A DNA stretch of 64,000 bases, from assembly GCA_949361645.1 (NCBI GenBank), contig OX442424.1, forward strand, positions 2,074,975-2,138,974. Reading direction: 5' to 3'. Origin of the DNA: Spongilla lacustris (taxonomy: Eukaryota > Porifera > Demospongiae > Spongillida > Spongillidae). Below, piece after piece: positions 1-64,000 of the stretch (position 1 is its first letter; every line of letters starts with the position of its first letter). The notes under the pieces were generated by a model. It did no database searches. It was not told the DNA's origin and saw nothing but the letters and a program-made list of their open reading frames with translations. A program made the position numbers and the translations under genes.

Positions 1-2981
<2,981 letters not shown>

Positions 2982-4871
2982 CTGTTGGAGTGGAAGAGGG
3001 AGAGAGATGGGTGGTAGGAGAAGAGAGGAAAGTAGAGGGAGATAATGAGTGGGAGGAAGAGATGTGGGAGAGGAGAGTTGACAGGGATAGTAAAACATTA
3101 AATGTTGAAGGGGAGTCCCTATCCCATTCCCTTTCTCTACATCCTCCTCCTTTCCCCTCCCTTTTTATCCCTTCCTCACTCACTCAATCTCCCTCACTCA
3201 CTCAATCTCCCTCCCTCCCATGAAACATACACAGTAAAACACACGTTGTAAACGGCACGTTACAGCCAAAGTGACTGTAAGCTGGTCCTACGAAGGCGGC
3301 ATAACAGTTCTGCATGTAATACCATAAGTAGCAACACACAACACATCCATATCTCATCAGATACTCAGTGCTTCAGAAGCAAGACAGCCTGAGCTATGCG
3401 TATGACGTATCTTGACGCCCTTTATGAAACTTCGAACAAGGCAAATTAGAAATTTCATACGCGCGCGCGCACACACAGACGTACACACACACGCACACAC
3501 ACACACACACACACGCACACACACACACCTTATGCTTATCGTCGAAACAAATGTATACTCACTTTATAAACCTCTTAGCCGATTTCAATACCCCCCCCCC
3601 CCCCCCCCCCCCCCCCCATCCCCAAATAAAAGTCGCCGCACATCTCGCAAACCAATTTCAAAAAAACTTAGAAATCCCCTTTAATGGAGGTGTCACACCA
3701 TCTTGCCTTATTCTAGAATCCATTCCAGAGGTACGAAAGAAGGGAATACACTGCAGGCTGATACCGCCATATAAACATGTATAGGCGCCTATGTACGCAC
3801 AAAATCAATAGACGACAGATTACGATCGTACCGGCGGGGGTATACTAAAATTTGAAGTACGATTCTATCTCCTCATATTTAATAGTCTCGGCGCCCTCGA
3901 GTCCTTGAATTTGTGGACCTCCCCGGCCCCACACCAACTGGATCGTTACGATCAAATGTCAACACCTTGGGTTTTTAATAAGTAATAACGTGACTTCAAC
4001 GACTTTATACTCGGTTGTATATGTATATTAATATTATAGTCTGTCCAGCTGTTGTTCGCGTTTCGAGGGCAGAGGCATAAGTACGTACGATGGAGATTCT
4101 TTTTACTTTAAGATCAGTAATAGTAACAAGCCAGGGACTCTAGACTTCGCTAAAATGTTCAAGCTGTTAGTATGATATGTTCGCTGGCTGCTGCTAAGAT
4201 CCCATCTCGTCTTGAGTCCTGATGGTAAGTGTCCAGCTGGCATCACTACTGCGCCGTGGAGTAGATTCTTGGTACATGTATGGGATGCCACCTGTACAGA
4301 TACATTTGCGATGTTGCTATGGCAGTGAAAGGGCTGGTGAAGTGGCTGCACATACGCAGAGCAAAGGAAACCATTGCGTGTAGGTAAATGCGATAACTAC
4401 ATGTAGACGCTCTAGAGTAGCGGCAAAGATCATTTATTATCTCTGCCAGCGGTGATGTAACCCCCGCAGCTGTGGGAATCAGGGTCTGCGTACGAAAGTT
4501 AGTTCGGGGGAGGGATAAAAATAAAAAATAAAAAAAAGCACGATCACTACGCAAGAAGATGGACCCACGACAAAGTAAGTTCAAATCGCTATTTTCTCTG
4601 GTAGGCTACTGGCTGAATAATGTGTTATGAAGCTTCATCATTTTCATACCAAGAAAGCACAAACGCTATGAGCGCATCCTACCATGAAGAGCCTCTTGGA
4701 AGTTAGTTGCCTACCAGAGAAGATCACAATTGCCATGACAATATTGTGACTGTTTTCATAAGCTTCACGTGCGCTTCAACCCCTCTTGCCCAATCCGAGC
4801 TCTTTTATACTTTCAAAAAAAAAAAAAAGATAGGAGAAATAGAAACATCACCTAAAGGTCACCAAGTTGCT
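2982..4871. other. No gene recognised; microsatellites and poly-C
   Basis: This stretch should hold the 5' exon(s) of the DENND1-like gene and the 3' UTR of the hnRNP-like gene, but I could not place a start exon. It contains a CG/CA run at 3461-3530, a 27-bp poly-C tract at 3591-3617 and a poly-A run at 4817-4828. No protein-like reading frame stands out. Confidence 0.6.
4433..4438 (-). promoter_or_regulatory. Possible polyadenylation signal of the hnRNP-like gene
   Basis: AATAAA on the minus strand, about 435 bases past the hnRNP-like stop codon. It is the first canonical hexamer I noticed downstream. A single hexamer is weak evidence. Confidence 0.35.
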
Positions 4872-7535
4872 TCAAGAATACCACTGCTGCTGGCCCTGCA
4901 CCTGATACTGAGGCTGCTGCTGTTGCTGTGGCTGGGATTCATGGCCCTGCTGTGGTGGATACTGCTGGTACGCTGGCTGCTGTCTGGCTGGGTCATACGT
5001 CATCCCGTAGCTGGTAGGAGCTGCACCATACTGCGCCTGAACTCCAACAGCCGACTGCTGCTGCTGCTGTTGTTGCTGCTGTTGCTGGTACTGGGCTGCT
5101 GCCATGGTATACTGTGCAGCACTATAACCACCTGGAGTGGCGGGTACAAGGATAGGGGGTCATTTACTCGCCACATCGCCACCACCGCCAAGCCGATACC
5201 TTGTGCAGCCATCCCAGTTGGCATAGGCTGTCCTTGGATGGCAGGTACTCCAGGGTAGCGCATCCCATCTTCCTCCTTAGAGTTTAAAAACAGCTCAATG
5301 TAGCGATGACCTATCGCAATCCATACCAGCCACACAGAGAAAGGAAACATGGTAAGCAAGATGACAACAGAAGATACTTAACGTACCCATATGAGCATTG
5401 TTCTTGCTCATGGCTGCAACCGCGTCCTTGTGACCAGCAAAGAACACCTCCGCTTCACCTGATGGGCGCCCATAGTGGTCAAAATCAATGTTGATCTTGA
5501 TAGGAACAAGTGGGGCAAAAAAGCTTTCAATATCCCTGTCCTTGGCTGAGAACGGTAATCCCCTCATACGGATCATGAACTTAAACTGTGGGTTGGTGGA
5601 TACACTCATGGTGGGGGCTTTCCCCGGCTGTGAAGGACGTATGGGTGGGTATGTCACCAGACTCTGTGCCAGAGCGTTGTTGTATGCCCCTTCATCATAT
5701 GTGGGCTCTGGTCGGTAATATTCGCTGGCAGCTGCTGCAGCGTCATAAAAACCGGCCGCAACATAAGGATCATAGGGCACATAGCCACCACCACCACGCA
5801 CACCTCTGCCTCGACCACGGTACTGCCTTTCATACCCGCTCCCATAGCGTTCACCGCGACCAAAAGCATCGAATTCACGTTCTCCAGGGCGATCGTAAGG
5901 ACTGGGCCTCCCTGTTGGGCCCCCGCGAAACAGGATTGGCTTTATCTCTGGAATTGTGCTACGGAACACTTCTATGTACCTAAAGAAAAAAATAACCATT
6001 GTTAACACATGCAGCACAATAGTTATACTTGGTGAGCTTTAACAATGCAACAGTTATACTTGGTGGGCTTTAATTAGAAATGATAATGCAACAAGTTAAT
6101 TTCCAACCTACTAACTCTTTCTCACTCACCGATGGCCCATATGCTGCCTGTCCTTGGCCAAAGCCTTTTCAGCATCTTGCGTTGATGGAAAGTTTACATA
6201 AGCCTCTCCTGTCTCACGACCATCTTGATCCTTTTGCAAGGTTATGGCTCCCATTGGGATGTCCAAACCTTCATAGAAGGCGGCAGCAGTGAATTTTATA
6301 CATATCACAAACATGAGAGCCAAGTTAACAAATTAAAATAAACACACATAACTAGTGAGAGGACAGAGATAGAGGGGGGAAAGGGGTCAAAATGATATCA
6401 CCTACACACATCGCACACACGCACAGGTGGAACAGACAGACATCAAGGAGGTACATACACACACGACGACAATACAAAAATAAATGAACGCCCACACATA
6501 AAGCCTCCAAACCTTGAAAGAACTTCCTCACATCGTCTTCAGCACACCTGAATGGTAACCCTCGTAGCCTGACCACTCCTCCCGACCCACCTCCACCTCC
6601 ACCAACACCACCTCCACCACCTCCATCTCTATTGACCAACCGACAATCCCATTCCATTTGACCCTGGCTGGCCCTGAAAATCTCCACATAACGCTTCCCC
6701 ATATGCTCGTTGTTGTGACTTATGGCTTTACTCACATCGTCCTCCGAACACAGCTCGACGAAAGCTTCACCAGAGGCCCTGCCATCGGGGGCAAACGTGA
6801 AATGAACGCCGCCTTCGCCATTGGCGACCTTGCAGTCATGAAGCAGCTGTACAATGTCTTTGCCCGATGCGGACCAGGGAAGGCCGCGAAGTCTTACGAC
6901 GTAGTCGCCACTTGAGGGTTGCTGCAAGTATAAAGGAAGACGTAAAAGACGAACACAACATGCAAACCAGACAACGGTATTTAAAAGGTCTTTCAAACTC
7001 TCTTTGACGGCCGCTAACTAAATACTAGTACTGTACGTAAAATCAATGCAAATTCAGTTCACTTACCGCTGGTTGACGGCTCAGCTCCCATTCTCTCTCC
7101 TGCTGTGTGAGAGCCGTTACTTCTATGTAGCGATGACCCATCGACTTCATGTGATAAGCCTGTGCCTTCTCGACATCTTCGGCAGAGGCGAGTTCTACAA
7201 TGGCTTCTCCTTTAGACCGCCCATCAACTCCCACCAACAAATGTATTCCCTCCTGACCCCTTAAAAGCTTGCATCCAACAAGAAAATTTGCGATGTCGTT
7301 TTTGGTGGCTTCAAAGGGCAATCCCCGAGTTTTAACGCAATATACCCCACCGGTCTACGTAAATAGGATTTCGGACAAAACCCACGACAAAAAGTACCAG
7401 ACGGCGTAAATACATGATACAAAAGTAAAAATGCCATTTCAATCATCGGATACAACTTACTTCGGTTTTAACGGCTGTATATTGTTGTGGATTCTCTGAT
7501 CCAGAAGGCGCAACTTGCACTTGAGTGTCCGCCAT
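4872..7535 (-). CDS. hnRNP H/F-like RNA-binding protein with four qRRMs and a Q-rich tail
   Basis: Seven exons: 7461-7535, 7067-7354, 6513-6921, 6130-6268, 5387-5979, 5200-5310 and 4872-5131. They give 1875 coding bases (624 residues), with all junctions AG/GT and in phase. The start ATG at 7535 opens MADTQVQVAPSG. Four quasi-RRMs are visible: about 30-115 (TRGLPFEATKNDI, MGHRYIEV), 127-212 (VVRLRGLPWSASGKDI, MGKRYVEIF), 237-313 (VVRLRGLPFRCAEDDVRKFF, MGHRYIEVF) and 436-512 (FMIRMRGLPFSAKDRDI, HRYIELFLNS). A glycine stretch separates qRRM2 and 3, an RG/Y-rich region precedes qRRM4, and the last 85 residues are rich in Q, Y and P with a run of 11 Q. By family, such proteins bind G-tracts in nuclear pre-mRNA and steer splicing and polyadenylation. 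Two donors are weak (GTTTGG after exon 3, GTATCG after exon 6). Vertebrate hnRNP H/F have three qRRMs; the N-terminal one here is the extra. Confidence 0.93.
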
Positions 7536-8610
7536 TTGCATGCTTGTGGTGAAATTTCGTGCGCATGCGCAAATTCCACTTCACAATGCGTACTCCAAAT
7601 ACACGTATTCTCATGAAGATATTTATGAATACAAAAACTACATTGGGGTTTTAATTCTTTTAATCGTGCATGCACCAAGAGGTCATGCTTCTAGATTTGC
7701 TTTCTGATTTATCAATTTCTCCACTATTTCTAATCATTGTTAATGTACGATATCGAAATCTAGTCTCGTCCCCAGACCGTAATGGGATCTCGAGACGAGA
7801 CTAGGTACCTCCTCTCTATATAATCACTACTACAGTACATGTAGAATGAGAACACTCAAGCGTTATTTTTGCACACAGGATTTGAAGGCTAAAAGGAGGG
7901 AAACAAGGGTGAAATCATAAGGAACAATGATATATATCCCCCGTGGGACATTTTGGTGTTTATATGCTAAATGATTCCACCCTACCACTTTTGCCTTCAA
8001 ATAAACCTCCTCGTAGTATTTACTTGTTCCTGCATATATACACCACCAACTTTCTTGTAGAGAATGTTTTTATTTTTTTGTGCTAAACAGCTGTCCTGAC
8101 ATGGATGGTTGCATGGAAAGTACAGCGGGGGTGGCATGAAAAGGTGGTTGAAAGGAAGGCAGAGGTGCAGGTATTGTGTATAAGTTTATTTTAATGAAGC
8201 CGTGGTTGTGTCTCTTGAAATTATTTTCAGGTACTGTTTGTGAACATGCTTGTGCCGCCAGTGGCTGGGAATTAGTATATTGCTGCTTCGCCCTTGCATG
8301 CATGGTTGCTGCAATGTGAGACTTACTTGTACACATTGCAGCTTTGAAGTATGTACACATGCAGCACGTACACATGTACGCATGCAGCATGTACATTGGG
8401 CATGGATAACCGGTTGATGCCACAATGAGACTTACTTGTACACACTGCTGCTTCATCCTTGCACATATACAGCATGTACACTGCACATATACAGCATGTA
8501 CACTTTACAACATGTACATATTATAAGTGTGCATTATTATATTGCAAATCTATGCATTCAAAATAAAACTATTTGAAGTGCAGGTAATGAGGCAGCTAAA
8601 ATAATCAAAT
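7536..8610. other. Intergenic; promoter side of the hnRNP-like gene
   Basis: No coding exon seen. The first about 100 bases upstream of the hnRNP-like ATG should hold its promoter and 5' UTR. A short hairpin-like sequence with inverted AGTCTCGTC/GACGAGACT lies at about 7762-7801. AATAAA on the minus strand near 8178-8183 could end the transcript of the DEATH-KH gene model. At 8280-8520 there are repeated CATGTACAC/GCAGCATGTACA words. Confidence 0.5.
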
Positions 8611-11600
8611 TTAGTGATGAGGACTTTCGACGTCATCTAGAAACCTCCCATGCCTCTTGCAACCTGGGTCATTCCGAGGGTGCCTCATCAGAAGCCCCGT
8701 ACCCTCAACTTCCTTTCCTTCCAACTGTGAAGGATCCTTACAAGTTGGGTGCAGAGATTCTCTGGACACACATCTGGGCTCCATTCCAATGGCATCTGCT
8801 CCTATCATGTTCTGCACATGTATGATGTCATTCTTGTGAGTTCTACATTCATTAGGAACATATATTGTGACTATTCTGCTTTCCTGCATATGGATGGTAA
8901 TAAGGTTGTCCATTAACGCGAGCATTGCCCTTTTGGAGTTCTCAGCAGTTCCAGTGATTTCAGCTCTGCCATTGGTGTGGGGGTTGCGGCAGTCTGGCAC
9001 TTCATCAATGTAGATCTTTGCATTGGTGCCCTCTTCCAAGCTCTTGATATGTCTGACAAGATGGCCTATCTTGTCCCCTGGAAAGCGAATGATCAACTTG
9101 GTTTCATTTACTGTGATTTTCGGGCCTGTGAGGTTAGCAGCAAGTGCTTTAAAACAAGGACTAATAACAATTTATTAACATAATATGGCTTAACCATGTA
9201 TTTTTCTGAGGTACAAGGATTTAGGTTTATGACGTGTACAACACTGGTGCCAATAAACCCTGAACCCCATATGTCGACATCACTTAGCACTTTTCTTAAT
9301 GTGATCATAAGTCAAAGACAGATGGTAGCACAGTGCGAAAGATTAAATTACAAGCTGTTATGACCTTCCATCCTCACCTGAAAAATGCATCTATACACTT
9401 AGAAGGATGCAGGTCCACCTCTAACATCACCTACATCACCATTATTCTTGTATGTGTACAGTCTCGTCCACGTTATGTAATAATGTCATTGCTTGCTGTA
9501 TGACATCAACACTGTTACATACTGCCAGTGATGACATCATTACGTTACACAACGTCATACTGCCAGCAATGACATCATTATGTTATATGCAATGACATCA
9601 TTATGCACTAACCAATATATGTATAGTGTACTGATTTGTTCAAAACTTCACGCATCTTGTAGCTATATCCTAGCAGTTGAAGCTTCTAAAGGGATGTGGT
9701 GCTAAGGTAATGTGATACCATTCTAACATCATGGCTCTTGCAAATGGTGCCCAAGTTGGGGGCATGTCTCCTTCCCTGATTTACCAACACTTTAAATTGA
9801 TTGTAAATAAACACATATACAATGGCAAAACTTACGATTAAAACGCTTCAACACACAACTTGTTTCTTTATGGCTTCTGGATCTCCTAACAGGTTCATAA
9901 AAAATTCGGCTTTCCTCCACAACAGTGCTAGGTCTTCGCGGATGATGCAGCGATGTGGCTGACTGCACACGCCGTAGAAGAACATTGTTTAGGGGATATT
10001 CTGAGAATGGAAAATAAATAAAAGCACGCTTGACTGTGTACTAATTTTTAAACTCCTCGCTATATGTTGTATGCCTATATGTGTATGCCTATATGTGTAT
10101 GCCTATATGTGTATGCCTATATGTGTATGCCTATATGTGTATGCCTATATGTGTATGCCTATATGTGTATGCCTATATGTGTATGCCTATATGTGTATGC
10201 CTATATGTGTATGCCTATATGTGTATGCCTATATGTGTATGCCTATATGTGTATGCCTATATGTGTATGTCTTGTGGTGCTTTTAATTGTTTTGATTTTC
10301 TAGAAGCCTGCATGCCCTCAGCTCTGAATATTATAATTAGCAGTTCATGTTGTAATGGACACACACAAAATATGTGCACCACCACACACAAACTCACACC
10401 AACACACACAAACACGCAATACATGATGATATGCTGGTCTAGCCATATAACATTCCAGAGCCAGCAAAAATAAAGCAATGGTAACGTTTGTACCGGATTG
10501 CACATCAGTGTGTTGTAAAATTTACACCCCATTTACAGAATGTCTTTAAAGTCTTCCAACTTAATATGTGCCAAAAATATAATATATAGCTATAAATAAC
10601 AAGCAATGGAGTTTTAATCACATTTTTGAACTGTGTCACAACTCCTTGAGGGTCAAAGTTGAACAAGAAACGAACACACACATTTACACCTTTTCAGAAA
10701 TAAAAACTATAGTGTCATCTCATTTATTTTTAAATAAAAATCACTTTGGTTTAGAGCATAGCACTAAGGCAATTATAGTGAACTTCATAGCTCCATTCTG
10801 CATGACTATTCTGTGAAGGAGAGAGCAGAGATAGGCAATTGTATACTGCAGGGCAATGAAGGCTGGTTGACACTTTTTGAAGGGAGAATCATCCTGCAAC
10901 TGTATGAAGCCCATTGCTGCTGCATTGAGCCAACAATTGCTAGCTAGGTTGAACAATCAAACTTAGAGGTAGTTCAGGCTGTTATATTAGTTTTACCCAA
11001 GAAAGTACTCACTCTCATAGAGAATGTTTTTTAATAACTTGTCATTGCAAGAAATGCCTATCCTTTGTTTGTTTTGTGTTATTTTGAATTCCTGGCTATG
11101 TATTTTCAGCAGGTGACAACTGGATTTTGGCGAAAGCAATTTTCTTTTAATGTCCAAGTAAGAACATTTCTTGCATCTTATGTGTCACCATTTAAGTGCA
11201 GGATTATCCTATTATCTTGTTTCATCTGTCAGTTCTGCATTCATTAGCAAGAAAAACTGACCATTTTCATTCTTGTACACAAAGTTGGAATACCATTTTT
11301 TTATGACCCTTCCTCTATATATATTTTTGCATCACACATCAGTGTACTGTGGGTTACCAGTAAGTGTGTTTACATGCCTGAATGGTATTGAAAAAAAATT
11401 ACAGTGCTCAAAATCAGTACTTAAGCATTCAACCACCCCTCTTGATTATTGATAGAACTTTCAATACAAAATTCACACTAAGAATGTTCCACAACCATAT
11501 ATGCACTGATGGCACTTACGTTTACCAGGTCCACTATTGATAATTCCTTGTCTTTTTAACATCTAAAAATTTGCCTATTTAAGATCTTTTTCTCATTGAC

Positions 11601-14125
11601 CACAGATGGTAGTGACCAGCTGGGAGTGGCACACTATTAACTTATATAAAGCTTGCCCTATCATCTTTTTTCTTAAAATATCCCAGCAATGCTATCTTTC
11701 CACATTGGACCACATTACTCAATTAGTATTAATACTAATCTTGGCAGGTTAATCATTGGTTATAAAAGTCAACAATTGCCAAAGTTCAAACTCCTTGCTG
11801 GAGTGATTCACTGTTATATGACTTTGAAATGTAGCAATCAAGTATGTTTGAATAAAGAGAAATGAAAACATCCCATACTAATGACGATACATATTTGTGT
11901 ATTAAGTTTTCATTTGTCAAGTTTTCATTTGTCCTTAATCTTGTTTCCTTGCTTTTATTTTATATCTTAATCTCATCCTTAAATAAACTTAATTTTAATA
12001 GAGAAGTTTTTATATTGCTTGTTTTTTTTCTGCTTTTTATTATGTGCTTGTAGGATGATATGAAACTTTTGTTTTAACTTATTAACAGTTTCCAATGGAT
12101 TGTACAGGGAGGGGCATGTGCCTCTGGTGACCTCCTCCCCCACCCAAAGCAAGACATATGCATATGCAGTGCAGATCTGGAATATATAATGAGTTGGTTA
12201 TGATTCAAAACGAACGCAAGTAAACAGGAATTGGACCCATGCGTCCAGGGCCAAAGGTATATGTAGATGAATGTCCTTACTGACACTGTACTGTAAACTT
12301 CAGTCCAAATATTGTGTTAGTGCATTCCAGAATGTAGCCTGGCATTATATAGGCTTGGTATGTGTTTTGGATCCCCATATAGTAAGCAGCTGCAAAGTGT
12401 CAAACAACCACAAATCCATTGGTATACTGGTGTTCTTTTAGTAAAACTTTTCCTATTCCAAATCAGTTATGCTGACCAAAGCTAAGAAGCTAAGAAGATG
12501 ACAACTCTCAGTAGCCCTGTTAAACACAGGTCATTCATGCTTTAAAAAATGACTTTCAAGATATAAACAAATTTGCGAAATTGTACTTAGTCATCTAAAC
12601 ACTTCAATTCTTTTAAAATTATTGCGATGCAGATTCACTATAGCATGCAGAATGAAGACGTATAGCTTGCATGGCATCACTAAATATTACCCCCTGGCAT
12701 GCAGTGTGAAACTATAAAACTGTTGTCTATTTCTTGGCTCATTTCAGTAACACACTGCCTTTGAAATGTTAATCCATTTAACGGTACTTAGAGCTCAGAC
12801 TGCAAGCTATTGGATACCTTGGAATCGTTTTCGGTTCATGGAATAACAATAACAGCGTTCTCTTTGTCACGCTCGGCTGCATAATGTTGTCTAAACCATG
12901 GCGCTACTGTATCATTCCTAAGCCTGATTGTTATTATTGTGAAGATGTCAACAGTGCCACCGACGGTATATGGCGATTTCTACAATTATTAATAACTTAA
13001 TGCATTTGCACGCGCGTGCAACGAATCGTATGGCCCTGGACGTTGGAATTGAAGTACACAATGTAGATCTCTGCGAGTACGCTTTGAGTGGCGTCATTCA
13101 ATATTAATATTATGTGTAAGCTGCTATATATATTCCACCGGCTTTGAAATCATGCACTTTGTGAACTGAGCGAAAGTTATTTCAACTTCCCGGCTTGTAT
13201 TAGTTGCATGTACCGATGCCCGCACGACTCATAACATCAGAATCCAAACTAGACTCCTCGGACTCGGACTGCTCTACATGATCCTGAGGTTGGGCGCTCA
13301 TTACCAAGCTGGGGTTTTATCTTCTTAAAATTATATATTTAACACAATGCGCCGTTGCTCTCAATAATATCCTGGCGTGCACGGACATGGATTCTAATCA
13401 TAATTGTACTCACACTCATACAATAGCACGCCAAGTATAATGTTATAGCCGGTGTACAAATGAGTACGCAATCATATATATGCATCTCATTCCCAACGCT
13501 GCATGTGTACACAAAGATCATTTCCTTGCATGTTTGGCCTGCTGCTATACTATAATGGCGATGAGTTGTTTTTGCCTATGCGCGTGTATACATACATGGC
13601 TTAAAATGGGGCTATAGTAATGAATACAACCATATGGAGTGAAAGTTGAAGACAAGAGTGCATGGTTGAGCTTTTCAGTTTAGATGATTGTATTAGTTGT
13701 ATATATATGGTCAGCGCAAGTGACAGGGTAGACTAGGTAGTGTGCTAATGCTTATTAGATAATAACTCTTATACATTTACCTGCGCCTATTATGAGGTGA
13801 TCCAAACCGGCTGATTGCGCAGCTGCTTTTAACGTCTGGACAGTAGCATGCAGACCACAGCGTGTCTTCCAGAGGTGGAAAAGGCCGTGGATTTGGTCAG
13901 ATAGGACGTGCGGATTGGCCACTTCAATACCATCCAGATCAGTTTTTCCAAACCCGAGTCCTCTTCCTAGACATTTCCAGTCATTCCCGATGTTTTCCGA
14001 TAAGTGCCGAATTACTGCAAGCAGGTATAGATCGTGACGTGAATGGCTGCCTTACATGTATGCCCAAAATACGCAACACGACAGTCTATCGCAGCTGGCC
14101 GCTTACCAGTGTCCACATCATCCAT
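8611..14125 (-). CDS. Candidate DEATH domain-KH-like domain protein (head to head with the NLR)
   Basis: Model of four coding exons: 14107-14125 (ATG, MDDVDT), 13781-14014, 9836-10000 and 8611-9125, giving 933 bases (310 residues). All junctions are phase 1 and in frame. Exons 1-2 encode a DEATH domain (about 7-80; HLSENIGNDWKCLGRGLGF, DLDGIEVANPH, LWKTRCG). Exon 3, with a good pyrimidine acceptor and a GTAAGT donor, encodes a basic linker (RRVQSATSLHHPRRPS, EPVRRSRSHKE). Exon 4 encodes a KH-like fold (about 141-215): KLIIRFPGDKIGHLV, SLEEGTNAKIYID, GRAEITGTAENSKRAMLALM. The GXXG nucleic-acid loop appears to be missing. Intron 2 is 3.8 kb. The DEATH exons are almost the same as those of the NLR at 21089. 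The link from DEATH to exons 3-4 rests on splice sites and phase only; exons 3-4 could belong to a separate KH gene, and the DEATH exon could be an orphan copy. Confidence 0.5.
10066..10270. repeat. 12-bp minisatellite, about 17 copies
   Basis: Near-perfect tandem copies of TATGTGTATGCC inside intron 2 of the DEATH-KH model. Because the unit is a multiple of three it stays open in several frames and mimics a long Cys/Tyr/Met protein. It is not a gene. Confidence 0.97.
10271..13780. other. AT-rich intron or intergenic sequence, no gene recognised
   Basis: Lies inside intron 2 of the DEATH-KH model. The only protein-like stretch I noticed is on the minus strand at about 10741-10956 (AFIALQYTIAYLCSLLH). 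It has no family I recognise and no clear splice frame. Nothing else coding or structured stands out. Confidence 0.5.
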
Positions 14126-16601
14126 GTGCTTATAATAATAACTGAAATCGAAAAGCCAGCTTGTTAATGTACGTACGCTTGTACTGCTTGAATTGAAAGA
14201 ATACATAGGGTAGATTAAGGTAATTCCGCCAGGGGGGAGTGTTCGCCACCCTTAACTTCAAACGCGGCGCTTAGGGCTTACCTGACGTTTTTATATCGCA
14301 GCAAAATATGGAAATATTAGTACATGGAGTCTGTGTTTACGGCCCACAATTGAAGTTCTATTAGTTATTTCGGTTCTTACAAAAAAAAATCAAAAACTAA
14401 GCTACCTCAATTTTCGGCAAAAGTGGTACGGTAAACAACGCGCAATTGGAAGTGAGTTTACCTGGTGCAAGTCGCTGTACGTAAAATACGTAGTCAATCA
14501 TGTGTCATGATCTGTTTAAAATCTTGTTATTAGAGGAGAGTGGTGATTTCTGGACAATATATGTAGTTCTATTTGTTATGAAACTTACTAGCTTGGGAAT
14601 TAGGGTGGGTGGCGGACACTCCAATCGTAAATTACGCTATTAAGCAGTAATCGCCACGGCACCCCTGGCGACTACTCAAACTTTCTGAAATGATGAAGTG
14701 GGAATAGTCAAAATAGCTACCATTAGGCCTATAAATGTTTGCTACCAATTATATATCAGTACTGTAAGTTGTTCATGTTGGGAAGGAGTGTTCGCCATGG
14801 GGGCGTGGCCTTCTTTCCCATACACACATAATGGGATGTCCATAAATACATATTTTCTCTGACACTTCATGCTTCAAATGGTTACTTTTTTTTGTTTCTG
14901 CATGGCCTTCTAATCAAACTCAGTTCAGTTGCTTGAGCCAACTCGAGCCCTTGGATTTGTACGTTTTAGCTAACTGCAAGCCACGGATGTACAAATGGAA
15001 GCCGTTCTATCCAAAAAAAAAATACTAGCATCGCAAAGAAACACTCCCAGGGCGTTTAAAGGGCTACAGTGAACAAGCTTACTTGTTTTAGCAACGTCCT
15101 ATGTAAAAACCACTTTTGTTACACTTCGCAACAACGAAATACAGGGGGTGGCGAACACTCCAATTGCAAATAGACGTGCAACAGGGGTGGCGATAATACC
15201 TGAAATACGCTTAATTGGATAAAACCACAGTTTTATTTTGTTTGGAACACTTTTTTGGAGAAACGAAGCGATAATAGTGTAGAATAAGGACTGAGGATCT
15301 CTTGAAACCAAGTATGCTTGAAGCACTACCCGTCCTTTTTTTTAATATGTAAGAATACCGATATCGGTACTCGCGGGTGCAGGTGGCGAACACTACTTAA
15401 TTGACCCTACAATTATTAATGGTTAAATCATTAATCTAACAAAATATTTCATGCGGTCAAAAGGTCGGCGGTGTAATGGAAATCATTGGGATACATTCAT
15501 TGGCTATGTCGCGTACGTCGCTTCGTCTTAAAGTTTGGGGGTGTTCAAACTAAGAAGGAAGATGTCCTGCATGAAAGTGCAAAGCCTACATGTACATCGA
15601 TCTGTAACTTTCATCATACTTTACAAACAATCGATTTTAAAAATACGCATAGTGGGCTCTTACAGGCTGGCAGTTACAGCCGTCTTACTCTTACGATAGT
15701 TATAGTATACACACCCTAGCGGCACTTCAAATAGGCCGGAAGTTCACGTTTATTTCAGGGAATGCTGCTGCATGCATGATGCCCAAACTATCGATCTGTA
15801 ATTGGAAGCCCAGCGAAACTATTAACTGGGGCTTGTGTGCTTTAGGTATCTTATAACTGTTCCTTTCAGTTCTTGCATTGCTCAGTCATACACATTGTAT
15901 AAAATCCAGTATCACTATGGCGATCAATTCAACCTTTCTGCCCGGCCAAAACTTGTTCACCAGATATACTCCTTGAGGTTTTCAACAAGCCAGGATGATG
16001 GATTTGTATATCACTGCGGAATCTGTGATTTTAGACCGTAAAATCCTAGACGTCATGCAGAAGAAATTTTTTGTTAATTGTTTATTGATACCATTTGCTA
16101 AAAGCGATCTGGTAGCTTCACTGTGCTTCGTCATTGCTTACTATGCATTCAGAACGACTGCCGAATGCGTCAGCAATAGATCAGACTATTTTTTTTAGTT
16201 TTAAAACACGCAACGTATTTATCAAGTGTTGTTCAAATCGAGTTTTCAAATTCTCCCCACGATTTTCGGCTCTATTTAAAACTGAACGCTGCGTCCTTGC
16301 AAGGTAAATAGTATACTGTACTCTCCCCTCTAGATAATTGATCCTTCTATCTAGGCCGGGTACCTTCTACGATACGCCAGTTACTAAACATCGATCCCAT
16401 TAATAGGCCTATAGACCACTGCCGTTTCATCCCGGGAAGGATCAAAACATTAGCGGCCATATTGTTTTGGCCCAAAATGTGTGCGTTATTTAGAATTTGT
16501 GTTTTCATTACGTACATGATGTAATAATAACAACTTAGACTGGTGAAAAATCACGGCCTAATTAATTGTATTCATAAGTTTAAGTACGAATCATATACTT
16601 A
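13815..16601 (-). repeat. Left arm of inverted duplication carrying a DEATH exon and upstream DNA
   Basis: Once a 1.2-kb transposon (14208-15407) is set aside, 13815-14207 plus 15408-16601 is a near-identical reverse complement of about 19950-21410. The shared part covers most of the DEATH exon, the small start exon and about 1.1 kb of upstream DNA. Identity fades inside the 3' end of the DEATH exon, where the left copy reads SAGLDHLIIGA and the right copy SAGLRINGSL, though both keep the donor G|GTAAATG. Confidence 0.9.
14208..15407. mobile_element. 1.2-kb non-autonomous DNA transposon, TA target duplication
   Basis: The ends are inverted: GGGTAGATTAAGG with AGTGTTCGCCACCC on the left, and on the right the reverse complement of GGGTCAATTAAGT with AGTGTTCGCCACC. 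TA flanks both sides. The other arm of the inverted duplication (near 21010) lacks it, which gives an empty site. The GTGTTCGCC motif recurs inside at about 14610, 14787 and 15147, in both orientations. There is no transposase. The TA target suggests a Tc1/mariner-like mechanism (inference). Confidence 0.88.
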
Positions 16602-19215
16602 TGGATAAGGCTACTTATGTTGCCTAAATGTGTCTTACCCTCTTCTAAGCGAGCTGGAAAGAAGCATAAGTTGACACCTATCAGTAAGTTTTGTGAGTTG
16701 TGGTCAGATGGTAAGGAACGACAACTTTGGCAAAAAGCAAAAGAGTCAGCTTTGCATTGCAATAAAGCTCACAAGCCAAGCCGAATCATTTCAACCCAAG
16801 ATGCTGAGTTATTGAGGATCAATGGGGCTATAAGTTGTGCAGAACAGGGTCTATTTCACAAGGCGTGCACCATGCTTACATCAACTGGTTTGGCTCCGGA
16901 TTCGGAGGCCACATGGGAGAAGCTGAAGGCCAAACATCCATTTGCTCCTCCCCCTATTGCTCCACCTACTGTAGACCAACATGAAAGTCCACTGGATAAA
17001 GATTTTGACATCCTAAATTGTCTGCAGAGCTTCCCTAAAGCCACTGCTTGTGGCCCTTCAATGTTAAGAGTGCAACATCTTATAGATGTGACAAGGAATG
17101 CTTTCCTGAATCGTGAGACTCAATTGCCCAGCCTCCTTCGTCAGCTTGTTATATTGCTTGCCTCAGGAGAGGCTCCTACCTCTCTAGCTCCCTACCTTGC
17201 TGGTGGAAACCTGGTGGCCCTGATGAAGATAAAGGAAGGTGGTGAGTGGGACGTGAGGCCCATTGCTGTTGGAGAAGTTTTACGCCGTCTCACAGGTAAG
17301 TGCCTCTGTAGTGTGACCAAGATCAAGGCCAGCCAGTTTTTTCATCCTCACCAGTATGGAGTGGCATGTCCTGGTGGGTCAGAGAAGATTGTGCACAGGC
17401 TTCGCTCTTGCATTGAGAATTGCTGGGGCAATGGAGATTTTGTGACTTTGAAGATCGACATGCACAATGCTTTTAACAGTGTCTCAAGGCAGTGGGTTTT
17501 GGATGAGTGCAAGGAGCATTTCCCCGAGCTGCTTCCCTGGGTTTCCTGGTGCTATAGCCAACACCCTTTACTTTGGCATACATCTGGTGTGCTGCACTCA
17601 GCTGATGGTGTCCAACAAGGTGATCCACTTGGGCCACTGCTATTCGCCTTGGTGTTGCATAAACTAGTGATGAAGTTGGATGCTGAGCTCGGTGCAGATC
17701 TGCTCTTAAATGTGTGGTTCCTGGATGATGGTGCTTTGTGTGGCCCACGTGAAGTGATCATTCGAGCTCTGCAGATATTCATGGAAGATGGTCCTTCACT
17801 AGGCTTACATCTTAACTTAGCCAAGTGTGAATTGTTCAGTCCACAGAGTTTTAATGTTTTAACCCCGGAGGGGGTCTTAATCAGTGAGCAGTCCTTTCCA
17901 CCTCAGATTACTAAACGCTCACATATCCCAAATCTGGTAATGCTTGGTGCTCCCATCGGTGATACAAAGTTCTGTTCTGCCTTTGCCGAAGAGAAGCGGC
18001 TGGAGGCCCAAGAACTACTGCAACTACTTCCCAAGTTGCATGATCCCCAGGTAGCTGTCACCTTACTGCGCAAGTGTGGTGCATACTGCAAGTTGGTCCA
18101 CCTAGCCCGTAGCACTCCTTCAGATGTTTGATTGTGATGTTCGCAGTTTTTTTGAGGAGTGTGGGGCTATTCAACTAACTGAAGATGCTTGGTCACAAGC
18201 ATGTTTGAGCATCAGTCGAGGGGGATTTGGACTGCGCTCTTTAAGGCGGCATTCCCCTGCTGCTTACCTGGCTTCCTTATGTGCCTCTGGGAGCAGTTCA
18301 GCAGACATGGAGCACAGGGTAGAAAGAGCTCGTGAGCAATTTAATTGCTCTGTTCCTGATAGTAAGGCAGTAGTGGATTTCTCAACCATTATGGAATCCC
18401 CACCAAAGCAGGCTTCCTTATCTGCAGTCCTTGAAGACCTAGACCAAGCAGCCCTTTGGGAGGCTTCTCCACCTACTACCAGATCGAGGCTTTTGGCTGT
18501 GACTGCCCCAGGAGCTTCTGATTGGTTAAAGGTAATTCCATCCCCCGGTCTGGGTCTGCGGCTGTCCCCAGATGAAGCCCAAGTTCTGATCTAATGGTGG
18601 CTGGGCCTTCCACTCTTTGAAGATGGTGCTACTTGCCCTCTGTGTGGACCTCAGGAGCCCTTGGATAAGCTAGGTCACCATGCCACCACATGTAAAAGAG
18701 GACCACATGTTTGCCGCCGTCACAATGTTTTAAGAGATGTTTTATTTGAATTTTTCAGTCGGGCTCTGCTTTCTCCTGAGCTGGAGAAGGGAAGTGGCAT
18801 GGACCATTCGCATTCCCAAACCCGTCCAGCTGATATCCTGGTTCCATCATGGTCCATTGGAAAATCTGCTGCCTGTGATGTCACAGTTGTGAATCCGCTC
18901 AACCCAAGCTTGATTCTGGGAGCGAGCACAACTGTGGGTTACTCGGCAGCAGAGAAAGAAGTGGTCAAAATGACTAAGAATGGCCCGAAGTGTGCAGAAC
19001 TTGGGTGGGAGTGTATTCCCCTGGCTGTAGAGACATATGGTGGTTGGGGAGAGAAGGCCCAGGAAATGTTCAACCGGATCAGCAGGAGGTTGGCAGTGGG
19101 CTCAGCATCCAGTGAAGCCGGGGTGAGGCAGGACATGTATGGGAGACTAAGCCTGACCTTGGTGAGGGAGAACGCTAAGGCAATCCTGGCAAGATCCAGC
19201 TGGCCAGTTAGCTGA
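16602..19215 (+). pseudogene. Reverse transcriptase plus restriction-like endonuclease ORF, damaged
   Basis: RT palm motifs are clear: motif A LKIDMHNAFNSV, motif B GVQQGDPLGPLLFAL and motif C WFLDDG. After the RT comes a CCHC zinc knuckle (CPLCG, LGHHATTCKRG) and a PD-(D/E)XK-like region (RHNVLRDVL, RPADILVP, AACDVTVVNPL, CAELGWECIPLAVETYGGWG). By family this is a nicking endonuclease used to prime reverse transcription. The frame breaks twice: a frameshift between about 18115 and 18131, and a TAA at 18592-18594 in the middle of the endonuclease half. The N-terminal DNA-binding part is missing because of the 5' truncation. The copy looks young but dead. Confidence 0.92.
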
Positions 19216-19292
19216 ACCCTTATGTGTTATAATGTGTTAGTATGAAGTTGTATTCTAGTTATGTACGTATGATGATAAAATATAATTATAAA
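16602..19292 (+). mobile_element. 5'-truncated RLE-type non-LTR retrotransposon with 7-bp TSD (family A)
   Basis: The insert is bounded by ATACTTA at 16595-16601 and again at 19293-19299. The other arm of the inverted duplication (about 19940-19960, reverse complement) has the same sequence without the insert, so the empty site is visible. The reading frame is already open at the first inserted base, so the 5' end is cut off. The 3' end is AT-rich (ATAATTATAAA) and has no long poly-A. It landed inside a MITE. This pattern is the usual mark of target-primed reverse transcription. Confidence 0.9.
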
Positions 19293-19395
19293 ATACTTAG
19301 AGCCGAATGAAATGTTGCGGGCGTACAATTATAGTGTTTGATTAAAAATTTCTAAATAACGCACACGTTTTGGTCCAAAACAATATGGCCGCTAA

Positions 19396-19812
19396 TGACA
19401 AGTCTCGTACCCAGACCCAAATGTACGTAACGCTTACAGTATAACATCACTTGGAGCTCGATCAACTATAGGCCATGCCTTTAACCACTCCCCTGTCGAC
19501 CTGATTACAAAGGTTACGTTGCACAGGTCTCATCTATTCTTTAGTTTACTGTCTGACTGCCTGACTGCCCCTTTTAGTACACATAAGCATACATCATGTA
19601 TCCTTACAATGTAATTACTTGATCTTATTATTATCATTATTATATAAAAATATTATAAAAACGTGATGTTATACTCGATAATCATCGTTACGTACATTGT
19701 ACGTGATGTTATACTGTAAGAGATAATCATCGTTACGTACATTGTACGTGATGTTAGATACGTGATTGTAAGAATCGTTACGTACTTTTGGGTCTGGGTA
19801 CGAGACTTGTCA
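19396..19812. mobile_element. 417-bp MITE at the centre of the inverted duplication
   Basis: TIRs of at least 22 bp: TGACAAGTCTCGTACCCAGA on the left and its reverse complement ending at 19812. Inside is a two-copy direct repeat of about 50 bp around CGTGATGTTATACT and ATCATCGTTACGTACATTGT. It forms the loop between the two arms of the DEATH-gene inverted duplication. Confidence 0.75.
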
Positions 19813-20104
19813 TCCCGGGAAGGATCGAAACATTAGCGGCCATATTGTTTTGGACCAAAACGTGTGCGTTATTTAGAAATTTTTAATCAAACACTATAAT
19901 TGTACGCCCGCAACAATTCATAACCATTTCACTCGGTTCTAAGTGTATGATTCGTACTTAAACTTATGAAACAATAGCCGTGAATTTTCACCAGTCTAAG
20001 TTGTTATTATTACATCATGTACGTAATGAAAACACAAATTCTAAATAACGCACACATTTTGGGCCAAAACAATATGGCAGCAATGTTTTGATCCTTCCCG
20101 GGAT
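19812..20104. mobile_element. About 293-bp MITE with 70-bp TIRs
   Basis: Inverted ends ATCCCGGGAAGGATC, then GGCCATATTGTTTTGG and GTGTGCGTTATTTAGAA. A second copy, split by the family A retrotransposon and cut by the neighbouring MITE, lies at about 16429-16601 plus 19293-19395. Confidence 0.8.
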
Positions 20105-21410
20105 GAAACGGCAAGGGGTCTATAGGCCTATTAATAGGATCGATGTTTAGTAACTGGCGTATCGTAGAAGGTACCCGGCCTAGATAGAAGGATCAATTAT
20201 CTAGAGGGGAGAGTACAGTACTTACCTTGCAAGGGACGCAGCGTTCAGTTTAGAGCCGAAAATCGTGGGGAGAATTTAACACTTGATAAATACGTTGCGT
20301 GTTTTAAAACTAAAAAACTATTGCTGACGCATTCGGCAGTCGTTCTGAATGCATAGTAAGCAATGACGAAGCACAATGAAAGCGCTACCAGATCGCTTTT
20401 AGCAAATGGTATCAATAAACAATTAACAAAAAATTTCTTCTGCATGACGTCTAGGATTTTACGGTCTAAATTCCGCAGTGATACAAATCCATCATCCTGG
20501 CTTGTTGAAAACCTCAAGGAGTATCTGGTGAACAAATTTTGGCCGGGCAGAAAGGTTGAATTGATCGCCATAGTGATACTGGGAACAGTTTTAAGATACC
20601 TAAAGCACACAAGCCCCAGTTAATAGTTTCGCTGGGCTTCCAATTACAGATCGATAGTTTGGGCATCATGCAGCAGCATTCCCTGAAATAAAAACGTGAA
20701 CTTCCGGCTTATTTGAAGTGCCGCTAGGGTGTGTATACTATAACTATCGTAAGAGTAAGACGGCTGTAACTGCCAGCCTGTAAGACATTGTTTGTAAAGT
20801 ATGATGAAAGTTACAGATCGATGTACATGTAGGCTTTGCACTTTCATGCAGGACATCTTCCTTCTTAGTTTGAACACCCCCAATCTCTAAACTGACGAAG
20901 CGACGTACTATACGCCAATGAATGTATCCCAATGATTTCCATTACACCGCCGACCTTTTGACCGCATGAAATATTTTGTTATAGATTATTGATTTAACCC
21001 ATAATAATTATATATATTCTTTCAATTCAAGCAGTACAAGCGTACATTAACAAGCTGGCTTTTCGATTTCAGTTATTATTATAAGCACATGGATGATGTG
21101 GACACTGGTAAGCGGCCAGCTGCGATAGACTGTCGTGTTGCGTATTTTGGGCATACATGTAAGGCAGCCATTCACGTCACGATCTATACCTGCTTGCAGT
21201 AATTAGGCACTTATCGGAAAACATCGGGCATGACTGGAAATGTCTAGGAAGAGGACTCGGGTTTGGAAAAACTGATCTGGATGGTATTGAAGTGGCCAAT
21301 CCGCACGTCCTATCTGACCAAATCCACGGCCTTTTCCACCTCTGGAAGACACGCTGTGGTCCGCTTGCTACTGTCCAGACTTTAAAAGCAGCTGCGCAAT
21401 CCGCTGGCCT
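19950..21410 (+). repeat. Right arm of inverted duplication (NLR side)
   Basis: Reverse complement of 13815-14207 plus 15408-16601. It includes the first two coding exons of the NLR and about 1.1 kb upstream. No other gene is seen in 20105-21072, so this stretch is the likely promoter/5' UTR region for the NLR, and its twin serves the DEATH-KH model. Confidence 0.88.
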
Positions 21411-24400
21411 CAGGATCAATGGCTCTCTGATCGAGGCAGACGGCGGAGCCCAAACAGGTAAATGATCCCTCGGGTTTACTTTTCGTCATGTCATCCATTT
21501 GCTAATTACCGTACCACCTAAACCACAGGTTTTGGTGTCGCAGAATATATCGAATACTTGAGAGATAAGTACATCACCGACCTTTCCAGCGCACAGCCGC
21601 TGTTGCCTGTCCCTGTTAAAAAGCACGTGAACCTCCACTTGGTACAGAACGATGATGGGGAGGAGGAGGACCTTCAGTGGGTCATGTGGGAGGCGGTCCA
21701 TGGCAACAGCAATACCACCAAGAAAAAGAAAAAGAAGTCAACACCCATTGACATCAATAAGGTAAAAGGGGATCAAAGGTACCTTGAAACTCAGCCCCTC
21801 TCCTCCCTATCTTCGCTCCTCCTCCCCTCCCCCTCCTTTCCTTCCCTCCTCCCCCTCTTTTCCTTCCCTCCTCCCCTCCTTTCCTTCCCTCCCCCTCCTT
21901 TCCTTCCCTCCTCCCTCCTTTCCTTCCCTCCTCCCCTCCTCCCCTCCTCCCCCTCCCCCTCCTTTCCTCCCCTCCTCCTCCCCCTCCTTTCCTTCCCTCC
22001 TCCCCCTCCCCCTCCTTTCCTTCCCTCCTCCCCCTCCTTTCCTTCCCTCTTCCCCCTCCCCCTCCTTTCCTTCCCTCCTCCCCCTCCTCCACTCCTTCAC
22101 ATGATCACTCACAACTCCCTGTCCATGTAGATTGAAGAATTAAGCAGCCTGTCTCGGTTGGTGGTAGTGGAAGGGGCACCCGGCGTTGGCAAGTCATGCT
22201 TAGCCTGGAAGCTGGGTGTGCTGTGGAAGGACAAGAAGCTGTACCAAAAGTGCCCTGTGGTAGTATTCATAAGGCTTAGAGACAGCAGTGTGCAGTGTGC
22301 CAAGGAACCACAAGACCTCTTCCTCTACCCTGACCAAGACGTGCAGGTCAAAGTGCATAGTTGGGTGCTCCGCAAAAGTGGGCGTGGCTGTCTGCTGATC
22401 TTGGACGGGTACGACGAACTCCCTGCTGGTGCCCAGACCAAATCAGTCTTCTCCAGGATCATCGGAGGTGAACTCCTCCCCCAGGCCTGGGTGGTTGTCA
22501 CCAGTCGCTCCTCCGCCATGCACAACCTCCTTGAACTGTGCAAGACCCAGGAGGTCCAGCACGTCGAGATCCTTGGCTTCACAGAGGAGCAGGTGAAGGA
22601 CTACGTCAGCAGCGCCTTTAAGCAAGACCAGAAATCCCGTTGCGGCTTCGAGGAGTACCTGAGGTGCCACCCACACTTGCAGGGCCTGATGTACATACCT
22701 CTGAACGCCGCCATTGTTGTGGGCGTGTACAAGGCCAGCCAAGAAAAGGGTTGTGTGATACCAAAGACGATGACAGAGCTGTACACTGCACTGGTTCTCT
22801 ACTTGGTCCACCACCACCATCATCGAGACCCTGCCAATAGCCCTATGGGACCCACTGAACGTATCTCTGATTTGCCAGCCCACTATTACAAAAGCATCAA
22901 GTCGATGGCAGAAATAGCATATCAGGGATGTTTGGAGGACAAACTTGTGTTCCAAAAGATGCCAATGTCCCTGGAGACCTTAGGTGTGTGTATGTGGTGT
23001 GTGTGTCCTGTGTATATGGTGTGTGTGTGTGTGTGTCTTGTGTGTATGTTGTGTGTGTATGTGATGTGTGTGTCATGTGTTTGTGTGTCCTGTGTATGTG
23101 ATGTGTGTGTCATGTGTTTGTGTGTCCTGTGTATGTGATGTGTGTGTCGTGTGTATGTGGTGTGTGTCATGTATGGTGTGTGTGTGTCTTGTGTGTATGT
23201 TGTGTGTGTATGTGATGTGTGTGTCATGTGTTTGTGTGTCCTGTGTATGTGATGTGTGTGTCGTGTGTATGTGGTGTGTGTCATGTATGGTGTGTGTGTC
23301 ATGTATGGTGTGTGTATATGTGTGTGTTGAGTGCTTATGTGTGTATTAAGGCCAGCATACTCTGGGCGACTTCCTGCCAACTTGTTGAATATGGTAAAAG
23401 TTCAGTAAACTATCTGTAAACTAAATAATAATGGCACTTTTACCCGTATTCATTTGAGTTGCATACCTGTAAAAGTCAGCATACAAGGGGGCGACTTTGT
23501 CTCATGCAACTCAATGAATATGGGTAAAAGTTCCTTAATTGTTTAGTTTACTGATGGTTTGCCGAACATTTGTCCATATTCATTTGAGTTGCATGCAACA
23601 AATCAGCAGGAAGTCGCCCCGTGTATGCCGACCTTTAGTGTACTCTTGTGTATGTAGGTTCATGACCATGTGCATGTGCATGGGTCTGGAGACAAGGTGA
23701 GAGTGACCTCCTCCTCCTCCTCCTCCTCCTCCTCCTCCTCCTCTTCCTCCTCCTCCTCCTCCTCCTCTTCCTCCACCTCCTCCTCTTCCTCCACCTCCTC
23801 CTCCTCCTCCTCTTCCTCCTCCTCCTCCTCCTCCTCTTCCTCCACCTCCTCCCCTCCTCCTCCCCTTCTCCTCCTCCTCCCCCTCCTCTCCTCCTCCTCC
23901 TCTTCCTCCACCTCCTCCCCTTCTCCTCCTCCTCCTCCCCCTCCTCTCCTCCTCCTCCTCCCCCTCCTCCTCCTCCCCTCCACCTCCTCACCCCCCTCCT
24001 CCTCTCAGGACTGATGGACAAGGTTTCTGAGCTCCATCATGGCATAGGGGCACAGTCCATCTCCTGCAACTTCCTCCACAAGACCTTGCAGGAGTACATG
24101 GCTGCCTTCCACGTGTCCCTCCTTCCCCCACAAGAGCAGGTCAGAGTACTCGACACACTCAGCGAGAAGCCACAGATGAAGATCGTATGCAGGTTCCTCG
24201 CGGGTCTCACCAAGTTCCAGCAAAAGAGTCGGTGCCATTTCCTGTGGAACCTGCTGGGCCATGTCTCCCCTCTCAGCTATGTCCAGTCCTTCCACACCAG
24301 GGGTGAGGGCTGTCTGGTGGAGGTACTGCACTGGCTGTATGAGACCCAGCAGCCTGCCCTGGTGGAGAAGGTGTTGGGGGGCATTAAAAGGGAGGTTGAA

Positions 24401-27400
24401 TTCAGTAGCACCTTGTCCCCTTTTGACTGCTATGTCCTTGGTTACATTGTGGTAAACAGCCAATCGCCATGGACACTGGCATTCAATGGGTGTGGCATCA
24501 GCAGCAAGGGTGTGGAGATGCTTCTACAGCACAGGGTGAAAGGTCAAAATGCACTATCCAGAGTGAGGAAGCTGAGGTTTTGGAGCAATCCTGTTCATGA
24601 CAGAGGGGCAGAGTGTATAGGTGAGCTTGTGTAGAGGGGCAGAGTGTATAGGTGTGCCTGTGTAGAGGGGCAGAGTGTATAGATGAGCCTGTGTAGAGGG
24701 GCAGAGTGTATAGGTGAGCCTGTGTAGAGGGGCAGAGTGTATAGGTGAGCCTGTGTAGAGGGACAGAGTGTATAAGTGAGCCTGTGTAGAGGGGCAGAGT
24801 GTATAGGTGAGCCTGTGTAGAGGGGCAGAGTGTATAGGTGAGCCTGTGTAGAGGGACAGAGTGTATAGGTGAGCCTGTGTAGAGGGGCAGAGTGTATAGG
24901 TGAGCCTGTGTAGAGGGGCAGAGTGTATAGGTGAGCCTGTGTAGAGGGGCAGAGTGTATAGGTGAGCCTGTGTAGAGGGGCAGAGTGTATAGGTGAGCCT
25001 GTGTAGAGGGGCAGAGTGTGTAGGTGAGCCTGTGTAGAGGGGCAGAGTGTATAGGTGAGCCTGTGTAGAGGGGCAGAGTGTATAGGTGAGCCTGTGTAGA
25101 GGGGCAGAGTGTATAGGTGAGCCTGTGCAGTGGCTATGAAAGGGAGAAAAGATATACATGTAAAAGGCACAGAGTTCATACTTTGTTTATCCAAGACCTA
25201 GCCACTGTTGATTTAACATCAGAGATGGGGCAATTCCCTTTGGAATCAGAATCATCTCCTTCAGATTGTCTGGCAGACAAGTCTTCTCCCTTCCTTACAA
25301 TGATAGTTCCTGGCAATCACTCAGGTCCACCAACATAGAACTCACCATACTCTTAGTGGACTTCATGTGTCCAGCCTGCTTGACACTCCCACCCCCCACC
25401 CCCACCAATCCCACCACTCCTACCCCCACCCCCACCCCCACCACCACCACTCCCACCCCCACCACGCCCACCCCCTCCACCCCCCACCCCCACCCCACCC
25501 CCAGCACTCCTACCACTCCCACCACTTCCTCTTTTGCAACTAATCCAACCTTTGCATGTACCATCCAAGGTGCCATATTGATAGTAGCATAGGCCAGGAG
25601 TAGAGGGGACCCTACTGGACCAGGAGTAGAGGGGACCCTAATGGGCCAGGAGTAGAGGGGACCCTAATGGGCCAGGAGTAGAGGGGACCCTAATGGGCCA
25701 GGAGTAGAGGGGACCCAAATGGCAGTTATGGTTACCATGCAGTCAGCCCTTGCTGGTCAAGGGTATGTGGTTAGAAGCCCAAAGGATGCTGCCCACAAAT
25801 AGTGGTTTGAGCTGCAGCAGTGCAAACATGTGTACACAATAAGCATGTGGTGGTCAGGAAGACAAGGTATGCCAGCAGCAGTGGTTGTGACTCCAGTCCA
25901 CCCACCAACCCCTTCATTGTCCTGCATACCATAATATTGTTATATTCTAATCAGTATCCTTTAGAAGTTACATCAGCTAGAGGGGCTTGAATGGATGTGA
26001 GTGTTCCCCAGAAGCTTTTCTTAAGTTTTTAAAATTGATCACACATTACCCTTGGGGGAAGGAACCCAAGGGTAACGCACATTTGCTTACCTCTAACTCT
26101 CAATACATATAATGGATACGCACAACTCCTTCACTGTGTGGCATCATTATCTGATCCCAACATTTGCCATGTTATACACGTAAGGTGATGCTTGCACAGA
26201 CAGACATTAAGCTATAGACATGATCTGCTTGCATTTTACCAAACATTAAACCAAGTTTAGTACCACACCTTAATAGCAAACTGTCTCAGTCTAGTTATGA
26301 CCTACATGTATCCTAATTTAAGAAGGCTGTTAAAATGGAGTTGACTGCATGTATCCCCCTACTGTAATAGTAGGTCCACCCACACCATAGTTACTGACTA
26401 CTATATAGGGGAATGTGTGTTGAACCTGTACTACCATGGCTACTCACACACAAACACCACAACACATTGGCTTGGGCATATGTGTGGTCACATTGGCTTG
26501 GGCATATGTGTGGTCACATTGGCTTGGACATATGTGTGGTCACACTGGGCTTGGGCATATGTGTGGTCACATTGGCTTGGGCATATGTGTGGTCACACTG
26601 GTGTGTGGTCACACTGGCTTGGGCATATGTGTGGTCACATTGGCTTCCAAGGACATATGTGTGGTCACATTGGCTTCCAAGGACATATGTGTGGTCACAT
26701 TGGCTTGGACATATGTGTGGTCACACTGGCTTGGACATATGTGTGGTCACATTGGCTTGGACATGTGTGTGGTCACATTGGCTTCCAAGGACATATGTGT
26801 GGTCACATTGGCTTGGGCATATGTGTGATCACATTGGCTTGGACATTACTTTCTTTTTCTGCTGCAGGTGAGGCAATGAAAAACAATGACTGTGTTACTG
26901 AACTGGAGCTTTCAAGTGGCGGAATAACATCTGCAGCATTGAAACAGCTGTGTGTATCTCTCCATGGTAACATCACCTTGACTACGTTGGACATATCAAA
27001 CAATCACTTCATGGACTCGGACATTCGTGGTTAGCATACTACAGGGGCGATAAAAACTTGGGAGAGGGAAGTAAAGGCAGAGGTGGTGTGTGTGTGTGGA
27101 GATGGTGATGTGGGATGGGGAGGTGATGTGGGAAGGTTGGATCGGGAGGTGGTGTGGGAAGGTGGGATGAGGAGGTGATGTGGGAAGGTGGGATGGGGAG
27201 GTGATGTGGGAAGGTGGGATGGGGAGGTGATGTGGGAAGGTGGGATGGGGAGGTGGGGTGGGAAGGTGGAGTGGGGAGGTGGGGTAGGAAGGTTATACAT
27301 GATATTGTTGTTGGGCACTTAGGTTCCAATTTATCGTTAGTGGGTGTTAGAATCTCCTATTTCAGGATGTCATTAATTGCCTATGAGCAAACACAAAACG

Positions 27401-29216
27401 TAGAATAATTAAATGCCCAACTAATGAAATACCTTCGGCAGAACTTTACAGGAACACTCACAAGTTCACCTGAAATGAATTGTGCATGATCTCAATTAGC
27501 AACTTTACAATTTTCACTGTGTAGAAATCTGATTTTAAAAAGAATAAGTGAACAAGGGATATAGTTTTACTGCTTAACGAAATTTTAAGAGGAAAGGCAT
27601 ATACCGTACTGCCAAGACGTTTTGGCGACAACTAGTTGGTGGAAAGTTCCGCCAACCGTGTCGCCATCGCTTAATATTTAATTTTCTCTGACAACAAGTT
27701 ATCCGTGTCGCGGAGGGGGGCGGGGAGAGGAGCATTCTGCATGTAATTAAATAGCTAGCTGTAGACGATATTTCCGCCAATTATAAATCACCTTAAATTT
27801 AATGATCCTGAGACTTCCGCCAATTGAAAATCGCCAGTTAGTTAAAATAAATCGTTTTGGCTCCGCCAAACAGTTCTCTCCGCTATTATGTCTTGGCAGT
27901 ACGGTAGCAGTTATGATGGTAAAGTCCCCCAGACCGAACATTGCCCCGGACTGTATACCCTATGACACCGGCATGGAATTCCAACTTCCATTATAATATT
28001 CACAACATGTGTGCATACCAGCCAATACAGTGCCTGCTCGCTAACATTGGGGAGTTAAGCACACTGTCCATCTGTAGTGGTGTAGTGGTGTAGAGCGAGT
28101 AAGCTTGTTAAATACACTGGCAGTCTGCCTAACTCCCAATGCATTTAGGCTTATGTAACGTATCTGTGAGGTCAAGCATGCATAATTGCTGTACTAGTAC
28201 TCAGAATGTGAATGACGATAGTGTGTTTCTGCTTTTTCAAAGTATTAATGCCAACTTTATATGCTGCACTTAATTGCAGCTGATATGTGAAACACTAGCT
28301 CAGATGCCTTTATAAAACATTCAAAAGGGTGCCGCATGCATTTCATAAGCCAATGTGTTATTAGCAAAGGAAAATACTGCTTAGCTGTGGTTATAGATTG
28401 TTACATTTCAGCATCAGAATTACTGTATCAAATGTGTGAGTAATTTTATGGGCTGTTGAACATGTAGCATAATTAAGGCGTTGGTGCTTTTACATATCCA
28501 CATGCCCTCAGGTCTGCAACAGTTGCTGGCGAAGAACAGGAGTCTCACAAGATTGAACATTTCTTTGTGCAAGATAGGCCCTACTGGCGTTAAGGAAATC
28601 TGTTCTGCCTTATGTGGAAATACCACACTGACTGTATTGGAGATGTCTGGAAACACTTTTGACATGCAAAGTGTTGCTGCCTTTGGTATGATTACCACCA
28701 CAGGCTATCACTATTTTTCCCTCCCCCTCCCCCTCCCCCTCCCTCTCTTTCTTCAATTGTGGCATGCTTTAAATATGAACAGCCATATATGCTGCTTCTC
28801 CAATGCATTGTGTGTTAACAATGACTTGCACCAACCCTCTCCTATCTGTAGGCCGGGCCATTGAAGGCAACAGATCACTGGCTGAGCTAAAGCTGATCAA
28901 GTGTGGTCTCGATGATGACATGATGCAGTGCCTAGCCCAGGGCATCGTGAAGTGTTCCTTGAGGCTCCTGGATGTCTGCAATAATCCGTTCTCAGTGGGA
29001 GGGGCGAAGGCTCTTGCAGAGCTCATGAGGAACCATAAGAGCATCGAAGATGTTTGGGTCTGGAGCGAGAACCTGTCATGTGACGGTGTGCGCTGCTTGC
29101 TTGAAGCTGTGAAGTCTAATGTTCGAATCAAGAAGTTGCTGCTGAATTCTAGCATCAGAGATCAGATGGAGCTGGTGCAGTTTGCAGACCTTGAAGGCAG
29201 AGTTGTTTACAACTGA
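21089..29216 (+). CDS. NOD-like receptor: DEATH-NACHT-LRR
   Basis: Eight exons: 21089-21107, 21200-21457, 21529-21761, 22131-22983, 24009-24620, 26868-27029, 28512-28685 and 28852-29216. They give 2676 bases (891 residues), with all phases consistent. The ATG (MDDVDT) sits 16 bases after an AG acceptor, so a 5' UTR intron is likely. DEATH spans about 7-80 (LSENIGHDWKCLGRGLGFGK). A linker (93-170) carries a run of six K. NACHT begins near 178, with Walker A GAPGVGKS (185-192), Walker B LLILDGYDELP (258-268) and VVVTSRSSA. A winged-helix-like region and CNFLHKTLQEYMAAF follow. RNase-inhibitor-type LRRs fill 659-891 (NITLTTLDISNNHF, RSLTRLNISLCKIG, NTTLTVLEMSGN, SLRLLDVCNNPF). By family, these cytosolic receptors oligomerise on sensing a ligand and recruit partners through DEATH. 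The exon 6 donor GTTAGC is weak, but the junction keeps frame and LRR spacing. Confidence 0.93.
21790..22100. repeat. Pyrimidine mirror tract in NLR intron 3
   Basis: About 300 bp of almost pure C/T on the plus strand, made of TCCTTTCCTTCCCTCCTCCC-like units. It ends 30 bases before the NACHT exon acceptor. Such tracts can form triplex DNA (general knowledge). Confidence 0.93.
22984..23340. repeat. TG-rich minisatellite in NLR intron 4
   Basis: Starts at the donor of exon 4 (G|GTGTGTG). Imperfect units contain TGTGTGTCATGTGTTTGTG and TCCTGTGTATGTGATG, with a larger duplicated block of about 150 bp (22995-23170 resembles 23160-23310). Confidence 0.9.
23349..23635. mobile_element. 287-bp MITE in NLR intron 4
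   Basis: TIRs AGGCCAGCATAC...GGGCGACTTCCTGC and the reverse complement of AAGGTCGGCATACACGGGGC. TA is on both flanks. Subterminal copies of TATTCATTTGAGTTGCAT occur in both orientations. Confidence 0.75.
23708..24006. repeat. (TCC)n pyrimidine tract abutting exon 5
   Basis: Nearly 300 bp of TCC/TTCC/CCC units running straight into the acceptor CTCTCAG of NLR exon 5, so the tract itself is the polypyrimidine tract of that splice site. Confidence 0.95.
24590..25128. repeat. 31-bp minisatellite that repeats the exon 5 splice donor
   Basis: About 17 units of GAGGGGCAGAGTGTATAG plus GTGAGCCTGTGTA. The first unit is the end of exon 5 (AGAGTGTATAG|GTGAGC), so every later unit carries a copy of the same donor site. 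It fills the first 0.5 kb of NLR intron 5. Confidence 0.96.
25385..25525. repeat. CCACCC/CCACTCC simple repeat
   Basis: C-rich low-complexity tract of CCCACC and CCACTCC units in NLR intron 5. Confidence 0.9.
25588..25716. repeat. 26-bp minisatellite, 5 copies
   Basis: Units of AGGAGTAGAGGGGACCCTAA followed by TGGGCC in NLR intron 5. Confidence 0.93.
25717..26459. other. NLR intron 5, unique part
   Basis: No exon, repeat or element recognised in this stretch. Confidence 0.5.
26460..26850. repeat. 26-bp minisatellite in NLR intron 5
   Basis: About 15 imperfect units of GGCATATGTGTGGTCACATT followed by GGCTTG, with longer variants containing TTCCAAGGACAT. It ends 15-20 bases before the acceptor of exon 6. 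Confidence 0.93.
27080..27295. repeat. 26-bp minisatellite in NLR intron 6
   Basis: About 8 units of GGGAAGGTGGGATGGGGAGG followed by TGATGT. Confidence 0.93.
27604..27904. mobile_element. 301-bp MITE in NLR intron 6, TA target
   Basis: TIR CCGTACTGCCAAGAC, matched at the right end by GTCTTGGCAGTACGG, with TA on both sides. Subterminal TTCCGCCAA and TTGGCGGA-like words occur several times. Confidence 0.8.
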
Positions 29217-30082
29217 ACTTGCTGTGTGTGCCCTTCTCCTCAGCAGTTAATGGCTCCACCAAGAGGAGAGATATGCAGGCCATATTCATACCTGGATACA
29301 TGCTAGCCTCAAGTCACTGTGAATACTTCTCTCAGAAGGGAAAGGCCAGCTGGTTTTTGTTCTATGATTCCAAGATGGGTTTATATGTAAGAGAATGCAT
29401 AAATTACGGCACTACGATGCTGACCAATGATTGAGCAAAATGAAATAACCAGGCTGGAAATCTTTCCTGTATTTGGAACATATTTGTTGACTTTAGTACT
29501 GCAATTATCCTTACAATATAACTGGTCTACACTGTACATGCAAGTACTTGTATGTTTAAGTAATAAGTGGCATGGGTACTTGACGTTGTTTGGGACAAGG
29601 TATCATATGCCATTCTGTTTCTTCTGGTTGGTTAAGACCTAAATAGCATTGAGAATTCAATTCATTTTGCAGAGGCCATTATACTGTCTAAAAAAATAAG
29701 TTCACATACATTGCATCCCTTTTGCTGAGTGTAATACTGCACGAACGTTGGGTCTGATGGGCAATATGAAACAGCTTTGCATGTAAACATATTTAATAAA
29801 GTTGTACCATGTGAGATTAACCAGGCTGACTTCTTTCCTCATTCTTGGCATTATGTAAAATGTAACAAAAAAGCGTGAAATCATTGCACATTCTCTGCAT
29901 GTGATATATTTATATTATTGTCCATTGTATGAACAGAAGGTGTTTAAAAAAACTCAGTGTGGCCACTGATTGCTAAAATCAGACTTAATGGTACTTAGTG
30001 GTTAGTTGTTTATAGAATTCGTGGTCAGGTCTCTACATGTACCTGGCTCTGTGGAGGGGCCAGTGATGTTACCACAGGATAT
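29217..30082 (+). other. NLR 3' UTR and flank
   Basis: No further exon found. AATAAA at 29795-29800 is a candidate polyadenylation signal, about 580 bases past the stop. An acceptor-like CTTCTCCTCAG at about 29233-29243 follows the stop and is probably not used. Confidence 0.45.
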
Positions 30083-30234
30083 TATAGACCCTTTTCCATT
30101 GTGGGCGTATAAACAAATAAGCGTCACAAAATGTGGGCGTATAAACAAAATCAACGTTACGTCAGCGTCACGTGCACGTCCAAAACAAAACATTTGATAC
30201 AAAAATCGTCGTGCAATTGGGAAGTACATGGTCC

Positions 30235-31402
30235 CAGCGCCAGGTTAACCGGGGCGCAGCTGGCGCAAAAGCGCCAGGCCCACCGACGATAGGGGCCCAT
30301 TAATCCACATATGTACACGCCCACAATGGATGAATTTAATTAGTTAATAAGTGCAACATGCTCATGCGCGTGTGTTAAAGGCCCGGCGAATCGGCCCAAC
30401 GGAACACCCATATAAAAATGTACCACCTCGCCACAGTATGTAAGGTGCGCATTTTATTGACAGCTTCCACTACAGTTGCCGACAGTTGCAGAACGGAGCT
30501 TTTCAGAATTGAAGCTTATAAAGTCTTTTCTGAATCCATCAGTCACGGAAGATATTAGCTTTGATTTGATCGAAATGAAACTGCAGCATTCTTGGACTGG
30601 TGGATCGGGGGAAGCAAGTACTTCTTGTTGTATTGTATCTATTTTTAGCATGTTACTTAGTACGCAATACACAGGGAAAAAACGCGTCGAATCAGGCCGT
30701 TTTGATTTTATAAAGGATTTTTTAAAATTCTCTATGATTGAACATAAAAATTCATTTGCCAATGTATGTGATATCACGTATTGATTCCAAAATGATTCCA
30801 CGCGTTTTTTTCCTGTGATAACTATGCTGTTTTTGTGACTTAAAAAGTGCAAAAGTTGCAAAGCGGCTGGGGCTCCGCCCCAGACCCCGATGGCCCATAT
30901 CCGGACATCCGTGCTGGGGGGAGGCGTACCCCGGTATCCTTGCCTGTCGCATCACCCCCACCCTCGCCCCGAAATCCTGAATCCGTCCCTGCTATGCAGT
31001 ACTAAAATTTAGTACATTGATCAGTTGATTCGTTTTCATCCGTTGAAGCTAGAACTACAAAAATCGCTTTCATGCATAAGGTAATTCTTTTGCATGTGTA
31101 TCTTCATTAAAAAGATTGCATGCATGTGCGTGCTGTGTTCGAAACAAACCAGCTACGCGTGGTGGAAACCGTCCAAACCCGGAAAATGCACCCTCGAGCG
31201 AGGATGGAGGGGCCGCCAAGACCCTTTTTGCCTAGGGCCGCCAAATATCTAACGCCGGCCCTGCTGGGCCCAACGCAAGGGGAACCCCCCCCCCCCCCCC
31301 CCCCCCCCCCTCCCCCGCTTGCATTTATACGAGGCAGGGTTGCAGGGGCCCACAAAATTTACCCTGCGCCAGGCCCATTAAACGGTTAATCCGGCACTGC
31401 TG
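30235..31402. mobile_element. Nested hAT-like element
   Basis: The left end CAGCGCCAGGTTAACCG and the right end (reverse complement CAGTGCCGGATTAACCG, 3 bases in from the boundary) match, and ATGGTCC is duplicated at 30228-30234 and 31403-31409. The interior has a poly-C tract (about 31287-31310) and one transposase scrap. Confidence 0.65.
30470..30600 (+). pseudogene. hAT transposase C-terminal (dimerisation) relic
   Basis: The frame reads LPTVAERSFSELKLIKSFLN and then TEDISFDLIEMK. This resembles the conserved ERSFS-L-IK segment near the C-terminus of hAT/ZMYM-type transposases. No other part of a transposase is seen, which agrees with its place inside a hAT-like element. Confidence 0.55.
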
Positions 31403-31690
31403 ATGGTCCTGACGTAAATCTGGCCATTTTGTAACACAATGCCGTATGGGTCGGAAAAAACATCTTCATTCACTTGCTGCTTCTGAAAATATCATCTTTG
31501 CGCCAAAAAATCCAAACGATTAACATACAACCGATGATATATGTACAATGGTTTTGGGCGCGCACGTGACGTTTATATGTTTATACGCCCCTGTCTTATG
31601 ACGTTTTCTGTTTATACGATGACGTTTTCTGTTTATACGATGACGTTTATTTGTTTATACGCCCACAATGGAAAAGGGTCTATACAGGGT

Positions 31691-32139
31691 GTTGCTTTTC
31701 AATCAATATACAGTACTTCCTTAATAGGATTGTCAATCTATGAATGTACAATATACATGTATGACCACATTACTTTAATTAATGACATGATTTATAAACT
31801 GTCAAATAACCTTTATGAAAAAGTGGTTGGCATTTTACTAGTTAATATTCAAAACAAACTTGAAAATGCTAAATGACAATTTTAACTTTGACTCACTGCA
31901 TAATCTAATACCAAACCAAATGGTTTAATGATGAACTAATTACTGATGGCTATTAAAATTAGTTATCTCATAACAGCTTCAACTTTAATAACTTTAATGC
32001 AAATTATGGTCTTGACTCTATAGAACAATTTGAACTTAGTAATTTGAAATCAGTACTGTTCCATAAATCTTGCGTCCAATAGACTTTTAAGTAATATAAT
32101 ACACAGGTACTGGATACACAGGGATACACTATATACACT
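31691..32139. other. No feature recognised
   Basis: AT-rich sequence between the TA element and the family B retrotransposon. It may include the retrotransposon's 3' UTR. Confidence 0.4.
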
Positions 32140-35000
32140 ACATGCCCAATACAGAGCCTGAGAGGCAGCATTGCCGTGCTGTAGTGCAATGGACACCTAT
32201 TGGAGAAGGAATGAGAGGGACTGGGGATCATGTGTCATGCTCTGCTGACGCCTGCTGATATCCGTGAGCAAACTGAGAGCATCAGGGCCAAGGGCACCTG
32301 AGGTCTCAATTGCAATTGGTACAAAATGGTGGGATTTGGACAGCAGAGCATATTTCTCCTTCTTCCTGGCTTCAGCAGCTGTGGCTACAGCTCTAGCTTC
32401 CCTTGTGGCATCTGCTATGTATGAGGCTGCGAAGGTGTCCACACAAGTAAAGTCCCAAACAAGACACTGGCCAGACTTCCATGGGGACAATGGAACAACC
32501 ATCAGGTCGCTTGCCATCTGATCTGTATAGGCCGATGGGTTCAAGTGTTGATGGAACATTTTTTGCTGCTAGAGCCCTATGTATGATGGCATTGATAGCA
32601 GCATGCCTCGAAAAACGACCTTGGCTTTTGATGCAGCTGAGCCCATGAGTAGCTAGGGCATCAACATGACCTCCATAGTGGTGGCAGATGTGGGGTTGAC
32701 AGAGAGGTGTACCCAGACGGAGACCAACAGCTATCCTGGTTGTGTGATCATCCATTCGCAGGCCTAGGGAAGAGATAGGGAGGGCATGCAACCAGGCCCC
32801 AGACTCTTTAGTGGCTGCAGCCAGTAACCTGGCACGAGACCTGCAGTCAGAGGCACCCCGTAGGAGCTGATCATATGTCACTTCCATGTGAGGGAGGTTC
32901 CATGCCTTTTGTCTGGAAGATGAAGGAGAGACAGGAGGTGGATTGTTGTGACCCTCTCTCCACTGAATAACAGCGGCATCAACAGCTAATTATAAGTATG
33001 GAATGCCAGAAAACCGAGCAGGCAAAATTTGGTTGATGAGGTTGTAGGAACCAGCAGCTGAGGCCAAGAAGGCAGAAGGTGCAAGCTGAGAAGCTCTACG
33101 AACCCCAATACCACCAAAACAGACTGGCAGAGTGGCCTGGGACCAAACTGACTTGCAAGAAAAATCAATATTCAGAACTTCAGTCAGAGTGCTGCGCAAT
33201 TCAGCATCATTAACCGCCAAGCAAGGAGATGTAAAACAAGGAGCTGTCCTGAGGATATACAAAATCTTAGGGATGGCAAATGAGTGGCGGAGCAGAATCA
33301 AGTCATCCTGGCTGCTCAGGAGGCTCAGGCGTGATTTCATTTTCCTGAGTGCTTCCACTTTATCGAGCAATGCTTCATCAACAGACAAACCAATTGGTGA
33401 GCCCAGCAAAGTAGCAGTGTCGGGCCTGACTCTACAAAGGTCAGGTGCCAGGTGCAAAAGAGCAAGACCAGCTTGATCTGCATAGATGAGTATAATTCTG
33501 ATTTGTGATGGTTAAGCTCCAGACCATCGGCAGCAGCTTCTCTTTCAATCATCTTAAAATCATCACATACATCTGCCTCATTGCCACCTTAGGTTGCATC
33601 ATCAAGATAGAATATGCGAAACTCAGAACGTAACATCTGTGTCAAGGGAAAGATAACAAGGCAGAACAACAAAGGACCAAGAGGGTCACCTTGTTGTACC
33701 CCTTCAGCAGAGCTGATGATGGTGTCATGAAAATAGAGGGAAGAAGAGGCTGAATAGCAGGAGTAGATAAAGGGGAACAGCTCTGGGGTGTGTAGCTTAG
33801 CAATTTCAAGCATTTTATCCCTCCTTATGCTGTTAAATGCATTTTTGAAGTCTAGCTTGAGGATGACATGATCTGGATGGAGGTTAGCAAGGTAACGTCT
33901 AGCAGAGTGGGCAGCAGCTTCTGCACCCAGAGGAGTGCCATACCCAAGTTGAACTAGGGATAGTAAAGCACCCATGCGCTCCATAACTGCCATGCTAGCA
34001 CTTAGCAGCTAGACGACGAAAGGTACATCCCACTGCAATTGGTCGCAATCCACCATCCCTTTTTTTCAGGGCTACCAATGATGCACCAAACAGAAAGGGA
34101 CGAACTACTATGACAGGAGTGTTTCCAGACAGGACAAGATTTGTAAATGCAGTAAGGCTGCGGAGGAGAGACACACCACCTGGACCAGCTGTGGAGCTGG
34201 TAAGGTCTAATAGATGTTGGGGGCGAAGGCAGTCAGGGCCACCAGCAGAGCCTTTGGGGAATGAACGGATAGCTTGTCTGATATCACATTCATTTACAGA
34301 CAGAACTCCCTCCAAATCATCATGATCAGGAGGTGATGGTAAAGTAGTTTTGGGATGTGCAGCTGGATGCTTGGATCTCAATGCTGCTATGGTGGTAGCA
34401 TCAGGATCTGCAAAGGTGTCATCTGAGCAGGTTAACCTGACAGCGCCTCTAAAGTCACCTTCCTCGAGTTTGGCTGATACTCTATCTTCCAATAGATCGG
34501 TATTGTCTTTCACCATTTTGGGGGGTTTGAATCTTGTTGGTTCGTCGCATTCATCATTAAGTTGACGATTAAACTGAGTAGTTAATGACCAACGGCGACC
34601 ACCGTGCTTAGGTACCCTTAGGCATCTACTGGCGAAGTATAGAAGGCGCTTCCAGGACGTTGTGTCATTAGATGCCACTACACCGTCCAAAATGGCGGAC
34701 AATTTCATAGCCGCAGAATTGCGCGAAGAACGCGGGATCTTCTTTAAAATACTCTGAATCGCGGAGGGGCTTGAAAAGATGTTTGTGTGACAGTAGTGGA
34801 CGCATTTGAGGACGCAGAGGTGGATGGTACTGCATACAAAGATGCAGTAGGTTGGGTGAGCGCCAAATTGCTGGGCAAAATACCTGAACCTGGACAGCGG
34901 CGCTGGACTGGGCCATGAGTGAGGATGGTACCATCTAACTTAACAGGCATGATTCTAAGACAAACAGAACACGCAGCACGTAACCGTGTACTGTCACTTT
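32140..35000 (-). pseudogene. RLE-type non-LTR retrotransposon, family B, near full length but degenerate
   Basis: Read on the minus strand the domains come in order. First an N-terminal zinc finger (CSVCLRIM, LTHGPVQRRCPGSG) at about 34971-34880. Then the RT: LRPIAVG, motif A LKLDFKNAFNSIRRDK, motif B GVQQGDPLGPLLFC and motif C IFYLDD. Then LLGSPIG and LRHSFAIPKILYILRTAP. Next a CCHH-like finger (CQPHICHHYGGHV, THGLSC) and an endonuclease-like region (SDGKRPDG, WDFTCVDTFAASY, VPIAIETSGALGP). Frame changes near 34710, 33990, 33590, 33460 and 32890 show it is dead. The C-terminal TSGALGP sequence differs from the YGGWG of the copy at 16602, so this is a separate family. Confidence 0.88.
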
Positions 35001-35584
35001 TCGCGTAACAGGTCCATGGATAAAATGTGATTATATAATTATCACCTCTAATATAAGAAAGTCTGTAAGTAAAAATGACCATAGCATATTGATGGATAAT
35101 TTAAAAAATACAGCTGTGGAGTGAAGTGTGTGATGGTGCCAGCAACAGTTTTAATTCAGTATAACTCAGGATTGAAGTTAATTAACCATTTGATTTCATA
35201 CAAATAACTGGTACACACAAACGATCATATTAATAGTCTATCACATCAATGTCAGCAGTAACTTGCAATATCGGATTTCATTATAATATACATTACAGTA
35301 GTTAGCAAAATTTGTCAAGATTAAAGTTAGAATAATAATTTATTTTCTGTAACTTACTAAGTTGAATATACTGAGCTATTACATTTAAGGTAATAATGCT
35401 CACAATTGTTGAACCTGTTGCGTGAAACTGATTTTCATAAGCATCTACTATTAAATAAAGTAAGAACCACTATTAATTTTGATATGGTTTTAAAATTATG
35501 TAATAGTTTTTATTATTATTACTACTAATAAAAATAATAATAATATAACATATGACTAAATAACAACAACATGATACTTATCCT
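35001..35584. other. AT-rich, no feature recognised
   Basis: Low-GC sequence; may contain the 5' UTR of the family B copy. No coding or repeat signal. Confidence 0.4.
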
Positions 35585-35587
35585 AAC

Positions 35588-35996
35588 ACTCACTCACTCA
35601 CTCACTCACTCACTCACTCACTCACTCACTCACTCACTCACTCACTCACTCACTCACTCACTCACTCACTCACTCACTCACTCACTCACTCACTCACTCA
35701 CTCACTCACTCACTCACTCACTCACTCACTCACTCACTCACTCACTCACTCACTCACTCACTCACTCACTCACTCACTCACTCACTCACTCACTCACTCA
35801 CTCACTCACTCACTCACTCACTCACTCACTCACTCACTCACTCACTCACTCACTCACTCACTCACTCACTCACTCACTCACTCACTCACTCACTCACTCA
35901 CTCACTCACTCACTCACTCACTCACTCACTCACTCACTCACTCACTCACTCACTCACTCACTCACTCACTCACTCACTCACTCACTCACTCACTCA
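35588..35996. repeat. (CTCA)n tetranucleotide satellite, about 102 copies
   Basis: About 409 bp of uninterrupted CACT/CTCA repeats. In the minus direction it directly follows the 3' end of the second family B retrotransposon copy. Confidence 0.99.
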
Positions 35997-36009
35997 CACA
36001 ATATACATA

Positions 36010-37945
36010 TTTATACAAAAAACTCTTCCTCCTGACTGCCCATCTTCATTGTTCCCAACACAGAAGCTGCATGCATTGCCACGTTGGACGGCAACTGAGA
36101 GTCTCTGAGTGAGATATGCAAAGGAGTTGGCTTCTCCAGACACCTGCCTCAACCAATGTCCCAAACCTTTCAGGAACTCCATTGTCTTTGGTCCAAAAAC
36201 TCCACTTGTTTCTATTGCCACTGGAGTGAAAAAGTAGCATGAGTCAAGGTGTTTATACTTCTGCAGCTTCTTTTCTTCTGCCTGTTGAGCAACTGCTCCA
36301 ACTTGCTTTGCAGCAATTGTGGAATAAGAAGTTGCAAAAGTATCCGGACACGTTGCATCCCACACCAGAAGTTGGCCACACTTCCAAGGGATGATTGAGA
36401 CACCATCAGGTCACTTCCCATCTGAACGATACAGGCCTGAAGGCTCCAGACGTGATGGAACATGTGCTGCAACCAAAGCTCTGTATATGATGTCATTGAC
36501 AGCTTAATGGCGGTGGTGGCGTCCTGCACTCTTTCTGCAGCTTAAGCCATGTGTGGCAAACTGGGATACCTCTGCCCCACAGTGTTGGCAGGTATGGCTT
36601 TGACATAGAGGTAGTCCCAGACGGAGGCCCATAGATATTCTCATAGTAGCATCATCCATACATAGTCCCAGTGATGTAACCGGCAGGGCATTTAACCATG
36701 CACCAGACTCCTTACAGGATGCCGCTAGGAAACGAGCCCGGTGCATTGGATCAGATGAGTCTGTAAATAGTGTATCTGCAATAGAAGATACTCTGAGTGA
36801 GTCCCATGGAGCAGCAGCATCAGTGGGGGTTTGTTCTTGGCACCCTTGGGACCATGCAGCAAGAGCCTCATCCACATAGCTGAGCTGAGGTGGTTGCATA
36901 TTTGCTGGCAGAATTAGGTGAGCAAGTCCGGAGGAGGCAGCAGCTGAAGCCAAGAAGGCAGAAGGTGCAAGCTGTACAGCGCTCCGAATGCCAAGACCAC
37001 CATGACACACAGGCAAAGTGGATTGTATCCAAGAAGGGTCACTTTCAGCCAGTTGGATATTAAAAGAGCTACAGACCGTTGCTCTGCATGAGTTCATCAT
37101 CATAGATCTTTAAACTGGATGAGAGAAAACAAGGTGATGTACAGAGAAGGTACAGCAGTTTAGGGATGGCCAAAGAGTGACGCAATAGGAGATAGGCATC
37201 ATGACTGGTTAAGTGATGGAGTCTCTCACGAAGGCACTTCAGCATGGTAGTCTTGGCATCAATGGCAACTGTGATGGAACCAATATCTCCAATTGGTGAA
37301 CCCAATAGTGTGGCATCAGCTGGATTAACCACACGTATCCCAGATAAAGCAGACTGTACAGTGGCAATGAGATCAGGGTTGATACTTATAACTTCAGATT
37401 TCTGGGGATTGAGGTCGAGACCAAAAATTCCAGCTTCTTTCTTGATCACCTCAATAGCATGAAGAACATCTGACAGAGCCCCTCCCAGAGTGCCATCATC
37501 TAGACAAAAGATGCACAATTCAGACTTCAGCAGGGAGCACACATGATGTATTGTGAGACAGAAGAGGAGTGGACCAAGAGGATCCCCTTGCTGGACCCCC
37601 TCTGATGACTGTATGATTTTGTCACTCCAAAACAAAGAGGAGGGGGAAGAATACACAGAATGAACAAAAGGATAAATACTGGGAGCCAAGCGTTGCACAG
37701 CCTCGAGCATTTTATCCCTGCGAATAGAATTGAAAGCATTTGTGAAGTCCAATTTCAGTAATACTTTGTTGGATCCAATGTTTCTGAGGTAGAATCTTGC
37801 AGCATGCACTGCTGCTTCAGCTCCCTTGCTAACTCCATAACCAAGTTGGTGTGGAGATAACAACGTGGCCATTTCAACCATCACTTTTTCACTGGCCACC
37901 TTTGCTGCAAGACGACGGAGAGTACAGCCAACTGCTATTGGTCTG
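36010..37945 (-). pseudogene. RLE-type non-LTR retrotransposon, family B, 5'-truncated copy
   Basis: It starts inside the RT (PIAVGCTLRRLAAK) at about 37945 and continues through motif A LKLDFTNAFNSIRRDK, motif B GVQQGDPLGPLLFC and motif C as FCLDDGT, where the usual aromatic residue is C. It then goes through LLGSPIG, the zinc finger (CQSHTCQHCGAEV, THGLSC) and the endonuclease part (WDATCPDTFATSY, TPVAIETSGVFGP). Frame changes occur near 37090, 36510 and 36370. The 3' end lies next to the CTCA satellite. Confidence 0.87.
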
Positions 37946-38019
37946 TAGTGATAAATGATAATAATAAAATAGCGAGTTGTATTAAAAATTGTAGTGGTCT
38001 GTACTGTAAGGGTTTTCAA

Positions 38020-38948
38020 GTTATTTGTTAAACATCAATAACTTGTTATTCTGCAGTTTATGAATCACTGAGTTAATTGCAAGCCACTTAACTATCTTTT
38101 TAAAGGTAATAATGCGATACGTACCCCTCGGTATTTGATTTATCTATTAATATTCATTTTAAGTTGAAGGTGTATGTGCTGCCTCCATGCCCATCATTGT
38201 GCTTGTCGATACTGCACTGAATTTGTTAATCGCTACAATCATACAACACAATATAATATTATCAACATACAAACATATATAATCGATGATAATTTCATCT
38301 GGAGACATGATCAACCTATAGGATAGAGTAGAGAGGTGTCCCACTTCTCCACTTCACCCTTAAACACAAATTGGCCAGTTGCGCCCTAACATAGACACAT
38401 GTTAGAGAATAGGGGTTTTCCCATTTGTGTGCTGCTAGTCTCTTTATAAAGTGTTCAGCCTCTCCGAATAGTGCAAATTTTCACCTCTGCTCAGCTATAG
38501 CCTGTTCATAAATCCTCTATCCAGACCTATTATCTATGCTCCAGGTGAATGGTTGAGATGAGATGGGTCAAATAATGCCTCCACCTGAGATGGCCATGCA
38601 CCAAATCACAGCCATCATCTCCAGTTGTAACAACAGCCTCTCTGACACCTCTGAACTCCCTTTTTTCCAGAGCATGCTGAAGAATCAGTTTTAATTTAAA
38701 ATTAAGGTGTTCAAAATTTAACCACACAAAAGAAACGTGACTGCATTTTAGTGGGTTTACATCGAGGGGGGGGGGGGGGGGGGGGGGGGGGCAAAAAAAA
38801 AAAAAGTTATAGACACCATCCCAAAATCAAGGGCCAGGTCAACCCTCCCCCCCCCCCCCTCCTTCGACCACGCCCATTTTCGGCCACGCCCCTTAAAATC
38901 ATTACGTAATTGATAATTGACCCCACCTATTACAATGAAGATAACATT
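38020..38948. other. No gene recognised; homopolymer runs
   Basis: Contains a poly-G run at about 38766-38791 followed by poly-A, and a poly-C run near 38849-38859. Otherwise featureless. Confidence 0.4.
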
Positions 38949-39290
38949 GGGCTATTCCATTATTTAACTGTACACCCCTACAGATGACAATAATTCCAAA
39001 CCAACCCCCCCGGGACAAAATAGAAAAGTACCCCTGGACAAGCTTATATTATACCTTGATCCCCCCGGGACAGACTTGTAAATGCCCCCTGGACAAGCTT
39101 GTATTTTGTCCCACCCCCCTGGACAAGCTTGTATGTTGTTCCACTCCCCCCTGGACAAGCTTCTATTATGCCTTCTGACCCCCTGGGACATGCCTTTAAA
39201 TGACCACCCCCTGGGACATATTGCCTATACCCCCCTGGACACCATTTATTGTCATCTGTAGGGGTGTATAATTAAATAATGGAATAGCCC
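38949..39290. mobile_element. 342-bp MITE with ATT target duplication
   Basis: TIRs GGGCTATTCCATTATTTAA then TACACCCCTACAGATGACAA, inverted at the right end; ATT at 38946-38948 and 39291-39293. The interior repeats CCCCTGGACAAGCTT several times. Confidence 0.85.
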
Positions 39291-40539
39291 ATTACAAATT
39301 GCAAGCAGGCTTCGTTGCAGATCGCTGTTGTAGATATTGTCACTTCGTCGCTTGCAGCTGGAGACGCTGTTTCACTTGTACCTTAGAATATCGCGATACT
39401 CAGTCTCTCGTGCCATGACGTAATGTACAGGCTGTATGTAGGCCTATCGAATATTACATCCCTGCCCATCAATTAAGGTTTGAGGTACTCCAACAAGATT
39501 TTGAAGAACGACACGCATTATCGTTCATGGCTCGGTAAAGTACTCGTTTAAACAATAGCAGGTGGGGCTTGCTCGCGTGAGACGTGAGTCGGCGTGACTG
39601 TGATCATTCTAGTCAGGGACATGGATTGGAAACGAGGCTGATATACGGCTGAATTACGGTATTCCTAATTTCCATCCGTGTTGCTATTCTTAGAGTCGCG
39701 AAATCGCAGAAACGAAAAGCTACACTTAGTAAGTTGTTTCTTTCTAATTAAGAGGCAGGTTTTTATGGGAGGTGATTAGTGCCACAATTACGACCACAGA
39801 ATCACGTGCAACGCACGCAGCGCAGCACTCGATGTCACGGTGGTCTGCTCTCATTGAACGCGTGGAAACTAAGCCCTACGCCCCGAAAAATTGAAATGGT
39901 TACGTACACCCATAGCAACGAACCTGACAACCGATGCCTTTTAGAACCAGCTGTGCACGGGGTACATAAAACGTAATCAACACCTAAAAGCCATACTAGC
40001 AGTGATAAACACCTTTGAACTATATTGTAAGCAAAAATCACGTGGCCTGGTGTTGCCAACTGTCGGCTCTGGTACTTCAAACCTATCGACTTACGCACGG
40101 CGATCACCGACTACATGTGTTCAAAAAACTACAACGACGCTCGGTGACTGAATTGGAACATGCCAAAGCTATCACGGTAAAGTTAGTTGTTTGTTCTGTC
40201 GTTTATTGGTACAGGTTAGTGGCAACGCATTTTCTGAAGTAGATTTCTAGCCTTTGAAAATCCACCATTTTGGTGTCTTTTTGGGGGTGGAGGAATGAAT
40301 AATTGCGCAATGAAGTGGGTTTTAACAGAGCGTTTAAAATATAGCCTTACATTTCTTTTGGTCTAAATTTGACTCCATGCTCGTATGTAAATAGATTGAG
40401 CTTGAACTGAATTATTATTTATTCTTTACTCTCTTGGCTGGAGGGGGGATGGCAGCTACCAATTGTGGCTCAATACTTAGTAAGTGTTCTTGCACAATGC
40501 GCATCAGGTTCTGCATGTGGTTGTGGATTGGAGCAAATG

Positions 40540-42330
40540 TCAAGCCAAGAATTTTACATGAATTGACTTGGCCCCTGAAAAGGGGGCTGTTTCTCCTTTG
40601 GGGTTATCGCCAACAATTTGGCTAGATATGTGGTGCATCCTTTCCTCACCAGCCAGACAGATTCCTGATGATTTGAGCCACCTGAAACACCAGTGAGTTA
40701 GAATTGAGCCTTTGCTGTATGTTGTGACACACCGCCTTAGAAGCCTCAGTGTATTCCAAGGTATGGCAAGCCCAGCCTTAATCGCCGGCAATACATGTAC
40801 CTGAACTTTAGTCCATGATGAGTAGGCAGCTGTAGTTTAGCTCTGGTGACATGCACGAATGTCATTGGCAGAAGTGAGTGTATATATTATGTAACCTCTG
40901 TACAAGTCATTGACATTCACTTAACTGCTTCCCCTGTAGCAAGTTGTATGATGGCTTTGTCAGGACTAGCTGGTAGAGATTACCCTCTTCAGAAAACTCG
41001 CTGCTTACTTCGCCTCCTCAGGTGTAAGTGTTGGTGCACACTCATGCTCTTCATAGTCACCATCCTTAATATCCCTGCTGCAGTCTGTATACAGTGCTCC
41101 AGAACATCTGACAGCAGCATTATCACACTTGATGATAGTCTGACTAGGGGACCATCCTGGTGACCGTCCTCTGAGCAGCAGGGGATTTTCCTCTGGGCAG
41201 CAGGGGATCATCCTCTGAGCAGCAGGGGACCATCCTCTGAGTAGCAGGGGATCATCCTCGGAGCAGCAGGGGACCATCCTCTGATCAGCAGGGGACCGTC
41301 CTCTGAGCAGCATGGGACTGTCCTTTGAGCGGCAGGGGATCATCCTCTGAGCAGCAGTAGATCATCCTCTGAGCAGCAGGGGATCATCCTCTGAGCAGCA
41401 GAGGATCATCCTCTGGGCAGCATGGGACCATCCTCTGATCAGCAGGGGACCATCCTCTGATCAGCAGGGGACCGTCCTCTGAGCAGCATGGGACTGTCCT
41501 CTGAGCAGCAGGGGATCATCCTCTGAGCAACAGGGGATCATCCTCTGGGCAGCATGGGACCATCCTCTGAGCAGCAGGGGACCGTCCTCTGAGCAGCAGG
41601 GGGCCATCCTCTGAGCAGCATGGGACCATCCTCTGATCAGCAGGGGACCGTCCTCTGAGCAGCATGGGACTGTCCTCTGAGCAGCAGGGGATCATCCTCT
41701 GAGCAGCAGGAGATCATCCTCTGATCAGCAGGGAACCATCCTCTGAGCAGCAGGGGATCATCCTCTGGGCAGCATGGGACCGTCCTCTGAGCAGCATGGG
41801 ATCATCCTCTGATCAGCAGGGAACCATCCTCTGAGCAGCAGGGGATCATCCTCTGGGTAGCATGGGACCATCCTCTGGGCAGCATGGGACCATTACTGAG
41901 CAACATGGGACCATCTCTGAGCAGCAGAGGACTATCCGTCCTCTGAGCAGCATGGACGGTTCACAGCATCATATGCTGCTATCCACTCCCGGAGGCATTT
42001 GGAGCACACCAGTGTACCACACAGCAGTTCCAGTGGCTGTGAGAGGGTGTTGGAGCACAGTGCACACTTCAGCTCCTTTATTGCCACTCAAATAGCATCA
42101 CTATACATTTGTGATGCACTCACTTTGTGATGGCACAGATGGTTCTCTATATACCCAGCTTACATTGCATGCAGAACATCTCAGGGTTACATCATCCCCA
42201 GATGTGTCAATGTCAAAAGCTATTTTCAGCTCAGCTGAGAATGCTATGCACTCAGAGCTGGTTCTTTTCTTTGCCCTGTACTTCGTTAGCCTCTGCACAC
42301 ACACTCTGCAATGTATGGAAATTGTAATCC
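40540..42330 (-). pseudogene. Decayed RAG1-N-terminus-like / RING-zinc transposon protein
   Basis: Minus-strand pieces in different frames. At 42330-42110 a segment ends in FSAELKIAFDID and a CxxC. At about 42070-41960 there is a RING-like stretch, LKCALCSNTLSQPLELLCGT then LVCSKCLREW. At 41140-40960 a C2H2-like piece has KDGDYEEHEC then TLTPEEAK, followed after a stop by AASFLKRVIS. At 40791-40540 comes LAIPWNTLRLLRR, and then WLKSSGICLAGEERMHHI and QIVGDNPKGETAPF. The order resembles a metazoan mobile-element family whose N-terminal zinc region is related to RAG1 (from memory, not searched). Several stops, a 22-bp minisatellite in the middle and the missing C-terminal half make it non-functional. 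Confidence 0.42.
41165..41960. repeat. 22-bp minisatellite, about 36 copies
   Basis: Units of CTCTGAGCAGCAGGGGATCA followed by TC, with GGGACC and CATGGGAC variants. It sits in the middle of the RAG1-N-like relic. Confidence 0.95.
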
Positions 42331-42787
42331 ATACCTAGGGCAAAACCACAAACGTACGTCGATTATTCATGCAATACGCTCAGCTTGTTCGTGGTGACAG
42401 AAAATGCGTTGCCACTTCAGGTTAGTAAATTCTGGTAGCCGCATGCCTCCTGAGCATCGCTGTAGTACTCATACCTTCCAGTTCAGTCACCAAAGGCTAC
42501 GTCGTCGCATTTAGTAACGCCCTCCTTCTAAATACGTATCGCGTGACCTTGCTAAACGGTATGCGCATGCTATCTATGTGGAATTTCAATTGTGCGCTTT
42601 GACTGGACATGACAGGAAAAGGAATGCAGTGTTTGAGTTCGTTTTCAGTGTTTGATTTGCTAGTTCTGGTGAGTTATGGTTTGCTTTTAAACATCAGATG
42701 TCTATAATGAGCCATCAGTTAAGAAATATATGGTAATACCGTAAATGATCTAATTGTTGACTTAGTTTCCAGCCGCATACAACCGTG

Positions 42788-43483
42788 ATGTTGCAGCGCA
42801 GCGAGACTTGCAGCGCAGCGATCTCGTTCCCAGGTGTATTATAAACAAAATCATTTATGTTTATAGTGCTTTACAATTAGGATACATAACTTGCGTGTCC
42901 ACTTTCAGATCATGACTAGGTGAGACTCAGAGATTGTTATAATTATGACCCATAAGTTTCTGTTAGGGCTACTGTCCTTTGTTGCACTAAAGAATAGTAT
43001 TTGTGGTAGGTCTATAAGCGAAGACCACCCCATTGATTCCGATCCAATAATCCAGCTCTGTGCTGTCATCTCTGTACGCGTGTATCTCCTTCTGATCCCT
43101 GACTTTATTTCCCGCCGCTACCGAAGGTTTTCACCGGGTCGTGATGATGGGTACGACCGGATTCATCGAATTGGCCTATACCACTCGTCCGTCTACACGT
43201 CTCGCAACCTGACATTAAATTAGTCATTCGGTCTGGCCTGTCTATGGCCCTTGTGGAAGATGGCCCTCTGAACAAAAGGAGGGGGCAACCCCTTCAAGTA
43301 CTATAACAGTGCCAGGTGAGGGGCTAATTACTTGACAGCACTTTGACTGCTCTGTGTGTGTGTATGTGTGTGTGTACGTGTGTGTGAGTACAATGGGTGA
43401 GTACAGTGTGTGTATGTGTGTGTGAGTACAATGTGTGTGTATGTGTGTGTGAGTACAGTGTGTGTATGTGTGTGTGAGTACAG
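42788..43483. repeat. Left arm of the 17.7-kb complex, inner part
   Basis: Reverse complement of about 56780-57415. It begins with GCAGCGCAGCGAGACTTGCA repeats and ends in CA/GT repeats. Both arms contain a short ORF starting MTHKFLLGLLSFVALKNS (42945 plus; 57262 minus) that is not recognised and may be chance. Confidence 0.85.
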
Positions 43484-44783
43484 CAGACCTGCCAACTGTG
43501 CTTTGATAACTTGCTTGAGCTTGGGCATGATTTTGCGGGAGAATGGGCAATTTTAGGGTTGTAATGCGTGAGCATCAAAGATGATAAACTTTCCACTTTT
43601 GAACTACCTACATTAACATAGGTGATGATTATAAGACCTCGTACTTTCAAAAATACAACAAGCAAGTTAACACACAATCCACATCACACATGTCTATGGA
43701 TCACATGCAGGGTTCCCAATCCTTCAACTCTATGGTTAAACAAAGACAGAAGTAAAAAAAAAATTGCACTAAGTTAACATCGCATCCATGAGAAACACAG
43801 GGAAATTTTGGGGCATTGTGGATATTGAATATTCCCTCCTATCGTTTTCTTGATTCGAAAAATATATAATCAGAAAGCTCACTCATGCATTTGTAGAGTA
43901 ATTATACCTTCTTTTATAAATGGCTCTCTGTTTCATGAAAAGTTATAGTTTTTAATGTGAAAAATGCCCTCGGGTACACTTTTCAGGGTCATGTTTCCCA
44001 TTCATGCACAACCTTGAGCACTACTGCATTAAACATTGGTTACACAATTATAGGAGGGTGCATTTTTTTTTTCAAACAAGCCAAAGCTTCTATTGTACTC
44101 TTTTTGCAGCAGTGAGTTGCAAGACATTTTCGCTTGTGGTAGGCAGGGGGCGTGATTCGTCCATTCAAACTGCCAGCGGAGGCATGCAAGTTTTGCAAGT
44201 TTAACCAGCAAATTCAGTCTGTACCTGCCTGGATAGAGTCATGGTTTGTTATTTAGTACGACAGGAAGAAAGATTCTTGAAGTCTGCCCACGCATGCATA
44301 TCACTCCTACCTTGAGAGTTGATTACATGTATTTAATTAAGACCCTCAATTTTAAACCATTTTCACAACGTTTCATATGCAATTTTCACTCTAGAAGGAA
44401 TACGTTGTTTTAAAAAGTCTGTACTCTTACACAATAAAGCTACAACATGTACAACCATGCACTCAACTTAGCAGTGATGTTTTGAGCCAATGGTATGCCT
44501 GTCAGTTTGAGATACAAAAAAGGAATCTGCCTAATAAATGGTACATGTAGTGTAACCTCCACTCAAAACCAAGCAATTCTGTCTAGATGGACTCGAATTA
44601 ATCGCTTTTCAGTTTGCCCAAAAATTGAATAAATTCTCCGCGTTTCTCATGGATGCGGTGTTAAAATATTTCTGCAAAGACGTAGAGGGATATGCGTGAG
44701 AATGGACATAGCTAGCGGGAGTGCGTGAGAGTGGCTGTAAATGCATGAGTCTCCCGTGAAATGCATGAGAATTGGCAGGTCTG
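43484..44783. mobile_element. 1.3-kb TIR element with 6-bp TSD GTACAG
   Basis: The ends CAGACCTGCCAA and TTGGCAGGTCTG are inverted; GTACAG at 43478-43483 and 44784-44789. Subterminal CGGGAGA, ATGCGTGAG and similar words recur. No transposase seen. It interrupts a GT microsatellite in the left arm, which the right arm keeps uninterrupted. Confidence 0.82.
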
Positions 44784-44789
44784 GTACAG

Positions 44790-44805
44790 TGTGTGTATGT
44801 GTGTG

Positions 44806-44885
<80 letters not shown>
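44790..44885. repeat. (GT)n microsatellite
   Basis: GT run with one TTTT break and a GAGAGA end; the counterpart of the CA run at 56706-56875. Confidence 0.95.
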
Positions 44886-45402
44886 TAGAGTGTATGTATC
44901 CAGGCAACGATCTGCACAGAATCCTGAGCACCTATCCCTCTCCCTGGAGATACTTCTAGGCATATGGAGGTTGGCAAAAGTGATATTTAATCATCTCATA
45001 CATTTCCCATGCATGTTGTCATATTGTCTAAAATAAAGAGGAAGTGTAAGTGGAGATTTCAATAGAGGTAAGGGAATAGGAGACAAGGAAATGTCATCAT
45101 GCTATGGTGGTTTACATATACACAGGTTTGTACAGTGGTGCCTGTAGTATGGAGAGAAGGACCAAGGGATACTAGCTCTGTTTCTGAGGAGGCAGAAGTT
45201 GCTCAAAACATTGAGAGAGAAATTTGAAAATGTGAATTTAATCTTGATTGGACACAGGCACTTTTTGTGACACTGTGTGTTGTATTTCATATCTTGTTTC
45301 TTTGACATAACTGTCACATTTTCCACCCAAGCTCATGTTGGTATTTGTAAAACCCAAACAATTGCTATATTATTATCAATTATATACACAAAACAAACAC
45401 AA

Positions 45403-45620
45403 CTAAACATCATTTAATGAGGGCATTGAGGGGGTGGATGGACCCAAAGGATGATGCATTCCCCTTCTGAATGGCAACAGAGAACTTTTGCAGAAGGTAT
45501 GCAAGGTAGTTTCATCGCCAGTGATGTTCACAACGCTGTGACTCAAGTTTGTCAAAAAAGGTATTGAGTGAGGGCCACAAACTCCAGTAGTTTCAAAAGC
45601 AACAGGTGTCAACATATTGA
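45403..45620 (-). pseudogene. Family B endonuclease C-terminal scrap
   Basis: Frame reads TPVAFETTGVCGPHSIPFLT and then LLPFRRGMHHPLG, matching the TPVAIETSGVFGP...RLSVAVQRGNA end of the family B copies at 32140 and 36010. Confidence 0.7.
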
Positions 45621-46088
45621 CAAAAAATGTGCAAGGAGCACGTGACCACTTAATGCAGGAAAATGTAAAGTCATTGTATAATGCCCATGCAGTCTACATG
45701 CATATTTTTAAAATACTTATTTATTTATTTATTGTATATTAAAATAAGGAAGCACAGCCTCAGATCTGTGTATTTAATTACAGTAGACCAGCTTGCAGTA
45801 TAGTATAGGGTGTTCCACAATCAAGGAATACTTTAAGCACAATTAGTTTATTGACAATAAAAACAGGCAAATTAACATTCCTATTAATAGTAAATTAATG
45901 ATTGATCAGAATCTCAAAACCACTTAAAGTACATTGTCCATTGATAAATTCTTTATTGCAACGTTAAATGAATCAGACAGTTTATTTTTTTATTTTTTTA
46001 TTTTTTTTTTATTTAATAATTTCATGTGCATGTAATATACACATAGGCAAGTAATGGCATAAATTAGATATGCACTTGTATACTGCCC

Positions 46089-46349
46089 CTAAAATGCGTA
46101 GCATTTACAAAAAATAGATAAATCAACATTGTTCAGCATTAACCTAAACGTTCTTTCTGAGGATGATTTAACAACAGTGTCAGGCAGTGAGTTCCAAATC
46201 GGTATGATTCTAACTGAAAAGAATTTTGCACGGTAATTGTGATGTGGTGTTGTTAGAGGACTAAGTTTGATGGAGTTCCCTCTTGTTGTATAAGGTGACA
46301 AGTTTATGTGGAAAAAATCTGATGCATCAAGGTCAACAAGTTTTTTCAC
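46089..46349 (-). pseudogene. C-terminal scrap of an APE-type non-LTR retrotransposon
   Basis: Frame reads TRGNSIKLSPLTTPHHNYRA then KFFSVRIIPIWNSLPDTVV. This is the typical end of CR1/L2/Jockey-type reverse transcriptases (R-FF-R---WN-LP--VV). It is a different retrotransposon class from families A and B. Confidence 0.7.
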
Positions 46350-46377
46350 TATTTTAAAACTGCGTGGCTATTATATC

Positions 46378-46496
46378 ATTACGGGCAAAGCCCCAAATGA
46401 AATATCTGCTTGCATAGCTGGAGCAGGTCTGACAGTGCTAAACAAGCCTAATCCAGGGGATGTCCATCCTATTGCAGTTGAAGATGCCCTCTGCTA
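46378..46496 (+). pseudogene. RT N-terminal scrap
   Basis: Frame reads GKAPNEISACIAGAGLTVLN then PNPGDVHPIAVEDALC. It resembles the segment just before palm motif A in these retrotransposons (FLFGASLVALKK, RPIAVG). A second copy lies at 52735-52858. Confidence 0.5.
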
Positions 46497-47659
46497 GTTA
46501 AAAACAAGTGACTCTGTGCAGCAGTGAAGTTAAAGCAGCTGAGTTTTGTAAATGCCAGTCAAACCATCCCCACCATGACATTCCGGGGGCACTCTGACAT
46601 AGGTGATATACAATTCTGTACCTCTTGTGTTTCTGCTGCTGACAAATATTTTCTCTACTGGCTTGTCTTTCCCCTGGGACAGTAGTACTGCAAGGACTTG
46701 TTGGGGCCAACAACCAATGCCATCATTTTAAGGTTCTCATGCTTACAGCATACTATTATTGCTTGCTCACATTATATACCATGCTAGTGTATTGTATCAT
46801 TATATGTACCATTGGATTTTAAAGATTTAACTGATTTTCTATACATAAGTATCTAAACATAATTGATAGTAATAATGTTGTGTATATTCATTTATCCTGC
46901 AATATGATTAATAATTATTACTAAGTATATCATTCTTCATTAATAGAACATTTAGCACAAATTTAACATCAAATTTTAACTGTTATACCTTATGAAGTAA
47001 AGCCGTCATTTGCACAGATGGTAAATGCGGCATTTGGTGCTTTACTATCTAGGTGTAACAGTATAATGAAATTTAATAATGCTTCGTATTTCCCTAGTCT
47101 AATCATTATAAAATGTAAATCTGATCCTAATATGAGCGTTCTTTTTACACTCCAATTATAAACCTATTGCAAATTGAAGGATTTTAGATGTAGTGAATCA
47201 GTTATAAATTTAAAAAATAGCGTCTTGGAAATTGCAATTGATTTCACCAGCTAAGGGTAGGAATGATAAAAACAATGGATATGCCTATTTATACTTTGAT
47301 GCTGAGCACATGTATATAGTTAAATGACTATGAGCCTAAAAATCACTTCAATGCTTCTACAACTATGATAAATTAATTACAGCATTACAATGATTTTTTC
47401 AGCATTGTAGACATATGCAAACACAAATTTAAGTTTCCCCAAAAAGAACATTTTGTTATCACAGAGTAGTGATTCATATTTAATAATAGTCTACTACACA
47501 ATTATCCCGCATACCCTATTATAAAAGTAAATTCATTTCTTTACAATGAACAGTAACAGCTGCAGTATTGAATGCATGCATTAGCATGAAACAGTGATAT
47601 TATGGAACTGGTGGGACTACCAATACTGGGTGGCAACCGAAGAAATGGACAGTACATCG

Positions 47660-49110
47660 TCCAACAAAGTGAACCTGGCAATTAACTAATAACCAAAATC
47701 TCAACTCTTGTTAGAATTGGAGTTGAAATTTTATATGCATTGCTTCATGTGACTTCTGGAATAACATTCTAGTGTTTCTGCTAGTTCAGATCTAGAACAG
47801 CCTATTGACAATGCTAAGAACAAGCTAGCCCCGGCCCTGAAGTCCTCCATCCCTAATGCAACTTATAGTGCTGCAGGCACACATGTGTAGTTGTACTGAC
47901 TTAAATTTTTTTACTTCTGAACCAGAAATCAGTTCATGCTGTACTGACCTGTTGTCAGTTGACATTAGTTGCATAATGTGACATATACATAAGGTATTGT
48001 TATAACCCTTCTCTTCTGAATTTCTGTAATGCTTCTTACAGTATGTGTGTACTGCATATGTGTGTGCATGGGCATGTACTCCCTGACCAAATTAAGGTTG
48101 CCCTATAGCTGGAATTTTGCCTCATGCCAGAGTGAGAGTGCCATATGGTTAAAATAGGGGTCAGCACAAGCTATGTGGCTACTATTTATGGCTATTTATA
48201 CTTTTATGTGTTGCAAACATCCTGATGACTGCATTGCCCCATCCAGCTGCAATTGAATTTAGCAGATTTATAGTGCTTTTATAAATAACATTTAACTATC
48301 AACTACACAGCAAATACATTGCTGCAATAACACATTTAAATTGCAAGTAATGAGAGGCAAAAGACACTCGAGCATTTCACTTCATAGTGTCTATTGTGGC
48401 AAATTTATTACTATGTAGTGAGAGATCCAATGATAAGTATGCAGTAAGAGGTAAGTAAGAGTTGCATTTGGTCTCGCGCTTAAATAATCGTAAGTATACT
48501 CATTGCTCTCATGTCAGTAAAAATGCAGTCTGTAATAGCAAAAACTTCTCCCAAAGTACATGTAATACTAATAGGAGAACATCCTATTACTTGGAGCAAC
48601 TGTCTTTCTGGTCTTTCATACCCACTTTGAAACACCTAATTCAGCAATGTTGAAGCACACTATTTGTCTGTGAGAAAGTTGCATTGATTAATATGAGTCC
48701 ACATTATGTACTGGATGTGTTAATTACAATAGGTTTACATATTCTATGTATGCTGCAGGTGACTTTACACATTTGCAAATAAGCTTCAAGAAATTTTTCT
48801 CATGGTTTAAGAATTACAGCAGTTCTTATGCCAACTTGGTTCCCTCAATGGGACTGATGTTAACAATAGAAAAAAACATCCATGATTGGAGTGACAACAG
48901 TTGATTTGGTTCCCACATAACCATCATAACCAATAAAACTTTCTATTGTCTAAGCTGTACTATATAACTGAAACAAACATTCCAGAAGTGATACAAATGT
49001 TAATTGCAACACCCAATCCTTACACACAACAAGAATTAAAAGTACTATAAATTTTCCTGAATCAGTCTGATATGTTAAGTAGTATAATATTGTTTCCTTT
49101 GATATCAATT
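47660..49110. repeat. Left arm of an inner palindrome
   Basis: 48310-49080 is the reverse complement of about 50955-51350, and 47580-48270 is the reverse complement of about 55470-56260. No gene recognised. Confidence 0.7.
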
Positions 49111-49636
49111 TACTAAAATTGTGCTATATTTATATATGCCTACAATTTCTCTCCTCTCATGGTTGAGCTAAGCCATCAGGCCAGGATGAGGTCTTATCAA
49201 AAGGGGCTACAGGATAACAGCCCCTGGTTAAGGACTCCCAGTGATCAGAGCCATCAACCTCACAGTGCAAGTCAATGGTGTTTCAGGAAGCATATCTGTG
49301 TGTTTCACATATGCAACCACATTTCCATTATAGGGTGCATGCCATGATTGAATAATTTTGTACATAAAAATTATTAAGTATTATACATACATGTACATGT
49401 ATATAATTAACAACAAAACAGTGAATAGGTCCAATCATGGACAATATACTTCTGCCTTAATTCTCAGAAACAGAGCTAGTATCCCTTGATACTAGAGGCA
49501 CCACTGTAAAAACCTAGTGTATATGTAAACCACCATAGCATAATGACTTTTCCTTGTCTCCTATTCCCTTACCTCTACTGAAATCTCCATTTACCTTTGG
49601 ATGATATGACAGCATGCATGGGAAATGTATGAGATG

Positions 49637-49854
49637 TCCCTCTCGTAGTGGAGGCATATGGAGGCTGGGGAATCACTGCAAAAGAAACATTCTCAAGAAT
49701 TGCTAGGCGTTTGGCCATCCACCCCCACTCATCCAATACTGAAATGCTAAATGCAATATATTGTCGCCTCGGCACTGTTTTGATGAGGCAAAATGCCCGA
49801 GCCCTCCTGCATGGCTCGATCGGCATCATTTTCGTGACTTGTATGTATAATCCT
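49637..49854 (+). mobile_element. 218-bp 5'-truncated family A retrotransposon insertion with 7-bp TSD
   Basis: It carries only the end of the endonuclease ORF (VPLVVEAYGGWG, ETFSRIARRLAI, YCRLGTVLMRQNARALL) plus a short 3' tail. TGAGATG is duplicated at 49630-49636 and 49855-49861. The related sequence near 56600-56610 (GTATGAGATGATTAAACA) shows the site without the insert. Confidence 0.82.
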
Positions 49855-50086
49855 TGAGATGATCAAACATGATTTTTGCCATCCACTCCTGGGAGTTGGG
49901 TATGGCATGTGTTTCTCTGCATTGGATTCTGTGCGGATTGCCCGGTGTCATGGGATAATTGGCACCCCCAATGATTGGCACCCCCGTTCCAAATATCCTA
50001 GGATTCTTGGCACCCAATTCCAAATTTCCTATGGTATTTTCGGAATCCTTTAGGATTTCTGTACCCTCATGTTCAAGGCGACAAAA

Positions 50087-51350
50087 GTAGATTAGAGTTG
50101 AAGTCTGTTCATGACCTTGGGAACATTTATCTTTTTATGAGCCCTTATGATCTGGATAAAATGTGTGAGTGGGTCAGTGATGGGTTAATAGAATATGGAA
50201 AACAATGTAGCAGTAGCTTATCATCTCAGGTTTTAGAGATTATTAGAGATTAGATGGTTATTGCATCTTTTTCAAAATGTTTATTGAAGTTAATTATATA
50301 TGCCTTCAGCTTGATGCAAGTCAGGGTTAGTTTCCTATGGCCATGAATGCTTGAGCCATTTGAATATTTCTCAACATTTGGCAAATATATAAATTGTTGT
50401 ATTAAGCAGTGATCCTGGTGCAATGACCTCCAATTCCTAACCCAAGTGCCCCAGAGTCTGCATCCTTGATCGTTTCATGCATACATGTAGCTTTCTATAG
50501 AGCTGCATGTATCTGGGGATCCATGGGAAGATAACATTGGATCTGTTGATTGTTGGATCATGTACGTTGTGATCAGCAGACACAGTTTATTGTGACCTCC
50601 TGTGATCGTACTTACAGCTATAGAAATAATCTGAAAGAAACTATTTCCATCTGCAGCAATCCTAGCTGTTGCTAATGGGCAGTGTGACACCACAATCATT
50701 GATGGCTGTGTCAAGTGAGATTGATTCACATGGACTAATGTCAAGAGCACACCTCCACTCACTGCAAACTGGCTGGCAATTGATCAATGTTATAATTATG
50801 CACTTCTTTGGTAATCTCTAAAACTTTAGATGATAAGCTACTGCTACTCTGTTTTTCATATTCTAGTAACCCATCACTGACCCACTCACACAATTTAAAG
50901 ACGCATCAGAAAATAAATGTTCCCAAGGTCATGAACAGACTTCAACTCAAATACATATCAGACTGATTCAGGAAAATTTATGTTACTTTCAATTCTTGTT
51001 GTGTGTAAGGATTGGGTGTTGCAATTAACATTTGTATCACTTCTGGAATGTTTGTTTCAGTTGTATAGTACACCTTAGACAATAGAAGGGTTAATTTATT
51101 GGTTGTGGGGACCAAATCAACTGCTGTTGTCACTCCAATCATAGATGTTTTTTTTTTCTATTGTTAACATCAGTCCCATTGAAGGAACCAAGTTGGTGTA
51201 AGAACTGCTGTAATTCTTAAACCATGAGAATAGTAATAAATTTGCCACATTTGACACTATGAAGTGAAATGCTTGAGTGTCCTTTGCCTCTCAATACTTT
51301 CAATTTAAATATCTTATTGCAGCAATCTGGTTTGCTATATAGTTGATGGT
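50087..51350. repeat. Core and right arm of the inner palindrome
   Basis: 50087-50250 (GTTGAAGTCTGTTCATGACC, TGGGTCAGTGATGGGTTA) is the reverse complement of about 50810-50945. The loop is about 50270-50800. The right arm continues to 51350 against 48310-49080. Confidence 0.7.
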
Positions 51351-52059
51351 TAAATGTTACTTTTAAAAGTCCAAAGCATGTGACAGTATAATTAAAAATG
51401 CAATTCGTATTTCCCTAGTCTAATCATTATAAAATGTAAATCTGATCCTAATATGAACATTCTTTTTACACTCCAATTATAAACCAATTGCAAATTGAAG
51501 GATTTTAAATGTAGTGAATCAATTTTAAATAACGTCTTGGAAATTGCAATTGGCTTCACCAGCTATATAAAAATATGGGCAGGAGTGATAAAACAATGGA
51601 TATGCCTATTTTTATTTTGGTGCTGAGCATATACATACACTTCATAGACAAATGACCATGAGCCTAAAAATCATATCAATGCTTCTACAACTATGATAAA
51701 TTAATTACAGCATTACAATGATTTTTTCAGCATTGTAAACATATGCAAACAAATATAAGTTTCCCAAAAATGTCATGTTTTAATTTCACAGAGTACTGAT
51801 TCAAATCCTTTTAATAATAGTTTATTGCAACATAATCTATTATAAAAGTAAATTCATTTCTTTACAATGAACAGTAACAGCTGCAGTATTGAATGCATGC
51901 ATTAGCATGAAGCAGTGATATTATGGAACTGGTAGGACTGCCTATTCTGGGTGGCAAGCAAAGAAATGGAGAGACATTGAACATCCTAACATCATGTCGA
52001 TATTTGTACTATTTGTAAAACCCTAACTATTGCTATGTTACTTTTTTATTATTATCAGT

Positions 52060-52275
52060 TATATAAGAAACACACACAACTAACATCATTTAATGAGGAG
52101 GTGGATGGACCCAAAGTTCCCAAAAAAGATGATGCATTCCCCTTCTGAATGGCAACAGAGAAGGTATGCAAGATAGTTTCATCGCCAGCGGTGTTCACAA
52201 CGCAGTGACTCGAGTTTGTCAAAAAAGGCATGGAGTGAGGGACACAAACTCCAGTAGTTTGAAAAGCAACAGGCG
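52060..52275 (-). pseudogene. Family B endonuclease C-terminal scrap, second copy
   Basis: Frame reads FTPVAFQTTGVCVPHSMPFL; duplicate of the scrap at 45403-45620. Confidence 0.65.
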
Positions 52276-52734
52276 TGAATTGTATTAAAATGTGCAAGTA
52301 GCAACTGCTCTAAATGATATGTTTTAAAAAGAGCTAGCCATGATCCTTGGAAGTCAGGTGACCACTTAATGCAGGACAATGTAAAGTCATTGTATAAAGC
52401 TCATGTAGTCTACATGCATGTTTAATAAATCAGTTATTATAACATTTTTAGTTTTATACTTTTATCTTACTCAGCCTCAGATGTGTGTATTTAATTACAG
52501 AAGACCAGCTTGCAGTATAGGGTGTTCTACAATCAAGAAATACTTTAAGCACAAATAGTTCATTGACAAAAAAATAACAGGCAAATTAACGTTCCTATTA
52601 ATAGTAAATTAAAGAATGATCAGAATCTCAAAACCACTAAAGTACATTGCTAAATTCCTTAAATGAATTACACAGTTTATGTAACTGCGTGGCTATTATA
52701 TAATTACAGGCTGCTGTCAACTTACTATTCATCG

Positions 52735-52858
52735 GCAAAGCCCCAAATGAAATATCTGCTTACATTGCTGGAGCAGGTCTGACAGTGCTAAACAAGTCTA
52801 ATCCAGGGGATGTCAATCCTATTGCAGTTGGAGAAGCCCTCTGCTGGTTAAAAAACAA
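52735..52858 (+). pseudogene. RT N-terminal scrap, second copy
   Basis: Frame reads GKAPNEISAYIAGAGLTVLN then NPGDVNPIAVGEALCWLKN; a slightly better preserved duplicate of 46378-46496. Confidence 0.55.
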
Positions 52859-53393
52859 ATGACTGTGCAGCAGTGAAGTTAAAGCAGCAGAGATTTGTAA
52901 ACGCTGTATGGTCTCTTAGTGTTGAAAGGACATTCCGGAACTTTTACCTCTTTCATGGATGAGCAGGAGTTATTGCAATCATCCTTTCCTATGGCACCTC
53001 ATGGGTTCATTGACATCAGAATCAGCAGGGTGATCCTTATTCTCCTTTGTACTGCACATGCATGCAATATTGAAGGACAGTACCAGCACTCAGCATGCTT
53101 GATTTATGGATGGTACTGTCTTTGCTGGCTGAAGGTGTACTCTATGCAAAGTCCTAAGCCATGCTGACATGATTAATTTTTGAACAAAATGTAGCTTAGG
53201 TTTTCAGCTATAGCAGCCTAGAAACATTGGTAGATCAGATAAAGACGTCAAACCATCCCCACCATGACATTCCGGGGGCACTCTGACATAGGTGATATAC
53301 AATTCTGTACCTCTTGTGTTTCCACTGCTGACAAATATCTTCTCTACTGGCTTGTCTTTCCCCTGGGACAGTATCAAAGTCCTCAGTAATGTA

Positions 53394-55113
53394 CGGTGGC
53401 CCGGTAGGTCGCGGAACAAAGCAGTTGACATAGAGCATTGTGCAGTCGACATAGAGCATTGTGCAGTCGACATAGAGCATTGTGCGCTCGACATAGAGCA
53501 TTGTGCGCTCGACATAGAGCAGTTGACATAGAGCAGTTGACATAGAGCAGTCGACATAGAGCAGTCGACATAGAGCAGTTGACATAGAGCAGTCGACATA
53601 GAGCAGTCGACATAGAGCAGTTGACATAGAGCAGTCGACACAGAAACGTCGACACAGAAACGTCGACACAGAAACGTCGACACAGAAACGTCGAACTATG
53701 GGCGTGGCCCAGCGGAAGTACTATTTAGGCGTGGCCCTTAGGAAGCGGATAAATTAGTGCGTGGCCATCGGAAGTCGACACCGCCTACGGAAGTATAGTT
53801 GGTTTAATAGGCTAGCGATAATGGCGATCCATCGTGACGATGTGGAAGTTGAGAGTAAGGCTTATACCACACATCGGGCCAACCATGCACTACGCAAATC
53901 TGCCATTTTCATTCTCTAGGGATCATAGTGCGATACTGGAGGCAGCGCAAACCTATTGCCGTTATAACTTATATTGGCGTACTTGCGCTGGGTGTACTCC
54001 GTGTCTTGCGGATATACGTGGCTGAAGGCAAAAATTAGCAGCCTCGGATTGAAACGACGAGGTGCTATTGAAACCAACCTTCTTCTTTTGCAACAAGCCA
54101 TTAAGGTAACAACAACACATATTTTGGTTAGTTCTCTAACAAAATGTTGACTTAAATAACGTGCAGTTGGCCCCCCCCCTGGTCCCCCCCCCCCCATACC
54201 CCCTCTCCCTTATTGGTTGAATCGGCCAAAAGTTGGGCCACCCAATAAAAAAAATACTGGCTCCACCAGTGCTCAACAGATAGGATTAGTGTAACATTTT
54301 TACCATTTCACGGTGTAACCATACTTGGTTTGGAGCAATCGCCACATAGCCCTATAGCCTAATAGGCAGTTTGACGTTGTTAATTCCACCTACACGTTAT
54401 TTAAGTCAACATTTTGTTAGAGAACTAACCAAAATATGTGCTGTTGTTACCTTAATGGCTTGTTGCAAAAGAAGAAGGTTGGTTTCAATAGCACCTCGTC
54501 GTTTCAATCCGAGGCTGCTAATTTTTGCCTTCAGCCACGTATATCCGCAAGACACGGAGTACACCCAGCGCAGGTACGCCAATATAACGGCAATAGGTTT
54601 GCGCTGCCTCCAGTATCGCACTATGATCCCTAGAGAATGAAAATGGCAGATTTGCGTAGTGCATGGTTGGCCCGATGTGTGGTATAAGCCTTACTCTCAA
54701 CTTCCACATCGTCACGATGGATCGCCATTATCGCTAGCCTATTAAACCAACTATACTTCCGTAGGCGGTGTCGACTTCCGATGGCCACGCACTAATTTAT
54801 CCGCTTCCTAAGGGCCACGCCTAAATAGTACTTCCGCTGGGCCACGCCCATAGTTCGACGTTTCTGTGTCGACGTTTCTGTGTCGACGTTTCTGTGTCGA
54901 CGTTTCTGTGTCGACTGCTCTATGTCAACTGCTCTATGTCGACTGCTCTATGTCGACTGCTCTATGTCAACTGCTCTATGTCAACTGCTCTATGTCGAGC
55001 GCACAATGCTCTATGTCGAGCGCACAATGCTCTATGTCGACTGCACAATGCTCTATGTCGACTGCACAATGCTCTATGTCAACTGCTTTGTTCCGCGACC
55101 TACCGGGCCACCG
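53394..55113. mobile_element. 1.72-kb foldback element with 700-bp inverted arms, TA target
   Basis: The ends CGGTGGCCCGGTAGGTCGCG and its reverse complement are flanked by TA at 53392-53393 and 55114-55115. The arms 53394-54160 and 54400-55113 are nearly perfect reverse complements; the loop is about 240 bp with C runs. Each arm holds a minisatellite of 14-bp units (ACATAGAGCAGTCG) and GTCGACACAGAAAC units. The duplicated unit near 46690 shows the locus without the element. Confidence 0.9.
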
Positions 55114-55861
55114 TAGTAATGCAAGGACTTGTTGGGGCCAACAACCAATGCCATCATTTTAAGGCTCTCGTGCCTACAGCAAACTTTTTATTGCTTGCTC
55201 AAATTATATACCATGCTTGTGTATTGTATCATTACATGTACTATTGTATTGTGAAGGATTTTATAATATTAAATAATTATGATTTAACTAATTTTAAATT
55301 CCTTTATATAAGTATCTGATTCTTCATTAATAGAACACTTAGCACAAATTTGACATCAAGTTTTAACTGTTAATTTTCCTTTATTGAGTATATATTAATG
55401 ATCTTATGAAGTAAAGCCGTCATTTGCACAGACGGTAAATGCAGCATTTGGTGCTTTACTATCTAGGCTATAAATCTGCTAAATTCAATTGCAGCTGGAT
55501 GGGGCAATGCAGCCATCAGGATGTTTGCAACACAAAAAGTATAAATAGCCATAAATAGTAGCCACAAAGCTTGTGCTGACCCCTATTGTAACCATATGGC
55601 ACTCTCACTCTGGCATGAGGCAAAATTCCAGCTATAGGGCAACCTTAATTTGGTCAGGGAGTACATGCCCATGCACACACATATGCAGTACACACATACT
55701 GTAAGAAGCATTACAGAAAGTCATAAGAGAAGGGTTATAACAATACCTTATGTATATGTCACATTATGCAACTAATGTCAACTGATAACAGGTCAGTACA
55801 GCATGAACTGATTTCTGGTTCAGAAGTAAAAAAAATTTAAGTCAGTACAACTACACATGTG

Positions 55862-56085
55862 CAGGGTTTTCTGTAGACAGGACATATATGACATTCATTG
55901 TTTGGTGGGCAATTAGTTGGTTTGACTTTTGGCCTTGACAAAAGCAAGCTGTCCATAAAACATAAACTGTGAAGAAGTGTTTATTGTTGCAACACTTAAC
56001 ACTCAATTTGTGGCCATCACTGAAGACTTAAATGTATACATAAAAACAATGAATGTCATATATGTCCTGTCTACGGAAAACCCAG
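55862..56085. mobile_element. 224-bp MITE with 6-bp TSD CATGTG
   Basis: TIRs CAGGGTTTTCTGTAGACAGG (then ACATATATGACATTCATTG), inverted at the right end. CATGTG at 55856-55861 and 56086-56091. The inverted partner sequence near 47880 (ACACATGTGTGCCTGCAG in reverse complement) is the empty site. Confidence 0.88.
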
Positions 56086-56278
56086 CATGTGTGCCTGCAG
56101 CACTATAAGTTGCATTAGGGATGGAGGACCTCAGGGGCTAGCTTGTTCTTAGCATTGTCTAGGCTGTACTGTTATTCATGAAGCAATACATTACAAATCG
56201 CAACTCCAATCCTTACATGAGTTGAGATTTTGGTTATAAGGTAATTGCCAGGTTCACTTAATTGGATGATGCATGGAA

Positions 56279-56700
56279 AGTGTGACAGTTATGTCAAAGA
56301 AACAAGATATATATGAAATACAATACACATTGACACAAGACAGTGCCGGCGTCCAATCAAGATTAAACTGATTCACATTTTCCAAATTTTCACTCAATGT
56401 TTTGAGCAACTTCTGCCTCCTCAGAAACTGAGATAGTATCCCTTGGTCCTTCTCTCTGTACTAGAGGCACCACTGTACATACCTGTGTATATGTAAACCA
56501 CCATAGCATGACGACATTTCCTTGTCTCCTATTCCCTTACCTATATTGAAATCTCCACTCCTTACTTTTGGACGATATGACAACATGCATGGGAAATGTA
56601 TGAGATGATTAAACATCACTTTTGCCTCCTCCATATGCCTAAAAGTATCTCCAGGGGGAAAGGTGCTCAGGATTCTGTGCGGATTGTTGCCTGGATACAC

Positions 56701-56766
<66 letters not shown>

Positions 56767-57495
56767 TACATTGTACTCTCAACACATACACACACATACA
56801 GTGTACTCTCACACACGTATACACACACACACATACACACACGCACACACACACACACATACACACACACAGAGCAGTCAAAGTGCTGTCAAGTAATTAG
56901 CCCCTCACTTGGCACTGTTATAGTACTTGAAGGGGTTGCCCCCTCCTTTTGTTCAGAGGGCCACCTTCCACAAGGGCCATAGACAGGCCAGACCGAATGA
57001 CTAATGTCAGGTTGCGAGACGTGTAGACGGACGAGTGGTAGGCCTATTCGATGAATCCGGTCGTACCCATATCATCTCGACCCGGTGAAAACCTTCGGTA
57101 GCGGCGGGAAATAAAGTTAGGGATCAGAAGGAGATATACGCGTACATAGATGACAGCACAGAGCTGGATTATTGGATCGGAATCAATGGGGTGGGACCTA
57201 CCACAAATACTATTCTTTAGTGCAACAAAGGACAGTAGCCCTAACAGAAACTTATGGGTCATAATTATAACAATCTCTGAGTCTCACCTAGTCATGATCT
57301 GAAAGTGGACACGCAAGTTGTGTATCCTAATGGTAGAGCCCTATAAACATAAATGATTTTGTTTATAATACACCTGGGAACGAGATCGCTGCGCTGCAAG
57401 TCTCGCTGCGCTGCAACATCGAGTGCTGCGCTGCGTCATCGAGTGCTGCGCTGCACGTGATTCTGTGGTCGTAATTGTGGCACTAATCACCTCCC
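56279..57495. repeat. Right arm of the 17.7-kb complex
   Basis: Reverse complement of 44784-45320, 42788-43340 and 39767-39835, with the two insertions of the left arm absent. Confidence 0.85.
56706..56875. repeat. (CA)n microsatellite, interrupted
   Basis: CA dinucleotides with TACA and GTACTCTC interruptions inside the right arm. Confidence 0.95.
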
Positions 57496-58613
57496 ATATG
57501 TTTTACTAATGGGATCAGTCAAGCTTTACTTTTGAAAGCAATGTATAAGCCTGTTAAAGCGTTCGGATCGCTTAAGCTTCGAGTAACGAGATCTCCTGAA
57601 CAACTTCTCGTACAACAGATCTGAAAACTTTGAACTACACCCCTGAAACCCGTCCACTGGGATCAGCATCCATGTCATATTCGTCCGAGTCAACAGCAAA
57701 CTCACCAATTCAGAATCTATGTAGGCGCATCACGGATGGTTTTCCGGTACACGTAGATTACGGAACCGTTTCCAATCCATGTATTTAATATCCCTGTTCT
57801 AGTACTGTAGGCCTATAGTGACGTGAGCTCGTGCATGTTACTTAGTACCAGGTGTATCCGTGGCTTACTAGCGTTAGTATAGTCTTTATCTTTACATTGC
57901 TTTGCGACGCTTCGATTGTTGCACTATTGGGTAGTTAATTGATGTCATCGCTCACAGCGGTACATGAAGGCAACGCCCACGAATCGTGTCTCAGTCACGT
58001 GATAATATGCTTACCACGATGAAATAGCTTACAATCGCACTAGATAGGCAGTTAAGCCCCATCTTTGCACGAATTGGACACCCGTGAACACTACAAACAA
58101 TATGATTCCATCATTATGTTGCTGTAGTGCGAGGTAAAGTGCAAAAAAAAAAAAAAAAAAAAAAAATTAAGAAAAGTGATGAATTTTTTTTCAAAATTTT
58201 TTTGGCAAAGACCCCCCCCCCCTATGGAACGCCCGAGCCGCCAAAATTCAACAAAAAACGCACAATTAGAAATTTTAATAATCCATTATAAAAAAGTTTT
58301 TGTACTAGAAAAAAAAAAATTCTCTGTAAAATATAAAATACGATGCTGTGGTTTGCGGAGGGAAGCGAGGAGTGTATCTTAGTTTACGGACTAATGGGCG
58401 AGAAACATGTACGAGACGCTTTGTCGTGCGACTATTAGGACCTTTGACCTTTTTGGAGCATTGGCCGTATCTGGTCTTTGGTGGACTGCGTGCAATAACC
58501 GATGCGCGACTTTACATCGTTTATCTTTTATACGCCGGTCTTGTTTTCAGCGTCATTTCGGGTTCGTAGCAGCACAGTGCGTAACGATTTTCAAAAGCAC
58601 TACCCTTCTTCAG
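57496..58613. other. No gene recognised
   Basis: Holds a 24-bp poly-A at about 58143-58166 and a C run near 58210. A short open frame at 58348-58569 has no recognised homology. Confidence 0.4.
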
Positions 58614-58936
58614 CAGAGGCGGATCCAGGCGGGGGGGGGTTTGGGGGTTGCAACCCCCCCTTTCATATATGGTAACGCCCCCTCTTCTACTAAACAGCCC
58701 CCCCCCCCCCCCTTCCCCGCATTTTGTATCGGGCCTGAAGCGCCGGACAGCATCCCCCCCCCCCCCCTCCGCTTTTCGTATCGGGCCTTAAATGGACAAT
58801 GGACAGCACCCCCCCCCCCCCCCCCCCCCCCCGCTTTTCGTATCGGGCCTGAAGCGGACAGCACCCCCCCCCCCCCCCCGCATTTCGTATCGCGGGTCTC
58901 AACCCCCCCTTTTGGAAAACCCTGTATCCGCCCCTG
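58614..58936. mobile_element. 323-bp MITE with poly-C blocks
   Basis: The ends CAGAGGCGGATCCAGG and CCCTGTATCCGCCCCTG are inverted; TTCAG is repeated on both flanks (58609-58613 and 58937-58941). The interior has four imperfect units of TTTCGTATCGGGCCTGAAGC separated by C runs. The CAG ends hint at hAT (inference). Confidence 0.7.
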
Positions 58937-60357
58937 TTCAGGGTCTTGGTCCCTTGAGGCAATCTCATTACCAGGATACTAACTTTCAGAAACTTTGGTC
59001 GCTTAGCTATGTACACTCCCGTGCACTGACCTAACTAGAGCCTGAGGAGTACAATCATTAATCCACATCAACACCATCAAAGTAATGGCGCTACTGTGGA
59101 GGCCTGCAAGGCTGCAAAGAGAAAACAATTTTATTTTTAATGGCTGATTAGTTTAGGCCCTCAACGCAATTAAGGTCGTGACCCCCCCCGTAACGTAATT
59201 AAAATTAGCTTGAAAATGCATGTTACGCTTCGTTATTTTTCTTTCAGATTACTATAATGAAAGCACCTAAACCTTATATGTAAAGAAAGAACACGAACTG
59301 AGGATTCTCAATATCCACTCCAAGATTTTACTGGACGTTGCGATAAAGCTATTCCGAAGTTTGAGCTCAGCCATGTTTGGCAAGGGAAAATCGCTCGAGG
59401 CGGAACTTGGTGGATGTGCAACTTGGCATTGTGCTATGTCATTGTGTAGCTGAACTTGTAAACTACCCTAGAATGCTCCCCGCTTATTAATTTATTACTT
59501 ATACATGAAGTTAAAGTGCTTATATAAACGAAATTATGCACATAAGCAAAGTTTATAAGGTATTAAACTTCCGTTAACTAACTTTCAAGACAAGCGGTGA
59601 GTGGATCCAATTAGTAAAATCTATGTACGACACATATACACACCTTTCAGCCCGATAAACTAGGTTTTTGTGTTTCGCCTTTTACATAGCTAGTTCCTAT
59701 ATCATTTTAAAGCGGCCGAATAGTCTTTGTATGCGGCTGCTTAATCACGCGAGTTGAGCGGGGAACATCTGCAACAAATATTCTGTACTGGTCCATATCA
59801 AGCATGCCGCTCGTTCCAAGCAACCGTCATTATAGTTCCGCCTTCAGGAGTCGCTAGCATAAAAGCCCTGTTACTATACGTCATAACAAGGACCTTGGCA
59901 ATTAAGTGCACATGATAAGGCATCCTATGAATGTGTTACACGATAGTACAATAGTACAATAACAACAAGCAGCAGACGGGAGTATTCTCTCTTCACCGTC
60001 ACTGAATATCATCGCTTCAACATTTAAGGTAAACTGGTGGAAAGAGAAAAATAATGTTCATTGGTGCATATGCATGTCAAAATAGGCACTCCAAATAGGT
60101 TTTGTCATTTAGCACAACCTGAGAATTCACAGTAAAAAAAAAAGGGTCAGAATCAATTCTTGAATTCCAATTAATTTGACCCTTACTTTTTTACATACCT
60201 GGTACAAAATGCTCATCAATCACACACACACACACACACAATTCAACCGCTTAATACAAAGAACAAAAGCAAGCAATGTGTCAATGCAAATATATCTAGT
60301 TATGCTTCAGATAACAATTAGAATTAAAACCGTCATGATCTAAGAGACTAGAATCCA
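58937..60357. other. No gene recognised
   Basis: Unique sequence without coding signal by eye. A short CA run lies at 60221-60241. Confidence 0.4.
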
Positions 60358-60728
60358 GAGAAGTAGGGAGGGGCTACTAAGGACCACTGGGGAGGGGCTA
60401 CTAAGAACCATTGGGGAGGGGCTACTAAGGACCAGTGGAGAGGGGCTACTAAGGACCAGTGGGGAGGGGCTACTAAGGACCAGTGGGGAGGGGCTACTAA
60501 GAACCATTGGGGAGGGCTACTAAGGACCACTGGGGAGGGGCTACTAAAAACTATTGGGGAGGGGCTACTAAGGACCAGTAGGGAGGGGCTACTAAGGACC
60601 AGTGGGGAGGGGCTACTAAGGACCAGTGGGGTGGGGCTACTAAGGACCAGTGGGGTGGGGCTACTAAGGACCAGTGGGGAGGGGCTACTAAGGACCAGTG
60701 GGGAGGGGCTACTAAGGACCAATGGGGA
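60358..60728. repeat. 24-bp minisatellite, about 15 copies
   Basis: Units of GGGGCTACTAAGGACCAGTG followed by GGGA. Confidence 0.96.
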
Positions 60729-60829
60729 TTCTAAATCATAATGGTTTCAGTATCCAATGTGACAAATCAGATTGCAAGGTGTAATAGCGATGAGGGTCGC
60801 CCTTATGTGTGAGTGGGGATGTATTATGA

Positions 60830-61372
60830 GAATAAGGGTGTGAGTGTTGTGTGTGAGTGGGGATGTATTATGAGAATAGGGGCTTGAGTGTTGTGTGTAA
60901 ATGGGGATGTAATATGAGAATAGGGGTGTGAGTTTTGTGTGTGTGTTGTGTGTGAGTATGGGTATTGTGTGCGAGTGTGGGTGTTGTGTGCAAGTGTGGG
61001 TGTTGTGTGCAAGTGTGGGTGTTGTGTGCAAGTGTGGGTGTTGTGTGCAAGTGTGGGTGTTGTGTGCAAGTGTGGGTGTTGTGTGCAAGTGTGGGTGTTG
61101 TGTGCAAGTGTGGGTGTTGTGTGCAAGTGTGGGTGTTGTGTGCGTGTGGTGTTGTGTGCAAGTGTGGGTGTTGTGTGCGAGTGTGGGTGTTGTGTGCGAG
61201 TGTGGGTGTTGTGTGCGAGTGTGGGTGTTGTGTGCGAGTGTGGGTGTTGTGTGCGAGTGTGGGTGTTGTGTGCGAGTGTGGGTGTTGTGTGCGAGTGTGG
61301 GTGTTGTGAGCGAGTGTGGGTGTTGTGTGCAAGTGTGGGTGTTGTGCGAGTGGAGTGTTGTGTGCGAGTGGG
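60830..61372. repeat. 19-bp minisatellite, about 24 copies
   Basis: Units GTGTTGTGTGCAAGTGTGG and GTGTTGTGTGCGAGTGTGG, with the CAAG form clustered in the left half and the CGAG form in the right half. The first about 120 bp has longer, diverged units. Confidence 0.96.
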
Positions 61373-61885
61373 GGTGCAAAACACTCACTTCAGAACTTGG
61401 TTCAGTGTGTGGCAGCCATTCCTTCCACTCCTTCCACACTTGCACTTGCAGAGCCTGGTGATGAGGCATCATGTATGGAGCATAAAAATGTCATGATAGT
61501 TATTAATAAAATGGATTCTATCACATGTACTGTTGAAACAAAGCTGTGCAAGGTCATTGTGTTATACAATCTGGTTATCACTTCCACACACAAGCACAGC
61601 CACAGTACTCCCACCTAATTGCTCCTAGTTTCATAATTCTTGCACTGGTACTTCCAAAACACACACCATGTATCACAGGTAACAAGGAAGAACATGCCCA
61701 TTGCATGTAGGCAAAATGAAAGGCACAACAAAGTGTAAATACAATAGGATATTACATGACAGTAAGGGTCTCCCAGTATAGACTTTATGTGAAATGGTGG
61801 GCTACATATAGAGCACGCATAAATCTACCACTTTGCTATTTTATATAGAAGACACACACGTTACACACCCGGCGCCCTCGTAACA

Positions 61886-61910
61886 ATGGAAGGAAAGATT
61901 ATTGTAAAAA
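61886..61910 (+). CDS. Possible short first coding exon (very tentative)
   Basis: ATG opening MEGKIIVK is followed directly by GTAAGC. The surrounding sequence is CpG-richer than average, as at the starts of the other genes. No downstream exon was identified, so this may be chance. Confidence 0.15.
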
Positions 61911-62570
61911 GTAAGCGGAGCTTGCAACCACGGGCGAAAATGGCTTTCTTAGTTTCTAACGGAATATGCCTAGTTGCTGGGTAAACCATCAAAGAAACAG
62001 GTATGTGTATTGCAGTTGTGTTGTTAAAGTGCCACTTCGATCACCCGCTTAAACACACGCAAGTAATCAATCACCTTATTTTGTCGAAGTAAGTGATTTC
62101 ATTCCCATGTTCGGGTAGTAGTCGTTCCAAAGTTTCTGTAGTCTGTACAGTAGATCCTGAATAAGGCTGTCTGGTATGGCTACCCCCGGTAGTATGCAGA
62201 TCGCTTCGTAGAGATGAACATACGTTCGGAGTCCGTGGAACCAGCTGCGCATGCAGAGCAGAGTTAGTTGTTATTTTCCTTTATGAAGCTTACTCAATCG
62301 GTATAAAGGTTCACCTGGCCTCGAGCGCAGACTTTAACTAGATCTGGATATAGACTCGATCTAGAAATGGCGGTACGGTACGGTATAATTTTGTCACAGG
62401 ATTCTAGCGCGCGCTTCGCTAATATTATGTTTCCAAGGCGCTACGCGGCGTGCGCGTAAAATGAATGTACCCAGCCTTAATTTAGTTGAGCCGGTGTGCC
62501 CAGAGCTGCACTCCTTACACTAGTTGATACCATACCCACCTACTCATCAACCCTCCCTCCCCTCACACCA
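61911..62570. other. No gene recognised
   Basis: CpG-containing sequence with GCGCGC near 62408-62412 and CTACGCGGCGTGCGCG near 62441-62456. It could be a promoter region, but nothing shows this directly. Confidence 0.3.
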
Positions 62571-62734
62571 CACCTTCTTTTGTCTTCACACACACCACTA
62601 CTGTGTAAGCACACAACACATCATTGTACACACACACATACACACACTTCACACTCATACTCACACAAAGTGTAGACACCCTGTACACACACACTAGTGT
62701 AAGCCCTCTGCACACACACACTAGTGTAAGCCCT

Positions 62735-62873
<139 letters not shown>

Positions 62874-62879
62874 AGTGTA

Positions 62880-64000
62880 GTGGAGTACTCAACATGTACT
62901 GACCATAGGCTGTGTGATGAAGATGTTTGCCTTACAAGTACACTGGGCTCAGTATAACCTAAATATAAAAAAAAAATAGAATTTTTCAACTCACATTGAA
63001 ATCTTGTTTATGTTACATAGGTCTTCAGGTGGGATAGCCACATGTACTTGCTGTGATTGGAGATGGCTGAAGATAAAGCCACATCATGTGAGAGGTACAA
63101 ATTAATAATCATTGTATTACGTACCCATTTCCTCAGGTTCTGGGACACATTCTTCTGCTTCCCATCATGCCACATGTTCATAGCTAAACTCTTTGTCACT
63201 CCCTTACATTACTGGTTCATCAACAGCTTCTACTTTATTATCCTTGTGTAGCTTCGTCTTTCCTTATCCTTATCCATTCCTCAACCTTGTTATGTATTAT
63301 ATACCGTGACGTCAAGGCGTGTAACAGGTACCTGCCTTCTTGCATACACAACATGAAGTGTGGATACGATCAGGATTTCTTTGCTTACTATGTACGCAAT
63401 TATCTTAGTAAGAATAGTTTAGTATGTTCTGACCTTTCTGTTTTGAAAAACTACTATTCCAACTGATATGTTTCTGAAACCCACAGCATACATTTGCGGA
63501 TTGGTGAGCTTATAAATGTGCATTCCAATCTTGCTGGAGATGAAGTATTGCATTTGCTCAACAGAAGACCAGGGTTAAATCTACTCAGCAAAAACCGGAA
63601 TGGAAACATCGCTTTGTTTGCCTTGCATATCATCAACAGTATCAAGCCCTAGCAGTGAAGATGAAAAAGATAAACTTCATATGGCTGGGTTAGGGGAGAA
63701 AGTTATAGGATTTTCTGCTTTGAATGTTGATGCAGAAAGCTTTAGGGAAACCATTCATTCCCAAAGTTGCGCCTTTCAAGTGGCTACGTCATGTGCAAGG
63801 CAAAACCTAATTCAGCACAGTTGGAACCATTGTCAAACCTGACATATAGTTCACCAGCAGTCTTAAAGGAAAGATATGGATGCTGCAAAACATATTTGGT
63901 CCCACTGCAGCAGGACTTAGACATGTCATGCATGAAATCAGGTTCAACTAGTGTAAGCAGCTTGTTTTTCATAACCAATTAATGTACATACAGTCTGTTG
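62880..64000. other. No gene recognised
   Basis: A plus-strand stretch at about 63480-63660 reads protein-like in changing frames (LRIGELINVHSNLAGDEVLH, LLNRRPGLNLLSKNRNGNIA) and may be a decayed or partial coding region. I do not recognise it. Confidence 0.3.

Follow-up and report, generated by a model that had tools for sequence, protein, structure and literature searches.

A sponge DEATH-KH gene whose DEATH domain may have been overwritten by that of a neighbouring NLR receptor

The window analysed here, a stretch of 64,000 nucleotides of Spongilla lacustris DNA (positions 2074975-2138974 of the contig designated C11), contains two predicted genes that diverge from one another and an inverted repeat that includes their 5' ends (Table 1). 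The right gene, on the plus strand, was predicted to encode DEATH, NACHT and LRR segments in that order, the arrangement of a DEATH-type NLR. An earlier sequence-only reading of the same DNA had proposed that this gene continued into NACHT and LRRs, and the Pfam matches bore this out at the level of sequence. The LRR_6 profile scored above its cut-off in the frame at 28460-28864 and below it in three other scanned frames. A near-copy of the receptor was found on the same contig at 2187-2199 kb (loci L016 and L021, C11:2187293-2199834) and was 88-92% identical to the window in the four longest pieces. The match started at window position 21170, while the repeat arm upstream of this point was unmatched. 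The near-copy also has a much longer array that matches the 31-bp minisatellite of the window (24602-25133).

Table 1. Predicted exons, open frames and repeats of the two genes and of the DNA between them (window coordinates).
Feature	Position	Strand	Remarks
Right gene, predicted start exon	21089-21107	+	MDDVDT
Right gene, DEATH exon	21200-21457	+	Pfam Death 2.5e-10
Right gene, NACHT open frame	22131-23138	+	Pfam NACHT 4.9e-25
Right gene, HD2-like frame	24005-24634	+	NLRC4_HD2 1.5e-5, but 26.0 bits, below the cut-off of 33.1
Right gene, last LRR frames	28460-29216 (28460-28864, 28779-29216)	+	LRR_6 2.9e-10; 0.17
Left gene, start exon	14125-14107	-	MDDVDT; phase-1 donor G/GTAAGC; picked by eye
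Left gene, DEATH exon	14014-13781	-	Pfam Death 2.2e-11 (open frame 13755-14051)
Left gene, basic linker exon	10000-9836	-	Predicted from position, phase and open frame
Left gene, KH exon	9125-8611	-	KH1 lacking GxxG; KH2 decayed; C-terminal tail unrelated
Inverted repeat, left arm, inner part	13807-14207	-	Pairs with 21011-21407; 389/397 aligned bases identical
Inverted repeat, left arm, outer part	15408-16601	-	Pairs with 19940-21012; 1040/1061 identical, 20 gap events
Inverted repeat, right arm	19940-21407	+	Outer 206 bp are a separate interspersed repeat
1.2-kb interspersed repeat	14206-15409	.	Left arm only; starts 81 bp 5' of the left start codon
Broken reverse-transcriptase element, spacer between arms	16584-19226	+	RVT_1 5.8e-16 for 16584-18131

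The left gene lies on the minus strand and has the appearance of a DEATH-KH gene. The sequence-only reading had it run from a DEATH exon through a basic linker into a KH-like domain, with phase-1 junctions and a product of 310 residues, and as sequence this model held: the four exons joined to give a single 933-nt frame of 310 amino acids with one terminal stop, and all junctions were read as phase 1 with GT-AG borders. The 19 bp of its start exon recur in the other repeat arm, where they form the predicted start exon of the receptor (21089-21107). The linker exon was the sole open phase-1/phase-1 pair among the 14 acceptor-donor pairs of 100-300 nt that simple rules picked out on the minus strand of 8001-14000. 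When compared with five linkers of the family described below, it gave nothing above shuffled sequences (summed p 0.56; best single p 0.106), so that the support for this exon consists of position, phase and open frame. By eye, a second frame within it runs open over 45 codons, starting at an internal ATG, and the gene model without the linker exon is still open, with 255 amino acids. The predicted intron between the DEATH and linker exons is 3.8 kb long; a near-perfect 14-bp minisatellite lies within it at 10068-10277. Pfam detected no nucleotide-binding domain, NACHT included, in the three left-gene exons scanned, and no CAP-Gly region was found in the window by tblastn at E <= 0.01. Downstream of the KH exon, on the minus strand, RRM_1 frames at 6352-7354 (6352-7017 above the cut-off, 7043-7354 just below it) look by eye like a gene of the hnRNP H/F type.

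KH domains bind RNA or single-stranded DNA, and GxxG is the nucleic-acid loop motif of those of type I. Several observations agreed that the left gene encodes a type I KH domain, 1) the profile KH_1 of Pfam matched at 6.9e-5, with 23.0 bits against a cut-off of 21.5, 2) tblastn aligned the domain with KH1 of a paralog at C11:2203-2206 kb (3.9e-9, 88 columns, 34% identical), 3) the predicted fold, of modest confidence, had the order beta-alpha-alpha-beta-beta-alpha (E11-17, H21-25, H28-35, E38-43, E53-59, H62-83), with block pLDDT values of 59-81 for residues 11-80 and a mean of 47.9 for the whole model, and 4) the best solved fold match to the model was NOVA-2 KH3 (E 9e-4, target TM 0.75), and nearly all of the 50 structure matches listed were KH-domain proteins, 1 of 1,244 having E <= 0.001. 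These bear out what had earlier been called a KH-like fold. The domain was absent from the genome-wide six-frame list of KH_1 matches at E <= 0.001, its sequence had no KH match among solved structures (two matches, at E 0.58 and 0.66), and in the protein collection the KH exon recovered itself alone among 16 candidates. In the alignments, the four loop residues of GxxG were absent from KH1, and no GxxG was present in the KH2 remnant, which is reduced to 27 aligned residues, 9 of them identical. Residues 83-172 of the model were unstructured. The differences between KH1 of the window and that of the paralog were distributed over the three codon positions as 38/17/40, with dN 0.58 and dS 2.59 (dS being saturated), which indicates coding constraint on KH1. 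Since GxxG is lost and KH2 has decayed, direct sensing of RNA is unlikely for the copy in the window.

The shared part of the DEATH exon and the DNA upstream of it form the inverted repeat, whose arms are 98% identical where aligned. Over the start exon and the nearest 5' DNA, 188 of 189 aligned bases are the same in the two genes, with one 4-bp gap. The claim that the first exons and upstream DNA were almost identical stands for the repeat itself. It does not extend to the final 26 bp of the DEATH exon in the left gene, which lie outside the repeat while the 5' part lies inside, so that the two DEATH exons differ at their ends, nor to the left upstream DNA as a whole, which is interrupted by an insertion. 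In a genome search with the repeat arm (78 match rows; 40 scored of 434 candidates), the inner part (query 206-1241) matched the two arms only, plus a 78% match on contig C10 (query 263-554). The insertion behaved as an interspersed repeat: in a corresponding search (48 match rows including one to itself; 40 scored of 657 candidates), positions 14206-15409 held 45 of the 47 non-self match rows, at 89-97% identity, and the other two fell in the outer end. Gap events between the arms, and the insertion private to one of them, make an assembly error an unlikely source of the inverted repeat. The spacer frames at 18106-18594 and 18595-19215 had no Pfam match.

Further reverse-transcriptase-like frames occupy 32197-38034 on the minus strand (RVT_1 4.9e-18 in 37069-38034), with no Pfam match for the frames at 33995-34939 and 32393-32989, and 42787-57420 contains several long inverted repeats, for example 53392-54170 with 54386-55115 (93%) and 47880-48273 with 55468-55861 (98%).

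A paired head-to-head promoter had been suggested by analogy with plant NLR genes. The predicted genes are indeed divergent and have upstream DNA in common, but their predicted start codons are 6,964 bp apart, with the retroelement and the interspersed repeat between them. This distance of 7 kb, the intervening retroelement and the repeat that begins 81 bp before the left start make a compact, plant-like shared promoter doubtful. Immediately 5' of the left ATG, a pyrimidine-rich CAG was read from the sequence as a candidate acceptor of a 5' UTR intron, and if this intron is real, the 1.2-kb insertion could be intronic.

The state of the left gene raises the possibility that it is a decaying DEATH-KH pseudogene, in which case the inverted repeat would be incidental in repeat-rich DNA and the two genes would have no joint function. 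The KH2 segment is decayed and unstructured in the model (pLDDT about 30), GxxG is absent, an interspersed repeat lies close to the start codon and the KH exon had no relative in the protein collection at the sensitivity used, all as might be expected of such a gene. However, the 310 codons are open, the junctions are consistent and the KH1 differences avoid second codon positions, with dN/dS about 0.23, a value to be read with dS saturated. We regard decay to a pseudogene as possible, though unlikely.

The KH exon of the window is not isolated in the genome. A search with it found two places, itself and C11:2203582-2203797 (E 0.00136). The genome-wide KH_1 search returned 25 matches from 48 candidates, four of which, at three places, were beside DEATH exons on C11; the KH of the window and that of a gene designated B were missing from this list. 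When these results were combined with a genome-wide DEATH search (150 scored of 405 candidates), five predicted genes with DEATH followed by KH on one strand were located in C11:2.08-2.35 Mb, including the one in the window. The four further genes lie within 270 kb and comprise a DEATH-CAP-Gly-KH-KH gene and the genes A, B/C and D. The left gene has the exon arrangement of this family, with both domains on the same strand, a phase-1 DEATH donor and a phase-1 KH acceptor. Of the two KH domains expected in a member, its KH1 is clear and its KH2 is present as the remnant described above. A linker exon of A and D gave no phase-1 fit by eye, so that in these two genes the phase rule applies to the DEATH donor and KH acceptor only. 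Each paralog has GxxG in at least one KH (GREG and GKKG; GRNG; GPDG; GSNG).

The DEATH-CAP-Gly-KH-KH gene (locus L015, C11:2199500-2209400; about 2203.3-2206.4 kb, minus strand) was read as one gene. Its CAP-Gly region is of the CYLD type, with a best solved-structure E of 4.2e-5 and CYLD as three of the four matched sequences, and the CAP_GLY profile scored 34.0 bits on the joined exons against a cut-off of 26.5; tblastn found no CAP-Gly region near the other DEATH-KH genes. It resembles the window gene in having the closest KH1 and the closest DEATH tail, and it adjoins the near-copy receptor (within about 4 kb) as the window gene adjoins its own receptor. It differs in the CAP-Gly region, in GxxG in both KHs and in being convergent with the receptor.

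The sequence-only reading had recommended a search for DEATH-KH proteins in related genomes, and relatives were found. Profile searches of the protein collection gave at least 16 matches among 7,998 scored candidates and, in a second search, at least 6 among 7,996; both were length-limited and covered the best-scoring candidates, and relatives outside freshwater sponges may exist. Two proteins from EukProt, Em0016g352a and Em0016g353a, carry both Pfam domains, and Em0016g354a combines DEATH with a KH that narrowly misses the cut-off (20.7 versus 21.5 bits). The label Em presumably denotes Ephydatia muelleri. The best Spongilla matches of the three proteins are, in turn, genes A, B/C and D; the order of these genes on C11 is the same, and the consecutive numbers suggest that the order of the cluster is conserved. 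Like the window gene they combine one or two DEATH domains with KH; unlike it, they keep GxxG in KH2 and their DEATH is not receptor-type. A tandem DEATH-DEATH precedes the KHs in gene B/C (L017, C11:2346.6-2348.5 kb) and in Em0016g353a (P0001). The predicted model of the latter contains a pair of DEATH-like helical bundles and a pair of KH-like folds, connected through a disordered linker (mean pLDDT 70.6), and its structure matches include tandem KHs and the FADD DEATH. In another sequence, P0002, DEATH, linker and KHs occupy one 385-aa open frame (longest contig 1,783 bp); P0002 is probably an assembled transcript, which suggests that DEATH and KH are joined on one transcript in a relative. 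No description of DEATH-KH proteins was found in the titles and abstract openings of the literature searched, and in the portion of PMC8195603 that was consulted the sole 'KH domain' passage is about Hymenoptera and their NCOA6-type proteins. Judged from sequence, DEATH-KH is a small sponge gene family for which these searches found no description.

The DEATH domains of the left and right genes are identical at 68 of 71 residues, and the pattern of the differences bears on how this came about. A site counted as informative if the two receptor copies were the same there and the DEATH-KH paralog was not; inside the repeat, in DEATH codons 1-71, 63 of the 67 such sites in the left gene were receptor-type, 2 were DEATH-KH-type and 2 were other. 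Beyond the repeat, the tail of the left DEATH exon, GLDHLIIGAG, was closest to that of the DEATH-KH paralog (6/10, BLOSUM 27) among 24 other DEATH loci, with a few places represented twice. Next came the receptor copy at 2187 kb, which scored 18 with an offset, followed by L027 at 15 and L032 at 10. The left tail is also without the 3-aa insert present in both receptors. Over the 7 codons after GL, a short stretch of evidence, the paralog shared 11/21 bases and 3 amino acids with the left gene, while the receptors, aligned past the insert, shared 7/21 bases and 1-2 amino acids. A simple duplication that ended at a random break was rejected, the tail beyond the repeat being still DEATH-exon-like. 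The receptor-type sites inside the repeat, the paralog-like tail and the KH homology together argue for a DEATH-KH gene that was overwritten at its 5' side by the receptor.

The repeat boundary inside the DEATH exon might instead mean that the 5' end of the receptor alone was duplicated, that the DEATH exon on the left is an orphan whose donor is fortuitous and that the KH exons belong to another, unrelated gene. The 3.8-kb intron to the linker is consistent with such a fragment, the paralogs being more compact. On the other hand, the tail beyond the repeat is most like the end of the DEATH exon in the DEATH-KH paralog, the KH exon has no ATG upstream of the KH domain and four paralogs have the same order and strand, so we consider an orphan fragment very unlikely.

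The preferred explanation, overwriting by the receptor, is that the left gene is a diverged DEATH-KH member that shares its lineage with the predicted DEATH-CAP-Gly-KH-KH gene lying 120 kb from it, and that sequence of the neighbouring receptor has taken the place of its promoter side, its start exon and the greater part of its DEATH exon. The replacement would have come about by gene conversion or by an inverted duplication, in either case stopping within the homologous DEATH exon, and the two proteins would as a result carry nearly identical DEATH domains. In animals, cell-death and immune signalling routinely use DEATH domains as connectors, and these act by homotypic contact. With 68 of 71 residues identical, the two neighbours are good candidates to co-assemble, and contact between their DEATH domains is plausible on the strength of the sequences. 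The most likely role of the DEATH-KH protein would be that of an adaptor or modulator, engaging the receptor by homotypic contact between DEATH domains. In family members whose GxxG is intact, RNA binding would be added to this contact, whereas the window copy, without GxxG, would be a DEATH-level modulator or a protein-binding decoy and not an RNA sensor. As a whole this account, in which we infer the splicing, expression, direction of copying, contact and function, appears reasonably probable.

The suggestion that the neighbours form a two-component pair survives in part. The DEATH-KH gene is real as sequence and its DEATH domain nearly matches that of the receptor, but the window KH is without GxxG, and at the near-copy receptor (C11:2187-2199 kb) the DEATH-KH neighbour is arranged tail-to-tail, so that head-to-head order is not constant. 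In its full form the suggestion would be a true two-component sensor, in which the genes are co-expressed from matching promoters, the DEATH domains are matched and the KH protein senses RNA. The near-identity of the start exons and nearest 5' DNA would suit matching promoters, and next to the other receptor copy, too, there is a DEATH-KH gene at a distance of no more than about 4 kb, with GxxG in each of its two KHs. The loss of GxxG in the window, the variable orientation of the pairs and the repeat that interrupts the left upstream DNA, unless that repeat is in a 5' UTR intron, make such a sensor highly improbable here.

A DEATH-KH fusion family clustered near NLR genes suggests that, in an early-branching animal, NLR signalling has an entry route linked to RNA. 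The unusual step in the window is that the DEATH domain of the partner was apparently overwritten by that of the neighbouring receptor, and the notion that partners have matched DEATH domains can therefore be put to a direct test. It would be a considerable extension, and one that we think rather unlikely, that freshwater sponges use DEATH-KH proteins generally as RNA-linked NLR partners whose DEATH domains are matched by copying, the partners co-evolving by exchange of DNA rather than by parallel mutation.

The plant pair RPS4/RRS1 reportedly has a head-to-head layout with a shared promoter. It is described as a pair of NLRs (PMC4707544, PMC4246468). The analogy with plant NLR pairs does not carry over in this respect, since the left exons scanned have no nucleotide-binding domain and the sponge genes are not an NLR-NLR pair: both plant partners are NLRs, whereas in the window one partner has no nucleotide-binding domain that could be found and the starts are 7 kb apart. 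The two systems are alike in that the neighbours are divergent, have a signalling-domain type in common and include one member with an extra domain. Among sponges, the main text of a survey of the DEATH-type NLRs (NLRD) of Dysidea avara (PMC12909245), as far as it was consulted, does not contain the terms 'KH domain', 'RNA-binding', 'tandem', 'head-to-head' or 'gene conversion'. The right gene of the window is like the receptors of that survey in its predicted succession of DEATH, NACHT and LRR.
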